From assembly GCF_002699205.1 (NCBI RefSeq), contig NZ_PABT01000009.1, forward strand, positions 62,001 to 126,000: a DNA stretch of 64,000 nt. The letters are read 5' to 3'. The notes under the pieces were generated by a model. The model was not told the origin of the DNA. It was given only the letters and a program-made list of their open reading frames with translations, and did no database searches. Position 1 is the stretch's first letter, and every line of letters starts with the position of its first letter. Below, piece after piece: positions 1-64,000 of the stretch. A program made the translations under genes and the position numbers. The stretch is from Allomuricauda sp. (GTDB lineage Bacteria > Bacteroidota > Bacteroidia > Flavobacteriales > Flavobacteriaceae).

Positions 1-597
1 CCAATCGGAACTTTCAATGGTAAAGGGTGTGATGACCATATTTCTGGACTCCATAAAGTCTCTCATCCCATGGTGTTGAAGGGAATCTTTCCCCATATCA
101 TTGAAGGGAAAGCGAAAATACCGAAGCTCTTTGTCATATTTGATGGCCAAGTCCCTGGACAGTTCCTCGCCTTTGACCACATCTGCCATAAAGGCCTCAT
201 ACCCCACTTCGGAATACCTGGGATGGCTATAGGAATGGTTTCCAATTAAGGACTGTGCATTCGCTATCCATGCTTCCAATAATTTTTCGTTCTTGGCCCG
301 GAATCGTGTCTTATATATTTTGTCCTCATTGATGAAAATGGTGAAGGGAACGTCAAGGGCGTCCAACATCAACAGCAGGTCCGAGCGGAATCCATTCTGC
401 TCGTACATTTCGGTATTCGGGATATCGTCCATGGTGATGGAAATTGTTTTGTCCTGTGCTCTACCGTTTTGGAAAAAACATAGCATCAGTAGCATCAAAA
501 GAAACTTGTCCTGAGCATAGCGAATACCTTGCACCACCAGGTTCCCTGAAACGGCCCGCTTAAAAAATAGTTTTGACCTTATGTTTTCATTCCCCAT
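1..597 (-). CDS. Secreted polysaccharide (NodB-type) deacetylase, C-terminus outside window
   Basis: The frame reads leftward off the window edge, so only the first 199 residues are present. NodB-domain landmarks appear in order: the Asp pair of ITMDDIPN (residues 54-61), the metal-site GNHSYSHP (119-126) and RFPFND (162-167). This family removes acetyl groups from N-acetylated sugars or peptidoglycan with a divalent metal. A hydrophobic segment near residues 32-42 ending in GRAQ suggests export. I chose the ATG at 595-597 because AAGGA lies just upstream; an in-frame ATG at 493-495 would give a tighter signal peptide. It follows the C45 peptidase gene by 51 bases and is probably the last visible gene of that operon. 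The domain call is firm; the substrate is unknown. Confidence 0.85.
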   Translation of the reverse strand, partial: MGNENIRSKLFFKRAVSGNLVVQGIRYAQDKFLLMLLMLCFFQNGRAQDKTISITMDDIPNTEMYEQNGFRSDLLLMLDALDVPFTIFINEDKIYKTRFRAKNEKLLEAWIANAQSLIGNHSYSHPRYSEVGYEAFMADVVKGEELSRDLAIKYDKELRYFRFPFNDMGKDSLQHHGMRDFMESRNMVITPFTIESSDW

Positions 598-648
598 TTG
601 TCCTTATTTGTTTTTATCATTCTAACTTCATTTGCGCTATTGGATCCA

Positions 649-1656
649 TTAGGACCGACTTCTTTTTTGTAGCCACCACGCCAGTCGGGTATCCTGTTTG
701 TAATTATTCATCCTCGGTTTCGTCTCTGCCCTTTCAATGATGCCCTTGTTCAAATTGGATACAACGGACCATATGGTCCCAAAGCGCTCTTTTTTTAAAT
801 CCAGGCAGACACAACCATCGGATAAGATTGCTTTGGCCTTCTGTAGGTCCATACCATCCATGCCACCAAGCAATGTTTCCATTCCTTGATAGCGTTCGGC
901 GCTTTTGCTCCAGGCTACTCCTTCTGCCTCGAACGCTTTCATCTCCGCACTTTGGAACTGATTGGTGATAAATAGATGCTGTTCTCCTGCTCCGGGCCTT
1001 CTCACAAAACTTCCTTGGGGACATGATTCCACAACGGCCAGCTCACCCATACGATCCGCAATGAGAAAATTACAGGCCGTAGAGATATTGGCCTGCTGAA
1101 CAACTTCAATGGCCTGCTTGGTAACGCTACAGTTCTCCAACACCTTTCTGATAATAAAATGGAATCCAATTCCCGGCTGGACCTTCGTTCCATTGACAAA
1201 GGACATCGCAATGAACAGTCCTTTTTCATTGATCCCGTCCGATCGGCCTATAAATACATCGGATTGCCCGATATAGGCATACCTGTCCATTGGGGCAATC
1301 AATGAACTTTCGGTGAACTTTTTAAAGTCATAACGCATATCATAGTTGCGTCCAATAATAACATCCTCTTTGTTCCTATAGGCAAAAACACTGCACTGTC
1401 CCGTGGTATCAAAAACCCCAAGACTGAGTAAAAAGGCACCCAAAACTTCGGGTCGATCTTGTATCCCACATGCAAACCCCTCAATTTCTTCAATGACCTC
1501 GGGGTAGTATTCCCTTAGCATCTGATAGGATTTCAATCCAAAATCCATCTTTTCATTACTTATAATGGGTACACCAAAATTTACCTTTTCGTATAACAGT
1601 TTCCCATACTTGAAACCCATATCATAATACCTCCCATAAAGTCTTGGATGATACAT
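649..1656 (-). CDS. C45 family autoproteolytic acyltransferase/hydrolase
   Basis: This 335-residue protein belongs to the Ntn-hydrolase superfamily, C45 type (acyl-CoA:6-aminopenicillanate acyltransferase-like, related to choloylglycine hydrolases). The likely nucleophile is Cys88 in GQCSVFAYRN, followed by IIGRNYDMRYD (about 100-110), the usual arrangement of nucleophile then a GRNxD strand. These enzymes mature by cleavage before the Cys and then act on amide bonds. No signal peptide is visible, so it may act in the cytoplasm. Its start codon overlaps the stop of the upstream PD40 gene (1656), which indicates translational coupling. The substrate cannot be read from the sequence; neighbours that are hydrolases suggest catabolism or modification of an amide or N-acyl compound. 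Confidence 0.75.
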   Translation of the reverse strand: MYHPRLYGRYYDMGFKYGKLLYEKVNFGVPIISNEKMDFGLKSYQMLREYYPEVIEEIEGFACGIQDRPEVLGAFLLSLGVFDTTGQCSVFAYRNKEDVIIGRNYDMRYDFKKFTESSLIAPMDRYAYIGQSDVFIGRSDGINEKGLFIAMSFVNGTKVQPGIGFHFIIRKVLENCSVTKQAIEVVQQANISTACNFLIADRMGELAVVESCPQGSFVRRPGAGEQHLFITNQFQSAEMKAFEAEGVAWSKSAERYQGMETLLGGMDGMDLQKAKAILSDGCVCLDLKKERFGTIWSVVSNLNKGIIERAETKPRMNNYKQDTRLAWWLQKRSRS

Positions 1657-2612
1657 CAGCTTTTATTTTGAATTATTAAACTTCTTCCCAATCGCGCTCT
1701 AATCTTTTCAATAATGTCAGCATCTACCCAGTAAATGTCCTGGTTTCTGGTAAAAAACAAATACTGACCATCCTTGGTCACAAAAGGACACAGTTCATGA
1801 AACCCGGTATTGATATCATCTCCCATGTTTACCGCTTTGGTCCAGTTGTCATGTTCATCTTTAAAGCTGATGTACAGATCGCCTTGCCCATAGCCATTGT
1901 CCCTTATCCCACAGAATAGTATATAAGAAGCGTCCGGAGCCACAAAGACATCGGCCTCATAGGCATCGGTGTTGATGGCCTCATCCAAAAGAATGGAGGG
2001 TTGGAAGTCGCCATCAACAACGCTGGAGGCATAAATATCAAAATCATGTTCCCGATGCACGGACGCATTAAAATTGGAAGAGAAATAAACGGTACCCCTT
2101 TCATCAAAGGACATATAGTATTCATCCCTATCCGTATTGATGTTGGGTCCCACATTATAAACCTTTGTTTCCCAGTGCTTTTTCCCCCTTTTGATATACA
2201 ACATATCATAATCACTTTTGGGCGGTTGGTCTTCACCCGAATAATTGGAAATAAAATAAAGTCGATCTTCGTCGGGAGAAAGAAATGGATCATTGTAACT
2301 CACAAGGCTATCCGACAAAAGGGCCACAGGTTTTGTCCATTCACCATTTTTAAGATAAGTGTAACGAATTTCAGATCTACCTTGGAGGTCGACCCCATAA
2401 AACAACTCCGTTCCCTCCTGATTGAAAACAGATCCAAACTCGGAGACATCTTTTTGGGAAATAACCCCAGGGGCGAATATTTTTGGGGTCATTGTTGGGC
2501 TATCTTGACCGAGATACGCCAAGGCAGGTGGTCCAAAATAGGACAGTGAGGCAGCAAACATCAAGGGAACGACCACCACCAATATGACCAGCATCAAACG
2601 CTCCCGTTTCAT
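1656..2612 (-). CDS. Exported TolB/PD40-type beta-propeller protein
   Basis: A 318-residue protein with an N-terminal hydrophobic anchor or signal (residues 6-27, LMLVILVVVVPLMFAASLSY). Repeating propeller blades of the PD40 type follow: LSPDEDRLYFISN, MSFDERGTVYFSSN, VAPDASYILFCGIRDN and VTKDGQYLFFTRN. Such proteins bind ligands or partners in the periplasm and are often paired with hydrolases; no catalytic residues are visible. The start overlaps the end of the amidohydrolase gene by 4 bases and the end overlaps the C45 peptidase start, so all three are probably co-translated. Confidence 0.7.
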   Translation of the reverse strand: MKRERLMLVILVVVVPLMFAASLSYFGPPALAYLGQDSPTMTPKIFAPGVISQKDVSEFGSVFNQEGTELFYGVDLQGRSEIRYTYLKNGEWTKPVALLSDSLVSYNDPFLSPDEDRLYFISNYSGEDQPPKSDYDMLYIKRGKKHWETKVYNVGPNINTDRDEYYMSFDERGTVYFSSNFNASVHREHDFDIYASSVVDGDFQPSILLDEAINTDAYEADVFVAPDASYILFCGIRDNGYGQGDLYISFKDEHDNWTKAVNMGDDINTGFHELCPFVTKDGQYLFFTRNQDIYWVDADIIEKIRARLGRSLIIQNKS

Positions 2613-4066
2613 TCGAGACCAAATTTACCTTGGGCATCCCCAATCAGTTTACCGGGATCATAGCCCAAGCCATTCTTGAATACCGTATTGACCTTATGGA
2701 TTACCGAGGTATCGTTGACCAAGGACCCGTCCAAAATGACAAAGTCCGCCTTTTTCCCAACCGCTATCGAACCAATATCATTTCTTTCAAGTACCTTGGC
2801 CCCATTTCCGGTCATGACCTGGATTGCTTCCTCTGTTTTAAAACCAGCTTCGCGCAGCAACTCAAAATTTCGTTGATCCCCAAAACCGGGAACAATATGT
2901 CTACCGGCATCCACTCCACTGCACAAAAGACCGCCCATTTTGAAGTATTGTCGCTCAAAGGCCATGATACGTTTCAAACGCAACTCCCTGGTCATATCAT
3001 CCCTATGCCGTTGGGCCTCTTTCAGCCGCTCCTCATATCGACCTATCAAATAGGGGGACATGACCGATTTGGCCCGATCGTCCAAATAAATCCTACCGGG
3101 TACACTGGCCTCATATATCGATAGTGTGGATGTCAAAAACACCCCCATATCGATCATTTGTTGTTGCAAGCTTGTGACTTTCGGGTCATTCATGTCCAAT
3201 TGATCCATATATTCCCTACCTCCCCCGCAAAGACCGTAAGCCTTATCGGTACGAAAATCGCTTGCGCTGTTCAATCCATGTTCGATGCCATCGATTCCAA
3301 AATTGGTGGCCTCTTCGAAGGTAACGGAACACAAATGCCCACGGACCTTTGCCCCGTTACTGTGCGCCATATCAATGATTACCTCAAGATCATCCGGGTC
3401 AACATTTCTATAGACCTTGATCCATTTAACACCCCTGTTCAACCAATAGCCCAGGGTATCCTTCAAATGCCCCCAATTCTTTGGTATGATCATGTTCGGA
3501 TTTCCCCCGGGACCATTTACAAAAGGGGCGCTCGGGACAATATTGGGCCCTACTCTTTGCCCTCGCTCAATTTCATCGGACAGCAAAAGCTCTTTCCCGG
3601 CATCGGTGGCCCCACAGGTCTGTATGGTCGTCACCCCAGCGGCCAAATACAGTTTGGACGCAACTTCCCCAACGTCGGGAAAACCTGGAATATGAAGATG
3701 GTTGTGCATACCGACCAGGCCTGGAATGACCGTTTTCCCCCGCATGTTCATCACGATTGCATTTCTAGGGATGGTCACCTCATCATCATTTCCGATCAGG
3801 TGAAATTTTCCCGATCTGACAATAATCGTTTGCTCTTCCTTGGGAGGGGCTCCGGTACCATCAATAATCGTGGCATTGCGAAGTGCTAAAACCGAGTAAT
3901 TGTGCTTGATATAGTTCACGATACTATCGGCATATACGTCCCGAGTGGATTCCAATTGCCCATTCTGATATTGTTCCACTCCAGTGTCCGAATCAAAATC
4001 ATATCCTAAAAGGGGTATGATAACCAATACAAGGGCAATCCCTACCAATAACATTTTTTTGTTCAT
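2609..4066 (-). CDS. Exported amidohydrolase (imidazolonepropionase/prolidase-like)
   Basis: A 485-residue metal-dependent amidohydrolase with an N-terminal hydrophobic segment (5-20). Visible metal-site elements are GMHNHLH (119-125, the HxH strand), the VKWIKVYRN lysine strand, VRGHLCS, GIEHGLN and the SGVDAGR aspartate strand. The C-terminal IGSIAVGKKADFVILDG is the usual small beta-sandwich closing motif. The family hydrolyses cyclic amides, N-acyl amino acids or dipeptides. It heads a tight operon with the PD40, C45 and deacetylase genes (4-base overlap downstream). The start ATG overlaps the stop of a decayed upstream reading frame. Family call is firm, substrate unknown. Confidence 0.8.
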   Translation of the reverse strand: MNKKMLLVGIALVLVIIPLLGYDFDSDTGVEQYQNGQLESTRDVYADSIVNYIKHNYSVLALRNATIIDGTGAPPKEEQTIIVRSGKFHLIGNDDEVTIPRNAIVMNMRGKTVIPGLVGMHNHLHIPGFPDVGEVASKLYLAAGVTTIQTCGATDAGKELLLSDEIERGQRVGPNIVPSAPFVNGPGGNPNMIIPKNWGHLKDTLGYWLNRGVKWIKVYRNVDPDDLEVIIDMAHSNGAKVRGHLCSVTFEEATNFGIDGIEHGLNSASDFRTDKAYGLCGGGREYMDQLDMNDPKVTSLQQQMIDMGVFLTSTLSIYEASVPGRIYLDDRAKSVMSPYLIGRYEERLKEAQRHRDDMTRELRLKRIMAFERQYFKMGGLLCSGVDAGRHIVPGFGDQRNFELLREAGFKTEEAIQVMTGNGAKVLERNDIGSIAVGKKADFVILDGSLVNDTSVIHKVNTVFKNGLGYDPGKLIGDAQGKFGLE

Positions 4067-4412
4067 TATTCCTTATTTGCTTTATAGGTCAATGTTCTCC
4101 ATAACTTCTCCAATGGATTGGGATAAGCAAAAGATTCGATATTGATGAGCAGAATACCCAAAATGGCGACCCCCGCAGAAAATCCAAGGAAGATATCCTG
4201 TTCATAGTCGATGTGGGAGCAATCGTTCTGTTCATAGTTAATGTTGATGCAATGCACCCGGCACCGCCGTAAACAACGACAAATGCAGTATCAAAACCGG
4301 CAACAAAACTATAAAGGGCAGTATATACCAGGCTTGTAAAAAAGGGACATTTTAAGATCATCTTTGTTTCACTCCCCATCTCTTCATAGGAATTCAACAA
4401 TACACGCAACAC
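4066..4412 (-). pseudogene. Frame-broken remnant, probably DUF418 family membrane protein
   Basis: Two overlapping frames look like halves of one membrane protein. The upstream frame (4089-4412) has a hydrophobic stretch, FVAGFDTAFVVVYGG. The downstream frame (4066-4257, GTG start only) has IFLGFSAGVAILGILLIN and ends in NPLEKLWRTLTY, which resembles the GPLEWLWRSLTY ending common in DUF418 proteins. An imperfect 30-base tandem repeat (about 4198-4257) lies at the junction. Neither frame alone makes a sensible complete protein. Alternatively, the last 63 codons are a genuine small membrane protein, since their stop overlaps the amidohydrolase start. Confidence 0.4.
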
Positions 4413-4585
4413 CGCCCTCTATAACCCTTTTGTATCGCTTCCAATGGTTAAAGCCAAAAATACCTTGATTAAGAATGACTGAAAATAGCATGTCATTCAA
4501 ACCGTTAACATACCGTTAGCAATGAATAAAAGACCTTTTAAAGTAAGTTTTCAAACGCTATGGCCTCCCCCATAAATTGGCCAAC

Positions 4586-5347
4586 TCAAGTACTCAACTT
4601 ATAAAAATCGGTCGGACTAAACCCCGTAAATGTTTTGAAGTCATGGTTTAAATGTGATTGATCAAAATACCCATTGTTGTGAGCCGCTTCAGTGAGGTTG
4701 GTCCAGTCTGGATTGGTCTTGATCACGGACTCAAAACGAACGATTCGGTTAAAGAGTTTGGGATTGAAGCCCGTACTGGCCTTAAATCGTCTTTTAAATT
4801 GTTTTTCCGACAGACAGAACTCTTGTGCCAATTCATTGATCCGTGTAGATCCTCCCTCATCTTTAATAATCTGTACGGCTTGGGCAATCAATTGATCCTC
4901 CCTCTGTCGTTTCCTTACCAATGACTTGAAAAAATCGGTCAAAATGGCAATGCGTTTTCCGGTAGTAGCGGCCAAAGCCATCTTCTCTGTAAGCTCCCTT
5001 CCTTCCAGTCCCAAGAAGGTTTCCAAGGTCAAAAACCCCATATACAATTCCGTAGCCGAAATATTAAAAAGCTTGGGGATGGCAAAGGAATGCAAGCAGA
5101 CGCCTATCACATGGTAAAAACCATCCACCTTGAACTGTTGTGGCCGATGGGTCTGTCCCTGCACGACCGTGAACAAAAGGTCATCCTCCCGTTGATTTCC
5201 TTCAAAGGCAAAGGAGATTTCGGTAAGGCTATTGGCGACCACATAGTATATATCGTTGGGCGGTAGGTTCACATCCCAAGTCCCCACCCAGAAATAACTG
5301 ATATAATTTCTCAACTCCGGGCAAGGCAAGATACGCTGATAGTCCAT
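4586..5347 (-). CDS. AraC family transcriptional regulator (DUF6597-type N-domain)
   Basis: A 253-residue regulator. The C-terminal 100 residues carry the two AraC helix-turn-helix motifs: INELAQEFCLSEKQFKRRFK and then YFDQSHLNHDFKTFTGFSP. The N-terminal half matches the pattern of small-ligand-sensing AraC proteins that start with YFWVG. It is the last gene of the ECF sigma operon, 3 bases after a small membrane protein gene. It may control either this operon or the hydrolase clusters on both sides; nothing in the sequence decides this. Confidence 0.85.
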   Translation of the reverse strand: MDYQRILPCPELRNYISYFWVGTWDVNLPPNDIYYVVANSLTEISFAFEGNQREDDLLFTVVQGQTHRPQQFKVDGFYHVIGVCLHSFAIPKLFNISATELYMGFLTLETFLGLEGRELTEKMALAATTGKRIAILTDFFKSLVRKRQREDQLIAQAVQIIKDEGGSTRINELAQEFCLSEKQFKRRFKASTGFNPKLFNRIVRFESVIKTNPDWTNLTEAAHNNGYFDQSHLNHDFKTFTGFSPTDFYKLST

Positions 5348-5350
5348 ACC

Positions 5351-5695
5351 TTATTGTTTGGCCAATTGGTTATAGGATTCCACATTTTGTGAAAGTCGCA
5401 GTAAATGGTTAACAGCTGCCAGAAACAGGAATATAAACCCTACCATTAGCGGGGTTTTTCCCATCTCCACCATTTCGAGAACGGTAAAAGAGGACATCGG
5501 TACCAGAAAGAGGATGACCAATACGGCCATGCCTACCACCACCAGACCCCATAACGCAGGTCGAAGTGCTATTTGTATCAACGTGGGGCGTTCCGCTTTT
5601 CGGGAAGCCAGTTTTTTCATCAGCTCATCCGTGAACCCCTCTGAGGTGGCCATCTCACTTTGCATCATTATTTTTTTAAACACTTTGTCTTCCAT
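5351..5695 (-). CDS. Small two-helix membrane protein of the sigma operon
   Basis: This 114-residue protein has two predicted membrane segments (ALWGLVVVGMAVLVILFLV and TPLMVGFIFLFLAAVNHLL). Its soluble N-terminus is about 40 residues (TSEGFTDELMKKLASR). Genes in this position, 21 bases after an ECF sigma gene, often encode a membrane-bound anti-sigma factor. The N-terminal segment is short and I see no zinc-binding HxxxCxxC motif, so that role is only an inference. Confidence 0.6.
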   Translation of the reverse strand: MEDKVFKKIMMQSEMATSEGFTDELMKKLASRKAERPTLIQIALRPALWGLVVVGMAVLVILFLVPMSSFTVLEMVEMGKTPLMVGFIFLFLAAVNHLLRLSQNVESYNQLAKQ

Positions 5696-5716
5696 TTGTA
5701 TTTGATTTAGTATCCG

Positions 5717-6295
5717 TTACAATAGATCTTTGACATGATCTCCCAATAAATCCGTAAGGACTTCTTCCATATGGCCTCTTCCCCGGTGTAGGTCCACCTT
5801 GATCTTGGAATTGCCAAATCCGGTAATCTCATGAATTTCCGGGATAGTATACCCGCAAAGGTAATGGAGCCTGAGCACCAGGGCTTCATCCGGTCGTAAC
5901 CGCTCCAAGGCCATTACAATATATTTTTTTCGATCCCCGTCTCGAATCTTGTCCGAATCGGGAGGATTCTCAATGCCTTTGCCCTCCAAAGTGAAATCAT
6001 CCATTTCACGATATTTCCTTTCCTTTTTCAGGGCATTATAGGCCGTATTGACAACGATACGGTACAACCAACTGGAAAAGGCGGATTGGTGCTTAAAACT
6101 TCCTGCCTTTTCATAAACTTTGATAAAGGCGTCCTGCAGCACATCCTCGGCCTTGTCCGGATCTTTCATGATGGAATGGGCCAAGGAAAGGGAAAGGTCT
6201 TTGTACTTGTCAACAAGCTGAACAAAGGCCTTTTCGTCTCCCTCCTTGACCCTTTCGATCAATATGGCATCTATATCGTTATCCCTGATCGCCAA
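5717..6295 (-). CDS. ECF-type RNA polymerase sigma factor (sigma-70 family)
   Basis: A 192-residue sigma factor. Region 2 spans about residues 20-90 with the typical KAEDVLQDAFIKVYE helix followed by SAFSSWLYRIVVNTAYN. Region 4 spans about 125-180 with LRPDEALVLRLHYLCGYTIPEI-type residues and a helix-turn-helix. It replaces the housekeeping sigma to direct RNA polymerase to a dedicated promoter set. Its start overlaps the upstream DUF6249 gene by 17 bases and the small membrane protein gene follows, so the operon is DUF6249, sigma, membrane protein, AraC. Confidence 0.92.
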   Translation of the reverse strand: MAIRDNDIDAILIERVKEGDEKAFVQLVDKYKDLSLSLAHSIMKDPDKAEDVLQDAFIKVYEKAGSFKHQSAFSSWLYRIVVNTAYNALKKERKYREMDDFTLEGKGIENPPDSDKIRDGDRKKYIVMALERLRPDEALVLRLHYLCGYTIPEIHEITGFGNSKIKVDLHRGRGHMEEVLTDLLGDHVKDLL

Positions 6296-6614
6296 ATTTG
6301 TTTCTTAAAAAGTGGGCCAGGATCATGCCCACGGCACCAAATATCAAAATGGTTCCCCACACCAAAAGGTCAGTGGTATTTTCGTCCAAGTCCATCGCAC
6401 TGAACACAGAAGAAACCATTAAGCCAAGACCAATGCCCCCCAAAATGCATCCAAAGTCAATGAACATGATTTGCTTTGATTTTGTGGGCGATGCAAGCCC
6501 GTTCTCGATCATGGCCTTTTTGACCAGATAGGTATATCGTGCAATGATATAAGTGACCACTACCAATCCGGACATCAGGACTACGGCCCCTATGGCATCT
6601 TGAAAATCTTCCAT
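6279..6614 (-). CDS. DUF6249-like three-helix membrane protein
   Basis: A 111-residue integral membrane protein with three hydrophobic helices (VVLMSGLVVVTYIIA, IMFIDFGCILGGIGLGLMV, DLLVWGTILIFGAVGMILAHF). Short proteins of this pattern are commonly found next to ECF sigma genes in Bacteroidota. It is the first gene of the sigma operon, overlapping it by 17 bases. A sensory or anti-sigma role is plausible but not visible in the sequence. Confidence 0.6.
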   Translation of the reverse strand: MEDFQDAIGAVVLMSGLVVVTYIIARYTYLVKKAMIENGLASPTKSKQIMFIDFGCILGGIGLGLMVSSVFSAMDLDENTTDLLVWGTILIFGAVGMILAHFLRNKFGDQG

Positions 6615-6684
6615 ACTATTATTTTTATTGCGTTTATATTATGCCCCAAGAAGGTACTAATTTTCCCATCCCGGGGCATCCTCT

Positions 6685-7803
6685 TTAGAATTGTGGCCCT
6701 AAGATTTGGGATATACCGGAAACCACCTGGATCATTTTGCCACTGTTGGTAAACAGTACCAATCCATAGTTCTTCTCTGGAACAAACATCACATAGGCCT
6801 GAAAATCATGATTGTTTCCCGTGTGCATATGCATGGTCATTTCAGGAGTTCGTTTTTGTGCAAATCCAAGTCCCCACCCGGTCTGACCGACCTGCTTACG
6901 CAAGGGATTGTCCTTATCAAAATGGGTATGCTCCTTAAGCATCTCATCAAAGGTCTCTGGCTTCAGGCCCTCTTCCTTTAACATGGCGATGACAAATTGC
7001 GCGTACTCCTTGGCCTCACTATGCAAACTGGAATAGGCACTAAAGACCCCATCATCCCAATATCCTTCTGAGGGTACTCTGTGCTTTGGCGTTCCATCCT
7101 CCTCATCATGGCCATATACCTTATGTTGGGCAACATAATTATCCCAAATAAAAGTAGAATGGGGCATCTTCAAAGGCTTGGTCACCTTCTTTTCAAAAAG
7201 TTTGTTCAAATCACTTTTAAAGCCAATACCATGCTGTTTCCCAATAACCGCGGCCAAATATTGGTAGGCCTCCCCTGAATACTCAAATCCGGTACCTGGC
7301 TTAAAGGCCAACTTCATCTTTTTGCCAAAAGCATGGTTAGGCATTCCAGTCTGATGGGCCAATACCATTCGTGCTGTAATCAACTTGGCATCCTCTTGGG
7401 ATTCATCTGCAAAACCAGGATGTGGTAAATACTCGTAGAGTGGACGGTCGAGGTCCAATTTTCCCTCCTCCACCATTTTCAAGGCGAAATAGGCAAATAT
7501 GGGTTTGGACAGGGAAGCTCCCTCAAAGATACTTTGGCCGTCCACAGGCTCTTTGGTCTCGATATTGGAGACCCCCAATGCATTGTGATAGACCAATGCA
7601 TTGTCATTGATCACGGCAATGGAGAGACCAGGGACATCATATTGTTCCATAATCTTTTTGATGCCCTCGGTAAGTTCAGCGGGCGCAACACTTTTTCCAT
7701 ACATGGTATGTATCGTTTTCTGTTGTGCATAGCCATTTACACCTGAAAACAGGGTCAGGGTAAAAAGGAAAAAGGAAAATCGTTTTAATGTAACAGTAAT
7801 CAT
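6685..7803 (-). CDS. Exported serine hydrolase, beta-lactamase class C fold (S12)
   Basis: A 372-residue protein with a signal peptide (FFLFTLTLFSGVNGYAQ). The S12/beta-lactamase catalytic elements are present: Ser97-x-x-Lys100 in GASLSKP, the tyrosine motif YSG at 175-177, and HTGNN near the C-terminus in place of KTG. Family members include esterases, D-aminopeptidases and penicillin-binding-protein-like hydrolases. It is the last gene, in transcription order, of the serine hydrolase array. A gap of 285 bases separates it from the next upstream hydrolase, so it may have its own promoter. Confidence 0.85.
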   Translation of the reverse strand: MITVTLKRFSFFLFTLTLFSGVNGYAQQKTIHTMYGKSVAPAELTEGIKKIMEQYDVPGLSIAVINDNALVYHNALGVSNIETKEPVDGQSIFEGASLSKPIFAYFALKMVEEGKLDLDRPLYEYLPHPGFADESQEDAKLITARMVLAHQTGMPNHAFGKKMKLAFKPGTGFEYSGEAYQYLAAVIGKQHGIGFKSDLNKLFEKKVTKPLKMPHSTFIWDNYVAQHKVYGHDEEDGTPKHRVPSEGYWDDGVFSAYSSLHSEAKEYAQFVIAMLKEEGLKPETFDEMLKEHTHFDKDNPLRKQVGQTGWGLGFAQKRTPEMTMHMHTGNNHDFQAYVMFVPEKNYGLVLFTNSGKMIQVVSGISQILGPQF

Positions 7804-8088
7804 TTCTATGTGATTTTAAATTGATAATTCGTCTTTTTTTGTGAATTCACATCCATAGGACAAGACGACTTTTGAAATGGTTACAAATCCCTTAAAAAAA
7901 AAGAGGATATCTTGGAGCAATCCTTCTCCCTCCTATGTTTGATCCTTTAATGGCATTACAAAAAGGGGGGGATGATATGGAGATACTTCAAACCATAAAC
8001 GATATTTTGCCCCCTAAAACACGCGATTAAGATGACAAACATTTTGGACAAGTGGGCAAGGATACGGCGGCTTCAAATCACCCGTCCA

Positions 8089-9189
8089 TCACATATAAAA
8101 CCATTTATCGTTCAAAAACTCGATGATGCGTTGGGCACATCCAGAGGAAAAAAATACATCACTGTTACTGAACATGACCAGACCGTATCCCTTGCTCCTA
8201 TAAAAATGACAATACGCCCTAAAATCACCATTGTTTCCAGAGTGATAATAACGTATGGTCTCCCCCACCTGTTTCACTGGAAAAATCAAGCTTCGATACA
8301 TCTCGCCTTCTTCATTCGGCATATCCATTTGCAGGGACAACCACTGTTGTACAAATTCATCATTATACTTGTCCCTATCCATTAAATGAATCAAAAATTT
8401 GGCATAATCGGTAGCTGTGGTATGCAAGCTGTAGGCTGCGCCAAAGGTATTTTCCCCCTTCCGTAATGCTTTGGGGCCATTCTGTGTCGGAATCCCATCC
8501 CGATGTCCATAGGCTTTTTTTGACGCAAATACATCTTGCCATGTAAAACGCATCATTTCCAGTTCCAATGGTTGAACAACCGCTTCCTGGAACAGGTCAT
8601 CCAGGCCAACCTCATCCACATTCAACACCCTTTTGAGTACATCCTTCAAGTACAGGTAAGCTTCCCCGGAGTATCCGAACTTGGATCCTGGATCAAACAA
8701 AAGTTTCAATTTCCCACCGGTATTTTCCCTCCAATTGGGCAAACCGGAAGTATGGCACAAAACCATTCGGGCCGTTATCCGTTTATAACGGACATCATCT
8801 GCCAAATCCTCGTTTGGCAAATAGTGGTAGAGCGGTCTATCCAGATCCAGCAACCCTTTCTTGACCTGCAACATCACAAAGTAGGCAAATACTGGTTTCG
8901 AAAGTGAGCATGCCTCAAAGAGTGTATTGGGTGTACACTCGTCTTGGGTGACAATGTTTTTAAAACCAAACGCTCTTTCATAAACAATGGTATTGTTACG
9001 GACGATTGCTATGGAAAGGCCCGCCACCTGTAGTGAGTCCATTTGATGCCGTATAAATTCGTCGACATTCGATCGCAATATCCGATTGCCTTTGATGGTT
9101 GGTATTTCATTCCGATTCACTTGCCCATAAACAAAGGAAACACCCAACACCAGTACAAAAATCAAGAACTTCTTTTGCAATCTGCTCAT
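8089..9189 (-). CDS. Exported serine hydrolase, beta-lactamase class C fold (S12)
   Basis: A 366-residue protein, paralogous to its downstream neighbour (shared DLDRPLY.YLP and LFDPGSKFGYSGEAYLYL-like blocks). A signal peptide (FLIFVLVLGVSFVYGQ) precedes Ser95-x-x-Lys98 (ACSLSKP), the YSG motif and HSGNNGDF near the end. Its start overlaps the stop of the upstream serine hydrolase by 4 bases, so the two are translationally coupled. The substrate is not evident. Confidence 0.85.
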   Translation of the reverse strand: MSRLQKKFLIFVLVLGVSFVYGQVNRNEIPTIKGNRILRSNVDEFIRHQMDSLQVAGLSIAIVRNNTIVYERAFGFKNIVTQDECTPNTLFEACSLSKPVFAYFVMLQVKKGLLDLDRPLYHYLPNEDLADDVRYKRITARMVLCHTSGLPNWRENTGGKLKLLFDPGSKFGYSGEAYLYLKDVLKRVLNVDEVGLDDLFQEAVVQPLELEMMRFTWQDVFASKKAYGHRDGIPTQNGPKALRKGENTFGAAYSLHTTATDYAKFLIHLMDRDKYNDEFVQQWLSLQMDMPNEEGEMYRSLIFPVKQVGETIRYYHSGNNGDFRAYCHFYRSKGYGLVMFSNSDVFFSSGCAQRIIEFLNDKWFYM

Positions 9190-10649
9190 TGTTTGATATA
9201 ATCATTATTGTAGCCATCTGCTTTTGTCATGCGCACAAAACCTACCTCTCCATCCGTATTGTCCAAGAAGTCATAACGTATTTGATCATTGGCATCAATG
9301 AAGCTGTTTTCCGCCACAGGAACCAGTTTTAGCGAAGTGCCCATTGGTGCAATCAAATGAAGTTCTCCTGCGGTCACCCTAAATTCCAAAACTTCATTCC
9401 CACCTGTAAACGTTCCCGTAAAACGCGTCAAGCTAGAGGCATCCAATGTTATGGGGTCATATGCCACAGGTTGAAAAAAATCCCAGTCATATTCCACGGC
9501 CATGGCACGGGTGATATAACTCATCAGTGACATCCCGTTATCACTGTTGGTCATAATGACCAGAGCCTGATTATGCTTCGGGGAAGCGACCATATAACAG
9601 GTAAATCCAGAATTACTTCCCCAATGTTCAATGAGAACATCTTGACTTTCATCATGGTAGATCTTGGCAAACCCCAATCGTGTTGGGGACTTGGCAAATA
9701 TGCTATCTGTCATTTGCTGTGAAAGAATGGTGTTCGAACCCAATTGATGGTCCTTCAATACGGTCGCTAAAAACTTTGCCAAATCGGTAGGGGTGGTCCA
9801 AATCCCTCCTGCTGCCCTATACGGAAATAACTTATAGGGATAGGGCTGTAAATCATTGGAGTAACCTGTGGCCATTTGTTGGGTCAACCTATCGGGGACT
9901 GGCTGTTCAAAAGAACTTTCGGTCATGCCACATGGTTCAAATATCAATTCGGTGAGTACCGTATTGAATTGCTTGTCGGTGACATCCTCAATTAATTTTT
10001 CCATAACGGAATACCCAGGATTTGAATACAGTTGTTTTTCTCCAGGAACGTATATCAAGGAAACAGCTGGATCCACAGAGGGGTACGCTCCCGTCAACAT
10101 TTGCGTAATGGTGGGAAGGGCTTCATCGGGATAGAAGGACGATTGGACATATCGGTCAAAACCGGCGGTATGCCCCATGAGTCGCTTAAGGGTCACTTTC
10201 TCCTGCGCGGTAAATTCATTCTCGGGTACCTTCCAACCCTCGAGGTAATTATTGACATTTTCGTTCAAGTTCAGGGTACCCAACTCGACCAAGCGCAAGG
10301 CCGCCATAGCGGTCACAGGCTTGCTTAACGAAGCGCCATTAAACACCGTATGTGGTGTAACCGCTGTGGAATCTTCAAGTTGGGAATATCCATAGGTCCC
10401 TTGCCAGGCAATCTTTCCATTATCAACGAAGGCTATACTGACTCCTGCAATACGATCTGCTTTCATGATTTGTTGGATAGATTTTTTATATGTACTCCCG
10501 GTCAGGTAATGAACAGGGACCAAGTTTTTCTCTATATGTTCAATTGGTGCTACAGAATTGCCATGCCCTCCTATGGCTATTGTTTCTGCATTCTTTCTAT
10601 CCTTACATGCTGAAAGGATGACCAGAAGGAATAAAACTATTTTTTTCAT
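9186..10649 (-). CDS. Serine hydrolase lipoprotein (S12)
   Basis: A 487-residue lipoprotein: the lipobox ILSAC puts the lipidated Cys at residue 15. The catalytic SLSK is at 107-110, a YSNPGYS tyrosine motif sits mid-domain, and HWGSNSG replaces KTG. About 90 residues follow the catalytic domain and probably form a beta-rich C-terminal domain of the type that often trails S12 enzymes. It is coupled to the next S12 gene by a 4-base overlap and follows the 10656-11360 gene by 6 bases. Confidence 0.85.
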   Translation of the reverse strand: MKKIVLFLLVILSACKDRKNAETIAIGGHGNSVAPIEHIEKNLVPVHYLTGSTYKKSIQQIMKADRIAGVSIAFVDNGKIAWQGTYGYSQLEDSTAVTPHTVFNGASLSKPVTAMAALRLVELGTLNLNENVNNYLEGWKVPENEFTAQEKVTLKRLMGHTAGFDRYVQSSFYPDEALPTITQMLTGAYPSVDPAVSLIYVPGEKQLYSNPGYSVMEKLIEDVTDKQFNTVLTELIFEPCGMTESSFEQPVPDRLTQQMATGYSNDLQPYPYKLFPYRAAGGIWTTPTDLAKFLATVLKDHQLGSNTILSQQMTDSIFAKSPTRLGFAKIYHDESQDVLIEHWGSNSGFTCYMVASPKHNQALVIMTNSDNGMSLMSYITRAMAVEYDWDFFQPVAYDPITLDASSLTRFTGTFTGGNEVLEFRVTAGELHLIAPMGTSLKLVPVAENSFIDANDQIRYDFLDNTDGEVGFVRMTKADGYNNDYIKQ

Positions 10650-10655
10650 GCGTTA

Positions 10656-11360
10656 CTATTTAAGGGGTTGTTTAAAACCGTTCTCATCGATAATTTCAAA
10701 ATGCGATTGGTCCAATTCATCCACGTAGATCTTTATCCGTTCATTTCCTTTTGAATCATAAATAAACAAGCCGGTATGCTTGTTTTCTTCACGACCCAGA
10801 AACATTCTGTACACATTAATTTCGGAGTCCAGGTGTTTTTTGAATTTCAAATATTCAGTGTCTTTTTCCTTTTTTGTCATTGATTTCGTCCTCTCAAGAA
10901 ACTGATCATATAATTTTTCAACCCGTATGGAGTCAGACCGTTCCCTAAAGAACATTCCATACCACCTTTTCCACTCGCCCCCTTCCAGGTACTCATCTTT
11001 CATAATGGCCATTATTTGGTCATTCTTTTGTTGATCAAAGGTGATACCTGCAAAATTCTCTTCATCAGTTCCATCATAATAGATACCTCCTACTTCATCC
11101 CCAACACGATTAAAAAATATGATTCCCGGCAAATCCCTTTTTGAGCCTGGGTTATGTGGAATACCATGGGTAGTGGCCAAGGCTTGTCTTTCAGGATTGC
11201 TGATCGAGATATATAAATTCTTATCAGGTCCTATGATGCTCAACCTTTCTGCCTGAATTTCTTTGAATGTTTCCACATTCTTGACCTGTCTGTCATAAAA
11301 GTAAAAGCAGGTCAAAACAATCAGAAAAGCAAAGTTGATTATTGGAAGCTGTTTTTTCAT
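10656..11360 (-). CDS. Membrane-anchored protein of unknown function
   Basis: A 234-residue protein with one N-terminal membrane helix (IINFAFLIVLTCFYFYD) and a hydrophilic extracytoplasmic remainder. The remainder has beta-strand-like repeats such as LYISISNPERQALATTHG and GLFIYDSKGNERIKIYVD. I do not recognise the family. The gene lies between two serine hydrolase genes, overlapping the upstream one by 4 bases, so it probably serves the same extracytoplasmic process. Confidence 0.6.
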   Translation of the reverse strand: MKKQLPIINFAFLIVLTCFYFYDRQVKNVETFKEIQAERLSIIGPDKNLYISISNPERQALATTHGIPHNPGSKRDLPGIIFFNRVGDEVGGIYYDGTDEENFAGITFDQQKNDQIMAIMKDEYLEGGEWKRWYGMFFRERSDSIRVEKLYDQFLERTKSMTKKEKDTEYLKFKKHLDSEINVYRMFLGREENKHTGLFIYDSKGNERIKIYVDELDQSHFEIIDENGFKQPLK

Positions 11361-12469
11361 TTTTCCAAATACTTTTTTGTTATCTCGTACAAATGTTTCA
11401 AATCATTTTTGTGCGAAGCATCCCGGTGCTTGTCCAATAAAAAAAGTCCAGAGGACATCAATGAATTTCCCGTAAAATTCCGTTGCACAAATACGAGCTT
11501 GGTTGCAGGGTCTATCAAAAGATATTGCCCACCATAGCCATCTGCCCAAATAAGGTTTTCATCCGTATCAAGCCACCACAAATATCCGTAAGCGTCCAAT
11601 GGAGCCTTGTCCAAATTAAAGTCAGCTAATTTTGTATATGGCTTCAAGCTTTCATCCATCCATTCGGCAGATATAATTTGCTTGTTTTCATAATTTCCGT
11701 TTTGGGCAACCAGAGTGCCTATTTTAGCCAAATCCCTTGCACTCATATATATCCAATAGACAGGATAATCGGATAAGGATTTGTTGGGTATGGGCCAGGG
11801 ACTGTCATAAACCACATTTGAAGCAGAAAAATCTTGCATTCCCATAGGTTTGGCTAAATGTTCTTCCATAAATTCACCGATTGATTTCCCTGTTTTTTGT
11901 TCAAGGATGGCCCCCAAAACATTGAAATCGAAATTATTGTAAAAGAAAAACTCTCCTGGTCTGTATTGCTCCCGTTTTGGGCGATTGTCCCTGGCATAGT
12001 CCACTTCTGCCTCTGCCTGAAGATACACTCCGGAACGTGCCATGAGTAAATCTTTGATTGTCGCTGTTTTTTCCTGTTCTGTCAAAGGTGTTTTGCTCTC
12101 ATCAATACCTAAACTCCCCAAACTTTCATCTAATTGCAACATCCCTTTTTCTTTTGCAATACCGATCAAGAGACTCATAATGCTTTTTCTTGCAGAATGG
12201 AGGTTGATCAGCTTTTTTGTGTCCCCTTTTTCAAAAATTATTTCGTTGTTCTTTAGCGCAATGACAACTTCTGTTTTTGTGGCCGTGTCCTGTGCAAACT
12301 TCCTCAACTCTTCTTGAAACGATATTGACAGTAGATTGGATTTCTTAAGTGGCTTGGCATACGAATTTTGTGAATGTCCAACCCTTGGTATTAGACTGTA
12401 GGTCACAAAGGCCGCGATCAAAAACAATAGGGCCAATAGGATTCTTTTAAGTATTTTCTTAGGCTTCAT
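11357..12469 (-). CDS. Serine hydrolase, membrane-anchored (S12), intact copy A
   Basis: A 370-residue protein with an N-terminal membrane segment (ILLALLFLIAAFVTYSLI). The catalytic Ser92-x-x-Lys95 is in HSARKS, the tyrosine motif is YNN at 177-179, and ADGYGGQY fills the KTG position. It is the intact version of a gene whose 5' part is duplicated at 16150-16445. It is followed by a short membrane protein gene (4-base overlap). The upstream neighbour is the truncated hydrolase B fragment, so the ancestral order was probably hydrolase B then hydrolase A. Confidence 0.85.
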   Translation of the reverse strand: MKPKKILKRILLALLFLIAAFVTYSLIPRVGHSQNSYAKPLKKSNLLSISFQEELRKFAQDTATKTEVVIALKNNEIIFEKGDTKKLINLHSARKSIMSLLIGIAKEKGMLQLDESLGSLGIDESKTPLTEQEKTATIKDLLMARSGVYLQAEAEVDYARDNRPKREQYRPGEFFFYNNFDFNVLGAILEQKTGKSIGEFMEEHLAKPMGMQDFSASNVVYDSPWPIPNKSLSDYPVYWIYMSARDLAKIGTLVAQNGNYENKQIISAEWMDESLKPYTKLADFNLDKAPLDAYGYLWWLDTDENLIWADGYGGQYLLIDPATKLVFVQRNFTGNSLMSSGLFLLDKHRDASHKNDLKHLYEITKKYLEK

Positions 12470-13145
12470 TTAAACTAGTTTTTTGATTTGATGATGTAAG
12501 TACTTATTTTAATTGAACAGCGGGCAATATGTATTCGTTTAAAATTGAAAAAGGACGGTCCTCCATGTCCGGAAATAGATTATAGTTGCCCCCTGTCATG
12601 GTAATGGTCATTTCAATTTCCGGAATGATGATGAGAAACTGGCCTCTATTGCCCCAAGCCTCAACGGTCTTCATCTGTTTTCCGCCAACTTCACGTTCCA
12701 ATAATCTCCACAGATACCCATAATCTGAATTTTTGGGCCAACTTCCTTTTATGCGGGGTGTCGTGGATTTTTCGATCCAGGATTCCCCAATCATTTGTTC
12801 TCCGTTCCAAGTTCCCTTGTTCAGCACCAATAATCCAAACTTGGTAAAATCGATGGGCCGCATATAAAATGAGCCAGCCAAATATCCTCTCCCCTGTGGC
12901 GATGTCAGCATTTGAAAGTCATGGATCTCCATGGGCAACAATAGTTCCTCATAAAAGAAAAGGGGAAGATAAGTGCCAACTGATTTTTGGATGACCCCGG
13001 TCAACAGGTTGCTGCCCCCAGAGGAGTATTCGTAAACGGCTCCCGGCTCATATGGCATGGGAAGGTCGAGTTTGTGCCCCACCCAATCTTCATGTTCCCA
13101 TTGCATTTTATCCTCATCCTCCAACTGTATGCCCGTACTCATGGT
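12174..13145. repeat. Direct repeat R, left copy (about 0.97 kb)
   Basis: This stretch matches 16150-17120 in the same orientation. It covers the 5' part of hydrolase A, the A-B gap and the 3' part of hydrolase B. Matching begins at CTCATAATGC and ends at TACTCATGGT. The copies are close but not identical (for example KPLKKSN versus EPLMKAN in protein A). The 3,004 bases between the copies carry the C1 peptidase and DUF885 genes. Confidence 0.85.
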
Positions 13146-13178
13146 ATTTGCAGAAATCACTTTTGGTCTCTTAACCAT
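12504..13178 (-). pseudogene. Truncated serine hydrolase B, C-terminal part only
   Basis: Residues 12-224 of this frame are a near-identical copy of residues 355-567 of the full-length hydrolase at 16479-18182. The first 11 codons come from the 3' end of the DUF885 gene read in another frame. The catalytic SxxK serine lies in the missing N-terminal half, so the product cannot be an active hydrolase, although the YSSGG motif is kept. The 5' break is at base 13145, exactly at the edge of the inserted block. Confidence 0.85.
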
Positions 13179-14884
13179 AGTTCAAATTCCTTTTCAAGAG
13201 CTGTGAGGGGTATAGAACCATTTTTTAGAATTAGTTCATGAAATTCCTTTAAATCGAAAGAAGCCCCCAACTGAGATTTAGCTAACTCTCTAAATCTAAA
13301 TATTTCACTTCCTCCCACGTCATATGCTGTTAATTGACCTGGAGTAGCAATTATCCTATAGTATAAGGATAGAGCGGAATTATAACTACCCCCAGATTCC
13401 ATCATATATTCAATCACCTTTTCCTTATTCCATCTATATAAATGAAGTCCCGGGTCAACAACCATACCTCTGTAATTCCAAGTGCGCCGTAGGATTAGTG
13501 AGGCCTCAGTAGTATATAGGTTCATTTCCTCAGCCAGCGCTTCTGCATATCTTGCCCAGCCTTCAATGTAACCATTGTAACCAACGTTTTCACTGATTTT
13601 ATGACGTCCTTTAATTGCATTTTCTAGGGCAATTTGAAAATGATGACCAGGAATCGCTTCATGAAAAACCAGTTTTTCCAAACTGGCCTTAGATATTTTT
13701 GTAGGCTGATCGAGATTTACACGGAAATATGATGTAGAATCTTCTGGTGCAAACTCATAGCTACCATAGGATCTACTACCAATAGGATATGGCTTTATTT
13801 CTAAGTTACGAGCAGGTAAGTTTTTGAACCAATTTTTGCTTTGCTTCTCAGCTTTCACTATTAGCTTTTGGATGTGCTCCAGAACTTCTTGTTTATCATT
13901 GAATCTAATACTCGAATCTGATTTTATAGAATCTATTATAACATGAATCTTATCCGAGTTATAAATATCTTTACCTATTTTTGTAATGTCATCCATGTTG
14001 GTCTCGACATTTCTTTTTCCGGTTTCAAATACTTGAAGTGCTTTAATTTTGGCGGAGGTTTGCTTTCTCAGGTAAGCTTGATAGCAATTCTCACCCCCTT
14101 CATTATCTAAAATTGAAACAGATTCTCGTGTAGTTGGATAGTACTCTTCCTTTAAAAACAAGTTGTATTTATCTATTGCAGGAATGATTGAGTGGGTTGC
14201 AAGGTGTTTCCATTCGTTTTTGAAATTTTCGTTATCGCTCCGTCTGAAGGGAGACATGAATACTGACTCTTGTTCATTAGCAGAGAGCGTTTGCTCCAAA
14301 TCATCGATCACTAATTGAACAATTTCCTTTGGCATGGAATAACCTTCTGCCAATCCTCTTTTTAAATTGAACAACTCTATTTCTATTATTTCTGGAACCT
14401 TAGCCCATCGTTTCAGTGCAAACTCTTGTTGTTCTAATGTTTTTACAGGCTGTGAATCAATTAAATTAATCAGGTAAGTATGTATCCCTGTTATATGATT
14501 GACATTCCATAATTCTTCTTTACAAACCCTTAACTGAATACTGCTTTCCAATTCTTCCCTAAGAATCCAGTAGGTTATTCGAGCACTTCTTGCCATTTCT
14601 TCTTCTATATCAATTTTTTTTAGGACTACATATAGACTGTCTTCAAACTGATGCCAGACCTTTAGTTGTTCTATGGAATTATTGTAAAAATTTAATCCCT
14701 GGGTTTCTAAATCTTCGTAACGATAGTTTCTGCCAGGGAAAGTTTTAAATAGCCTTTTGAGGTAAGCATCTGCGAGCTTATTTATCGTATTTTCTTGCGT
14801 TAACTCTTCGGTAGTATTATTGCAACTATAACAGAGTTGTGCAAGTACTGATATCGTAATGAATAGCTGTCTAAATTTCACCAT
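13157..14884 (-). CDS. DUF885 family (metallopeptidase-like) lipoprotein
   Basis: A 575-residue protein with an export signal ending in LAQLCYSCNN, compatible with lipidation. The DUF885 hallmark HEAIPGHHFQ lies about residue 405, a zinc-peptidase-like HExxxGHH motif, with GWARYAEALAEEMN further on. DUF885 proteins are thought to be metal-dependent peptidases. Codon use is more AT-rich than in the flanking hydrolases. It follows the C1 peptidase gene by 4 bases, and both sit within the 3.0 kb block between the direct repeats, which suggests joint acquisition. Confidence 0.8.
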   Translation of the reverse strand: MVKFRQLFITISVLAQLCYSCNNTTEELTQENTINKLADAYLKRLFKTFPGRNYRYEDLETQGLNFYNNSIEQLKVWHQFEDSLYVVLKKIDIEEEMARSARITYWILREELESSIQLRVCKEELWNVNHITGIHTYLINLIDSQPVKTLEQQEFALKRWAKVPEIIEIELFNLKRGLAEGYSMPKEIVQLVIDDLEQTLSANEQESVFMSPFRRSDNENFKNEWKHLATHSIIPAIDKYNLFLKEEYYPTTRESVSILDNEGGENCYQAYLRKQTSAKIKALQVFETGKRNVETNMDDITKIGKDIYNSDKIHVIIDSIKSDSSIRFNDKQEVLEHIQKLIVKAEKQSKNWFKNLPARNLEIKPYPIGSRSYGSYEFAPEDSTSYFRVNLDQPTKISKASLEKLVFHEAIPGHHFQIALENAIKGRHKISENVGYNGYIEGWARYAEALAEEMNLYTTEASLILRRTWNYRGMVVDPGLHLYRWNKEKVIEYMMESGGSYNSALSLYYRIIATPGQLTAYDVGGSEIFRFRELAKSQLGASFDLKEFHELILKNGSIPLTALEKEFELWLRDQK

Positions 14885-14888
14885 TGTT

Positions 14889-15992
14889 TTATGTTTTTGG
14901 TAGACTTAAAGCTTCTTTATGCACGGTTACTGAGATAGTGCGTAAACGAAAATAATTTTCTGATAAATACCAAATTCCATCCATCCCTTCGTTTTTACCC
15001 CAAGTGTTTTTTAGCATATAAAACTTTTGCCCATCTCTGTCATATGTAATACCAACCAAATGCATATTGTGGTCATCTGTTGTTGTTTTACGCTCGTAAG
15101 CACTCTGCCTTTGTTTTTGACTTATAGTTTTTTCTTCTTCATACTCACCTTTAACTTTAGTGTAACCATTGTCAGCAAATCCTCCAGAAGAACCTATATC
15201 TCCATCCCACGCTAAAGTAAACCCACTCTTTATAGCATTATCTATCGTGTTCATAAAATCTTCAATTGGCAGATTTAGGTATTTTTTAAATCTCCAATTT
15301 GCGGGTATTTCAAGTATAACCCTTTCATTGAATGGATGGTGACTGTAGGACGTCAATTCAACGTAGTCTTCAGAATTTAGTGGCAGAAATTTTTTAGCAA
15401 ATGTCTTTGGCGTTTCGGTTTTTCCTTGATAAATAAAAGTCTCAGGAATATCATCAATATATTTGTTCAGTATATTTTCAACTATTTCTAATGATTGGTC
15501 AACACTCGCATTAATCTTGATAAGTGAGTCTAATTTATGCTTGATTAAGGCATTCATTTCATCTTCTTCAGCCCATCTACTATTCATTTGTTTTTTAGTG
15601 GTAACACTACCCAATTTCCCATCATAAACTGACTCGGGAACCGCCCCATAATTTTCAAAAATTTCAAGAACTGAAAAGGTTAAATCGCCACTGTTTATAT
15701 ATGAATTACCTTTATTTGTTATATAATCTTTTGCCTTTTCTAAATAATTATGATACACAAAGAAAAAAGAAGATAACTCGGGTATGTTATATTCTAATCT
15801 TATCGCTTCAGCTTCCAAGAAAGAGGTTGAGGCAAAACTCCAACATTGACCCGTATATTTTTGATGTTTCAAATCGGTTGTTTCAATAAGTATTGTATTT
15901 GAAAACCTCTTATGGCTTATACAACCTTGGAATACTAATAGTAAGCCGACAATTACAATCGAACCATATTTATTTTTGATGGATTTAGTCAT
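14889..15992 (-). CDS. Papain-like C1 family cysteine peptidase
   Basis: A 367-residue exported protein with a hydrophobic N-terminus (IVIVGLLLVFQGC, compatible with a lipobox). The catalytic Cys lies in TGQCWSFASTS, His in DHNMHLVGITYD and Asn in MLKNTWGKNEG, which is the C1 Cys-His-Asn order. The bleomycin hydrolase/aminopeptidase C subgroup fits best. It is AT-rich relative to its surroundings and sits 4 bases before the DUF885 gene. The pair may degrade peptides outside the cytoplasm. Confidence 0.85.
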   Translation of the reverse strand: MTKSIKNKYGSIVIVGLLLVFQGCISHKRFSNTILIETTDLKHQKYTGQCWSFASTSFLEAEAIRLEYNIPELSSFFFVYHNYLEKAKDYITNKGNSYINSGDLTFSVLEIFENYGAVPESVYDGKLGSVTTKKQMNSRWAEEDEMNALIKHKLDSLIKINASVDQSLEIVENILNKYIDDIPETFIYQGKTETPKTFAKKFLPLNSEDYVELTSYSHHPFNERVILEIPANWRFKKYLNLPIEDFMNTIDNAIKSGFTLAWDGDIGSSGGFADNGYTKVKGEYEEEKTISQKQRQSAYERKTTTDDHNMHLVGITYDRDGQKFYMLKNTWGKNEGMDGIWYLSENYFRLRTISVTVHKEALSLPKT

Positions 15993-16048
15993 TAATTATT
16001 AATTTTTAAATTGGACATATTAGATGAGTGTTCGCCGTGAGTCTTAAT

Positions 16049-16149
16049 TTATTTTTTTGCCTCAAACAGTTTGGTTAAAAAGCGTTCATACGTCTCTTTA
16101 TCGGTTCTTCTTCCGTAAATACCTTTGGTTTTTAAAGCCACAAGGATAT
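16049..16149 (-). pseudogene. Orphan 3' end of a lost gene at the repeat junction
   Basis: One frame reads ILVALKTKGIYGRRTDKETY and continues about 13 residues to a TAA at 16049-16051. It looks like a protein C-terminus, but it is joined, out of frame, to the broken hydrolase A copy at base 16150. It could be the tail of another serine hydrolase from the donor of the inserted block. No start is present. Confidence 0.4.
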
Positions 16150-16445
16150 CTCATAATGCTTTTTCTTGCAGAATGGAGGTTGATCAGCTTTTTTGTGTTT
16201 CCTTTTTCAAAAATTATTTCGTTGTTCATTAGCGCAATGACAACTTCTGTTTTTGTGGCCGTGTCCTGTGCAAATTTCCTCAACTCTTCTTGAAACGATA
16301 TTGACAGTGGATTGGCTTTCATAAGTGGCTCGGCATACGAATTTTGTGAATGTCCAACCCTTGGTATAAGACTGTAGGTCACAAAGGCCGCAATCAAAAA
16401 CAATAGGGACAACAGTATCTTTTTAAGTATTTTCTTAGATTTCAT
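16098..16445 (-). pseudogene. Truncated serine hydrolase A, N-terminal fragment
   Basis: The first 98 residues copy the hydrolase at 11357-12469, including the membrane anchor and Ser92-Lys95, up to HSARKSIM. The frame then departs into 17 unrelated residues. The tyrosine motif and the remaining two thirds of the domain are gone, so it is inactive. The break at 16150 is the right edge of the 3.0 kb inserted block. Confidence 0.85.
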
Positions 16446-17120
16446 TTAACTCGTTTTTTGATTTGATGTTGTAAGCACTTATTTCATTTGAACAGCGGGC
16501 AATATGTATTCGTTTAAAATTGAAAAAGGACGGTCCTCCATGTCCGGGAATAAATTGTAATTGCCCCCCGTCATGGTAATGGTCATTTCAATTTCCGGAA
16601 TGATGATAAGAAACTGGCCTCCATTGCCCCAAGCCTCAACGGTCTTCATCTGTTTTCCGCCCACTTCACGTTCCAATAATCTCCACAGATACCCATAATC
16701 TGAATTTTTGGGCCAACTTCCTTTGATGTGGGGTGTCGTGGATTTTTCGATCCAGGATTCCCCAATCAATTGTTCTCCGTTCCAAGTTCCTTTGTTAAGC
16801 ACCAATAATCCAAACTTGGTAAAATCGATGGGCCGCATATAAAATGACCCTGCCAAATACCCTCTCCCATGTGGTGATGTAAGCATTTGAAAGTCATGGA
16901 TCTCCATGGGCAACAATAGTTCCTCATAAAAGAAAAGGGGAAGATAGGTACCCACCGATTTCTGAATGACCCCAGTCAACAGGTTGCTGCCCCCAGAGGA
17001 GTATTCGTACACTTGTCCGGGTTCATGTGCCATGGGAAGGTCGAGTTTGTGCCCCACCCAATCTTCATGTTCCCATTGCATTTTATCTTCATCCTCCAAC
17101 TGTATGCCCGTACTCATGGT
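16150..17120. repeat. Direct repeat R, right copy (about 0.97 kb)
   Basis: Partner of 12174-13145 in the same orientation. To its right the hydrolase B gene continues intact, and to the left of the other copy the hydrolase A gene continues intact. This is the layout produced when a circle carrying one copy of the repeat integrates by single crossover. Confidence 0.85.
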
Positions 17121-18182
17121 TAAGGAATGGTGCACGGTGATGTTTTTCTTCCGAACATCATGGATGTCGTATTCAGGATAGTAGTCCAAAATGGCATTTT
17201 CAACGTGCAACCCATCGTTTTTCATCATGGCCTTGCCCACGGCCAAGGATGCGATTGATTTGAAAGCGGACCGTACATCATGAAGATACTCCCGGTCATA
17301 TCCGTGAAAGTATTCCTCAAATACAAGTTTTCCGTCCTTGGTGATCAGAATACTATGGATGTGTTCAAGATTTTTGCTGTTTGCTTGACCCAAAAAATCC
17401 AAAAGAGATTTATCGATGCCTACCTCTTCCAATGAAGCCGTTTGCATGGTGGAGTCGGGAGCTTCTGGAATGTTGTACAGGTATTTTTCTTTTGGTGACC
17501 TTGGCAAATAGCCTTCCAGTTGATCATCGTTGAGTTTTTTCAACTGTATTTCCCTTTGCCCCCCGGCATTGCCATACGTAAGGGATATATTTCTTTTCTC
17601 CGTATCATACACAACCGAAATCCCGAAACGGTCGTTCGTAATCTTGAAATCGATATGGTTGCCTTCGATCAAAACCTCATCGATGGCAAAATGTAGCTTC
17701 CTATTTTCCTTATTGCTTTGAATATTGGCCTGTACCGTGCCTGCAGAATCTTTATAAAACTCCAAATAAACAAGGTAATCAGTGTCAATTATTTCCGGTT
17801 TATGGATTTTGGCGACCCAGTGGTCATCGGTATTTTCAAAATCAAGACTTTGCGCCCATAGGTCATGGGTAAGCACGCCATGCAAGGCCTTGCTATCATT
17901 GGATAGCAAAGCATCAAACCGAAGACCTGAAGGACCTTTAAAACTAAGGTTTGTTCCTTTCCTATTGATATGGTGTACGGTTTTCTTGCCCTTTGAATAT
18001 AAACGGGCCTCAATTGGAGCATTTGCAGGTAACAAGATTAAGGAATCGTATGTTGATTCAGTTTGAAACAATATTCCAGACCATACCCCAATGAGTTCAT
18101 TAGTTTCAAATTGTGCCTTTTTTGGGGAACAAAAGGAGAACAGTACAGCCAGTAATGGTATGATATAACATTTTTTGATCAT
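16479..18182 (-). CDS. Serine hydrolase lipoprotein B (S12) with N-terminal beta domain
   Basis: A 567-residue lipoprotein (lipobox LFSFC, Cys18). Residues 25-240 form an extra beta-rich domain. The C-terminal S12 domain has Ser305-x-x-Lys308 (RSAFKS), Tyr394 in YSSGGSN and WGNGGQF for the KTG position. It is the intact version of the fragment at 12504-13178. It was presumably once followed directly by hydrolase A, since the same 34-base spacing separates B and A in both copies. Confidence 0.85.
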   Translation of the reverse strand: MIKKCYIIPLLAVLFSFCSPKKAQFETNELIGVWSGILFQTESTYDSLILLPANAPIEARLYSKGKKTVHHINRKGTNLSFKGPSGLRFDALLSNDSKALHGVLTHDLWAQSLDFENTDDHWVAKIHKPEIIDTDYLVYLEFYKDSAGTVQANIQSNKENRKLHFAIDEVLIEGNHIDFKITNDRFGISVVYDTEKRNISLTYGNAGGQREIQLKKLNDDQLEGYLPRSPKEKYLYNIPEAPDSTMQTASLEEVGIDKSLLDFLGQANSKNLEHIHSILITKDGKLVFEEYFHGYDREYLHDVRSAFKSIASLAVGKAMMKNDGLHVENAILDYYPEYDIHDVRKKNITVHHSLTMSTGIQLEDEDKMQWEHEDWVGHKLDLPMAHEPGQVYEYSSGGSNLLTGVIQKSVGTYLPLFFYEELLLPMEIHDFQMLTSPHGRGYLAGSFYMRPIDFTKFGLLVLNKGTWNGEQLIGESWIEKSTTPHIKGSWPKNSDYGYLWRLLEREVGGKQMKTVEAWGNGGQFLIIIPEIEMTITMTGGNYNLFPDMEDRPFSILNEYILPAVQMK

Positions 18183-18244
18183 AATGAATATTTGATGGTT
18201 GGATGTAGTTTTTGATAAAAATCACACCTGAAATCCAATAGGTT

Positions 18245-18358
18245 TCAATTTTCAATTCTTTGTTGATAAACCTCCCGTATCTCAGAAAACTCGGGTTTCT
18301 GTTTTATCCATTTCATCCGATCTTCCTGTGTATATCCCGCAATAAAGCCGAGCGATAC
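18245..18358 (-). other. Possible short gene remnant in an intergenic gap
   Basis: In the 287-base gap between the CPBP protease and hydrolase B genes, one frame reads AGYTQEDRMKWIKQKPEF and continues to a TGA at 18245-18247. Its bias looks like a protein C-terminus, but there is no start. It may be decay debris; otherwise I see nothing in this gap. Confidence 0.2.
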
Positions 18359-18469
18359 TCATCTTTTTAGTAGGGGCATTCTGGAATATAAACTAGGTCG
18401 GTAAGAGACGCCATAAAACCCACAACCTGGTGACGGTCACGTTACCCACCATTGGGTTGACATTGATTC

Positions 18470-19201
18470 CTAAAGAAAATACATGTAATACGTTAAAATA
18501 ATGGCCGACATATTGTACACCCCATGCGCCACCATGGAAGCCGTAAGGCGTTTGGTCCAAATGAACAATACCGTATAAAGAATGGTGGGCACCAAAATAT
18601 CAAACCAATCCAAGGCAGTACCCGGCATATGGCCCAAAGCAAATATCAAGATGGACAAAACTGCCGAAAACCAGAGCCCCGTTTTTGGATTCTTGAAAGT
18701 TTCCTTTAACACATTGATAAAATAACCCCTGTTAAAAAGTTCTTCGGTAATACCACCACCGATAACTCCCAGCGCAACAAAAGATAAGGTCCCCACTAAA
18801 CTGCCGTCATACATTTCCAACATTCCTTTAATGTCCATCCTGTTGATACCCCCCGTATTGGGAATGATAAAAACAAATTGAAGAAAGGTCCATAAGCCAC
18901 CAAACAGAAGGCCCAGTAGGATGTCCTTTCCAAAATTTTCGAACCTAAGGCCAATAGCACTGAACTTCTTCTTAAGGATTTTGAGGGAAGCATAGAGCAG
19001 GACCATAATGGATATCAATTGGAAAAGGCCCATAAAAAGCAAGTTTATACCGATTTTACCCCCATTCATTTTGGTAACTCCAAAAAATACATCGGGAATT
19101 ATAAAAAGCAGATACCCCAAAACAATGGTTACTATAAAAACAATTAATGTCTTTGTTTTTCCTACCTTGTCCCGATGGGCATGTTCATCCAGTTCTTTCA
19201 T
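18470..19201 (-). CDS. CPBP family intramembrane metalloprotease
   Basis: A 243-residue multi-pass membrane protein of the CAAX protease/bacteriocin-processing (Abi) family. The diagnostic motifs are GITEELFNRGYF (EExxxR), ALGHMPG and the terminal HGVYNM. I use the ATG at 19199-19201 because the 43 residues upstream in frame are low-complexity and precede a typical N-terminus. The family cleaves substrates in the membrane; some members confer bacteriocin immunity. It is the last gene before the mobile-element module and shows no operon link to it. Confidence 0.88.
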   Translation of the reverse strand: MKELDEHAHRDKVGKTKTLIVFIVTIVLGYLLFIIPDVFFGVTKMNGGKIGINLLFMGLFQLISIMVLLYASLKILKKKFSAIGLRFENFGKDILLGLLFGGLWTFLQFVFIIPNTGGINRMDIKGMLEMYDGSLVGTLSFVALGVIGGGITEELFNRGYFINVLKETFKNPKTGLWFSAVLSILIFALGHMPGTALDWFDILVPTILYTVLFIWTKRLTASMVAHGVYNMSAIILTYYMYFL

Positions 19202-19448
19202 ATCATGTTGTTTTTTGATTATAAGGCTAGCCTTGATTGATGAATTATTACAGCTCGTGGAGAGTCGACGAATGCCTAACACCACAACTTGCTTCAAAAA
19301 TAGAATTCTGAATGTAGTTTTATCGATCACGCGTTAACAAATCGTTATCATGATTGAAAAAATATTTAGTTAAAGAACAAATCCCTGCTGTGCATCGATT
19401 AAGCTCAAGTATTTTGTCAAAGGAAGGTCTAAAACCGCGTATTTCATA

Positions 19449-20111
19449 TCACATTCGTTTATCCTTGCTCCCTTTGTCAAAGGCTACCAAATTAAACAAC
19501 TCCCGCATTCGAGAACGAACCCGGTTACCATACCGTTCTTCCAACTCCGCTGCATTGAGGTTGGTGGTAGCATGGGTCTTTCGCTTATGATTGATGAAAA
19601 GCTCGTGTCGGGATAGCATAATTTCACCAATTACATTGCAGTCCTTCCCAAAGTATCGCCCAATAGGCTCTACTCCTAGGTCATCAAAACAGAAGAACTG
19701 GGAATTGCCAAAATCCTCAATGGTTTTATAGCCGATATGGTTAAACCCAAACACGATGTTCCGGCAGGGTACGACCTCATAGGGTCGTTGATGGGGGACT
19801 AGGTGTTTTAATAATTTCATGAGACTGGTCTTGCCACAACCTACCGGTCCCGAGAGTAAGAGTCCTTTATTGATGTCAATCCCCATTTGGGTACAACGGG
19901 CCTTGTCTTGGATAAAATAAAGGCAAAGCTTGTACAGAATTTCCCGATCCTCCCGATAGATCTTGAACTTTTTCCCGAACAAGAGTTTTCCTTTGGCATT
20001 GAGATAGATAAGGATTTTTTCAAAATCGTACTGGATTTCTTTGCCGTTGAGGGTGCCCAACGGATATTGGATGGCTCCTTCAGTGATGATATGTGGAGCA
20101 TGGTATCTCAC
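19449..20111 (-). CDS. DnaC/IstB-like P-loop ATPase of a mobile element
   Basis: A 220-residue AAA+ ATPase with Walker A GPVGCGKTS (88-96), Walker B FFCFDDLG and a sensor-type THATTNLNAAE. This resembles helicase loaders of the DnaC family. It probably loads a helicase at the element's origin. Translation appears to start at a GTG (20109-20111) overlapping the stop of the upstream replication-type gene by 4 bases (GTGA), so the two are coupled. Confidence 0.75.
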   Translation of the reverse strand: MRYHAPHIITEGAIQYPLGTLNGKEIQYDFEKILIYLNAKGKLLFGKKFKIYREDREILYKLCLYFIQDKARCTQMGIDINKGLLLSGPVGCGKTSLMKLLKHLVPHQRPYEVVPCRNIVFGFNHIGYKTIEDFGNSQFFCFDDLGVEPIGRYFGKDCNVIGEIMLSRHELFINHKRKTHATTNLNAAELEERYGNRVRSRMRELFNLVAFDKGSKDKRM

Positions 20112-20647
20112 AGGGGTTCGTTGTAATTTTTTTGTTTCTTGGTTTTTAGGTTGTCCTGATATGGGACAGTGGTCTTCTGTTTGTTTCTGTTTTCCAAACC
20201 ATCAAAATCCAATTTTTTGAAATTTCGTGGTTTTTTATTGTTTTTTTGGTTTTTCAAGGTTTGTATGTGTTTGTTTATAGGTACCACTGCTTGTCCACTG
20301 CTTGTCCCGATAACGGTACGGCTTGGGTCCACTGCTTGTCCAGCACTTGTCCCAAAATCGAACATCTTGATTTTACTCCCCTTAAAAGGATTGTGGGACG
20401 GGGTATAGACGATATAGCTCCAATGGTCAAGTTCCTTGATGCATCGATGATAGGTGGATTTGGAACCGATCTTGGCACACTGCATGACTTCATCCCGGTT
20501 GATAAAGAATTCCGATTTAAAGTAGTTGGTGTTCCAGAATTGGAACAAGGCTATATAAAGACTAATATGGGTGGGATTCAGCCGGCTGTCTTTGGAGAAT
20601 TGTCCAAAGACCCCGTTCAAATGTTTGATGTAGTTGATCTCTCCCAA
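20108..20647 (-). CDS. Replication-initiation-type winged-helix protein
   Basis: A 179-residue protein with an N-terminal domain rich in helix-turn-helix features (LNPTHISLYIALFQFWN, YHRCIKELDHWSYI). Its tail is Lys/Asn-rich and disordered, and contains a doubled SAGQAVDP/SSGQAVVP unit. The pattern is typical of DnaD-like proteins encoded beside DnaC-type ATPases on Bacteroidota mobile elements. The only usable start is a TTG at 20645-20647, two bases after the stop of the HTH gene, which implies translational coupling. Confidence 0.6.
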   Translation of the reverse strand: MGEINYIKHLNGVFGQFSKDSRLNPTHISLYIALFQFWNTNYFKSEFFINRDEVMQCAKIGSKSTYHRCIKELDHWSYIVYTPSHNPFKGSKIKMFDFGTSAGQAVDPSRTVIGTSSGQAVVPINKHIQTLKNQKNNKKPRNFKKLDFDGLENRNKQKTTVPYQDNLKTKKQKNYNEPL

Positions 20648-20649
20648 AA

Positions 20650-20928
20650 CTAGATACGGTTATGGATCTTATGCTTTTCCAAAACCTCAATGATCTCTTG
20701 GTAATCATAGTACAACACCCCGCCTATTTTTGAAAAGGGCAAGGTACCGTTGATACGAAGGTTTTGTAATGTACCAGGAGAAATACCCAGTAGTTCTCGG
20801 ACCTCATTGGATTTGAGCCATTTTTTGTTCGTTTGCTTGTTTTGGTTTTCCAATAAATCCTTGATGTCCTCCAGTAGTTCCATTTTGAACTCCATCAGGT
20901 CTTCTGTAGTAATTATGGTCGCTCCCAT
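20650..20928 (-). CDS. Excisionase-like helix-turn-helix protein
   Basis: About 92 residues from the ATG at 20926-20928. The C-terminal half, KWLKSNEVRELLGISPGTLQ, is a MerR/excisionase-type winged helix common in element-encoded Xis and DUF3853-like proteins. An acidic coiled N-terminus precedes it. Two perfect palindromes with the core TTGGTACCAA lie about 115-275 bases upstream of its start. It heads the operon with the replication-type and ATPase genes. Confidence 0.7.
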   Translation of the reverse strand: MGATIITTEDLMEFKMELLEDIKDLLENQNKQTNKKWLKSNEVRELLGISPGTLQNLRINGTLPFSKIGGVLYYDYQEIIEVLEKHKIHNRI

Positions 20929-21040
20929 AGTTTCTGAGTTTTTAAAAAGAAGGACCACCGCATTACTATCATTTCATTTGATGGCCCTTCCATCGATTTG
21001 ACTTTCATGGACAAAACTCGAAAAGCATTTTGGAAAAAAC

Positions 21041-21064
21041 TCCCAAGTTGGTACCAACTTGGGA
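21041..21064. promoter_or_regulatory. Perfect 24-base palindrome (TTGGTACCAA core), site 1
   Basis: TCCCAAGTTGGT is followed by its exact reverse complement. It lies between the RteC stop and the excisionase-like gene start, in that gene's upstream region. Site 2 repeats it 137 bases away, and degenerate versions lie upstream of rteC. The likely role is binding of a dimeric regulator. Confidence 0.6.
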
Positions 21065-21177
21065 ACGATTTTTTTATCCTAAAATTTGTATCGATTTAGT
21101 CCCATTTGGATTTTTGGGAGGTCCAAAAAAGCTTCAAAATCGCAAAAAAGGGGCACCAAAACCCCCGAAAACCAAAA

Positions 21178-21203
21178 TTCCCAAGTTGGTACCAACTTGG
21201 GAA
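21178..21203. promoter_or_regulatory. Perfect 26-base palindrome (TTGGTACCAA core), site 2
   Basis: TTCCCAAGTTGGT is followed by its exact reverse complement. It repeats the 24-base palindrome at 21041 and sits just 11 bases past the end of the RteC gene. It lacks a clear T-run in either direction, so a terminator role is less likely than an operator role. Confidence 0.6.
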
Positions 21204-21214
21204 AAATTCAGGGG

Positions 21215-22054
21215 CTATTCTTCCAGGGATTCCATCCGCTGGTTGAGCATCTCGATGAGCCTATCCAGGAACCTTGTCCGGCTGCTCTTTCGGGAACGGA
21301 TATCAATAAAGGTGTGGTAGTAATTGCCCAGGTCGACATTGTAGAAGTATTCGAAATGGGAGGCCATTTCCTTGATGTCCACGGTACCTCCGTTGATAGA
21401 TTTACTGGTATGTAGGGCATAAAGGAGCTCAATGAGATCGGTCTTGCTCCCCGTCCAAAAAAGTTTTGATGGTTTTTCCATGGGTGTGTTCTTTGTAGGT
21501 TCCATATTGTTATTGAGGTCGTCCACTTCCTTTCTCAAGTACACGATGAGCATGTCATAGGCCATAATGGTGGCCACCGTACCGTCCTGACAGGTGGAGA
21601 ACTGGTCATCTATCAAAAAGTGGAAGGATTCCAAGGGCATGCGCAGGTCACGGTTGCCCCGGACAAAATACTGCTCGTCCATGGACATCGCCCCACGTCG
21701 GTAATAATTATAGAATTCCAAGTTGTCGTTGAAGAAGGTTTGCAGTTTATCGATCTGTTGCTGTAGGTATTTTACTTGGGCCACATCCTTACCCCGTGGC
21801 CGTTTGCTCTCAATGCTAAAGAGCCTGATGTAATAAATGAGCTTGCTAAAGATCTGGGGCTTTACGTGCTTAAAAAAATAAATCTCGTCGGCCTGCGTCT
21901 CAAAACTCTTCCCCACAATCTGCTTTTGCAGTTTGCGGATGCATTTCTCCACCAGTGCGATGCCCTTCTCCGCTTTGTAAAGGATATCACCGTCCCCACT
22001 TTCCAAGGCCTCCAACTGGCCCTCAAATTCCGATAGCAGTTTTTGATATTTCAT
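21215..22054 (-). CDS. rteC: RteC-like regulator of mobile element excision
   Basis: A 279-residue protein matching the RteC pattern. The N-terminus is helical; IVGKSFETQADEIYFFKHVK and FSKLIYYIRLFSIESKRPRG fill the middle. The C-terminal region, TSKSINGGTVDIKEMASHFEY, ends in YYHTFIDIRSRKSSRTRFLD. In CTnDOT, RteC activates excision genes. Here it lies upstream of the excisionase-like gene on the same strand, 286 bases away. TTGGTACCAA-type sites occur on both sides of it. Confidence 0.8.
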   Translation of the reverse strand: MKYQKLLSEFEGQLEALESGDGDILYKAEKGIALVEKCIRKLQKQIVGKSFETQADEIYFFKHVKPQIFSKLIYYIRLFSIESKRPRGKDVAQVKYLQQQIDKLQTFFNDNLEFYNYYRRGAMSMDEQYFVRGNRDLRMPLESFHFLIDDQFSTCQDGTVATIMAYDMLIVYLRKEVDDLNNNMEPTKNTPMEKPSKLFWTGSKTDLIELLYALHTSKSINGGTVDIKEMASHFEYFYNVDLGNYYHTFIDIRSRKSSRTRFLDRLIEMLNQRMESLEE

Positions 22055-22428
22055 TATAGGTAATCTTTAGTAGTCTCCAAAAACGTATGGTGTTCCCTCC
22101 CTTAGCCATATCATCAAAGGGAGGGCACTTTACATCAAATTCGTATTCAGGGAACTTTTCTGCTGGATATCCTTCAAATCAATCCAATCGGTACCAAATC
22201 AGTTGTACAAATTTGAACTGCTGAACGAATTGGTATCAAATCGCACGGTTTCAAACTAAATAAAATCCATAATGTTTTGTGCATCAAGGACATGATGGGA
22301 TCAAAAAAATCCCTTACAGATAAGTTTTTTCCATTTTAGAGCCTATTTTGTTAAAAAAGCAGATTTTTCTTGTTAAAAATATTTTCAGAAATTTTTTATT
22401 TTAATCGCCCTTTTTGAAATCGCAACGG
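22055..22428. promoter_or_regulatory. Divergent intergenic region with two degenerate TTGGTACCAA-like repeats
   Basis: This 374-base gap separates rteC (minus) from the DUF7793 gene (plus). AATCGGTACCAAATC (22186-22200) and AATTGGTATCAAATC (22228-22242) are near-identical direct repeats sharing the core of the palindromes at 21041 and 21178. They lie about 130-190 bases upstream of rteC. The remainder is AT-rich and holds the promoters for both directions; I cannot place them with confidence. I see no gene. Confidence 0.5.
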
Positions 22429-22800
22429 ATGAAAAGAATTGTGGAAACCGAATGGGCCACCATGTGGTTGGAAGATGATATCCTCTTTTTTGTTTGGAAA
22501 GAGGGCATCTCCATTGACCTTTCGGGAGCCAAAAAAACGGTGGCCCGTCGCATGCTCCTGCAACAGGGAAAACCCTACCGCATCCTTTGCAACATCAATG
22601 GGGTCAGGCATATCGAGAAGGAAGCCTGGCACTTTTTATCTGGAGAAGGTGCCGAACTGGTCGAGGAACTGGTACTGGTTGCTGCCACGCCCTTGGAAAG
22701 GGTCTTCTTCAAATACATTTCGAACCGAATGCGTTCGGCGCCCATTCAAATGTTCCCCGACATGGAAACGGCCCGCAGGTACCTATCGCGCCCAAGATAG
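22429..22800 (+). CDS. DUF7793-like small protein
   Basis: A 123-residue protein starting at the ATG 22429-22431; an upstream in-frame TTG is a less likely start. Its pattern (WLEDDILFFVWKEG, YRILCNINGVRHIEKEAW, PLERVFFKYISNRM, MFPDMETARRYL) is that of the STAS-like DUF7793 proteins found beside PAS/AraC regulators in flavobacteria. It probably acts with the regulator that begins 51 bases downstream. Confidence 0.6.
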   Translation: MKRIVETEWATMWLEDDILFFVWKEGISIDLSGAKKTVARRMLLQQGKPYRILCNINGVRHIEKEAWHFLSGEGAELVEELVLVAATPLERVFFKYISNRMRSAPIQMFPDMETARRYLSRPR

Positions 22801-22851
22801 GTGTTATGTCCCGTTTCCACTGGATTATGAATCTAAAACACGGGGACCATT

Positions 22852-23814
22852 ATGGACAGTCTGGAAAACAAGAAGCGATTGGAGCATATCTACAACCAAT
22901 TGGTGCATATCGCCAATGGGAACTTCTCTTACCAAATCGAACGAACGGATCAAAACGATGCACTGGAGGCCCTGACCTTTTTGGTCAACTCCACTACCGA
23001 GGAACTCAGGGACGCCTTTCTGCACCAAGGCTTTATCAAACTTCACAATTCCTATGAAATGGTCGTTCAATTGTTCTTTGAACTGGACACCAAAGGTCAT
23101 ATCGTCAGGATAAACCCTACAGTCGAAACGTTATTGAACCATAAGGAAGGGGCCTTGATCGGGCGTCCCTTTGTGCAGCTCTTGGCCAAGGACCTCCAAA
23201 AGGGATGGAAAAAACTGCTGAATTCCTCCCCAAAAGATCGGGTTTGGGAACTGACCCTACGGTTGACCTTTACCGAACAATCGGGGCTCCAGCTCCCCGC
23301 CCATTGCAAGGTCATTTATTTCCCGGAACATGAAGGCAAAAAGGGAACTTTTAAGGTTATATCCTTTGATCTGGTCAAGAAAGAGGGGACGGATCAGGGA
23401 TTCCTTCAAAAGAAACTGAAAAAGCAATTACAGTCCCATGGCCTTTTGCCAAAACCACAAAAAACACAGACCCATATCCTTCACGCCATGGACATGGAGA
23501 ACCTAAGGAAGGGCAAACAATATATCATGGACCACTTGGACACCCCGCTGCCCTCGATCAAAGAGCTGGCCCATATTTGCAACACCAACGAGTACAAGTT
23601 CAAAAAGGGATTCAAGGAGCTCTTCGGAATGACGGCCTTTCAATATCAAAAACATGAACGGCTCAGAAAGGCCCATATCCTGATAGAGCACTCCAACAAG
23701 ACCATCCTTGCCATTGCCAGGACCGTAGGTTTCAAAAAGGGCAACCACTTTGCCCGGGAATTCAAAAAAAGGTATGGATATAGTCCCTCTGTATTGAGAA
23801 GACTGTCAAAATAA
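22852..23814 (+). CDS. PAS domain AraC family transcriptional regulator
   Basis: A 320-residue regulator. Residues 1-60 are helical (IYNQLVHIANGNFSYQIERT). A PAS-like sensor spans about 65-175 (LFFELDTKGHIVRINPTVET, FVQLLAKDLQKGW). The C-terminal AraC helix-turn-helix pair is at about 225-318 (IKELAHICNTNEYKFKKGF, NHFAREFKKRYGYSPS). It probably controls the MauE-propeller-DUF6520 genes 80 bases downstream and perhaps the convergent SusC/D genes. The signal it senses is unknown. Confidence 0.85.
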   Translation: MDSLENKKRLEHIYNQLVHIANGNFSYQIERTDQNDALEALTFLVNSTTEELRDAFLHQGFIKLHNSYEMVVQLFFELDTKGHIVRINPTVETLLNHKEGALIGRPFVQLLAKDLQKGWKKLLNSSPKDRVWELTLRLTFTEQSGLQLPAHCKVIYFPEHEGKKGTFKVISFDLVKKEGTDQGFLQKKLKKQLQSHGLLPKPQKTQTHILHAMDMENLRKGKQYIMDHLDTPLPSIKELAHICNTNEYKFKKGFKELFGMTAFQYQKHERLRKAHILIEHSNKTILAIARTVGFKKGNHFAREFKKRYGYSPSVLRRLSK

Positions 23815-23896
23815 TCCTTTTCAGAGCCTAAATAATCCCTTAGAGATCCTTTTGACCCTTTAATTTTACATTGTAAATCAAACGGTTACAAATAAA

Positions 23897-24343
23897 ATGA
23901 AATGGGGTCAAAAACATAACCATCGCATTGTCGAGACCATCAGCCTCCTGTTTGTAGTGCTGTTCATCTATGCGGCGACCAGCAAACTTTGGGATTTCGG
24001 GCAGTTCAAAGTGCAATTGGGGCAGTCCCCGGTTCTGACAGCATATGCGGATGGGGTGGCCTGGATGGTTCCCGGTGTGGAATACCTTTTGGCCTTACTG
24101 TTGTTGTTCAATAGATCAAGATTGGCGGCCTTCTATGGCAGTTTGGCCCTGATGGTGATGTTCACCACCTATATCGTCATGGTTTTGCAATTCAGTGACT
24201 ATATCCCTTGTTCCTGTGGTGGTGTACTTGAGGATCTGGGATGGACGGAACATATTGTGTTCAACCTATTTTTTGTTGCCATGGCCATCATTGGAATTAT
24301 ACTATTGGAAACTTATCCAACCCTAAAACCAAATGTATCATGA
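23897..24343 (+). CDS. MauE/DoxX family redox-associated membrane protein
   Basis: A 148-residue protein with four membrane helices and the loop SDYIPCSCGGVLEDLGW (Cys105 and Cys107), a signature of the MauE-type branch. MauE proteins assist disulfide-dependent maturation of methylamine dehydrogenase, and related Bacteroidota proteins are redox-associated. Its stop overlaps the start of the propeller gene by 4 bases (ATGA). With a cysteine-bearing secreted peptide downstream, a role in periplasmic thiol oxidation is a reasonable inference. Confidence 0.75.
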   Translation: MKWGQKHNHRIVETISLLFVVLFIYAATSKLWDFGQFKVQLGQSPVLTAYADGVAWMVPGVEYLLALLLLFNRSRLAAFYGSLALMVMFTTYIVMVLQFSDYIPCSCGGVLEDLGWTEHIVFNLFFVAMAIIGIILLETYPTLKPNVS

Positions 24344-25389
24344 GAACAGGAAAAACCGCAGTAAAACTTTTGGGGACCTCAAGTCTGGGCATGGGGCTGG
24401 TCATTGTTCTTTTCCTCTCCTCGGAGCGTCAAGTGCACCGCAACAATGCCTTTACCCGAAGAATCCCTCCACATGCCATTACCAAAAAATTTGACCTTGA
24501 TCTAGGATATAATTCATATTATATAGCCGGTTACGACAATAACAATATGTATTTGGGCAATGGAACAGCCCCGTTTCATGTACTCCAAATCGACTTAAAA
24601 TCGCTGGACACATCACATATCAGGTTATATGTAAACAATCGGGGATTACAATTTCGGAATGTGCAAATCAGCGTCCTACAACCCTATTTTTTCTTATTTG
24701 ATGGAACCGTTCCCATTGTCTTGAGGGGACATCTAGGAGATTGGAGCATACAGGACTCGATCATGAGTCCCGTCTTTTTCGATAAAGCCATACCCGTTGG
24801 TAAGACTGAACTGGTCTGTAGAACATTTGATACCGATTCCCAGACCATCACCCTCGGTTCATTTCAATTCGACACAAATGCACTGGCCAACCTTGAACCA
24901 AAAATTTTGGAAAGACAGATCGACGGGGTTTTTGATGTGGATGGTGCCATGACAAGTACCCCCGACCATAGCTCGCTTCTCTATTCTTATTATTACCGGA
25001 ACGAATTCATTGTACTTGATTCCCATCTCAATATCATAAAGCGACAAAAAACACTGGATACCGTCACCACCGCACAAATCGAAGTGACTTCATTGAATGA
25101 AGGACAAATATCGGAAATGCTGGCCCCTCCTGTGATCATCAACAACAGTTCATCCCTGGAGGGTTCCCGTGCCTATATCATTTCCAACCGATTGGGCAAG
25201 TATGAGAACATGGATATCCTGAATCAAGCCAGTATACTGGATGTATACGATTGGAAAAAAGGCACCTATGAGTTCAGTACATACATACACAAAACAGAAC
25301 GGGAAAAGATACGGGAAATCAAAGTTGTTGACAATTTGCTCTATGCACTTGTTGGGAACCGATTATCCGTTTATGAATTAGCATACTAG
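24340..25389 (+). CDS. Membrane-anchored propeller-like protein of the MauE locus
   Basis: About 349 residues from the ATG at 24340, chosen because it overlaps the MauE stop. The N-terminal helix (LLGTSSLGMGLVIVLFLSS) anchors it. Repeated strand blocks such as VLQIDLKSLDTSHIRLYV, LGSFQFDTNAL and FIVLDSHLNIIKRQKTLD suggest a TolB/6-bladed propeller. Proteins of this kind recur between MauE and DUF6520 genes in flavobacteria. No catalytic residues were recognised. Confidence 0.6.
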   Translation: MRTGKTAVKLLGTSSLGMGLVIVLFLSSERQVHRNNAFTRRIPPHAITKKFDLDLGYNSYYIAGYDNNNMYLGNGTAPFHVLQIDLKSLDTSHIRLYVNNRGLQFRNVQISVLQPYFFLFDGTVPIVLRGHLGDWSIQDSIMSPVFFDKAIPVGKTELVCRTFDTDSQTITLGSFQFDTNALANLEPKILERQIDGVFDVDGAMTSTPDHSSLLYSYYYRNEFIVLDSHLNIIKRQKTLDTVTTAQIEVTSLNEGQISEMLAPPVIINNSSSLEGSRAYIISNRLGKYENMDILNQASILDVYDWKKGTYEFSTYIHKTEREKIREIKVVDNLLYALVGNRLSVYELAY

Positions 25390-25505
25390 TTTGGGTCAAC
25401 TGACTTACTACATAAAATTGGAGGCGTCTCCAAAACCTATCGGCCGATAGCGGGAGAAGATCGAAAACCCGATAACAGAGTAGATCATCATTTAAATGTA
25501 ACACG

Positions 25506-25760
25506 ATGAGAAAATTCAAATTTTTGATTCCTGCACTTGCCATTGTATTCGCAGTGGCCGCAAGTGCCTTTACCATGAAGGACAATTCAGTCCTTGATGA
25601 GAACATGATCCTTGGGGAATACTATCCAGACCCCAACGAACCCTGCCAACCCATTTCGGTTGACGATTGCTCCATTACAGGGCAAAACGTCTGCCAATTC
25701 GGTTTGGAGGACGTTTATAGGGCAGGTACCAGTTGTACCGTTCAATTGAAAAGGCAATAG
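25506..25760 (+). CDS. DUF6520 family small secreted cysteine-containing peptide
   Basis: An 84-residue protein with a clear signal peptide (FLIPALAIVFAVAASAFT, cleavage after about residue 21-22). This leaves an acidic peptide of about 62 residues with four cysteines (47, 55, 63, 77) in its C-terminal half. DUF6520 proteins are a Bacteroidota family of unknown role. A strong terminator follows. The link to a MauE protein upstream and a SusC/SusD/metalloprotease operon on the opposite strand suggests a secreted product that is oxidised, cleaved or taken up. Confidence 0.7.
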   Translation: MRKFKFLIPALAIVFAVAASAFTMKDNSVLDENMILGEYYPDPNEPCQPISVDDCSITGQNVCQFGLEDVYRAGTSCTVQLKRQ

Positions 25761-25768
25761 GCCTTTGA

Positions 25769-25796
25769 AAAAGGGAGCTTTTTTTGGCTCCCTTTT
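25769..25796. terminator. Bidirectional hairpin terminator
   Basis: A perfect 10-base-pair stem, AAAAGGGAGC with GCTCCCTTTT, and an 8-base loop. Runs of A on the left and T on the right let it stop transcription from both the DUF6520 gene (plus) and the metalloprotease gene (minus). Confidence 0.85.
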
Positions 25797-25810
25797 ATTT
25801 GCTTGGATCA

Positions 25811-28120
25811 TCATAAACAGGTATTGATCATCTTCAAGCATGCCCGTAAATGCTCTTTTTGCTGTCCATCTTCCAACTCTTTTATTACCATTTCCATTTT
25901 TTTTTGAAGTTGCCTTAAACCAAAACGACATTCACTTTTGACATATTGGCTTGGAAAACGTTGCAATTGTTCCATGGAAAGCCTACTTGAAGGTGATTCA
26001 GAGCGCACATGCGAAGACATGGTTTCAATATAGGCTCTTTGCAATGCTTGACGTCTTGGCGAAATGTCAGCCTTGGCATCTTCCAATTCTTGAAACAGTC
26101 CTTTCTGTAACATACCGATCATTCCCGTTAGTACTGCTTCATCCTGGTGATTCCTCTCCATGTGCTCCAACCTCCCCATTCGGGATGCGCCCAACAGTTC
26201 CGACAATAATTGTAATTGATAGACCAATAACATATCGGAACCGCTTATTTCATCAAGCCGATATTGAAAACTGGGATGTTCCAACCATTGGGGTACCTCA
26301 AAGGCATTTTGGAGCAAAAACCTAAGGGCTTTGCGCTGTTCCTCCATGGAAATGGGCGTATATACGGCACCGGGCTGAGCCTCTGATCTATAATGGATCG
26401 TATAACCGCCCACTAGGGAAAGTACATGACGCATTTCATGGAACCAGAGCTCCAAGGTTTTCATATAAAGCCGTTTCAAAAGGGCATCATCCGGTTGGTC
26501 ACGGTTCAACTTTGGCAATAACCCGATCACTTTTTCCATATTCCTAAGCCCTAGTTCCGTACTCCTTATGGGGTCACGATTATCCACTGCCTCATGGGTG
26601 TTCCCCGGTCCTATCCTACCATACCGATCGGCATTGAACCGATACCAAGGAATACTATCATAGGCAAGGATAATACTATCTAAAATTGGTCGCTCTTCAA
26701 GTGGGGAAGTAGCCCTAGAGAAGTTGCTATAGCCCCATTTAATTTGGAAAATGTCCATAGGCCCTACCTTTTGCAACAACAATGATGCAGGAATGCTATC
26801 CTCGGGCTGTGCAATATAGTTATGTCTTGCATAGTTCATAATGCTTGGCGTATGCCCCATTTTCCGGAGCCATTGCACATCCCGTATTTTCTCCATGGGG
26901 TAGGCATATTCCCCGTAATTCCCATCCATAAGCCCCAAGGCATGGCCGGTTTCATGGGAGGTCACATATTGAAAAAGCTCCCCTACCAGGGATTCTGGTA
27001 CGGGATTTCGTTGTGCCCTTGCATCCATGGGCGCACAGCGTACCACATATTCCTCAACGAGACTGCGCACGGAGGAACTGATCAGAATATCCGCCTTAAG
27101 GATTTCTCCCGTTCGTTGGTCCACGATCATTTTTGCCGTTGACCCGCTCTCCTTTTCCGATCCACGAACCCCTGAAAAATTCTCCCATCGGATCATGGAA
27201 TAGGTCACACTGTGACCACTTGGCTCTCCTTCCGGCAAGTCCCGTACCTCAATGGCATTCTTGAACCCAGCTGCTTCAAAAGGGGCCGACCATGCCACTA
27301 TTCCCGCCCGGATATAGGGTTTCCAGACATCGGGAACATCAGGGTGAAAATAAAAAGTGATCGGGACCACAGGTTCACTTAACGCCGACCTCGGGTCCTT
27401 TTTCTCCATGCGCCAACGCATGATGGCCGCCTTGTAATTATCCGTTCTTTGTGCATCCCATACATCCTCCAAATAGTATCCCATCCGGTGATCGAACAAT
27501 CGGGGTCGCATGGGCCGATCGGGCAACTGATAAAAACTGAAATCCACATCAATGGTCTTCAACGAAGAACCGGAATTCTTTGTCCGTTTCGTTCGGATGA
27601 TGGTCTCCCCATCCAATTTCTCCACCTTATAAATGTATGACTTTCGAAGATCAATGCGCTCAGGGGAATCATAGGCAAACCACTTGATATCATTGGCCAG
27701 TATGAGTTCGGTAGCATCTATGGTAAGACCATAGGTGTCGTTTTTATCCTTGATGACCTTGAACTTTCCCAGAACCCGTTCTTCGATCTTGTAATCGGCA
27801 TCAATGGGAATCCATTCGCCAAGGGCAGAACGCACTCGGTGTTGGGTCAGTACCACCTGTTCGCCGACTTGTGACCATCGTACCGTCAATTGCCCTTTAT
27901 GATGCCTTACAAACAACATAGGTTCTCCGATGATCTCCCTATCCAACACCAATAATAGCCGATTGTCCTCCAGATAGGCCCCTATACCATTATTGGCCTG
28001 CCCCCAAAGAGGGCAGGCCACCCCAAGAAGTAGCGCACTTAGGGCAAGAGCCCTACGGACAGTGCGTTTCCTTCCCGAGGCAATGGAGCTAATCCAAAAC
28101 ATAATCTTAATACCCTTCAT
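25811..28120 (-). CDS. Exported zinc-dependent metalloprotease (metzincin-like, DUF5117/DUF4953 type)
   Basis: A 769-residue exported protein (signal helix about 23-40). Zinc-site HETGHALGLMDGN starts at His389 and the Met-turn SIMNY is at 426-430, the metzincin arrangement. The long N-terminal region matches the DUF5117/DUF5118-type metalloproteases of Bacteroidota. It is the last gene of the SusC-SusD-protease operon, overlapping the SusD gene by 14 bases. It could process the ligand imported by SusC/D, or the DUF6520 peptide encoded opposite; both are inferences. Confidence 0.85.
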   Translation of the reverse strand: MKGIKIMFWISSIASGRKRTVRRALALSALLLGVACPLWGQANNGIGAYLEDNRLLLVLDREIIGEPMLFVRHHKGQLTVRWSQVGEQVVLTQHRVRSALGEWIPIDADYKIEERVLGKFKVIKDKNDTYGLTIDATELILANDIKWFAYDSPERIDLRKSYIYKVEKLDGETIIRTKRTKNSGSSLKTIDVDFSFYQLPDRPMRPRLFDHRMGYYLEDVWDAQRTDNYKAAIMRWRMEKKDPRSALSEPVVPITFYFHPDVPDVWKPYIRAGIVAWSAPFEAAGFKNAIEVRDLPEGEPSGHSVTYSMIRWENFSGVRGSEKESGSTAKMIVDQRTGEILKADILISSSVRSLVEEYVVRCAPMDARAQRNPVPESLVGELFQYVTSHETGHALGLMDGNYGEYAYPMEKIRDVQWLRKMGHTPSIMNYARHNYIAQPEDSIPASLLLQKVGPMDIFQIKWGYSNFSRATSPLEERPILDSIILAYDSIPWYRFNADRYGRIGPGNTHEAVDNRDPIRSTELGLRNMEKVIGLLPKLNRDQPDDALLKRLYMKTLELWFHEMRHVLSLVGGYTIHYRSEAQPGAVYTPISMEEQRKALRFLLQNAFEVPQWLEHPSFQYRLDEISGSDMLLVYQLQLLSELLGASRMGRLEHMERNHQDEAVLTGMIGMLQKGLFQELEDAKADISPRRQALQRAYIETMSSHVRSESPSSRLSMEQLQRFPSQYVKSECRFGLRQLQKKMEMVIKELEDGQQKEHLRACLKMINTCL

Positions 28121-29516
28121 TTTGTGGGGCCAGGTTTGGGTTCAACAAAAGGTCGGATTGGGGAATGGGCAAGTTGATGGCAAAAGGCTCCCATTCCGGT
28201 TTGATGGCACCTAAAATGGCATCGGCCCTAGCGGTCCGTTTCAGATCGAAAAACCGATGTCCCTGCTCCGAAAACAGTTCCACTGCCCTTTCTTTATAAA
28301 TCGCATCCAAAAGTGCTGTACCGGACAGTCCAGAAATCGGGGTAAGCAATGCCCGCTGTCGGACCCGGTTCAGATAAGCCAGCGCCTCAGCATCCTGGCC
28401 CAAACGTGCATAGGCCTCTGCGCCTATCAAATACAGCTCGGACAACCGGAATAAAATGGAGCATTCCTCCGTACTGGGGCTTGGGGCGTTCAACTTGTAT
28501 TTATTGGCATAGTACCAAGTTTCACTATCACCAACGACTTGGCCCACCCAGGCCTGCAAACGGCCATCCCCAGCTTCGAACCGGTTGATAAAATCGTTGT
28601 TAAGGGCCGAGTTCGGAGGCGGACCTTCCGAAAAGACAAATGTCGATCCCTCTTTGGTATTGTTGCCCGGGATGCCCGAATCCAACTGCCAAAGGGTTTC
28701 AGGGCTGTCCTTTTTAAAAACCTGCAGCAAATCCTCTTCCAGCCCGAACGGACCGTCCTTTTCCACCTCCAGGACCTCCGTGAGGGCATTCGACCATTCT
28801 TCCCGATACAGGTAAAACCGGGCCAAAAACGCAGTGACCGTCCAATAATTCGGTCTGTAATTGTCCGCTGCTTCCACTTGGGCCAAGAATTCCTTTGCCA
28901 ATCTCAAATCTTCCAAGATCAAGATGGAAAGTGGCTCCAAATCCATACGGCCTACTTTACTGTTGATGTCAAAATTGGTCGAATCGATAAAGGGTACCGG
29001 ACCGAACAGTTCCATTAAATGGAAATGTAGGAACGCCCTCAAAAAATAGGCTTCGCCCAGAAACCGATGGACATCCTCCTGTGCCAGTTCCGTGGAGTTT
29101 TGGACTCCCTCCAAAATACTGTTCGTTGCATAGATCAGTTCATAGGCCCCGTCCCAAAGCCGTTCAACACTCCCATTGGGAGGCGTTAGACGGCCATTGG
29201 CAAATTCCTGTACTTCGGGCAATACGTTGCTGTACAGGGTCAGTTCATCCGTGTAATGTCCCATTAGATAGGATAGTCCCGATACGGTCCCTGTCGTGAA
29301 CACATCCTCCCTTAGTTGGGAGTGGATATGTGCAAAAGCAGCATCCACGGTGGCCGCTTCTTCGAAGACAACGCTTCCCGTGAGTTCGTTGGTCGGGGGA
29401 GCTATGTCCACGAATTCCTCGCAAGACCCCAAAAAGAGCCCCATCATCAGCACGAAAAGTGAAGACCGATGGATTGTATGTATAATACCTCGTATTGTTT
29501 TATATGTAGATGTCAT
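28107..29516 (-). CDS. RagB/SusD family nutrient-binding outer membrane lipoprotein
   Basis: A 469-residue lipoprotein (lipobox GLFLGSC, Cys32). SusD-type features are FVDIAPPTNELTG after the lipid site, AYFLRAFLHFHLMELFGPVP, and the terminal RLSELYLIGAEAYARLG-type TPR helices plus KERAVELFSEQGHRFFDLKR. It caps the SusC transporter and binds the ligand outside the cell. It starts 10 bases after the SusC gene. A peptide or protein ligand fits the neighbouring protease better than a glycan. Confidence 0.93.
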   Translation of the reverse strand: MTSTYKTIRGIIHTIHRSSLFVLMMGLFLGSCEEFVDIAPPTNELTGSVVFEEAATVDAAFAHIHSQLREDVFTTGTVSGLSYLMGHYTDELTLYSNVLPEVQEFANGRLTPPNGSVERLWDGAYELIYATNSILEGVQNSTELAQEDVHRFLGEAYFLRAFLHFHLMELFGPVPFIDSTNFDINSKVGRMDLEPLSILILEDLRLAKEFLAQVEAADNYRPNYWTVTAFLARFYLYREEWSNALTEVLEVEKDGPFGLEEDLLQVFKKDSPETLWQLDSGIPGNNTKEGSTFVFSEGPPPNSALNNDFINRFEAGDGRLQAWVGQVVGDSETWYYANKYKLNAPSPSTEECSILFRLSELYLIGAEAYARLGQDAEALAYLNRVRQRALLTPISGLSGTALLDAIYKERAVELFSEQGHRFFDLKRTARADAILGAIKPEWEPFAINLPIPQSDLLLNPNLAPQNEGY

Positions 29517-29526
29517 AGTTGTGTGA

Positions 29527-32500
29527 TTAAAAAGTGAAACGTGTTCCTAAGGTGACCATGCGCAGCGGGGGCACTGTTGCACTGTTCTGTGTCTCTGGGT
29601 CCAATCCCAGATAGTTGGTCCATGTCCAAAGGTTCTGCCCCCTGAGGAAAAGGATACATCCCAGACCATTATCCTTCTTGGCCACCAGGTTATAGGACAG
29701 CGACACGGTCTTTAACCTAAGAAAGGAGGCGTCTGAAATACCTGCATCACTGGAAACATAGTTCCGATAGCTCTGTCTGGCCTCTGGGGACTGGCCCGCC
29801 GTAAATCGTTGTATATCGGCATCCGTTTCGGATGGTGTCCATCTGTCCAGCACCTCGTTGGGCTGATTGGCCAATCCTCCGGGGGCCACACCTCCCGTGG
29901 ACCAAAAATTCCGTCCCAGTTGTTTGGAAAACTGGAACAAGGCATCGACGGTCAATTTTCCATAGGTCCATTGACTGGTGAACCCGCCAAAATATTTGGG
30001 GTCCAAACGTGCAATGGCTTCCCGATCATCCACACTGGTGATGGTCCCGTCATTGTTAAAGTCTTCGAACACGTACAGTCCCGTTTCCGGGTCAACGCCA
30101 TTGACTTGGTATACCTTGGCGATGTTCAGTGGTTCCCCTACTTTCAAACGATTGGCAAAGGTCGATCCTTCCAAATCGGGAAAAGACTCCAATCGGGTCT
30201 TGGGGATGGTCAGGTTAAGGGATGTTTCCCAGGTGAACTTTTCACTGCGGGCAATAATGGCATGTAGACCGAGTTCCCAACCCTCGTTCAAAACTGTTGC
30301 ATTCAAGTTGTCATTGACACTGGAGAAACCCGTGGTTGCCGGAAGGGGGATACCGACCAATTGGTTGGAGGACGTATTTCGATAGTGGGCCGCATTCAGA
30401 CGGATCCGATCTCCCAACATCCCCAATTCAAGGGCCACTTCCCGTTTTTCATTAGATTCCCAACTAAAATTGGGATTGAAAAGCCTAGTGGGGAAGATCC
30501 CAACGCTGTTCTGGTATTGGTCTATGCCAAAAGAATAGGTGTCCAAGTATTGGTAGTCCCCTATTTGATCGTTTCCGGAGGTTCCCAAACTGGCCCGAAG
30601 CTTTCCAAAACTGAGCCACGGAACATGCTCCTTGAGTAAAGGCTCCTCTGAAAAAATCCATGCGACACCAATGGCCCCAAAATTTGAAAATCGCTTCTCA
30701 GGGCCGAATCGACTGGAACCGTCCCTTCTTCCTGTGAGGTTGAGCACATACTTTCCGTTGTGGTTCACATTGACCCGACCGAAAACAGCCTGGTACCGAT
30801 ACTGCTGGTTTACATCGGCCAGACCAATGGTGGTACTGGCCGCCGATATGTTCTCTATAAATCTGTTGTTGGAGAAACCAAGGGCCAACTGTGACAAACG
30901 TGCTGTTCTACGATCTTGAAAGGAAAGTCCGGTCAAGACCGTAACACTGGTATTTCCCAATGACAGTCCATATTCCAATTGGGGCTCCACGATCCATGAG
31001 GTCCTCTTCCCAGTATTGTGGATCGCGGAAGAAGACTCACTGCCAATACCAAAGGCCGGATCAAAGATGGTAGAGGGGTTGGTCCGGATTTCCTTCAAAT
31101 GGCTCTCGGTATATCCCAAATTGACCCTTGCCTTGAACCCATCCCATAAGGTATAATCCAATGATGCATTGCTGACCATGGTCGTCGCATTGTAGCGAAA
31201 TGTTCCCTGTTGCCGGGAAAGGGGATTGTTCCAAGTGGAGTTTTCCCAGTTCAAGCTGCCATCTGAATTATATAGCTCAGGTGCATTGGGCGCAAGGCTA
31301 ATGGCCAAAAAAGTAATATCATTGGCGGGCAGGTCATTATTGTTCCACGTAAAATTATTGGACCATTGCAGGGAAAGTCTATCATCCTTGGAGGTGAAGC
31401 TTACTTTACCCAGCCCTGAAATCTTTTCGTTCCGGTAATCTCCCTTAAAGACACTGGTCTGACCATGATAATTCCCACTGAGCATAAAACGAGTACGCCC
31501 TTCCCCTCCAGTGATCGACGCTTGCAGGTTATTGACATAGGAGGTGTTCCCGAACAGTTCCCGCTGCCAATCTGTTCGCCTGTCCGGGTCCCATGTCCCA
31601 TTGATATCGTAGGCGTTAAAGGGCAAGGGATCGATACCATCATTGGCATAGGCTTCCGTACGCATCAAACGATATTCGGCCGCATTCAATACGTCCATGG
31701 TCCGGGAGGCCCGCCCAAGTCCACTTTCCAGACCGATGCTCACCCGGGTTCCGCTAAATCCTGTCTTTTTAGTGGTGATCAACACCACCCCATTGGCACC
31801 CCGAGACCCATAAATAGCGGTCGCATCCGCATCCTTTAGGACTTCGATACTTTCTATATCCATGGGGTTGAGCGTGTTCAAGGGACTAAATCCCCGTCCC
31901 AACAGAATTCCGGAGGCCGCTTCCTCCCCTAGGGAAGAGGAATCGTACGGGACACCATCAACAATGTACAAGGGCTCATTGCCCAGATCCCGCACACTGT
32001 TCCTGCCACGTATCTGAATGGAAAAACCGGACCCTGCAATACCAGAGGTCTGTACGACTTCCACCCCGGGCATTCGTCCCTGCAAAGCAGCCAAGGGATT
32101 GGAGATGGGCTGTTTCTCGATATCCACTGCGGACACCTTCTCGATACTTCCCGTACGCTCCTTCTCAGAAACGGTATAGTACCCCGCATTGAGCACTACC
32201 TCGCCCAATACCGTTACATCCTCCTCCATGGTAACAAAGACCTCTTCCCTACCCCCAATGGGCACGGTAAGTGTCTTGAAACCCACCATAGAAAACACCA
32301 GCACATCGGTAGAATCTGCATTAATGGAAAAGGAACCATCCAGACCGGATATGGTCCCGATGTTCTTGGATTCCACCACAAGGTTCACCCCGGCCAGGGG
32401 ATTCCCCGACGTATCAGTCACGGTGCCGGAAACGGTGGCCTGTGGTGGTTCCAAGACAGTGCCCGCCTGCATAGATAAGGCACAAAAGGGCATTAAAAAA

Positions 32501-32556
32501 GCATATAGAAGCACGAACAGGGATGCCCTGCGCATGCGTATTGTTATTCGTTGCAT
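29527..32556 (-). CDS. SusC/RagA family TonB-linked outer membrane transporter
   Basis: About 1009 residues from the ATG at 32554-32556, which places a proper signal peptide (ASLFVLLYAFLMPFCALS) at the N-terminus. A carboxypeptidase-regulatory-like domain (SGTVTDTSGNPLAGVNL) comes first. The TonB plug follows, with IESIEVLKDADATAIYGSRG and NGVVLITTKK, then a long beta-barrel with a final aromatic strand. It imports large ligands with energy from TonB. It is the first gene of the operon with SusD and the metalloprotease. Confidence 0.93.
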   Translation of the reverse strand: MQRITIRMRRASLFVLLYAFLMPFCALSMQAGTVLEPPQATVSGTVTDTSGNPLAGVNLVVESKNIGTISGLDGSFSINADSTDVLVFSMVGFKTLTVPIGGREEVFVTMEEDVTVLGEVVLNAGYYTVSEKERTGSIEKVSAVDIEKQPISNPLAALQGRMPGVEVVQTSGIAGSGFSIQIRGRNSVRDLGNEPLYIVDGVPYDSSSLGEEAASGILLGRGFSPLNTLNPMDIESIEVLKDADATAIYGSRGANGVVLITTKKTGFSGTRVSIGLESGLGRASRTMDVLNAAEYRLMRTEAYANDGIDPLPFNAYDINGTWDPDRRTDWQRELFGNTSYVNNLQASITGGEGRTRFMLSGNYHGQTSVFKGDYRNEKISGLGKVSFTSKDDRLSLQWSNNFTWNNNDLPANDITFLAISLAPNAPELYNSDGSLNWENSTWNNPLSRQQGTFRYNATTMVSNASLDYTLWDGFKARVNLGYTESHLKEIRTNPSTIFDPAFGIGSESSSAIHNTGKRTSWIVEPQLEYGLSLGNTSVTVLTGLSFQDRRTARLSQLALGFSNNRFIENISAASTTIGLADVNQQYRYQAVFGRVNVNHNGKYVLNLTGRRDGSSRFGPEKRFSNFGAIGVAWIFSEEPLLKEHVPWLSFGKLRASLGTSGNDQIGDYQYLDTYSFGIDQYQNSVGIFPTRLFNPNFSWESNEKREVALELGMLGDRIRLNAAHYRNTSSNQLVGIPLPATTGFSSVNDNLNATVLNEGWELGLHAIIARSEKFTWETSLNLTIPKTRLESFPDLEGSTFANRLKVGEPLNIAKVYQVNGVDPETGLYVFEDFNNDGTITSVDDREAIARLDPKYFGGFTSQWTYGKLTVDALFQFSKQLGRNFWSTGGVAPGGLANQPNEVLDRWTPSETDADIQRFTAGQSPEARQSYRNYVSSDAGISDASFLRLKTVSLSYNLVAKKDNGLGCILFLRGQNLWTWTNYLGLDPETQNSATVPPLRMVTLGTRFTF

Positions 32557-33304
32557 AAATTGAGTTCTTTTAATTAAAGCGTTAGTTGTTCTCCACACTG
32601 CCCATAAGTCACGGAAAAACCGTAACTTCCAAAAAGGACATCAAGGTTCGGACATAGGCCATCCTGCCCGGGCAAAAACATACCCAGAAATAGGATTCCT
32701 AAACTAAAAAAGACCATGGTTTCGTGATCGGGCCGGTTGCCCTAAAAGTGCAGTTGTTGATTGTGGGACAAAAGGATATCGTGAACCGGAAAAGTGTGTA
32801 ACGTGCATCCCACAACCTTGGCCTTGGGATTATACAGGGTTCTTCGGCTTCTTTTTAAACAGGATATCGAACACCGAGTGCGCTGCCCCAAAAATAGGAC
32901 AACAACACGGAGTAAACCCTACATAAAAAAATTGCCAAATGTTTCCCATAACCTAAATGGTTGGGCGACACCCCGAAAGGACCACAGAAACCAAACGCTA
33001 AGAAGAAAGTTGCAATGTACCAATACACCAAAAAAAGGCGCGGAACTCAACTTAACGGACGGAGGCACTGGTAAATGCCCTGCAAACGATAAGTGAGCCC
33101 ACGCCCGGGTCGTGAGCAAACTGCTTATCATCTCGTTCGCATAAAAAATTACCAGTTTTCCATCCGAGAATCAAAGCGATTGCTTCAAATATGTTCTAAA
33201 CGAAGAATCGCAAATTTAAATAACTGAATGCAATATAATAAAATATTTCAGTTTTCGGTCGAACGACCGAGATATTTTATTTCCCATCCTATTCCTTTGC
33301 TTAG
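32557..33304. other. 748-base divergent gap with no supported gene
   Basis: The gap lies between the SusC gene (minus) and a small XRE gene (plus). No reading frame shows convincing coding bias on either strand. It must hold the SusC promoter. The left 550 bases are GC-balanced and the right 150 are strongly AT-rich, marking the change into the defence-like island. The only clear structure is the palindrome at 33255-33270. Confidence 0.4.
33255..33270. promoter_or_regulatory. Inverted repeat upstream of XRE regulator
   Basis: Seven-base arms TCGGTCG and CGACCGA with a 2-base centre, inside AT-rich flanks, 35 bases before the ATG of the XRE-type gene. The position suits an autoregulatory operator. 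Confidence 0.45.
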
Positions 33305-33538
33305 ATGTCAAATATTAATGTGGAAATATGCAGCTATATAACCGAGGAGTGGCTACTCCCTTGGATAAAGGAAGGAAAATCCCAGAGTTCCTTTGCTATT
33401 AAACACAATGTTGACGAAAGTACTGTAAGAAAAATTAAAGGTAGAAACGAATATAGAATACCCGTTGAAACTTTAAATAGAATTTGTGAAGCAAAGGGTA
33501 TGAAGCTTAGCGAATTTTTTAAACTAGCAGGGCTTTGA
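33305..33538 (+). CDS. Small XRE/Cro-type DNA-binding protein
   Basis: A 77-residue protein whose QSSFAIKHNVDESTVRKIKG and IPVETLNRICEAKGMKLSEF segments form a Cro/C1-type helix-turn-helix. It has no other domain. It is the first gene of the AT-rich island and may regulate the defence-like genes that follow. The next gene is 344 bases away, so it is probably monocistronic. Confidence 0.7.
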   Translation: MSNINVEICSYITEEWLLPWIKEGKSQSSFAIKHNVDESTVRKIKGRNEYRIPVETLNRICEAKGMKLSEFFKLAGL

Positions 33539-33882
33539 AAATAAAATTAGTATCCGTTGTCTTTTAAATATTCCCTTACAGAATTCCACATTTCCCTTTT
33601 TCTAGAAAATTCTTACATTTAGAATCTCATATCTCCAAAAAGATTTATTGATATTAACGAAAACTGTGCATTGCGCCCAATTGCAAAACTTGAGCATAGT
33701 CGACCATATTGGCGGAATATGTTTAACAAAGCTAGGTATTATGGGGTAATTCTATCAAGACTTTGCTAATCAATCGCCCATTTTGAAAGAAAATGATTCA
33801 AACAGAACAAATACAACAAAGACGTGTAAGCTACCCCTAGATAGAACTGCTTATTTTTCTAAAACTTCCTCAAAAAACACCC
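33539..33882. other. 344-base AT-rich gap
   Basis: No supported gene. On the minus strand a 21-codon tail (SRKREMWNSVREYLKDNGY, stop at 33547) resembles a protein C-terminus and may be a decayed gene end. I see no hairpin terminator and no repeated element. Confidence 0.3.
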
Positions 33883-34377
33883 ATGATTGAAAACATCAAA
33901 TTTAAAGAAGCCTCTAAGAGGGAAATAACTCTCTACACTATTTTAGGAGAATCCCTATGTGCGGTTCAAATATTGGAAGACGCGCTAAGTCATTCAATTG
34001 TCTTAAAAAAAACAGAGCCTGACCAGAAGAATGAAGCAGACAATCTTTTAAAAAAGCAACGGAAATATACACTTGGCTTGGCGATAAACGCCATCAAAAA
34101 AGAATCGCTATTCCCTAAAGCCTTGGGGTTTGAATTGTCAAATCTTTTAACGGAAAGAAATTGGCTTATTCATAAAAGCATTACAGAGAACAAAGATGAT
34201 TTAAAATCAGATTCATACTTTGAAAAGCTAATTGAAAGAATAAAAGCCATAACATCAAAAGCTCACAAATTGCAGATTTCAATTGAACTTGATTTAATTG
34301 AGTATTCCGAAAAAAAAGGAATCGACATGACTAAAGTCAAAAATGCGATGAATAAGCATTATGGTTGGTCAAAGTAG
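33883..34377 (+). CDS. HEPN-like protein (candidate RNase)
   Basis: A 164-residue all-helical protein with ERNWLIHKS at 91-99, giving Arg92-x4-His97, the Rx4-6H signature of HEPN ribonucleases. The preceding ALGFELSNLLTERNWLIH layout is that of HEPN and MAE_28990-type domains used as toxins and in anti-phage systems. No partner antitoxin is adjacent. The signature is short, so the family call is tentative. Confidence 0.5.
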   Translation: MIENIKFKEASKREITLYTILGESLCAVQILEDALSHSIVLKKTEPDQKNEADNLLKKQRKYTLGLAINAIKKESLFPKALGFELSNLLTERNWLIHKSITENKDDLKSDSYFEKLIERIKAITSKAHKLQISIELDLIEYSEKKGIDMTKVKNAMNKHYGWSK

Positions 34378-34578
34378 ATGTTGCCAGAAGTTACGTTAAA
34401 TAAATCTAGGACGGACTTTGTCCCCTTTTCTAATTCAAACCCCAAATGTTTAGAGAAATAATAAGGTAAATGGGAGTGAGGCAAGGAAAGGATTGGAATG
34501 AGGTCTTATGGATTTAATCATAAGCATTGCTTAACTTTAGTGACGTCCAACAAAAAGTGAAATAGGAATACGACACCA

Positions 34579-36465
34579 ATGACCAAAAAAGAGAAGGAAC
34601 CCGAAAAACATATTGAACAGGCTTTGGAATTCATACTCAAAACGAAAAAAAGCCAATTTCAGAGAAGGGATTTCAAGAACGTGGACGCCCTTGTAGAGCT
34701 GGGAATAGCCAAACTCATCAATAAAGAACTGGAATTATACGAATTTGAGACAAATGCGCCACTTTTGACCAAGGCACTATATGGACTTTCCGTACAAAAG
34801 ATGGGACAACTGCCGATCGATATACCCAATGCTTTTCAAAAACTGGATGAATTCGAAGAAGTCCTGAAAAAAGAACAAGGAATTGCGCCGAATGTCATTG
34901 GATCCTACAGTACATTCTTAAGAGGGCTTAAAGGATATGTACTTTTTCAATTGGAGCAAAAGGGTGTGGATGTGGGAGGTTTTTTTGAAGGACTAATGAA
35001 GAACAAAGGACAAAGGGAAAATCAACTCTTTCTTTTTGAGGATAGCTTTTTCCGTTTTTTACCCAACTCCCGTTATCCGGCACCAAGGATATTTGCATTG
35101 TGCAAATTGGCCATGGAAAATGACGAAGCCTATTATGTGTTGGATTTTGCACGTTCTCTTCCATACAAAAATAAAGAATTGGCTCAAGAACTTTATGAGT
35201 TGAGCAAAGGACACAAACTCGCCAAAGAAAAAGGGTTTGTCACCAATTTGGCTGTTGGGCTGTACAATTCGTGCAAAGTAGAACTATTTGAGTATTATCG
35301 CACCTTGATAGCAGTAAGGCCTAATGAGGCATTTCGTTTCTTCCAGGTGATAGATAAAAAGGATAGAAAAACCTTGGAGGCCATATTGGGGATTGTCGCT
35401 TCAGATGACAGGGAAGAGAATAGAGTACGAAAAGCGTATGTTTTGAGTACACTGATAGTTCACCAAAAGGCAACCAAAAAAATCAGACAGCTGTCTTTCG
35501 ATTTGATCAAAAGTTATTTTGAAAGTGAGAATGAAGAGGTAAAACATGGTGTCCTGTGGTCCACTAACCATATTACCAATTTTGAGGAGGAGCGATTCGG
35601 TATTTTGATGGCCTATTTGAACAAAACTTCAAATTTTAAGGTCTTGACCAATTTCTTTTGGAGGTTCAAGGACCCTAAATATATGTACGGATTGCTACGG
35701 GCGTGTTACTATCAAGCATGGGGACGGAGTTCCATTAATTTTTTCAAAGAGGCAATTGGCCATTTTTGGCAGGTCAACAGGAACGCTTCGGAAAAACAGA
35801 TTTTAGCAATGTTCGACCCACAAAGGCAACTGGGACTCCTTCCCGTGGAGGTCCTTATGTGCGGGTACATCAACCCATTGCCTGTGGATTTGTTAAAACT
35901 GGACGACGAAGACCAGCAGGTAAATGCAATACGCTGCATCTGTATATTCCCCCATTCCTTCGACAGTTTATTACCCATTGTACTGAAGTTGAGGCACTCA
36001 AAATTTCCAAAGGTCAACCTATATCTAAAGGAGAGATTGGTCCAACTCATCGTTGAAGTCTATCATGAAATGTTGTTCGAATCCATAAAAAGGTTATTGG
36101 GCACAACGGCCAAGGACAAGAATTTCTTGAATGAAATGGCCAAGGCACTGGATCGATACAAGGAAATCAAGGCCCTTAAGGACTCGGTCGATGATTTGAA
36201 CCCTAGGCAAAATGAACGTGATTATATGGAACTGTTCTACTCCTTGGAACATGAACGACGGTCCATACTAATGGAAGAAATCCATCAAAGTAAGGACACC
36301 TTTATGAGCCATGCAAAAAGAAGCGTCATTGTTAGGGGAAATGCATGGAAATTGCCGGAAAAAGAGGAAATCACCCCGTTACAACGTTTTGCTTCTGGGC
36401 ATTGGATGCATGGAAATGCCGTATTGAATCCAGATTTATTTGAACTTGAACTGCGAAATATCTAA
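34579..36465 (+). CDS. Large helical-repeat protein, first gene of the graspetide-linked operon
   Basis: A 628-residue soluble protein I do not recognise. It is rich in paired helices (for example VRKAYVLSTLIVHQKATKKI and HGVLWSTNHITNFEEERFGI), suggesting HEAT-type repeats. It has no signal peptide, membrane helix or obvious catalytic motif. The next gene starts 5 bases after its stop and the rest of the operon follows with gaps of 5-20 bases. It may be a scaffold or sensor for the nuclease-like protein encoded next; this is inference from context. Confidence 0.6.
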   Translation: MTKKEKEPEKHIEQALEFILKTKKSQFQRRDFKNVDALVELGIAKLINKELELYEFETNAPLLTKALYGLSVQKMGQLPIDIPNAFQKLDEFEEVLKKEQGIAPNVIGSYSTFLRGLKGYVLFQLEQKGVDVGGFFEGLMKNKGQRENQLFLFEDSFFRFLPNSRYPAPRIFALCKLAMENDEAYYVLDFARSLPYKNKELAQELYELSKGHKLAKEKGFVTNLAVGLYNSCKVELFEYYRTLIAVRPNEAFRFFQVIDKKDRKTLEAILGIVASDDREENRVRKAYVLSTLIVHQKATKKIRQLSFDLIKSYFESENEEVKHGVLWSTNHITNFEEERFGILMAYLNKTSNFKVLTNFFWRFKDPKYMYGLLRACYYQAWGRSSINFFKEAIGHFWQVNRNASEKQILAMFDPQRQLGLLPVEVLMCGYINPLPVDLLKLDDEDQQVNAIRCICIFPHSFDSLLPIVLKLRHSKFPKVNLYLKERLVQLIVEVYHEMLFESIKRLLGTTAKDKNFLNEMAKALDRYKEIKALKDSVDDLNPRQNERDYMELFYSLEHERRSILMEEIHQSKDTFMSHAKRSVIVRGNAWKLPEKEEITPLQRFASGHWMHGNAVLNPDLFELELRNI

Positions 36466-36470
36466 GGAAC

Positions 36471-38216
36471 ATGGATATCAAACCCATCATTGTCCAAAAA
36501 TATCTGGAATCCCTTAAAGAAGATTCTGAATTGGACGCCCTGCTCCCACTATTGTTGCAGGCGATGGATTTTGAGATATTGTCCACGCCCAAGGAGTATA
36601 AAGGGTTTCCTCAATACGGAAAGGATATTGTAGCCACCGGCAAAGACGGGAGCAAACAAAAGCACCGATATTATTTTGAAATAAAAGCTGGAAATATCGA
36701 TGGAAGGAACTGGGATACAGGCCCCAATAGTGTAAGGAGTAGCCTTGCAATGACCATAGACCATGAATTTGATACGACTTACCCAAATTTTAAGGAACTT
36801 CCCATAAAGGTAGTATTGGCCTTCAATGGACTTGTCACGGGGAAAGCCCGGGGACTATTGACTGGGTTTGCCAAAAAAGAATTTACTGATAAAGGGATTG
36901 AGTTTGAGGAATGGAACATATCCAAATTAACAGAACTGTTCAATGCGAAATTGTTTGGTGCCTACCTGTTTACGGACCAAGAGAACACGCGCCTTTTCAA
37001 CAGGGTAATTGTAAACTTAAATGCCAGTGATGGAGTTTCTCAGGATTTTGTGGACTTGGTGGACACTATTTTGAACATGGAAACATGGAAAGGAAACTCC
37101 AAAAAGGTTCCTCGGAAAATAACGTTACTTTTTGAGACCCTGAACCTCATTTCATTGATACTGTATACAGAGGCAAAATCCTATAACAATCTGGATATAG
37201 CCAAGAGATACCTGACACATCTCTTACTGCGATTTTGGCATTGGATTCTTAAAAACAAGCTTGAGGGGCACACCAATGTCGTGGCCTATTTTGCAAGGCA
37301 TTATATGTTTTATCATTCCTTGCTCAGGGAATACATTAAAAGAACATTGGACATGGCCCTGCTTAAAGATGGGCTTTCCCATCATAAGGCAGGAAGATAT
37401 GATGAAGTTGGGTATACCCATAGAACTCTTGGCTATTTAAGTACGTTGTGTTATGTCCTTAAGTTTGAGAAACGTTTTTCCCCAAATTTCGAAATAGAAA
37501 GGGCCAAAAGCCTATTGATAGGTGCCATCAATGCAAATTCTGTTTCAAAGAGGGTACTTTTGGATATCCATTCTTTAGTGGTGATGGACGTAATCGATCT
37601 GTTCATTGAATTTGGGGAGCTTGAAAATGCCAAGACCTATCTCAGGCAAGTATTGGGATATATTAAGAACGGTAAGGAACTATATGGTAGGTTGCCGGAT
37701 GCCAACAATAGTCTCAATAATGTCATCAAATTTACGGTAACCGGTAAAAAGCCTATATACTATGTGGACAGTACATCACCTCTGCTGGCCTCACTGATGG
37801 AATATGTTGCTATTTTGGATATTAAGGAGGATTACGAATGGCTGCCTGATTTTGTCCAAGAGCATGATATCACTTTAGGGATTTTTGTACCCCACCATGG
37901 TATAGAATCCACCTCAAAAGACCTTATCGAGGATAAGGAAAATGATCTGGAGGAACAATTGTTCTCTAAATCCGTAAGGGATGGATACCAATCGGAAATC
38001 CGTACCAAGATATACCCAGAAGGAGAATTGGATTTTGACGGCTTTCGTAAGGACTTATTGGAGAGGGCCAAGGAATTTACCTATGAGTATAGAACGGACA
38101 AGGCCGGCTTCCCCATGCTTCGTGATTTGGCCCATCACTATTATGGGACACCCTATTTTCCCGACAGATGGCGTCCCCTGTTAAAGCTATTGAACCCAAA
38201 GGAGACAAAAGAATAA
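36471..38216 (+). CDS. PD-(D/E)XK nuclease-like protein with helical C-terminus
   Basis: A 581-residue protein. The N-terminus holds a restriction-endonuclease-like signature: FPQYGKDIVATGKDG (Gln48-x-Gly50-x-Asp52) followed by YYFEIKAG (Glu70-x-Lys72). This is the order seen in Mrr-type QxGxD...ExK nucleases. VVLAFNGLVTGKARGLL then continues the fold. From about residue 190 on it is helical and unrecognised. It has no membrane segment. Position 2 of the six-gene graspetide operon suggests that it is the effector or client of the modified peptide. Confidence 0.6.
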   Translation: MDIKPIIVQKYLESLKEDSELDALLPLLLQAMDFEILSTPKEYKGFPQYGKDIVATGKDGSKQKHRYYFEIKAGNIDGRNWDTGPNSVRSSLAMTIDHEFDTTYPNFKELPIKVVLAFNGLVTGKARGLLTGFAKKEFTDKGIEFEEWNISKLTELFNAKLFGAYLFTDQENTRLFNRVIVNLNASDGVSQDFVDLVDTILNMETWKGNSKKVPRKITLLFETLNLISLILYTEAKSYNNLDIAKRYLTHLLLRFWHWILKNKLEGHTNVVAYFARHYMFYHSLLREYIKRTLDMALLKDGLSHHKAGRYDEVGYTHRTLGYLSTLCYVLKFEKRFSPNFEIERAKSLLIGAINANSVSKRVLLDIHSLVVMDVIDLFIEFGELENAKTYLRQVLGYIKNGKELYGRLPDANNSLNNVIKFTVTGKKPIYYVDSTSPLLASLMEYVAILDIKEDYEWLPDFVQEHDITLGIFVPHHGIESTSKDLIEDKENDLEEQLFSKSVRDGYQSEIRTKIYPEGELDFDGFRKDLLERAKEFTYEYRTDKAGFPMLRDLAHHYYGTPYFPDRWRPLLKLLNPKETKE

Positions 38217-38226
38217 CTACAGAACT

Positions 38227-38733
38227 ATGGAAAAATACAACGTGGAACACTATGTAAGCCCCCATCTTACTTATATAACATTACATGACAAACTTAGGAT
38301 TGGGCAATTGATATTCGATTGCAAGAAGAAGAGGATAACCATGGTCGATACCGCCATTTTATCGGAAATTTACGAGAAGGAGAAAGATGGCAAAAAAGTG
38401 ACTATAGATGAATATAGGCCATTGTACTTAACGGATGATTGGCTGATAAAGGTATTTCAGTTTGAAGGGAAATATCTTAACACCAACAATATGACCGTCT
38501 TCACTTCACAAAGACATGGTCTTAAGGTGCACAAACGGCAAGGAAATTATTATCTTGGTTATATTCTTAGGGAAAAGATGAACATAGGGGAATGGAAAGG
38601 ATGTTCATCAAGTAAACCAGAGATACTCTTCGTAAGCGAACTGATGGATTATTGCTATCTTTTAAAAAGGGACAGTCTGAAATTTACCAAGGATGATTTA
38701 AAAAGAATCAATGAACTGATAACCATTAATTAA
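38227..38733 (+). CDS. Small unknown protein upstream of graspetide precursor
   Basis: A 168-residue soluble protein of unknown family. The segment YRPLYLTDDWLIKVFQFEG followed by a later ILFVSELMDYCYLL loosely recalls a short protein type of Bacteroidota phages and mobile elements (LTEEWLLKFGF ... ELQNLYFAL), but the match is weak. It begins 10 bases after the nuclease-like gene and ends 20 bases before the precursor gene. Confidence 0.55.
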   Translation: MEKYNVEHYVSPHLTYITLHDKLRIGQLIFDCKKKRITMVDTAILSEIYEKEKDGKKVTIDEYRPLYLTDDWLIKVFQFEGKYLNTNNMTVFTSQRHGLKVHKRQGNYYLGYILREKMNIGEWKGCSSSKPEILFVSELMDYCYLLKRDSLKFTKDDLKRINELITIN

Positions 38734-38753
38734 TAAGACCAATTACAGAAATA

Positions 38754-39095
38754 ATGAGACCAATAACCTTTAATTTTTTGGAGAAACCCGAAGAGGTTGG
38801 CCTGGATGAATCTATCCTAAGCTATGATGAGGAATTGAATCTTTCCATCGATAAGAATTCCGGCCTGCCAGCGTTTGATGTACTATCTATGGATACGAGC
38901 ACAGGGACTAAGGATTATGTAGAAGTATCTGATACTGATGACACTCTGAATCTGTCCTACATGGACACAGCAACACGCACCAATACACAAATGGAGTCTA
39001 CGGATTTGGACAACAATGTTCACTACCTCATTCAGATGATGGACACTTCAACAGCCACAAGGACTTATGACGAAGCCGCTGATTCTGACGCCTAA
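38754..39095 (+). CDS. Graspetide (omega-ester peptide) precursor with three core repeats
   Basis: A 113-residue acidic peptide with no signal sequence. The leader (1-45) contains FNFLEKPEE, comparable to the FLE-type helix that recruits ATP-grasp ligases in microviridin leaders. The rest holds three 17-residue repeats: 46-62 MDTSTGTKDYVEVSDTD, 70-86 MDTATRTNTQMESTDLD and 96-112 MDTSTATRTYDEAADSD. The consensus is TxTxT then ExxDxD, giving three hydroxyl donors and three acid acceptors per repeat. An ATP-grasp ligase gene starts 5 bases downstream. Each repeat could carry up to three ester links. Confidence 0.88.
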   Translation: MRPITFNFLEKPEEVGLDESILSYDEELNLSIDKNSGLPAFDVLSMDTSTGTKDYVEVSDTDDTLNLSYMDTATRTNTQMESTDLDNNVHYLIQMMDTSTATRTYDEAADSDA

Positions 39096-39100
39096 TAGGG

Positions 39101-40015
39101 ATGATTCTTGTAATAACCCATAGAACTGATTATACTGCTGATTTCGTAATAAATAAATTAAACCAAAGGAATATTCCGTACCAAAGATTGAACTGTGAGG
39201 ACTTGATTTTCCAGAACTATGCCTTTGAAATCAACCATGACTTCGATTTCTACTTCCAAGGTTGCAAAACCTTCACATCGGGTTGGTTCAGAAGAACAAA
39301 GCTCCCCCAAATCCAGGGATTGACCGAAGAAGAAAGATTGTATTTATTAGGGGAGTACGATGCGCTTATTCAAAATATAGTTTCATCGATCGATTGTCAA
39401 TGGTTGAGTCAACCGAGACACATCTATTTTGCAGAAAACAAAACTGTACAGTTAAGGAAGGCCAAAGAGTTGGGGTTTAATATCCCCCCGACCTTGATTA
39501 CGAACAAAAAAGAAATGGTAAAATCCTTTTATGATAGGTATAATGGAAATATTATCATTAAGCCAATTTCCAGAACACGAATTGACTATCGTGAACAACC
39601 AGGTTTTATCTTCACAAATGTGGTTGGCGAAAATGTTATTAAAAACCTTGATTCGTTTGATATGAATCCCTGTATTCTTCAGAAAAACATAGAAAAGAAG
39701 TATGAAATTCGGGTCACTGTAGTGAAAGACAAGGTTTTTGCCGCAGCTGTTGATAGCCAAGAAGACGAGGACACCAAGGTGGATTGGAGACGGAAAAAAT
39801 TGAAATTCAGGGAAACGAGGCTACCTAAAACCATTGAGCAGCAGTGTGTACAGGTAGTGAAGGAATGTAATTTGGGATTTGGAGCCATAGATATGATAAA
39901 GACAATGGAAAATGAGTATTTTTTTCTAGAACTGAACCCTAATGGTCAATGGGCATGGATTGAATTGCAAACAGGCCAAAAAATATCCGAGGCAATTATA
40001 AGTGGTCTGACTTAA
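39101..40015 (+). CDS. MvdC/MvdD-type ATP-grasp graspetide ligase
   Basis: A 304-residue ATP-grasp enzyme of the microviridin ligase class. The N-terminal pre-ATP-grasp region includes TSGWFRRTKLPQI. The ATP-binding part has NIIIKPISRTRI and ILQKNIEKKYEIRVTVV. The metal-binding end is FLELNPNGQWAWIE, very close to the NPNGQW signature of MvdC/D. It should activate Asp/Glu side chains and join them to Thr/Ser hydroxyls (omega-esters) or Lys (amides). The precursor core has Thr-rich donors and almost no Lys, so esters are expected. Confidence 0.9.
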   Translation: MILVITHRTDYTADFVINKLNQRNIPYQRLNCEDLIFQNYAFEINHDFDFYFQGCKTFTSGWFRRTKLPQIQGLTEEERLYLLGEYDALIQNIVSSIDCQWLSQPRHIYFAENKTVQLRKAKELGFNIPPTLITNKKEMVKSFYDRYNGNIIIKPISRTRIDYREQPGFIFTNVVGENVIKNLDSFDMNPCILQKNIEKKYEIRVTVVKDKVFAAAVDSQEDEDTKVDWRRKKLKFRETRLPKTIEQQCVQVVKECNLGFGAIDMIKTMENEYFFLELNPNGQWAWIELQTGQKISEAIISGLT

Positions 40016-40023
40016 ATTATCCC

Positions 40024-40761
40024 ATGAGTTTTTTCAAATTTCTTTTCTTACCCCGGCAATTGGAATCAAAAAAACCCTTTGATTATGATAAAAATGATTA
40101 TCGGAATCTAAGGAGAGATCAATTGGAGTTACATAAATCCTATCTAAAAGAGATGGAAACCGAGGAGAATTCAAGGTTGGTAATGATTGAAAATAAGACC
40201 GCACAATTGGTTTCGCAAACAGGGCTTGTATTTGCACTACTGAGTTTGTTCGTTCCCTTCATCGTTGAAACCATTCTGAATGCACATATTATTTTTCGGA
40301 TTGTTTTCATAATGTTGTTAATCATGTGCTTTCTGTGCTACATTTTAGCAATAATCAACTCGTTAAAAAACTTCAATGTAAAGAAGTTTAATTATGGGTA
40401 TAAGTCCCCAATGACCATATTGAACCACCAATCTTTGAGTGAAAAAAAATTCATGCAGATGGAAATCAAGGATGCGTTGTATTGCATCAACAATAACATC
40501 GAAATGAACAACCGAAAGGCAACACATCTGATAAGGGGATATCATTTTTTCAAATTTGGTATCGTGTCAACCGCGGTACTGGTAGTTTTTCTCTGTGCAT
40601 CGCTTCTGTTCATCGCCAGTAAAGAAAGTGAAAATGGCACCAAACAACCCATGGAAACACAAATTAAAAAAGAGTTTTTAGATAATACAACGAACAGCGA
40701 TTTAGAAAAAGTCCATGATTCAATCAAAATAGATACAATGTCCAAGGCTAAAATCGATTGA
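40024..40761 (+). CDS. Three-helix membrane protein, last gene of graspetide operon
   Basis: A 245-residue protein with membrane helices at about 66-84, 90-112 and 178-198. A charged N-terminal coiled segment (LHKSYLKEMETEENSRLVMI) comes first, and a polar tail of about 45 residues ends the protein. The layout recalls SLATT/S-4TM-type membrane effectors of defence systems, though I cannot assign it. It has no ABC transporter or peptidase motif, so it is not a typical RiPP exporter. It might instead confer immunity or form a pore. Confidence 0.55.
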   Translation: MSFFKFLFLPRQLESKKPFDYDKNDYRNLRRDQLELHKSYLKEMETEENSRLVMIENKTAQLVSQTGLVFALLSLFVPFIVETILNAHIIFRIVFIMLLIMCFLCYILAIINSLKNFNVKKFNYGYKSPMTILNHQSLSEKKFMQMEIKDALYCINNNIEMNNRKATHLIRGYHFFKFGIVSTAVLVVFLCASLLFIASKESENGTKQPMETQIKKEFLDNTTNSDLEKVHDSIKIDTMSKAKID

Positions 40762-40767
40762 AGAACT

Positions 40768-41541
40768 TCAATCCAATTGTAGGGAAGAAATAGCATTGGT
40801 GGTGGTCTTTTTTTGCTTTTTTTTCTTCGCTATTTTGGCAGTAAGAAGACTTATTTTCCCACTTTGAAGAATTGATTTACCAGTAATCTGATTGACCTTT
40901 AGGTATATGAGGCCGATATCAGGGTGCAGACTTTTTAGGATATTTTTATTGAACAATTTTCTTGAAACACTCAGATTCGTATCCCTGAACAATTGGTTAA
41001 ACCTCTTATTGTGTTGACCATCATCAAGTAGGATCATCAGTAGGTAAGTCCTGTGAAATCCAAATTTGAGATATTGATTTACTTGGCTGATTCCCTTGGC
41101 AATATTTTTCTCTTTATTCAATACAATTCTACCGCTCTTCAACGTTCTTGCCTTTACACATTTGGCCTCAATCACAACGGCCCTATGAACCGAATCCAAA
41201 CTGAACAAAACCAAATCCAAATCCCCCGGCTTTTCATTTGTATTTTGGATTATTGGGTCCTGCAACTCCCTTATTGACTTGATATTGCCTTTTGGTAGCC
41301 CAAGCTCATCAAGCAAGAGATGGTGTAGATTGTGCTTTGAAAATAAAAAGTCCAGTATTTCTCTTTCCGTAAAAGCAGTGACTGCTTTGAAATTGTCCTT
41401 TTCCCCTTCGCGGAATAGGTGGGTAGTAGGATGCGCTAGCGGTACGGAATCGTAGACAATGGTTTTCCAAATATCATTGTCTTTTGGGGAGTACCCTGGG
41501 TTTAGACTTTTAAAAATTGATATTAATTTGTTTCTATCCAT
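40768..41541 (-). CDS. PD-(D/E)XK nuclease family protein
   Basis: A 257-residue protein with KPGDLDLVLFS (Asp107, Asp109) followed by AVVIEAKCVK (Glu125-x-Lys127), the core of a PD-(D/E)XK fold. A later ISQVNQYLKFGFHRTYLLMI fits the following helix and strand. The C-terminus is very basic (KIAKKKKQKKTT), as in DNA-binding proteins. It converges on the graspetide operon with a 6-base gap and has its own upstream region of about 200 bases. Confidence 0.65.
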   Translation of the reverse strand: MDRNKLISIFKSLNPGYSPKDNDIWKTIVYDSVPLAHPTTHLFREGEKDNFKAVTAFTEREILDFLFSKHNLHHLLLDELGLPKGNIKSIRELQDPIIQNTNEKPGDLDLVLFSLDSVHRAVVIEAKCVKARTLKSGRIVLNKEKNIAKGISQVNQYLKFGFHRTYLLMILLDDGQHNKRFNQLFRDTNLSVSRKLFNKNILKSLHPDIGLIYLKVNQITGKSILQSGKISLLTAKIAKKKKQKKTTTNAISSLQLD

Positions 41542-41749
41542 TGCGTCTTAACATGTCTACCATTGTCATATTCCAATAAGGTTTGGGGGTTAAAATAATT
41601 AGCTTAGCTTATTTTAATAAGAATTTACCTATTTTTTTTATATTTTTAAGCTGAAAGAATTTTCTATTAGCTCCCCCAAAGTTTAGCAAACCAGTATATG
41701 ATTTCCTTGAAATCATTTTTGGATAGTACTAACCAAAAAACGAACTTCA

Positions 41750-42736
41750 ATGAGGCGAATTGTTCTAATTGCTTCCCTAGTTTTCATGGGCTGCACCCCA
41801 ATTTATAAAATCTCCACTTCGGAAAATCAAGGAATCCCATTTTATACACAGCAACTTATCAAACACACCGAATACAATTATAAAGTAAAGTATTATGAGA
41901 TTCAAGTCACCTTTACCTATGAGGAAAAAAGAAAAACTTCAAATAATGAGGCCGATAAACGAAAGTTCTCCACTACCTTGATTAAGTACGCATATCCGAA
42001 ATGTGCCATAAGATTGAACAACATCTTTTCAAGCCAATCGAGTCCAATTGATGCGAAGAGAGAAGTGGAAAGCACAATGGAAAATGGTTCTCCAGGTTCA
42101 AAGAGTGAGTGTATCCTATATGATAGTGAACAATTGAATGGTTTGGACTCAAAAGAAATGCTTGAGAAATTAAGTCAAACAAATAAAAAGCAAAATTCAA
42201 ATCCCCCTAAAGAATGTGAGAAAAAGAGCAATCAGGTTTTGGCGTTTGTTTCGGAATCTACCAGCTATAAGTTGGAATTGGAAGATACGCCAAGGTATGT
42301 TAATATCAGAAAGCCATTTTTGGGTTCGGTAGAGGGAACGATAACCTTAAATGAAAATGGAACTCTGGCCAGTGCCACAACATCTATTACGGACGAAACC
42401 GTAGGTAAAGTTTTGGACCTCATTCCTTTCTCGGATATCATCACTTCTAAGCTCGAACTAGAGGATTCTACGGAAGATGCTGAGGAAATGGCTTTGACGG
42501 ACGAACCAATCCTTGTCAATGCCAAACTTTCGCTTATTCCAATCACCACAATGTATACAATTACAAAAGCCTTCCAAAAGACCGATAAAGAGTGGGTTCC
42601 CAAATACACCAATTACAAAGTTTCTCGGGCGACAAGCAAAGGGTCCACAGCAGAAGAGGAGCAAAAAAATATTATTACTATGGAAGGAAAACTAATGCTA
42701 CCTGACACCAAAACCGAGGATAAAAAAGAAAAATAA
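41750..42736 (+). CDS. Lipoprotein of unknown function
   Basis: A 328-residue lipoprotein (lipobox LVFMGC, Cys15). A basic, Asn/Lys-rich stretch lies mid-protein, and strand-like segments such as PRYVNIRKPFLGSVEGTITL and ILVNAKLSLIPITTMYTITK follow in the second half. I do not recognise the family. It starts after a 208-base AT-rich gap and is followed 65 bases later by the DUF4062 gene on the same strand. Confidence 0.6.
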   Translation: MRRIVLIASLVFMGCTPIYKISTSENQGIPFYTQQLIKHTEYNYKVKYYEIQVTFTYEEKRKTSNNEADKRKFSTTLIKYAYPKCAIRLNNIFSSQSSPIDAKREVESTMENGSPGSKSECILYDSEQLNGLDSKEMLEKLSQTNKKQNSNPPKECEKKSNQVLAFVSESTSYKLELEDTPRYVNIRKPFLGSVEGTITLNENGTLASATTSITDETVGKVLDLIPFSDIITSKLELEDSTEDAEEMALTDEPILVNAKLSLIPITTMYTITKAFQKTDKEWVPKYTNYKVSRATSKGSTAEEEQKNIITMEGKLMLPDTKTEDKKEK

Positions 42737-42801
42737 CCAATAATATTTTTGGAATTGAAAGCAGGGTAATGGCGATGGACAAATACAAACCAAATTAATA
42801 T

Positions 42802-43392
42802 ATGGCAAAACCAAGGATTTTTATAAGTTCTACCTGCTATGACTTGAATGACATACGAAGTGAGCTCACAGATTTCTTGCAGAAATATAATTTCGAGGTT
42901 CTCAATTCCCAATTGAAAAATTTTGGCGTTACTCCGGGAAAACATTCCCACACGGCCTGTTTGGAGCAAGTAGAGAATGCCGATTTTTTCATTGTAATTA
43001 TTGGTGGGCGTAGAGGCGGGACCTTCATAGGCTCGGAAAAGTCAATTACAAACGAAGAATATTCCCTAGCAGTCAAGAAAGGTGTTCCAATCATGGTGTT
43101 TGTCAACCAAAGAGTAAATGAGATTTTACCACTATACAAGAAAAACGCAACTTTGGATTTTTCAGATGTGGTCGAGGATAAAAGAGTGTTCCATTTCATA
43201 GAATATATCAAGGCATCTTCAGAAGACAATTGGATTTTTCAGTTTCAGAATGTTAACGATATAAAGGAAACGATTATAGCACAATTTGCATACTACCTCT
43301 TTCTTTTTCCCAGAATTGTAAAAAATCCACCAGCAAAGAAAAAAGTGTGGACTCATCAAAGCTTGCCTTTGTTCAGTTTCCATCCAATATGA
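42802..43392 (+). CDS. DUF4062 domain protein, 5' part of a frame-split gene
   Basis: The first 180 residues form a DUF4062 domain: RIFISSTCYDLNDIRSEL at the start, then ENADFFIVIIGGRRGGTF and YSLAVKKGVPIMVFVNQ. DUF4062 is a TIR-like/nucleoside-deoxyribosyltransferase-like fold often placed at the front of NTP-dependent defence proteins. After AKKK the zero frame runs only 13 odd residues to a stop. The -1 frame continues 170 residues with good coding bias, so the true protein is probably about 350 residues long. The switch point is the A6 run at 43339-43344. Confidence 0.7.
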   Translation: MAKPRIFISSTCYDLNDIRSELTDFLQKYNFEVLNSQLKNFGVTPGKHSHTACLEQVENADFFIVIIGGRRGGTFIGSEKSITNEEYSLAVKKGVPIMVFVNQRVNEILPLYKKNATLDFSDVVEDKRVFHFIEYIKASSEDNWIFQFQNVNDIKETIIAQFAYYLFLFPRIVKNPPAKKKVWTHQSLPLFSFHPI

Positions 43393-43859
43393 ATGGATTA
43401 TCCGAGAAGGATTTTGGCCAAGAGCAAGAAACGGTATTGCGAAATGGCATGAGGGAACTGCACAAGACAATTGTCAATGTATTATCTTCAGAGGGGAAAA
43501 ATGATAATAAATATGAGAAAATAAAAGTATTGTGGGTTTTTGCAAAGTATGGTGATTTAAGTTCGGACTACGAATCTATCGAAATTGACAATGACTTGTT
43601 CAAAGATTATGCATGGAGCACCACCAAAGGCAAAAGGGTATCTTCACAATGCAGGGCAATGGGCATAAATTATATATATGATGAGTACGATGAATACGAT
43701 GGCACCCTGACCATCAGATTGTCCTTCGATAAGGAAAGCGAAGATTGCCAAATGGTCTATGCATTGAAAACAGTCGTGGATGACCTAATAAAAAAGTTTG
43801 GCAGCGATGATGCACTTGAATTATTCAAAAAAGCAGATTTTCGCATGTACATGGATTAA
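43347..43859 (+). CDS. 3' part of the DUF4062 gene in the -1 frame
   Basis: 170 codons with good bias. The only possible start is a GTG inside the upstream gene, 3 bases past the A6 run, which argues against an independent gene. The segment contains KIKVLWVFAKYGDLSSDYES and LTIRLSFDKESEDCQMVYAL. It is of unknown fold. Either an indel in the A-run, a sequencing error, or programmed -1 slippage at AAA AAA G would join it to the DUF4062 domain. Confidence 0.6.
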   Translation: MDSSKLAFVQFPSNMNGLSEKDFGQEQETVLRNGMRELHKTIVNVLSSEGKNDNKYEKIKVLWVFAKYGDLSSDYESIEIDNDLFKDYAWSTTKGKRVSSQCRAMGINYIYDEYDEYDGTLTIRLSFDKESEDCQMVYALKTVVDDLIKKFGSDDALELFKKADFRMYMD

Positions 43860-43949
43860 CCCACCTAACCCCTATTTCAGTGAATCATTGTCAATGGAAT
43901 TTTCCAGGATGCTATTTAATTTCTTCAATTCTTGATGGTTTTTTTCGAG

Positions 43950-44324
43950 TCAGTCTATTTGCTGCATACGCCACTCTTCGTCAGAGAGTTGGTCTGATTC
44001 AGCAAATCCCAATGATTTGTTTCCAATGTAAAGGGTAATAATTGCCAACAATATGGTCAATCCGGTCAAAAGCCAATTGATGGTCTGGGTTTTTCTGGTC
44101 TCCTTGCCCTGTTGCTCTATCAGTTGTAATAAATCGGACTGGATACGATTGTTCAGTTCACTTTGGCCCAATTGAATCATCGAAATGAAGAAATTGGCTC
44201 CCAGTGACACATTTACATTGGGCCGTGTCATTCGCGAAACCCTTTGGGTACAATCTGAAATAATCTTTTGAATTTCTTCATTTTCCAATCCCGCCGGATA
44301 TGAATCAGGAATCTTTGGTTTCAT
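43950..44324 (-). CDS. Small single-pass membrane protein
   Basis: A 124-residue protein: a soluble N-terminus with IISDCTQRVSRMTRPNVNVS, one membrane helix near the C-terminus (INWLLTGLTILLAIITLYIG), then a short acidic tail. The family is not recognised. It lies 94 bases downstream of the RES-domain gene on the same strand and could be the last gene of that operon. Confidence 0.5.
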   Translation of the reverse strand: MKPKIPDSYPAGLENEEIQKIISDCTQRVSRMTRPNVNVSLGANFFISMIQLGQSELNNRIQSDLLQLIEQQGKETRKTQTINWLLTGLTILLAIITLYIGNKSLGFAESDQLSDEEWRMQQID

Positions 44325-44418
44325 GGAATGGCATGTTTTGTTTGACTAAATATTTTTCATGTTGCAAACTAGCCCAATAAAGAGATAAAATTGATTTTTA
44401 GAATCCTTAAAATTGGGA

Positions 44419-45438
44419 TTAAGTATCGAGTTCTTTGCTTTTCAGATTGAACGTGGTCACTTTATGAAGGTCAACCCTTGTACAATCCATAAGGTCTTGG
44501 TTAAAAATGACGACATTCTTACCGGAGGGGTGCAAAGAACTGGCAAACCGTATGCCACTGGCTCCAGTGTAGATTCGAATAAACTCGCAAACATACTGAG
44601 TTGGGATATATTCTATCTCCGAATCATATCGCCTCATAGGCTTGGACAAATCACGACTGACCCTTTCCCGCAATAACTTGGCCATAATCGTCTCCCGAAC
44701 CATTTCTGGCTGGAACAGAGGGGTGTCCTCTGTAAAATCCACAATATTGACGAATTCGGTTTCCGCTTTGAGCTGGAATGTTCCTATACTTAGTTCATCC
44801 AAATAGGATGCCCGTACTTCATAAAGCACCGTTTTCGGATTATCACATAAATACAAGTAGGGTATACCCAATGGGTTGGCCCTACCCCCTTTTGCCAAAT
44901 CGCGTGTAGGGGCATACATTTTATCCTCGGGATAGGCTTGGTTCCCACTTTGGTGATGGACCCTGGCCCTATATAGCAAAGTGTCCTGTGTCAATCTATA
45001 TTGTGTATTGAAGAATCCATCCCAACCCAATTCAAGCAGTTGGTCCAGATTGGATAAAAATCGATGGGACCATTTCAACTCTTCCTTAAAGATCTCCCAA
45101 TATTCATGGTTGTTGTTTATTTCTTGGATATAATCAACAGGGCTACTGGCATTATGTATGTCGGTATCGATTTTTGGTAAAATATGGTTTAAGATATTCT
45201 CGGCCACTTGATGATTTGAAAAAAAACTCCAATTACCCTGGATTTTGTTTTTGATGCTATCCCCATCTTCGACAGGTCTATAATTATCGATGAGTTCCTG
45301 GAAAAAATCCATGAGCTCGTTGATGTCCATGATAGGCTGATTCGTGGCGTTACAAATAGCACAATCCCCTTTAGAGTTCGAGGCGGAAATAAAGGCCTTT
45401 AATTCGGTATCGATAAAACAACTGGGGCAAACTTCCAT
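44419..45438 (-). CDS. RES domain NAD+-phosphorylase-like protein with zinc-ribbon N-terminus
   Basis: A 339-residue protein. An N-terminal zinc ribbon (CPSC at 4-7, CAIC at 26-29) precedes a HEPN/RES-associated helical region. The C-terminal RES domain has LLYRARVHHQSG, GRANPLGIPYLYLCDN and LYEVRASYLDELSIG, giving the Arg and Glu positions of the NAD+ site. RES enzymes deplete NAD+ as toxins in toxin-antitoxin and defence systems. It begins 3 bases after the sce7725-like gene in a three-gene operon. No Xre antitoxin typical of RES-Xre pairs is adjacent. Confidence 0.8.
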   Translation of the reverse strand: MEVCPSCFIDTELKAFISASNSKGDCAICNATNQPIMDINELMDFFQELIDNYRPVEDGDSIKNKIQGNWSFFSNHQVAENILNHILPKIDTDIHNASSPVDYIQEINNNHEYWEIFKEELKWSHRFLSNLDQLLELGWDGFFNTQYRLTQDTLLYRARVHHQSGNQAYPEDKMYAPTRDLAKGGRANPLGIPYLYLCDNPKTVLYEVRASYLDELSIGTFQLKAETEFVNIVDFTEDTPLFQPEMVRETIMAKLLRERVSRDLSKPMRRYDSEIEYIPTQYVCEFIRIYTGASGIRFASSLHPSGKNVVIFNQDLMDCTRVDLHKVTTFNLKSKELDT

Positions 45439-45441
45439 GGA

Positions 45442-46374
45442 TCAATGATGGCTAAGATAATCTTGAAGGATAAGAAGGTGGTTCTTGATACTGATTTTCT
45501 TTACGGTTCCCAGCCCAGGATAATGTTGACGGTCGTAGTAATCCTCCAATTCTGCAATCGCTGCGTTGTTGAATCCGTTAGCCCTACAAAACCCTACGGC
45601 TTTTTCAGCAGCTTCTGCGAATTTCCCTTGAACGTTGGCAATGGAATCATTGGTGTCCGAGGTAAAATGCCTGATCCAAATTTGGTTGTCGGCTTTCATA
45701 TAGGTCAAGTGGATAACCACCGCCCTAGGAGTGCTCCCACTATCACTGAATTCACTGGGAAGCACCGTATAATCAGAAAAACCACTAAAGCTTTCATTGG
45801 CATAATGAAGATGTTCCTCGGAAAATCGATGCTCCTGAATATCAAGAAAATCACTGTTCCGTTGTTGCTTCTCGAAAAAATCATCCAAACGGATATAGGT
45901 TTTGTCCAAGCCCCTAACATAACGATCCAAAGCCCGGTTTCTTCCTGGGTCTTCCACAACAATAAACTGGACGGTAGCGGATTCCACTAGCCTCCTGAAC
46001 TCAGGATCATCAGGGTTAATATCATTTTGACAAATGACCATACAATCCCCCAATCCGTAATCTGTTATTGCCGTTAAAATGTAGTCGGCATTGTTTCTGT
46101 AATAAAATGCTCTTCCTATCGAGAACTGACCCTGCTGGAGGTATTCCAAAAAAACGTCACGATCCCCGGTCACCTCCCCGACCAAAGGGTTCACAATGAG
46201 AAATGCTTGTTGTCGGGTAGTAGCGAAAGTTGAAAGTGCAATGTTCAAATTGTTGAACGATTCTTTGACCGGTTCCAATATGGGCACAATGGCACCTTGG
46301 GAAGTGTTTGTATTGGCCAAATCCCGTAATGCGATCAATTCAAATTGGCGTGCCCTAAGTAGTGGATAATACAT
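45442..46374 (-). CDS. sce7725 family (phage beta protein-like) protein
   Basis: A 310-residue protein that opens YYPLLRARQFELIALRDLAN and IVPILEPVKESF, the pattern of sce7725/T4 beta-protein-like proteins. IRLDDFFEKQQRNSDFLD and AVVIHLTYMKADNQIWIRHF fit later parts of the same family. The biochemical role is unknown. Its 5' end overlaps the sce7726-type gene by 20 bases and it ends 3 bases before the RES gene. Confidence 0.75.
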   Translation of the reverse strand: MYYPLLRARQFELIALRDLANTNTSQGAIVPILEPVKESFNNLNIALSTFATTRQQAFLIVNPLVGEVTGDRDVFLEYLQQGQFSIGRAFYYRNNADYILTAITDYGLGDCMVICQNDINPDDPEFRRLVESATVQFIVVEDPGRNRALDRYVRGLDKTYIRLDDFFEKQQRNSDFLDIQEHRFSEEHLHYANESFSGFSDYTVLPSEFSDSGSTPRAVVIHLTYMKADNQIWIRHFTSDTNDSIANVQGKFAEAAEKAVGFCRANGFNNAAIAELEDYYDRQHYPGLGTVKKISIKNHLLILQDYLSHH

Positions 46375-47245
46375 GGTTCGGTTTGATTGGTGATTTAAGA
46401 TGATCCATCAATGCTTTCCTTTCCGCCGTGGACAACTTCAGGGCAAGGCTCATTTGATTGAATTCCCTATAATGTTTCTTATTGAGGGCGATGGGCTTTT
46501 GCCTGGCCTTCATAATAGAAATGAAATAGGAATTGAGTTCATCATTTGGGATCTGTAAGATCAATTCCCTACATTTCTCAAATTGGTTGAAACTGGTCAT
46601 TTTTGGCAAGCTTCCAAAATGTTTTTTGACCAGATTTTTGTATTCGTGCGTGTGCAGTACTTTCATGATGGTATTTTTGTCCACCTCACTATTGGGAATG
46701 GCCCTACGGTAAACCTGAAACTTTTCAATGCTATCGGGTTGGTACAAAATAATGCCGATATCCTTTCCGAAATGCTCATATTGACCCAATCGTGATTCTG
46801 AAAGCACCAAATAGATTTCATTAAATGCTCTTTGGTAATTTATCAATTGGAAGTCCAAACGTTTGGCCGAGTCCATCTCAGTCTTTATTTCAAAGACCTT
46901 GGAAGTTCCATTGAACATAGCAAGGTCGGCAACCGCATTTCCTACCCTGAATTCCGAGAAAACCTGTGAATCACCGGTGGCGACCTCCTCAATCAAACAT
47001 TCATTCAAGAAACTGTTCTTAAATATATATTCGTTTTGGTAATGGCCTTCAAGAATTTTATAAACGTACCTAAGATATTCTACAAACGTGGTATTGTCCA
47101 TGGTCAACCAATCTTCATCATACCTTTTTATTTTATGGTAAATGGAGGTAAAATCATTTTTGAACCATGGTTTGACCTGATTTCTGGAAAACAAGGAGGA
47201 ATAATCCCGTAATTGGTTGATGGAAAATGTGGAAGTACTTGCCAT
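46355..47245 (-). CDS. sce7726 family PD-(D/E)XK-like protein
   Basis: A 296-residue protein with FRVGNAVADLAMFNGTSKVF (Asp107) then FEIKTEMDSAKRL (Glu119-x-Lys121), a PD-(D/E)XK core. The RLDFQLINYQRAFNEIYLVL that follows is typical of sce7726 proteins. It is first in the sce7726-sce7725-RES operon. A nuclease-like protein, a beta-protein-like protein and an NAD+-consuming enzyme together look like an anti-phage module, though no such activity is shown here. Confidence 0.78.
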   Translation of the reverse strand: MASTSTFSINQLRDYSSLFSRNQVKPWFKNDFTSIYHKIKRYDEDWLTMDNTTFVEYLRYVYKILEGHYQNEYIFKNSFLNECLIEEVATGDSQVFSEFRVGNAVADLAMFNGTSKVFEIKTEMDSAKRLDFQLINYQRAFNEIYLVLSESRLGQYEHFGKDIGIILYQPDSIEKFQVYRRAIPNSEVDKNTIMKVLHTHEYKNLVKKHFGSLPKMTSFNQFEKCRELILQIPNDELNSYFISIMKARQKPIALNKKHYREFNQMSLALKLSTAERKALMDHLKSPIKPNHVLSTT

Positions 47246-47344
47246 GAAACAAAGTTAGGTTTAATATTTTATTTTCAACATTTTTCAACAAATGAACCCT
47301 TGTTTTTCAACCATGGCTTTTTGGATGCCCTGAGTTAAGCCGCC

Positions 47345-47605
47345 TTGGAAGGCATTCCCATTGACCAAGAAATGAAAACCTATGCCGAAAACTGGCGGTA
47401 CAATACCCATGTGTTCATTTTACCCCCTTGGAAGGACATCTACCTAACCGATGCGCAACGAAAACAGGATTGGAACGAAGCTGTGTTCACCTACAACAAA
47501 ATGATACAGACCTACCGAAGTTATCAATACGATCTTGTCGAGGTACCAAAAGCACCTGTTGGGGAAAGGGCTGATTTCATTCTTGACCATATCAAGGGGA
47601 AGTAA
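47345..47605 (+). pseudogene. C-terminal fragment of an AAA/NadR-like ATPase
   Basis: An 86-codon frame matching the end of small AAA_28/NadR-type ATPases (VFILPPWKDIYLTDAQRKQD, VFTYNKMIQTYRSYQY, PKAPVGERADFIL). The Walker A part is missing. It lies at the junction between the defence-like island and the mobilisation genes, so it is probably debris from an insertion event. It converges on the coupling-protein gene with an 11-base gap. Confidence 0.65.
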
Positions 47606-47616
47606 CAGCTGAGACC

Positions 47617-49218
47617 TTACTTTCCTCCTTGTTGACCAAATATCGACCTCACCTCACGGTGCACCTTCAAATAGTGCCGCTCCAAATCCCCTTCCTTGAT
47701 TTCAAGGGGCTTGGGCAACCCTTTGGGAATTTCAGGTCTGGGAAACCGTACTTTTCGGTCCTTCCCGTCCGCAAAGACCACGAACTCCCCTTGTTTCAAC
47801 CGAAAGAAGACCTCTGCCCTACGTTTGGACACTTCTTTCTCCCCTTCTGTAATGCGTCGTTCCAAGTTAAGTCCCGAACTCTTGCTCACGCTGCGGGTGG
47901 GTATTTTTACCAACTCAAAAAAACGTTCGTAATATCGAGCCGTATCGGGATCATTCACCTTTCCAAAGAACTGGTAGGACAGATTGGACAAAATGGCCTT
48001 GCTGGCCTTCTCCCCGTACATCATATCGTTTTGGACCTTATCCTGTAGCACATATACGCTCACAATATCGTAGCTCCGCAGGGTGGCCGGGATACGGTGC
48101 ATGTTCAACAAGCGTAAGGTGGAGGCCTCTTCCAACAACATAAAGGAGGGCTTTCGGTTGCGTTGGCTCATTTGTTTAGAGATGGTATGTATGATGGTGG
48201 CAATCACAGGAGATAGGGAGGCATCTTTTTGTGGGTTGTTCACCAAGGCAATGACCGAGGGATTCTCGCCATTATTGATGTCCAAGGGAATCTCATCGGC
48301 GGACAGTACCATAAAGATCTTTCGGGTACTGATCTTCTTGATGGCATTGGCCAAGGTACTCATGACCCCTGCAGTCTGCCGCTCCGATCCCACCCCGCTG
48401 ATAAAGGCGTCTGCCATGGCGCGTGAGGTAAGATTCTCCCTTAAAAACTTGATCAGGCTCTTGGTTCCCAATTGTTGGTAGAGGGCCATCACATGGGGCA
48501 GCGTACAAAAATCGGGGTATTCGGTCTTGAGCCGCCATATCAGTCCGCTGATCAAGCCCTCCGCAGCATCCTTAAAAAAACGGGAGGTACTGTTCTCGTC
48601 GGAGTCCCGATGTTCCATCAGGTTTTCCAACAATACCCGGGATACCTCATGGACACTCTCCTCATCGGGCAGGTAACGGGGTGCGATGGGATTCACCCGA
48701 TTGTAGATCGGCCCAAAGGACACGATGTGAAAGGGCACCTTCTGGTCTTTCCAAAGAGGACAGGCCATTTCCGTGATCTCAAAATCCTTGTAATCATGGA
48801 TGACGCCTGAGAAACCCTCTTTTTTAAAATGTTCCAAAAACCCATAGATGACACTTTCAGTCTTCCCACTTCCAGCAGAGGCCATAACGGACACGCCCCT
48901 GCGGATGTTCCCCAGGACCAGGGATTTGCCCTTGACCCTTAATTTAACCTCGAACACCTTGGAAGGTCTAGTGGAATCCTTATAGTAATCCACCAGACCA
49001 TAAATGACAGTATGCACAAAAAACAAGGGGAGCCATAGACCCATTGACTGTTTCAAAAGTAAGTCCCAGCCGAATATCCCTCCCATGGCGGTTGCCACCA
49101 TAAGCAGGATACCGAGATAATACAGAAAGCCATACTTGAGGTATCGATTGGCCACAAAGGAGATTCCTCCCCCAACGATCAAACCGATTATACATTCCAT
49201 CCATCCTAAATTTTCCAT
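47617..49218 (-). CDS. Type IV secretion coupling ATPase (VirD4/TraG-like, MobC)
   Basis: A 533-residue ATPase with two N-terminal membrane segments (about 8-50 and 61-76). Walker A is at ASAGSGKTES (113-122), GVIHDYKDFE follows, and Walker B is SFMLLEEAST. The family links the relaxosome to the conjugation pore. It is the last gene of the BfmA-relaxase-coupling protein operon (12-base gap). No pore-forming tra genes are in the window, so transfer would need a helper system. Confidence 0.88.
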   Translation of the reverse strand: MENLGWMECIIGLIVGGGISFVANRYLKYGFLYYLGILLMVATAMGGIFGWDLLLKQSMGLWLPLFFVHTVIYGLVDYYKDSTRPSKVFEVKLRVKGKSLVLGNIRRGVSVMASAGSGKTESVIYGFLEHFKKEGFSGVIHDYKDFEITEMACPLWKDQKVPFHIVSFGPIYNRVNPIAPRYLPDEESVHEVSRVLLENLMEHRDSDENSTSRFFKDAAEGLISGLIWRLKTEYPDFCTLPHVMALYQQLGTKSLIKFLRENLTSRAMADAFISGVGSERQTAGVMSTLANAIKKISTRKIFMVLSADEIPLDINNGENPSVIALVNNPQKDASLSPVIATIIHTISKQMSQRNRKPSFMLLEEASTLRLLNMHRIPATLRSYDIVSVYVLQDKVQNDMMYGEKASKAILSNLSYQFFGKVNDPDTARYYERFFELVKIPTRSVSKSSGLNLERRITEGEKEVSKRRAEVFFRLKQGEFVVFADGKDRKVRFPRPEIPKGLPKPLEIKEGDLERHYLKVHREVRSIFGQQGGK

Positions 49219-49230
49219 AGCAACACTGTT

Positions 49231-50250
49231 TTAAATTCCGATCGATCCAGATTCCAAGGCCTTTCCGATCCCTTTTTTGAGCTGCATCATCGCCTTATAG
49301 GCCAATTGGGCCTTGTTGGTGGGGATGGTCGGCACCTGGATACCCGCCTTGAAGAGCAGCTGCTTGGCCGCTTGCCGTTCATTCGTTGGCAATCCCAATA
49401 ATGCGGAAAAGAAGCGTTTGGGATCCTTGTCCAAGAGATTACGGGCATGGTAAGTCTCCACAAAATTTCTTTTGTACCCGAACTGTTTGTCAAAAGTCTT
49501 TTCCGCTGCCCGATAGAACTTATCCCGATCAAAGCCCTGTTTGACGGTCTGCCCATGGAGCGTGGTCTCGGAAGTTCGGAACTTGGACCCCGGGGAAAGG
49601 CTATGGGTATTGGTCCTGTCCATTCGGCTGACAATAATGTGGATATGGCTCTGGTGGCCTTCCTTGGCCATACCGGGTACGATCCGCTTCCCGTTCAATT
49701 GGTGTGGGGCCTCCCTTTCAAGGGCATTGATCTGTTCCCGGAGCTTGGCAATTTCCCCTTGCTCCCGTCCTTCTTGGATGGCCCTGACCCGGTGTTGCAG
49801 TTCCAAGATCTTGCTGGCATGGGCCTGGTTTTCCTTGACCTCACGATCCTTTTCGGAATAGGTGCGTTCCCGTTCCAATTTAGCAAAATAGAGGATTTCC
49901 TTGACGGTCACTTCGCGGTCCCGGTAAAAGGAGGCCGCATAGGCCTGCATGACCTGCCGAGCATATTGCCTCAGTTTCTCGGGGTCGTTTCCGATATGCT
50001 GGAGTTCCCTTTGGGAGGGACTCACCACCAGGGAATAGAACTTGGGCTCCCGTTTCTTGAGCTTTGCCGTATTGGCGTCGATCTCGGCAATGACCCGCTC
50101 CGCATCGATGTTGTTCTCTTCCTGGTTAAAATACCCCTCCTGCTGTTCCGGTTCCTTTCCTTCGTTCTCCTTTCCGAGATAATTGACAAAATCCCGGGCA
50201 CTGCCCTTAAAATTGTCCCCCAGTTGTTGGCGTGTGATGGCGATGTACAT
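49231..50250 (-). CDS. Relaxase/mobilisation protein (MobB, DUF5712-like)
   Basis: A 339-residue relaxase. HQSHIHIIVS at 199-208 supplies the metal-binding His cluster, and TRQQLGDNFKGSARDFVNYL at the start matches DUF5712 mobilisation proteins. The catalytic Tyr is probably among the early Tyr residues (Tyr2 or Tyr24); I cannot decide which. It nicks oriT and pilots the strand. A long helical insert (about 115-185) separates the two parts. It begins 2 bases after the accessory protein gene. Confidence 0.82.
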   Translation of the reverse strand: MYIAITRQQLGDNFKGSARDFVNYLGKENEGKEPEQQEGYFNQEENNIDAERVIAEIDANTAKLKKREPKFYSLVVSPSQRELQHIGNDPEKLRQYARQVMQAYAASFYRDREVTVKEILYFAKLERERTYSEKDREVKENQAHASKILELQHRVRAIQEGREQGEIAKLREQINALEREAPHQLNGKRIVPGMAKEGHQSHIHIIVSRMDRTNTHSLSPGSKFRTSETTLHGQTVKQGFDRDKFYRAAEKTFDKQFGYKRNFVETYHARNLLDKDPKRFFSALLGLPTNERQAAKQLLFKAGIQVPTIPTNKAQLAYKAMMQLKKGIGKALESGSIGI

Positions 50251-50252
50251 AC

Positions 50253-50837
50253 TTATTGCTTTTTAAGTTTTATGCGGTATTTTTCGATGGCCTCGGGGTT
50301 CAAGTCCAATTTGAGGTGGTCCTTGCCAAAGCGGTTATGGAACACGCTCACATGGTCTAGCACGTATTTAAAATCCTCCTTGAGCTCCTCCATTTGTTCC
50401 TCCAGTCGGTCATAACGGATCTTGGGCACGGTGACCTCTCCATCAAAAGCTTCAGTCTCCTTGGGTGGCTTGGCCTCGGTCAATTGCTGTTCGATAAAAT
50501 CAAAATCGCTGTCCCATTCCTCATCCTCGGATGCCAGCTCCTGCTCAAAGAGCGCCTGCATCATCCCAACGGTGGGCAGGGTCTGTTCCTTTTCGATGCT
50601 GCGCATGATGGCGATCATGGCATTGAAGCGCCGACTTATGTAGTGCTTCATACTGGCCATGGTCTCCCCCAGGTGTTGGTCCGGGGAGATTCCATGTCGT
50701 TCAAAAAAGTCCATCATGGCCAAAAGGGTTAGGGATTGGGATTTTCCAAAAAGCTTGGAAAACCGTCTAAATTTTACCACTACTGAGTTTTTAATGCCCA
50801 GAGTTGTAAACCCTTCCTTTTCGTATCCTTTATCCAT
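50253..50837 (-). CDS. bfmA: BfmA/BtgA-type mobilisation accessory protein
   Basis: A 194-residue protein opening with GIKNSVVVKFRRFSKLFGKS, a ribbon-helix-helix-like oriT-binding start. A helical middle (SQSLTLLAMMDFFERHGISP, KHYISRRFNAMIAIMRSIEK) and a coiled C-terminus follow. This is the pattern of BfmA/BtgA proteins of Bacteroidota mobilisable elements, which help the relaxase bind oriT. The candidate oriT lies immediately upstream. Confidence 0.8.
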   Translation of the reverse strand: MDKGYEKEGFTTLGIKNSVVVKFRRFSKLFGKSQSLTLLAMMDFFERHGISPDQHLGETMASMKHYISRRFNAMIAIMRSIEKEQTLPTVGMMQALFEQELASEDEEWDSDFDFIEQQLTEAKPPKETEAFDGEVTVPKIRYDRLEEQMEELKEDFKYVLDHVSVFHNRFGKDHLKLDLNPEAIEKYRIKLKKQ

Positions 50838-51204
50838 TTTTTTGTAAAAAACGACCTGATTTTATTGGGCCAGAGGCCTTTTTTAGTAAAAAACTGCCGA
50901 ACGCTTATTTTTCTTGATTCCGAAAACCCCCAAAAACAGGGGGCCTTGCGCAGCAACTATGATCGGTAGGACGCGCGAGCGTGCTACCCTCTTGCTTCTC
51001 CGATTTGTCCCTGCGGGACAAAATCGTATCGCACAACATGACCCAAGGGTCAGTTGCCTGTTCGTTGAAAGTCAAATCGATGGGTACGGACATAAGGAAA
51101 GTCAAACCATTCCGCCAAGGCAGATCAAAATACGTTCCGTACTTAAAATGCTGTTGAAAACCAACCCTTTAAAGATAGAAAAACCAACCATGAACCCATA
51201 AAAA
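50838..51204. other. oriT: Candidate origin of transfer (oriT) with several hairpins
   Basis: A noncoding gap directly upstream of the mobilisation operon with clustered inverted repeats. CCCCC/GGGGG is at 50927-50943. A stem GGTAG-ACGC/GCGT-CTACC with a GCGA loop and one G-G mismatch is at 50965-50988. CGATTTGTCCC/GGGACAAAATCG with one bulged base is at 51001-51026. Position and structure suit an oriT with its nic site near one hairpin, but I cannot place the nick. Confidence 0.55.
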
Positions 51205-51228
51205 AAGCCCATCATAATGGATGGGCTT
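51205..51228 (-). terminator. Rho-independent terminator
   Basis: A 9-base-pair stem (AAGCCCATC with GATGGGCTT) and a 6-base loop. On the minus strand it is followed by a run of T. It ends the RadC-small gene transcripts before the oriT region. Confidence 0.8.
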
Positions 51229-51247
51229 CGATGGTGTGTTTTGTGGT

Positions 51248-51445
51248 TTACATATTGAATACAAAATCATAATTGTATAGATTTCGCATAGCTTCCTCTT
51301 CCAATAGGACATCATAGTCCTTGTCATGGGTTTTGGCAAATTGGAGCAATTCGGTCCCGGAACGACTTTCCACATCTTCTTTGGATACGGAAAGCAAGCG
51401 TTCCTGGGTTTCGCTATCGAGGTTTGTAAAATTCAAATAGACCAT
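51248..51445 (-). CDS. Small acidic protein, unknown
   Basis: A 65-residue acidic protein (LDSETQERLLSVSKEDVESR, KDYDVLLEEEAMRNLYNYDF) just before a terminator. The family is not recognised. Its place after RadC in the transcript and its plausible codon use support a real gene of the mobile element. Confidence 0.5.
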   Translation of the reverse strand: MVYLNFTNLDSETQERLLSVSKEDVESRSGTELLQFAKTHDKDYDVLLEEEAMRNLYNYDFVFNM

Positions 51446-51471
51446 AATTCAATGTTAAAGAAATTTATTGC

Positions 51472-51576
51472 TCACAAATCATAAAGGATAGGGTCAAAAC
51501 CATCGGGATAATCCCCAAGGTCATGTTTCAGTTCCGACCCTATTTCAAGATCGGTCATATCTGTATTCGCTTCCAT
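51472..51576 (-). CDS. Very small acidic protein, unknown
   Basis: A 34-residue acidic peptide from the ATG at 51574-51576 (MTDLEIGSELKHDLGDYPDG). A longer form starting inside the RadC gene is possible. It sits between the RadC gene and the next small gene with short gaps. Too short to classify. Confidence 0.35.
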   Translation of the reverse strand: MEANTDMTDLEIGSELKHDLGDYPDGFDPILYDL

Positions 51577-51586
51577 GGTATTATTT

Positions 51587-52036
51587 CTATAAGATCCCAT
51601 TATCCGCAAAACTGTAGTATCGTCCATCAGGGGCAAGGATGATATGATCCAAAATCTTGACATCAAAAAGCTGTGCCGCCGCTTTGATCTTTTGGGTCAA
51701 TTGTTTGTCCTGATAACTGGCCTTGAGTTGTCCCGAGGGATGGTTATGGGCGAGTATAATCCCAACGGAAAGAGTCTTTAGCGTAATGGCAAAAAGGATG
51801 CGCACATCCACCAAGGTTCCCGTGATGCCCCCATGGGAAAGCGGATAGATGCCCTTGACCTTGTTGGACTGGTTGAGCAGCACGATTTTAAAGGTCTCGT
51901 TCAGGCCTATGGTCTGATTGTCCCAATTTTGGAACAACAGTTCCGCTACCTCATTGGAGTTGGTCACGGAAAGGGATTTCAGGGTACTGAGCTTTTCCCG
52001 ATAACTGATCTGTATTTCATTGACACGGTGTTCCAT
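51587..52036 (-). CDS. radC: RadC-like JAB/MPN domain protein
   Basis: A 149-residue protein consisting of the JAB domain only, without the usual HhH part. The metal motif is HNHPSGQLKASYQD (His97, His99, Asp110), preceded by GGITGTLVDVRILFAITLKT. Short RadC proteins of this kind are common on mobile elements. The exact role is unknown; it travels with SSB and mobilisation genes. A terminator-like hairpin separates it from the SSB gene. Confidence 0.88.
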   Translation of the reverse strand: MEHRVNEIQISYREKLSTLKSLSVTNSNEVAELLFQNWDNQTIGLNETFKIVLLNQSNKVKGIYPLSHGGITGTLVDVRILFAITLKTLSVGIILAHNHPSGQLKASYQDKQLTQKIKAAAQLFDVKILDHIILAPDGRYYSFADNGIL

Positions 52037-52064
52037 TTCATGTGTTTTTAAGGATGGATAAAAA

Positions 52065-52092
52065 AGGGGTGCCCAAGAATTTGGACTCCCCT
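52065..52092 (-). terminator. Probable terminator after SSB gene
   Basis: A 12-base imperfect stem (AGGGG-GT-CCAA type, two mismatches) with a 4-base loop. On the minus strand it is followed by a run of six T. It lies in the 62-base gap between the SSB and RadC genes. Confidence 0.55.
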
Positions 52093-52098
52093 ATTCCA

Positions 52099-52440
52099 TC
52101 AATCATTGTTACCGCCCAACAATAGAATCTCACTGGCCACTACTTCGGTGACATACTTTTTATTGCCCTCTTTGTCCTCATAGGATCGGGTGGTCAATTT
52201 CCCTTCGATGGCAATTTCCTTGCCCTTGGTCACAAATCCTTCGATGATGTCGGCGAGTTTCCCCCATCCGATCACGGTGTGCCATTCGGTATTGGTCACC
52301 CGTTCCCCTTCGGAGTTCTTGTAATGTTCATTGGTGGCCATGGTGAACCTTGCCACACGTTTCCCTTTGTCAAGGTCTGTGATGGTGGGATCTTGTCCCA
52401 CATTTCCGATCAACTGCACTTTGTTTCTCAATGTACTCAT
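52099..52440 (-). CDS. ssb: Single-stranded DNA-binding protein of the mobile element
   Basis: About 113 residues from the ATG at 52438-52440, where MSTLRNKVQLIGNVGQDPTI is the normal SSB opening. The OB fold follows, with VARFTMATNEHYKNSEGE, TEWHTVIGWGKLADI and GKEIAIEGKLTTRSYEDKEG. It ends in LLLGGNND without the disordered linker and acidic DDDLPF-type tip that chromosomal SSBs use to bind partners. It probably coats transferred single strands after conjugation. Confidence 0.9.
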   Translation of the reverse strand: MSTLRNKVQLIGNVGQDPTITDLDKGKRVARFTMATNEHYKNSEGERVTNTEWHTVIGWGKLADIIEGFVTKGKEIAIEGKLTTRSYEDKEGNKKYVTEVVASEILLLGGNND

Positions 52441-53073
52441 GATAAAAAGTTTTAAAGGTCTGCCGTCTTCCTTTATTGGATAGATCAGCAAACAGGGTTA
52501 ATAAATCCCCTCTATTTTTTTGGATTTTGTTTCCCAAATTTTAAGGGGCGTTTGTTTGCTTCTTACGTGCGCAGCACCATAAAAGAAGGGGGTTCTGTCA
52601 AGGCTTTTGGGCGGAAATCGGGAGGCTCCGAGACGTAGCAAAACCCTGACCGCCGATGGCGGGCAAGGTTTTCAAGGAAGTGGAAACCCTATTTGTGGAC
52701 AAAACAGGGCCTGGCCTTGACAGGTTCGATAAGGGCCCTTGGGAATTCCTTCAGACCCATTGGCAAGGGAGTGTACGGGAAGTTGAGCGAGTGCAGGCGA
52801 TGGTGTCCTGATTGGAAGTCCCTGGGCCCTGCCCTGTTTTTCGACGACCCGAAAAACAACCAGGGCTTCTTTTATTATGGGACCCTTAAAATTTGATGGG
52901 TGGACAGACGGATTTGTGGCCTTGCACAGCAAAACCCCAAGAAGGGTTTGCAAAGGAAGGACACACCGAAAATCCGTATGGACGACTTCCATATTGGCCA
53001 AATGATAATACATCAACTATTGCGATAGTACTAAGTCAAAAATACTTGTACAATCCTATAACTTGGTTTCCTT
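52441..53073. other. 633-base structured noncoding region
   Basis: No convincing gene on either strand. The region is dense in inverted repeats. At 52640-52672 AAAACC-CCGCC pairs with GGCGG-GGTTTT through symmetric 4-base internal loops. A GCAAACCC/GGGTTTGC-type hairpin with a bulge lies near 52926-52949. AAAACAGGGC (about 52699-52708) is mirrored by GCCCTGTTTT near 52830. It may be a replication origin, a second transfer-related region or a structured leader for the SSB transcript. Confidence 0.4.
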
Positions 53074-53634
53074 TTAGTCTTTCTGGAACAGCTCCCTCTG
53101 ATCGTTCGGGGAAGGTTTGGCATCTGGAAGCTTTGAAGTTTTCATTTTGTCCCTTAGGGCCTGTCGTCGTTTCTCATAGATCCAGAGCCTCAATTGTTTC
53201 AAAAGACCCATCTCATATTCGGACAGTTGTTGGGGAGCTACTTCTTCCATGGCCTCGATCTGTCCCGTTTTGTTGAAGGTCTTGGCATACTGGAGCCCAC
53301 ACCAGGTATAGATGTTCGCCCATTCATTGGGCATGGGTGCCTCATAGGTCCTGGGCATCATGTAGGCCACAACCTCTGTCAAGGAAGCCATGTGTTCACC
53401 TTGCATCTGGGTCAATAGACGGGCCATGGTAATGTTCCCCAAAAGATCTTTGGGAACGGTATCCTCCCATTGTGAAGAATATACAATGATGGGACTTTGC
53501 AGTAGGTCCATAAAGTCCATGACAAAATCGGATTTAGCCTTTTTAAGGGACTTGCGACAAGTGTTTTGAGTTGGTGTTTTTGTTGGCTCCAGTTCAAAGC
53601 GAAAATCCAGTTGCACTACGTTTTGTTTTTCCAT
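53074..53634 (-). CDS. Conserved mobile-element protein of unknown function
   Basis: About 186 residues from the ATG at 53632-53634; an extended upstream frame lacks coding bias. It is a soluble protein with a helical C-terminus (LSEYEMGLLKQLRLWIYEKR). No recognised motif. A 54-base element upstream (53700-53753) also lies upstream of parB, so the two genes may be coregulated. Confidence 0.55.
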   Translation of the reverse strand: MEKQNVVQLDFRFELEPTKTPTQNTCRKSLKKAKSDFVMDFMDLLQSPIIVYSSQWEDTVPKDLLGNITMARLLTQMQGEHMASLTEVVAYMMPRTYEAPMPNEWANIYTWCGLQYAKTFNKTGQIEAMEEVAPQQLSEYEMGLLKQLRLWIYEKRRQALRDKMKTSKLPDAKPSPNDQRELFQKD

Positions 53635-53699
53635 GATCTGTGTTTTAAATTGAACAATAGTGGCAGACCAGCAAACGCAAGGGAACATTTTGGAGTGGG

Positions 53700-53753
53700 A
53701 AGGAAACGGAATAAAAAGTGACATCGGCAACGGCTTTATGCCGTCCCTTGTCC
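53700..53753. repeat. Conserved noncoding element, copy 1
   Basis: Two identical blocks are shared with 60792-60846: AAGGAAACGGAATAAAAAGT plus GAC (23 bases) and AACGGCTTTATGCCGTCCCT plus TGTCC (25 bases), separated by 6 variable bases. The second block contains an ACGGC/GCCGT hairpin. Weaker similarity extends on both sides. It lies 66-119 bases upstream of the 53074-53634 gene start. Confidence 0.85.
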
Positions 53754-53815
53754 AAGAAATATTTTCCCGGGTTTATCTTTGGGCAGTATTGGTCGGAATA
53801 CGTTCCAACATGCTT

Positions 53816-56797
53816 TTATTTGGCCATCAGTGCACCAGTTCCTACCTGCCTCGGGTCGGGTTTCAAGGGTTGCTTGATGGTGGCAACTACCTCCAGGCTA
53901 TAATGCCCGAACTCTTCGGTAACCGTTCCGTGGCAGAGATAGATGCCCTTTCCATGAATGGGCGTGGATACCATCGTTTGGGGAAAGTGCACACAATCAA
54001 AAAAGTGACCTTCCAGATCGAGCATGGTGGTAAAGCGCATGGTATCCCCTTTGGATGTGGTATTCAATCGGGTATGGACCATGGACCCATAGATCCATAT
54101 CTTTTGGTTGACATGGGCCTCAAAATCACCGGCGGTCAACCTACTCTTCACCTTGCCCTCCATGAGTTCATAATACCCACATAACGGAAAACCCAGAAGT
54201 TCCATTTGGTCATAGGCATCCTCAACAGGATGGGAAGGTAGATGCGGCAATGTAAAATGCCTGTGGTTGGGTTTGAACAGAAGTTTCTGGACCGTATCCT
54301 TTCGATGGGCCTTGGTCTTGAACACGGCCTGCCAAAGTATTTGTTTCTTGGGCACCCCAAAGACACGAAAGGCATCGATACGCACCAAGATGGTCAACTG
54401 TTCGATGGCAATGGGAACCCTATCAATAAAATCATCAAAATCCCTGAACTTCCCATAGAGCTGCCTTTCGTTCAAAATGCGTTGGATGACCAAACGTTCC
54501 AAACTCCGGAGCTGTCCCAGTCCCAAATAGATGTGCTTGCCATAGATTGCATTGACATGGTCACTACGGTTGATACAGGGCGGATGGATAATGCCTCCCC
54601 ACATCTTGGTCTCGTGCACATAGAGTTCCGTATCATAGAACCCTCCCCCATTGTTGAGCACGGCCACCATAAACTCCAAGGGGAAATAACATTTCAGGTA
54701 AAGGCTCTGGTAGCTTTCCACGGCATAGGAAGCCGAATGCCCCTTGGCAAAGGCATAGCCCGCAAAACTCTCGATCTGTTCCCAGACCATTTGGGTCAGG
54801 GCGGCATCATGCCCCCTCTGCTTACAGTTTTCAAAAAACTTCAATTTCACTGCCTGGAATTCCTCCCGGGAGCGGAATTTTCCGCTCATCCCCCTTCGCA
54901 GGACATCGGCCTCCCCTAGGTCCAGTCCTGCAAAGAAGTGGGCCACTTTCAGCACATCCTCTTGGTAGACCATGATCCCATGGGTCTCTGGCATAATCTC
55001 CAACAGAATGGGATTGGCCTCCTTGCGGCGTTCCGGTTCCCTTTCCCTACGGATGTATTCATCCTTCATCCCTGAGGAGGACACCCCGGGACGGATCACG
55101 GAACTGGCCGCCACCAGTCCCAAATAGTCGTGGGTCCGCAGTTTCTTCATCAGCCCCCGCATGGCAGGGGATTCCACATAGTAGGCCCCTATCGCCCTCC
55201 CTTGGCTCAACAGCCCGTTGATGTTGGCATCCCGTTTCATCGCCTCCACGCTTTTGATGTCCCAAAGCACGGCATCGGGTTGGTTGCCCTTGATGACCTC
55301 CACCGCCTCCTTGATCTTGGCCAATCCCCGTTGTCCCAAAATATCGAACTTGAACAGGCCCACATCCTCGGCAATGATCATGTCGAACTGCACCGTAGGG
55401 AAGCCTTTCGGTGGCAAGGTCGTGGCCGAATAACAATGTTCGGAACGGTCCAGGATCAGTATCCCCGAGGAATGCACACTGATATAATTGGGCATCCCAT
55501 GGATATAGGTAGCGTATTTCAGCACCAATCGGGACAGTTCATCCAAGGTTCCCTGTTCGTACCGTCCTGCACTGAGCTTATCGATCTCCTCGGTGGGCAG
55601 GCCGAACACCTTGCACAGCTCCCGAACGGCGGCCCGGTACTTAAAGGTGTTGTAGGTGCCCAAAAGGGCGACATGCTCGAAGCGTTCAAAAATATAGGCC
55701 GTGACATCGTCCCGGTCCCAGGTGGAAAAATCAATGTCAAAATCCGGGGGCGAGGCCCGAAAGGGGTTGATGAACCGTTCGAAATACAGGTCCAGTTCAA
55801 TGGGATCCACATCGGTGATCCCGATCAGGTAGGCCACCAGACTGTTGGCCCCACTTCCCCTCCCCACGTATGGGTATCCCTTGGACCTCGCATAGGAGAT
55901 GATATCGTGGTTGATCAAAAAGTAGGACACAAAATCCAGCTCCTCGATGGTCTTCAGTTCCCTGAACATACGTTCCCTGACCTTTTCCGTGGGATGGACA
56001 TACCGTTTGGACAACCCTTCCATGGCCAGTTCCCGCAACCGCAGCACATCATCCTCCTTGGAGTCCAGATAACGGGACTGGTTCTGGGAGACCCGCTCAC
56101 TTCCAAACCCAAAGGCAATGGAACAGGAATCCATCAACCGCTGGGTGTTTTCCCAGATATGGGGCACATCAACCAAAGCTTTTTTCAGTTCGTCCATGGG
56201 CCGCAGGGTATCGGTGGCCTTGCCCTCCTCGGATTGGGACAACTTGCTCAGCAGCGTGTTCAAGCCTATGGCCCGAAGCAATCGATGCGTATTGAAATCC
56301 TTTTTGCTGCGAAAGCTCACGGGCTGCAATAGCACCAATCTGTCGGTATAATCCCGATACCGGGAGAACCGTAGTTTCCGGAGCTCTTCAATCGAGACCC
56401 CAATATATTCATAGGCCTTAAAATCCGTCCGTTCCTCTTCCTGTACCTTCTCGAAGGGGTAGATGACATGGACATTCCCAAATACTGGGGCCACGGAGGG
56501 AATCGGCGTTCCCTTATGAAGATGCTCGGAAAGAAAGGCGTTGATCTCGCGAAACCCCTCATTGTTCTGGGCCAGGCCCACGAACTCCTGCACGTTCCCG
56601 TTCCGAAAATCGATCCCCAGAATGGGACGTATGCCCTGTTCCTTGGCCAAGCGCACAAAGTTCATCCCGGCCGAGCTGTTGTTGATATCGGTCAGGGCCA
56701 GCACTTCCACCCCATGGGAACGGGCCAGGTCCAAAAGCTCCGTTTCGGAGAGCACCCCGTAATTCAGGGAATAGTATGTATGGCAGTTCAGGTACAT
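53816..56797 (-). CDS. DNA polymerase III alpha-like (DnaE/ImuC-type) polymerase
   Basis: A 993-residue C-family polymerase. The N-terminal PHP domain opens with MYLNCHTYYSLNYG. The palm has YVGRGSGANSLVAYLIGITD, DPIELDLYFERFINP and the catalytic ASPPDFDIDFS. The fingers and a terminal OB-like region follow. It is shorter than the replicative DnaE (about 1,400 in this group). Its start is immediately adjacent to a Y-family polymerase gene. This matches the damage-tolerant dnaE2/imuC type, here carried on a mobile element. Confidence 0.88.
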   Translation of the reverse strand: MYLNCHTYYSLNYGVLSETELLDLARSHGVEVLALTDINNSSAGMNFVRLAKEQGIRPILGIDFRNGNVQEFVGLAQNNEGFREINAFLSEHLHKGTPIPSVAPVFGNVHVIYPFEKVQEEERTDFKAYEYIGVSIEELRKLRFSRYRDYTDRLVLLQPVSFRSKKDFNTHRLLRAIGLNTLLSKLSQSEEGKATDTLRPMDELKKALVDVPHIWENTQRLMDSCSIAFGFGSERVSQNQSRYLDSKEDDVLRLRELAMEGLSKRYVHPTEKVRERMFRELKTIEELDFVSYFLINHDIISYARSKGYPYVGRGSGANSLVAYLIGITDVDPIELDLYFERFINPFRASPPDFDIDFSTWDRDDVTAYIFERFEHVALLGTYNTFKYRAAVRELCKVFGLPTEEIDKLSAGRYEQGTLDELSRLVLKYATYIHGMPNYISVHSSGILILDRSEHCYSATTLPPKGFPTVQFDMIIAEDVGLFKFDILGQRGLAKIKEAVEVIKGNQPDAVLWDIKSVEAMKRDANINGLLSQGRAIGAYYVESPAMRGLMKKLRTHDYLGLVAASSVIRPGVSSSGMKDEYIRREREPERRKEANPILLEIMPETHGIMVYQEDVLKVAHFFAGLDLGEADVLRRGMSGKFRSREEFQAVKLKFFENCKQRGHDAALTQMVWEQIESFAGYAFAKGHSASYAVESYQSLYLKCYFPLEFMVAVLNNGGGFYDTELYVHETKMWGGIIHPPCINRSDHVNAIYGKHIYLGLGQLRSLERLVIQRILNERQLYGKFRDFDDFIDRVPIAIEQLTILVRIDAFRVFGVPKKQILWQAVFKTKAHRKDTVQKLLFKPNHRHFTLPHLPSHPVEDAYDQMELLGFPLCGYYELMEGKVKSRLTAGDFEAHVNQKIWIYGSMVHTRLNTTSKGDTMRFTTMLDLEGHFFDCVHFPQTMVSTPIHGKGIYLCHGTVTEEFGHYSLEVVATIKQPLKPDPRQVGTGALMAK

Positions 56798-58011
56798 TAT
56801 TGCTGTCTATGGGCCAATAAAATGGGTGGTTGTCCGTCAAAGGGATTGCCTCCCCTTCCTATGCTATGGGCACCCATGGCCGAGGCCCGCATCAAACTGG
56901 ATTCCCCAAAGCGGTTCCGTACCCGGTCCATGGCCTGGTAGAGGTTGAGCAGTTTTTCATCATCGGCGAACAGGTCGATCTGATAATGCCCACCAACGAT
57001 ATGGCTGTAGTTGACCCCCACGAGTCGGATGAGCATCCTCCGGTCATAGAGGGAAGTAAATAGTTCCTTTACCAAGGGCACTAAAATGTGGTCCGCAGAC
57101 GTATAGGGAATCCGTTTCTGCTTGGTATAGGTCTTGAAATCACTGTACCGGATCTTGACGCCCACACAGCCCGTCATCTTGTTGGCCCGGCGCAGTTGAT
57201 AGGCCAGGTTCTCCGCCATGGCGAACAAAGTGGTCTCCAATTTGACCATATCGGTGGTATCCTTCCCATAGGTCCGTTCCGTGGATATGGACTTTCGTTC
57301 ATGAAATGGGACCAAGGGGGAATTGTCCAGCCCCTGTGCCCGCATCCAGATGGTCCGCCCGTGCAACCCAAAAGCACTTTCCAATAGTTCCAAGGGCAGT
57401 TCCTGTACCGTCCGGATGGTGGTCACCCCCATATTGGACAGCAGCCCGTAGGTCTTCTCCCCCACCGAAGGCAGTTTACGGATGTGCAAAGGGGCCAGAA
57501 ATTCCCTTTCCAGTCCAAGGTCGATTTTCATCTGGTTGTTGGGCTTGGCCTCCCCAGTGGCCACTTTGGAGACCACCTTGTTCCGGGACAGTCCAAAGGA
57601 AATGGGCAATCCGGTCTCTTTCAAGATCCGTTGCCGCATTTCCGAGGCGTACTTATAGCAGCCAAAAAAGCGGTCCATCCCCGATAGGTCGGCATAAAAC
57701 TCATCCACACTGGCCTTTTCAAAGACCGGGACACTCTCCTTGATGACATCGGTCACAGTATCGGAAAACTTCATATAGGTCCCCGCATTGCCCTTGATGA
57801 CCGTGGCCTCCGGACACAATCTTCGGGCTACCTTCATGGACATCCCCGAGTGCACCCCAAAGCGCCGGGTCTCATAACTACAGGCCGCGACCACCCCACG
57901 GTCCCCCAACCCACCGACCAAGAGGGGCCGCTTCATCAGACGGCTGTCCAGCAGCCGCTCACAAGAGACAAAAAAAGTGTCAAGATCGAGATGGAGAATG
58001 GTGGGCTTCAT
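56797..58011 (-). CDS. Y-family DNA polymerase (DinB/UmuC type)
   Basis: A 404-residue translesion polymerase with HLDLDTFFVSCERL at the start, AACSYETRRFGVHSGMSMKV, the active-site KASVDEFYADLSGMD and FGLSRNKVVSKVATGEAKPN. A helix-hairpin-helix region (KLPSVGEKTYGLLSNMGVTT) and a little-finger domain follow. It copies past damaged bases. It is first in the operon with the DnaE-like gene (1-base overlap) and has a clear Bacteroidota promoter upstream. An HMCES gene diverges from it. Confidence 0.9.
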   Translation of the reverse strand: MKPTILHLDLDTFFVSCERLLDSRLMKRPLLVGGLGDRGVVAACSYETRRFGVHSGMSMKVARRLCPEATVIKGNAGTYMKFSDTVTDVIKESVPVFEKASVDEFYADLSGMDRFFGCYKYASEMRQRILKETGLPISFGLSRNKVVSKVATGEAKPNNQMKIDLGLEREFLAPLHIRKLPSVGEKTYGLLSNMGVTTIRTVQELPLELLESAFGLHGRTIWMRAQGLDNSPLVPFHERKSISTERTYGKDTTDMVKLETTLFAMAENLAYQLRRANKMTGCVGVKIRYSDFKTYTKQKRIPYTSADHILVPLVKELFTSLYDRRMLIRLVGVNYSHIVGGHYQIDLFADDEKLLNLYQAMDRVRNRFGESSLMRASAMGAHSIGRGGNPFDGQPPILLAHRQQ

Positions 58012-58051
58012 AATTACATTATGGATTTATTCCAATTTATGGGAAAAAATC

Positions 58052-58083
58052 CAAATGTATAAAAAGGGATGGTCCATTTCAAA
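58052..58083 (-). promoter_or_regulatory. Bacteroidota-type promoter for the polymerase operon
   Basis: On the minus strand TTTG (58080-58083), 20 bases, then TACATTTG (58052-58059) match TTTG-N19-21-TAnnTTTG. The implied start of transcription is about 35 bases upstream of the Y-family polymerase ATG. An adjacent CATAAT-TAC-ATTATG palindrome overlaps that start codon. Confidence 0.7.
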
Positions 58084-58130
58084 ACTTTAACAATTATGAC
58101 TATCTTAATACGGCATAATTCAACCTCAAG

Positions 58131-58886
58131 ATGTGCTACTCTACCAGACAGACCCGGGAACGGAAAGAACTGGAGAAATTGCTCTCCGTCAAGGCCATGT
58201 ACGGTGACATTGACACCGACCTTGAACTCATTTATTTCCATGCCAACGGCTGGAGCCATCCCGTGATGTGGACCTTGGGCCAAGAAGAGCCCAACAACCT
58301 GCTCCCTGCGATGTGGGGTATCATGCCCTCAAAAGAAAAGCAGGAAAATTATACAGAGTATTTCAAGAACCCGAAGACCTTTGGTGGGCTTAATGCAAAA
58401 TCCGAAAAGCTCTTTGACCATTTTGTATACCGGTACTGTTGGGAGAACCAACGCTGCATCATTCCCGTGGACGGGTTCTTTGAGCCCCACAACACCAAGG
58501 TGAAGGTCAAGGGCAAGGATTTTAAGGTCCCTTTCTATTTCAGACGTAAAAATGGTGATCCCATATATCTTGCCGGCATCTACACCAACACCGCCGATGG
58601 GCGAAGGACCTTTTCCGTCCTCACCAAGGACGCCACCCCTATGTTCGAGGAAATCCACAATGAAAAAAAAAGGCGACCCGTCATCATGGATGACGAAAAC
58701 TTGGATGCTTGGTTACATAATGGCAACAATGAATCGGACGTTCAAGATCTCATTGATGATGATCTCTGGGAAGGGGAACTGGAGGCCCATCCGGTGACCA
58801 AGGACCTATACAGTAGGACTATCGATTCCAATTATCCCGAAATCATAAATAAGGTGGACTACCCTGAGGTATCCATTGACTATTGA
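58131..58886 (+). CDS. SOS response-associated peptidase family (HMCES/YedK)
   Basis: A 251-residue protein. Cys2 directly after the initiator Met is the catalytic residue that links to abasic sites in single-stranded DNA. GGLNAKSE (85-92), CIIPVDGFFEPH (109-120) and EIHNEKKRRPVIM are the other conserved parts. It shields abasic sites during replication or transfer. It diverges from the two error-prone polymerase genes across 119 bases, forming a damage-tolerance group. Confidence 0.92.
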   Translation: MCYSTRQTRERKELEKLLSVKAMYGDIDTDLELIYFHANGWSHPVMWTLGQEEPNNLLPAMWGIMPSKEKQENYTEYFKNPKTFGGLNAKSEKLFDHFVYRYCWENQRCIIPVDGFFEPHNTKVKVKGKDFKVPFYFRRKNGDPIYLAGIYTNTADGRRTFSVLTKDATPMFEEIHNEKKRRPVIMDDENLDAWLHNGNNESDVQDLIDDDLWEGELEAHPVTKDLYSRTIDSNYPEIINKVDYPEVSIDY

Positions 58887-58912
58887 ATCCCGTTGGACAG
58901 CGATAAAAAAAG

Positions 58913-58936
58913 AAGGGTTCGGTTTCCCGAACCCTT
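58913..58936. terminator. Bidirectional hairpin terminator
   Basis: A perfect 10-base-pair stem (AAGGGTTCGG with CCGAACCCTT) and a 4-base loop, with A-rich sequence on the left. It separates the converging HMCES and parB genes. Confidence 0.85.
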
Positions 58937-58959
58937 TCATTATCCTATATCTTGGTCAT

Positions 58960-60723
58960 CTAATCCTTGGTGGCCTCGACCTGTTGTTCCAAGGCCTTGA
59001 CCCGTTCCTTTAACCGTTTCTCACGTTTTTTGCGTGCCATGTCATAGGATTTTTCTATTTGGACAATGTCGTCCTTATGGTATGTCTGCATGGCAATGTA
59101 AAAAGAACAGTTGGTCAGGTTGTTCACATGGTTACTTTCTCCAAGATGTACCTGTTGGGTCAACAGGAACCGTACCAGTTTGTTGAGGGTCTCCTTTTTG
59201 AAGGTCTTCCTGAACTGGGCAACGATATCTTCACGGGTCTTGTCGGGCGTATCCCCGAAGAATCCCGGAAAATGGTCCAACTGGTTGTAATAGCCCACAT
59301 TGTTCTCATACAGGGAGATGGAAAAGGCCACCATTTCGTCCACGGACAGTTCCTCCTTGGTGTTGATGTAATCCGTACCGCGTACCATCTCCACCACTTC
59401 CTTGAACTGCCGGTTGTGTTCTATCTGTTTTTTGCGCTCTTCACGGGCATTGATCTTGATGATCTGTTCCTCGGGGGAACATTCAGACATCTTTCGTTTT
59501 TCCAAGGGTGTACTCCGCACATCGTCTTCCGACATATTGGTTTCCCTGACCTTTACGAAAATCTCTTCAGACCTGTAAGAGTCCGTATGGAACAATACGC
59601 CCTTTTGAAACCCATTATCAACCGCTCCATCGTATAGTTTCCTGTCTTCCTCGTAGGATTTTAGGGCTTCATCCAATTCTTCCTTGAGTTCTTCATCGCT
59701 ATAATCGCAATGGCCGAACTCTTCCTTAATGGATTCCAATGTGGGTTTGATGGGCTTCTCGATGATATGCAGTTCGTCCGGCAATTGCACCTTAAGTCCC
59801 TGCTTTTCCATCTGGGCCATAATCAACTGGTTTCGCTCCTCGTCCATCCAGTAACGGGATATCTTGGGCACCAATAGCATCCCGGTCTTTTTACAGTTTT
59901 TGATAAGGTTCATCAGGGTCTTGGCCTTTTTGTTCACAAAACAGGCCGTTTTCGTACAGACCATCTTGCCGTTACCAAAAAGGTTACCCTGGTTCGCGGC
60001 ATTGAACGGACAGACGGTACAGGCCCCTGCCTTGGGGAGCAATGTCCTGTCCGATAGGTCGAACGGGGCTTTGGTAAGGTCAAAGGTATGCCCGTCCACC
60101 ATCCGTTTTACCCTGTGGGCACTGAATTCACCCTCCAGACTTTCCAATAGCATCTGCTGCTCTTCGGGTTCAAAAAGCGCCACGGCCGTTCCCAGACCGA
60201 TGGTCATCTCCCCGCTCCTAACGTATGCCTTGAAGCCTTCGATCAATCCTGCCAATTTCAACCGTTGCCTTACGAAGTTCTCGGTGCGTCCCAGACGTTT
60301 TGCTATATCCTCTGGGCTGTACCTGTCCGTTAGATAGGCAATGGCCTCAGCCTCTTCCGTGGGTTCCACATCCCTTCGCTGTAGGTTCTCGATGATCTGT
60401 ACCTCCAGCACATCGTTATTTACAAAGTCCCGAACGATGGCGGGAATGGTCTTTTGTTCCGCCAGTTTACTGGCACGGTACCGTCTTTCGCCCATGACGA
60501 TGATGTAACCCTTGTTGGAGGTTCTGACCGTGATGGGCTGCAATACCCCGTGTTCGGCAATGCTATCGGCCAGTTGTTTCAAACTGCTATCGTCAAAGGT
60601 CTTTCGGGGCTGTAAGGGGTCGGGAATGATCGAATTGATGTCCAGGTACTGCACCTGTAGGACGGTTTCCTGTTTGGTTGCGGTGGCTTTCTTGGTCTGC
60701 TTTTGTTTTGTTTTTGTTTCCAT
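58960..60723 (-). CDS. parB: ParB/RepB/Spo0J family partition protein, extended
   Basis: About 587 residues from the ATG at 60721-60723. ParB motifs are IIPDPLQPRKTF, IVMGERRYRASKLAEQKTIP, ENLQRRDVEPTEEAEAIAYL and the helix-turn-helix LGRTENFVRQRLKL. The C-terminal part is unusually long, with a Cys-containing stretch (GACTVCPFNAANQGN, KTACFV) and coiled helices. This is the pattern of ParB-like proteins encoded by Bacteroidota conjugative elements. No parA is next to it. A duplicated noncoding element lies upstream. Confidence 0.9.
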   Translation of the reverse strand: METKTKQKQTKKATATKQETVLQVQYLDINSIIPDPLQPRKTFDDSSLKQLADSIAEHGVLQPITVRTSNKGYIIVMGERRYRASKLAEQKTIPAIVRDFVNNDVLEVQIIENLQRRDVEPTEEAEAIAYLTDRYSPEDIAKRLGRTENFVRQRLKLAGLIEGFKAYVRSGEMTIGLGTAVALFEPEEQQMLLESLEGEFSAHRVKRMVDGHTFDLTKAPFDLSDRTLLPKAGACTVCPFNAANQGNLFGNGKMVCTKTACFVNKKAKTLMNLIKNCKKTGMLLVPKISRYWMDEERNQLIMAQMEKQGLKVQLPDELHIIEKPIKPTLESIKEEFGHCDYSDEELKEELDEALKSYEEDRKLYDGAVDNGFQKGVLFHTDSYRSEEIFVKVRETNMSEDDVRSTPLEKRKMSECSPEEQIIKINAREERKKQIEHNRQFKEVVEMVRGTDYINTKEELSVDEMVAFSISLYENNVGYYNQLDHFPGFFGDTPDKTREDIVAQFRKTFKKETLNKLVRFLLTQQVHLGESNHVNNLTNCSFYIAMQTYHKDDIVQIEKSYDMARKKREKRLKERVKALEQQVEATKD

Positions 60724-60791
60724 GATCATTGGATTTATGTTAAACAATATTTGAGCATGGCACCAAGCGCAAGACAAATTTTTGGCGCGGC

Positions 60792-60846
60792 AAGGAAACG
60801 GAATAAAAAGTGACCGTGGGGAACGGCTTTATGCCGTCCCTTGTCC
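60792..60846. repeat. Conserved noncoding element, copy 2
   Basis: Same two blocks as 53700-53753, separated here by 7 bases, and 69-123 bases upstream of the parB start. In this copy GGGAACGGC and GCCGTCCC extend the hairpin with one bulged base. Bases 60847-61032 to its right contain no gene or clear structure. Confidence 0.85.
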
Positions 60847-61032
60847 GGCAAACAGTTTGCGGGCTTACCTTTCGAAGAAGATTGATAGTGTTAAATAATT
60901 TTTAATGCAGGGCATCTTTAATCGGATTGATGGGCTAGAGGATCATTAAAACGTGTACCACCAAATGGAGAATATCAACCGAACAGGGTTCCGTTAGAAG
61001 TTATATGCAAGCTTGAAAAATTGAGCGTTCAA

Positions 61033-61428
61033 CTAAAAATTCACTGAGACCAAGGGACAGCTTGTCGATTTGCTTTCTTCTGGCGCACAGGAATCCAGAC
61101 TTCCAATGATCAGGCTCTTCATTTCATTCAGCTCTTTCATTTTTTTATCGATCAACCTGACTTTTTCAAGCATTTTTTGTGATACATTTTCACACGAAGC
61201 TGTATTGAATTCCATTAGCCCCAAAAAGTCGGAAATCTCATTTAAGGTAAACCCAAAGCCTTTCATTTTCTTGATGATGAGAAGTTTTTCCAAGGTTTCA
61301 TGGGAATAATTCTTATAACTGTTGAATTCATTTTGTTTAAGGGCTGTCGGTATCAAGCCCTTCTTTTCATAAAAGCGTATGGTATCACGGGAAAGCCCTG
61401 TTTTCTTGGATAATTGGCCAATTTGCAT
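61033..61428 (-). CDS. MerR family metal-sensing regulator
   Basis: A 131-residue regulator from the ATG at 61426-61428, where MQIGQLSKKTGLSRDTIRFY is the classic MerR opening. Cys79, Cys114 and Cys124 have the spacing seen in Hg/Pb/Cd-sensing MerR proteins (35 and about 9). It would twist a long-spacer promoter open on binding metal. The matching dyad promoter lies between it and the diverging lipoprotein gene. Confidence 0.88.
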   Translation of the reverse strand: MQIGQLSKKTGLSRDTIRFYEKKGLIPTALKQNEFNSYKNYSHETLEKLLIIKKMKGFGFTLNEISDFLGLMEFNTASCENVSQKMLEKVRLIDKKMKELNEMKSLIIGSLDSCAPEESKSTSCPLVSVNF

Positions 61429-61457
61429 AATTTTTAAAAATAAAATCCACATTTCCC

Positions 61458-61491
61458 TTGACCGTTGACTATACTCCACGGTCTATATTTG
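61458..61491 (+). promoter_or_regulatory. MerR-type dyad promoter with 20-base spacer
   Basis: TTGACC (61458-61463) and TATATTTG (61484-61491) are 20 bases apart. The inverted repeat GACCGT (61460-61465)...ACGGTC (61478-61483) fills the spacer. An over-long spacer holding a dyad is the hallmark of MerR-controlled promoters. Here it is combined with a Bacteroidota TAnnTTTG box. It drives the lipoprotein-YnfA operon. Confidence 0.8.
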
Positions 61492-61515
61492 TAAAGATAC
61501 CTTAAAAAAATAGGA

Positions 61516-61965
61516 ATGAAACCAATACCCATGCTACTGCTTTCAGCAGCCCTGACTTTGACAGGTTGCAACAATCCAGAAAAAAAATCGTCCCCAAAAC
61601 CACCGGCAATGGCCGACGGGGGAAATAAATCAATTGACATGAAAAAAATCAAAGCAAGGAACAGAACGAAAGAACTTTCCTGTAAACTGACCACACCCGA
61701 ACTACTACAACGAAAGGAAACCGTACTGAAGGACTTGAAAGAACAAGTGCTCATGAAAAAAGAATTGGAAGATGGCTACGCTTACCAGTTTCCAGGAACC
61801 GACAAGGTACTTGACCAACTCTCCGAGTTCATTAAGACGGAAAGGGCGTGCTGTTCTTTTTTCATTTTTGGCCTTTCCATCAGTGGGGACAAAAGCGAAG
61901 CTTGGCTGGAACTGACGGGACCGGAAGGTGCGAAAGACTATGTTCATTCAGAACTCGGACTGTAA
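61516..61965 (+). CDS. Cys-Cys lipoprotein, probable metal-binding
   Basis: A 149-residue lipoprotein (lipobox LTGC, Cys18). Residues 52-149 form a small alpha/beta domain with Cys56 and the paired Cys112-Cys113 in TERACCSFFIF. Under control of a thiol-metal MerR, it probably binds or delivers a soft metal ion outside the inner membrane. The family name is not known to me. Its stop overlaps the ynfA start (TAATG). Confidence 0.6.
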   Translation: MKPIPMLLLSAALTLTGCNNPEKKSSPKPPAMADGGNKSIDMKKIKARNRTKELSCKLTTPELLQRKETVLKDLKEQVLMKKELEDGYAYQFPGTDKVLDQLSEFIKTERACCSFFIFGLSISGDKSEAWLELTGPEGAKDYVHSELGL

Positions 61966-62294
61966 TGGAAGTGGTAAGATCGATCCCTGTTTTCATTCTT
62001 GCAGGGCTTTGCGAAATAGGGGGCGGTTATCTCATTTGGCTATGGTTGCGGGAGGATAGACCTTGGTGGTTCGGCCTTTTGGGCGGACTTGCACTTGCTT
62101 TTTATGGTGTTGTGGCAACTTGGCAGACCTCCAATTTTGCACGGGTCTATGCAACTTACGGCGGAATATTCATTGTGATGTCGATCCTATGGTCAATGAA
62201 GTTTGACAATTACACCCCTGACAAGTATGATATTGTCGGTGCCTTGATCGCTTTATTGGGTGTTTGCATAATTTACTATGCGCCGAGAAATTGA
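61965..62294 (+). CDS. ynfA: YnfA/UPF0060 family small membrane protein
   Basis: A 109-residue four-helix membrane protein starting at the ATG 61965-61967. Hallmarks are LAGLCEIGGGYLIWLWLRE, YGVVATWQTSNFARVYATYG and a terminal ALIALLGVCIIYYAPR. YnfA proteins resemble small multidrug-type exporters. Its coupling to the CC-lipoprotein and MerR control suggests a part in metal or toxicant resistance. Confidence 0.88.
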   Translation: MEVVRSIPVFILAGLCEIGGGYLIWLWLREDRPWWFGLLGGLALAFYGVVATWQTSNFARVYATYGGIFIVMSILWSMKFDNYTPDKYDIVGALIALLGVCIIYYAPRN

Positions 62295-62513
62295 AAGGAA
62301 ATTAGGGACATGCATATAACACCCACCTGTTGTATAGCAAAATGGACTTGGTACAATGGCCCTATAGCATCCTTTACCCGTCGAACAGTTTGTATACTTG
62401 GCTTTCAAGAATGATTTGTTTGAGCAAAAATTGTTTGCAATATTACGGCAAAGGTTTTTACCTCATACCATTTTCAATATCCTCCCATCTCTGCTCCAGA
62501 CACATTTAAAACT

Positions 62514-62546
62514 TTTGTTATGGGCATATATTGATTGTTATATTTG
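62514..62546 (+). promoter_or_regulatory. Strong Bacteroidota promoter immediately before dtxR-type gene
   Basis: TTTG (62514-62517), 21 bases, TATATTTG (62539-62546): a full match to the consensus. The box ends 4 bases before the ATG, so transcription would start at about the start codon. Confidence 0.7.
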
Positions 62547-62550
62547 CCCT

Positions 62551-63222
62551 ATGGACTCCTTGGTAAAAGAAAATTATCTGAAAGCACTGTTCTCCCTGTC
62601 AAATGATAAGGGAGAGGTCAATGTCAACGAACTTTCCAAACGGTTGGGCGTAAAAATGCCCTCAGCTACCAATATGATCAAGAAGCTAGCTGAAAAAAAA
62701 TTGGTCCATTATGAAAAATATAAACCCGTTAGATTGACCGAAAAGGGGAGAAATGAAGCTATGCACATTATCCGTAAACATCGCCTCACGGAAATGTTTT
62801 TAGTGGAAATAATGGGGTTTGGCTGGGAGGAAGTCCATGACATTGCCGAACAAATAGAGCATGTAAAATCGCCCATATTCTTCAAAAAGATGGACGAAAT
62901 TCTGAGGTATCCCTCCTTTGACCCCCATGGATCCCCTATTCCTGACATCAATGGGAATATACAAGGAAAACAGTATTATAAACTTAGTGAATGTGTAAAG
63001 GGACAGAAGGTGATATTTAAAGCTGTGGAGAGTTCTTCAGAGGAATTTTTAAAGTTCCTGAACAATAAGAGTCTGTCCTTGGAAACTAAAATCGAGGTCA
63101 TTTCCGTCGAACCTTTCGATGGTAGCTTATCCATTTCCTATGGTCAAGGACAAAGAGAGACCCTGACCAAAATGGTCGGGGATAAAATATTGGTCACGGA
63201 CAAGGACTTGTCCAGTAAGTGA
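62551..63222 (+). CDS. DtxR/MntR family metal-dependent repressor
   Basis: A 223-residue regulator from the ATG at 62551. The winged helix is residues 1-60 (VNVNELSKRLGVKMPSATNM, VHYEKYKPVRLTEKG). The dimer and metal region has HRLTEMFLVEIMGFGWEEVH and HVKSPIFFKKMDEIL. A C-terminal FeoA/SH3-like domain follows. It senses Mn or Fe and represses uptake genes. A di-haem oxidoreductase gene with a palindromic promoter lies 203 bases downstream and is a likely target. In-frame sequence upstream of 62551 lacks coding bias. Confidence 0.88.
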   Translation: MDSLVKENYLKALFSLSNDKGEVNVNELSKRLGVKMPSATNMIKKLAEKKLVHYEKYKPVRLTEKGRNEAMHIIRKHRLTEMFLVEIMGFGWEEVHDIAEQIEHVKSPIFFKKMDEILRYPSFDPHGSPIPDINGNIQGKQYYKLSECVKGQKVIFKAVESSSEEFLKFLNNKSLSLETKIEVISVEPFDGSLSISYGQGQRETLTKMVGDKILVTDKDLSSK

Positions 63223-63368
63223 AACCATTCCTTATAAACGTTTTTATCGACCTAAACGACACAACCCCTTACCATCGTCCTTGCAGCCATCAACGGTAAG
63301 AGAGTTCCTTGGAACTAGCTTAAATTAAGTCTTCCCTATTTCATATTTTATACATCTAAAAATAATTT

Positions 63369-63397
63369 GTTAGTCATAACTAACTTTATTACATTTA
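63369..63397 (+). promoter_or_regulatory. Palindrome in promoter of the di-haem oxidoreductase gene
   Basis: GTTAGT-CATA-ACTAAC (63369-63384) lies between a TTTG (63366-63369) and a near-consensus TACATTTA box (63390-63397). A repressor bound there would block the promoter. The DtxR-type protein encoded just upstream is the natural candidate. Confidence 0.55.
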
Positions 63398-63425
63398 CCC
63401 CTCTAAGTTTTTAATTGGACAAGGA

Positions 63426-64000
63426 ATGTTACTTGAACTTAAATTATTTCCCAAAATCTTGGTCCTTGGACTGTTGTTGGGATCCTGTGATAAATATGAA
63501 CCCGTTGCCCCTCTTGAAGAAGAACTTCTCGATGGCCCATTGGGGGGACTGACCTCCGCACAAAATGCACAATTTTTAGCGGGGGACATTGCGTTCAACG
63601 ACGATGTATTCACTTCCCGATCGGGATTGGGACCTCTTTTTGTGGCCACAAACTGTGCCAGTTGCCATGCCGGGGACGGAAAGGGCACCCCGTTTACAAC
63701 CCTTACACGTTTTGGACAGACGGATGCCACCGGAAACCAGTTTTTGCACTTGGGAGGCCCGCAGATACAGAACAGGGCGTTGCCGGGATATGAGCCGGAG
63801 ACGGTTCCCAATGGGGCCACTTTTTCAAAGTTCACACCTCCGGCCGTTACCGGACTTGGCTTTTTGCAGTACGTGACCGATGCCGACATCATGGCCATGT
63901 CGGATCCCAATGACGATGACGGCGATGGGATATCCGGCGTTCCCAATTGGGGAACATTGAAAGAATATCTGGATCCTTTGGACAATGCGATAGCCCAGGA
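63426..64000 (+). CDS. Di-haem oxidoreductase family (DUF1111) lipoprotein, 3' end outside window
   Basis: 191 codons are present. The lipobox LLGSC (Cys21) is followed by LTSAQNAQFLAGDIAFNDDV, and the first haem motif CASCH is at 77-81 (LFVATNCASCHAGDGKG). NRALPGYEPE and PAVTGLGFLQYVTDADIMAM are typical of DUF1111 putative peroxidases. Such genes often sit with imelysin-type iron uptake genes. Start ATG 63426 has AAGGA directly upstream. The antisense frame over it is a shadow. Confidence 0.88.
   Translation, partial: MLLELKLFPKILVLGLLLGSCDKYEPVAPLEEELLDGPLGGLTSAQNAQFLAGDIAFNDDVFTSRSGLGPLFVATNCASCHAGDGKGTPFTTLTRFGQTDATGNQFLHLGGPQIQNRALPGYEPETVPNGATFSKFTPPAVTGLGFLQYVTDADIMAMSDPNDDDGDGISGVPNWGTLKEYLDPLDNAIAQ

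Follow-up and report, generated by a model that had tools for sequence, protein, structure and literature searches.

What does the short, repetitive reading frame at positions 38,754 to 39,095 encode, and what might its product do in the cell that carries it? The DNA studied comes from Allomuricauda sp. (GCF_002699205.1, contig NZ_PABT01000009.1, positions 62,001 to 126,000 of the forward strand), and we refer to the whole stretch of 64,000 nt as the window. Because of its homologues and of the ligase gene adjacent to it, the frame is very probably the precursor gene of a multi-core graspetide. In window coordinates, the frame, its parts and the genes around it are:

34579..36465, + strand: OloA of Olokun, neighbouring defence gene (PADLOC OloA, 5.1e-56)
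36471..38216, + strand: OloB of Olokun, neighbouring defence gene (PADLOC OloB, 3.8e-133)
38227..38733, + strand: 168-aa protein, whose gene immediately precedes that of the precursor in the flavobacterial branch (open reading frame)
38754..39095, + strand: predicted multi-core graspetide precursor, 113 aa (open reading frame; homologues with the same leader and 3-4 cores)
38754..38888, + strand: leader, residues 1-45, with a putative boundary
38889..38939, + strand: core 1, residues 46-62, MDTSTGTKDYVEVSDTD (translation of the frame, core pattern)
38961..39011, + strand: core 2, residues 70-86, MDTATRTNTQMESTDLD (translation of the frame, core pattern)
39039..39089, + strand: core 3, residues 96-112, MDTSTATRTYDEAADSD (translation of the frame, core pattern)
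39101..40015, + strand: ATP-grasp ligase, MvdC/MvdD-like graspetide synthetase, 304 aa (NCBIfam; profile against solved AMdnB)
40024..40761, + strand: membrane protein, 245 aa, remotely PycTM-like (profiles; AlphaFold models)

The first-pass annotation had described three units of the form M-D-T-[SA]-T-x-T-x4-E-x2-D-x-D at residues 46-62, 70-86 and 96-112, separated by linkers of 7 and 9 residues, and the translated frame contains them exactly so. Each 17-residue unit carries Thr at 3, 5 and 7 and Glu, Asp and Asp at 12, 15 and 17. The pattern T.T.T.{4}E..D.D matched the precursor three times; among 20,000 residue shuffles, 10 gave at least one match and none gave three, with the pattern having been picked post hoc from the sequence, so that homologues are the better test. 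The codons at the ring positions differ among the three units, and the units are therefore not fresh DNA copies. The precursor showed no match in Pfam, NCBIfam or PADLOC at the limits used.

The ligase gene starts 5 bases after the precursor and the membrane gene 8 bases after the ligase. In NCBIfam, the ligase matched TIGR04187 at 5e-63 (213 bits, cut-off 350), TIGR04185 (MvdC) at 2.7e-61 and MvdD at 4.9e-57, all under the curated cut-offs, which makes this an assignment at the family level only. Against solved structures, the ligase profile scored highest with AMdnB (199 bits, 1.1e-57), followed by 5ig8 and 5ig9 (193 and 185 bits) and CdnC (182 bits), and was distant from 7drm (49 bits), which we take to be PsnB of plesiocin. 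The clade of the window's ligase (14 rows) had support of 100/98 in the ligase tree. A single clade of all 24 membrane-linked ligases gave a p-AU of 0.35, a value that neither rejects such a clade nor establishes it. Two marks of a graspetide locus were found, an MvdC/MvdD-type ligase adjacent to the precursor and a leader and core with conserved donors and acceptors.

Among 395 genomes sampled from the class, a single close ligase was found, with 52% identity and in a locus with the same three genes. A collection of species genomes scanned with that pair yielded ten loci, 47-96% identical, whose named hosts were Allomuricauda, Croceitalea, Flavihumibacter, Flavobacterium, Mucilaginibacter and Dyadobacter, the others being bins that included one Ignavibacteriales. 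The precursor profile was matched in 2 of 395 phylum genomes and 5 of 71 genus genomes (own genome counted), and in these samples the module is rare and patchy. In G247 the order-level search matched the precursor at E 0.008, with 26% identity and two stops, which we attribute to chance. The order precursor, ligase, membrane protein was kept in all 16 related loci, the window included, and the genes of the operon are tightly packed, with overlaps or gaps of at most 20 bases. The conserved genes of the module, flanks aside, include no exporter or protease. Interruptions were seen in the ligase of L034 (a stop, 8001-8915) and in the membrane genes of L037 (8924-9594) and L039 (8924-9667). These may reflect natural decay or sequence error; L034 and L037 are metagenome assemblies and L039 is a named isolate. 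The 168-aa protein upstream has no Pfam family, and a similar gene, judged by eye, occupies its place in L033/L106, L034, L107/L111, L108 and L113.

An alignment of homologous precursors had been proposed as a check on the repeats, and it placed conservation mainly at the Thr, Asp and Glu positions. Among 12 precursors, aligned without reference to the pattern, 15 of the 18 Thr and acid positions were invariant. T52 and T74 were at least 90% conserved without being invariant, and E57 fell below that level, with Asp in L037 and a degenerate first core in L040. In the leader, F8, D18, Y24, N29, L30, P39 and A40 were invariant. A looser pattern gave 46 cores, 38 of them unique, from 15 readable precursors; this pattern itself fixes T3, D15 and D17, and the degenerate first slot of L040 lies outside the 46. 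L112 contributed no cores to the count, its precursor being the one read in L108. In the 29 unique cores of the x4 class, position 5 was Thr and position 12 Glu in 28 each, and positions 4, 6, 8-11 and 13 were highly variable. The stretch between Thr7 and Glu12 was x3 instead of x4 in 9 of the 38 unique cores. Although this stretch varies, the T-x-T-x-T and E-x2-D-x-D spacings on either side of it are constant, which fits what a nested hairpin would allow. The homologues and the adjacent graspetide-type ligase together uphold the reading of a multi-core precursor whose units each have three donors and three acceptors.

The same cores limit another part of the first-pass annotation, which had taken the Thr and acid sites plus Met-Asp as the fixed positions and the Met-Asp as a possible recognition or cleavage point. 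The Thr and acid sites are kept in homologues, but Met-Asp varies outside the window: in the 29 unique x4 cores the first residue was Met in 19, Leu in 9 and Thr in 1, and the second was Asp in 24, Gly in 3 and Glu in 2. We therefore rejected an invariant Met-Asp as a cleavage site.

The slots themselves also differ from one another. At non-ring positions, cores of one slot compared between proteins had an identity of 0.35, against 0.16 for cores of unlike slots between proteins and 0.19 within a protein, and none of 5,000 permutations of the slot labels reached the observed value. The slot test covered 11 of the 16 precursors (L033, L040, L108/L112, L111 and L114 were left out) and used three of the four cores of L035. 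The apparent age and distinctness of the three slots argue for one three-domain molecule rather than equal beads for release, and shared descent alone can maintain part of this distinctness. The beads on a string first described, taken as interchangeable units for release, are not supported, given the distinct slots and the lack of a protease or exporter among the conserved genes.

Among the closest known systems are graspetides of the microviridin and chryseoviridin type (MdnB/MdnC, CdnC, AMdnB), whose ligases belong to the same family as the window's. Microviridin (group 1) cores have the form TxKxPSDxx[ED][ED], and this motif was absent from the window precursor and the 12 aligned precursors. 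Plesiocin (group 2) cores have the form TTxxxxEE; the window precursor contains no such motif, in line with the low ligase score for 7drm against AMdnB. Unlike the microviridin type, the module has a T-x-T-x-T-x4-E-x2-D-x-D core, a different leader, a single ligase and a co-encoded membrane protein, and no exporter among its conserved genes. The microviridin leader motif PFFARFL (PMC8939145, in excerpt) was likewise absent from the window precursor and the 12 aligned precursors. An attempt to reach thuringinin and plesiocin loci through solved sequences was dropped, 7drm having ranked last or been absent.

Several features of the module have precedents. Repeated units occur also in AMdnA and chryseoviridin (PMC12291112, in excerpt), and tandem cores with Thr, Glu and Asp, as here, in thuringinin and OEP groups 3, 5 and 6 and in plesiocin (PMC8939145, in excerpt). 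OEP6-1 has three nested cross-links, an arrangement that the present cores may share (PMC12291112, in excerpt), and thuringinin loci also encode an uncharacterised membrane protein (PMC8939145, in excerpt). Repeat precursors have further been described for the new graspetide groups 34 and 35 (PMC13097080, in excerpt), and these groups and the published group lists may already include the present precursor family. Novelty is limited for these reasons, since tandem-core graspetides and nested three-ester cores are already known (PMC12291112, in excerpt).

AlphaFold models of the membrane protein (pLDDT 72.9 and 74.3) have a long helix that would run into TM1, then TM2, and a second long helix into TM3; the placement of the helices in the membrane was taken from hydropathy, with about three predicted TM helices. 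The Bacteroidota and the phage/plasmid membrane families proved homologous (hhalign 95.4% and 95.9%; reversed controls at most 0.6%), and R51, K58 and K165 were invariant in a 14-row alignment of the membrane family. Pfam gave the family no name where tested, the window protein having no match above a family cut-off. For PycTM (PF18967), neither the window protein nor 10 relatives had a match at E<=0.1, and the gathering score was not reached. The joined membrane family, however, matched PycTM at 52.5% (E 1.4e-4; reversed controls 0.7 and 0.3%), whereas each family alone reached only 5.6 and 6.2%. The joined profile, run against sets of 26 and 295 genomes, gave three non-family matches below 1e-4 (G021, G080 and G142), all of them PycTM by Pfam. 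Further matches were G787 at 0.0024 and two near 0.8, one of these PycTM; one of the scans scored up to 9 candidates per genome, and G021 was absent from its matches.

The layout in sequence is also PycTM-like, with a helix carrying [DE]-x-K before TM1, then TM2, a linker and a helix into TM3, as in the Pycsar effector domain. The family differs from PycTM in staying under the PF18967 threshold, in having no pyrimidine cyclase among the neighbours that were noticed and in adjoining graspetide genes in the loci seen, and we treat the remote likeness as a lead, not as membership. No member was matched at E<=1 in 20 control graspetide regions of the class. With the 2023 PADLOC library, the precursor, the ligase and the membrane protein had no clear match, the only one being CorA-like at 0.0055 for the membrane protein. 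A fold search with the membrane model found no PDB or BFVD match at E<=0.001. The best VIA-align row was NINJ1 (Z 11.4 over 110 residues), in a range that is common for helical bundles and uninformative, and the only PDB match by sequence was 5v10 at E 0.32.

We propose that the three genes form a compact intracellular conflict module, most likely directed against phage, in which a ring-locked precursor works with a membrane effector; we put this reading just short of an even chance. In a first step, well supported by homology, the ATP-grasp ligase would recognise the leader and join Thr to Glu and Asp side chains in each core. The product would be one chain with three hairpin-like tricyclic domains and up to nine water losses, for which we favour the nested pairs T7-E12, T5-D15 and T3-D17. 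In a second step the modified precursor would stay uncut and unexported and act whole in its producer cell, as suggested by the lack of a conserved protease or transporter, the distinct cores and the tight packing of the genes. In a third step the peptide, locked by its rings, would restrain or switch its partner, the co-encoded membrane protein, which would act as a membrane-damaging effector. Infection would upset this balance, and the cell would stop or die before phage release. Control of the membrane protein by the peptide is suggested by the constant gene linkage and the PycTM-like architecture. The module would move as cargo of mobile elements, plasmids and phages.

A role in defence is inferred from genomic setting and precedent. 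In Streptomyces, anti-phage lanthipeptides are encoded in defence islands and act inside the producer (PMC12360287, in excerpt); they differ in having thioether instead of ester chemistry and other enzymes. Other RiPP classes have been found co-expressed with nearby defence genes (PMC11118758, in excerpt). For Panoptes (OptS/OptE) it has been proposed that a membrane effector is kept restrained by a small molecule, a logic like the one suggested here (PMC12657218, in excerpt); there the signal is a cyclic nucleotide and not a peptide, and we claim no homology. We consider it possible but doubtful that the whole amounts to an unnamed, widespread immune module. In it, a multi-domain graspetide locked by its rings would, as a covalent knot inside the cell, regulate a PycTM-like effector that damages membranes; the peptide would replace the cyclic nucleotides of Pycsar and Panoptes, and mobile elements, plasmids and phages would carry the module from Flavobacteria to Leptospira and Proteobacteria. 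If this were true, ester-knotted peptides would join the signals that control bacterial immune effectors. To our knowledge, the natural roles of most graspetides are not known. Because this compact module recurs on phages, plasmids and a mobile element, always accompanied by one membrane family and with no export gene among its own, one graspetide role becomes directly testable. Within the open-access literature covered here, we found no study that treats a graspetide as a defence system or describes this membrane family, the nearest being PMC11118758 and PMC13097080.

Most serious among the other explanations, though unlikely, is that the three cores are secreted as a bacteriocin or as an inhibitor of proteases; the membrane protein would then provide self-immunity or export, and a housekeeping protease would remove the leader. 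Microviridins and plesiocin are indeed protease inhibitors (PMC13097080, in excerpt), and transport has been suggested for the membrane protein 'cluster 18' of thuringinin loci, most of which are without known exporters (Makarova et al., PMC8939145, in excerpt). However, the conserved unit has no exporter or peptidase of its own, the membrane protein, with its few predicted TM helices, resembles PycTM rather than a transporter, and every core slot is distinct.

The three-gene module is also found outside the Bacteroidota. Tblastn and profile scans showed the same layout in Leptospira phage LE1, in a gut phage contig (an unverified record) and in IMG/VR contigs, as well as on plasmids of P. aeruginosa, Sinorhizobium, Croceicoccus and Agrobacterium. 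In ten phage, viral-contig or plasmid loci a membrane-family gene follows such a ligase, and nine of them also had a precursor with two or more tandem cores, L044 being without. Their cores read T-[KR]-T-x4-E-x-D-D or close to that. A precursor profile built from Bacteroidota only found five of the phage and plasmid precursors (L061, L058, L047/L057, L104 and L043) at E 6e-8 to 0.003, values that refer to a small database of reading frames from the collected loci. The window ligase used alone found no relative in viral contigs; the alignment-based searches did. Herpetosiphon and a Ligilactobacillus plasmid have related ligases, but the stretches covered there contained no member of the membrane family. 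L043 carries the operon with integrase/repressor-like genes on one side and tail genes on the other; L045 and L046 have tail or baseplate genes nearby, and in phage LE1 the operon is flanked by two HTH genes, beyond which there is a ParB-like gene. Two viral-contig ligase loci that are more distant had weak membrane-family matches (L044:8969-9619, 1.5e-6; L052:5269-6375, 0.0038), with no tandem cores seen.

In the window the operon has a G+C content of 37.3%, against 43.6% for the window as a whole. A type IV coupling protein and a DUF5712 protein, the latter presumably relaxase-like, are encoded at 47617-50250, and L111 has a similar pair. On one side L111 shares with the window a SusC-like gene, an HTH gene and a gene for 162 aa, whose counterpart in the window (164 aa) is 85% identical, and on the other side the coupling protein and DUF5712 gene; FRG-domain and KAP/PifA-like genes stand where the window has Olokun. 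We read L111 as resembling the window's element, with the defence genes as exchangeable cargo of one hotspot. The pair of coupling protein and DUF5712 protein marks a mobile element, adjacent to the SusC-like gene, whose cargo varies.

PADLOC matches at E<=1e-10 were present in the flanks of 10 of the 14 loci examined (the window, L034, L035, L036, L038, L041, L042, L111, L113 and L115), several of them known pairs (Olokun, a type II restriction pair and PDC-M68A/B). In L037, L039, L040 and L114 no match was seen in the flanks, only some proteins having been scanned singly. We compared 98 neighbour proteins from 14 of the 16 loci (L033 and L112 were omitted as near copies of the window and L111) with 103 proteins from 13 of 20 graspetide loci of the same class, which served as controls. 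PADLOC models were matched at E<=1e-30 by at least 12 of the 98, compared with 5 to 7 of the 103 controls (Fisher p 0.08 to 0.23, a test on protein counts in which proteins of one locus are not independent). Of the neighbour proteins, 26 were scanned singly (6 + 20, picked by eye), with 17 matches at E<=1e-10 and 11 at E<=1e-30, and pooled SoFic, PsyrA and ShosA matches add at least one protein to the 11. Among the controls, 4 members matched mad3 at E<=1e-30, and each of three PDC-S05 models was matched by one member; under the looser limit of E<=1e-10, up to 18 control proteins are compatible with the pooled output. The pooled count of PADLOC families, 90 for neighbours and 15 for controls, makes the contrast look larger than it is, since many models can be matched by a single protein. 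The contrast with the control loci is suggestive and statistically not secure, and this weakness slightly lowered our estimate for the defence reading.

The same settings would suit a toxin-antitoxin or addiction module, in which the modified peptide restrains a membrane toxin and the benefit is retention of the plasmid, element or prophage, not phage defence. The tight three-gene unit and its presence on plasmids, phages and an element with a coupling protein speak for it, but some loci have no clear mobile genes in view, defence systems are its neighbours, and L034 has a membrane gene beside an interrupted ligase; we rate it as rather improbable. An intact membrane gene with an interrupted ligase would be unexpected in any strict model of a restrained toxin, our own included, and L037 shows the reverse.

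There is only a small chance that the ligase needs the membrane protein as a scaffold or partner in biosynthesis and that the peptide has some other role; against it counts that for many such ligases the leader alone suffices. Graspetides that depend on a partner protein do exist, rosaritide being one (PMC13097080, in excerpt), and one title in a reference list mentions a membrane protein scaffold for microviridin; the rosaritide partner, however, is described as SurA/PPIase-like and not as a small TM protein. That the repeats are unmodified, an acidic Thr-rich protein beside an ATP-grasp gene by chance, is hardly credible: the ring chemistry is predicted from sequence, but conservation is concentrated at donors and acceptors and linkage to the ligase is constant across many genera.

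Other genes near the operon deserve mention. Membrane proteins that match PADLOC PifA are encoded at L034:4377-6776, L111:6573-9224 (KAP_NTPase by Pfam) and L113:10787-13429; in these three flavobacterial loci they lie upstream of the 168-aa gene and the operon, and a functional link is possible. Within the window's cargo region, 42802-43392 encodes a DUF4062 protein (1.7e-18) with weak TIR similarity. The minus strand of 44419-47245 has three genes, for a RES-domain protein with weak HEPN/RES similarity at its N-terminus and for two proteins with no Pfam match, which we assume to be sce7726/sce7725-like; the set is perhaps another conflict cassette of the same element. At 53816-58011 the window has what we take to be a DnaE-like polymerase and an ImuB/DinB-like gene, presumably a mutasome-like set.
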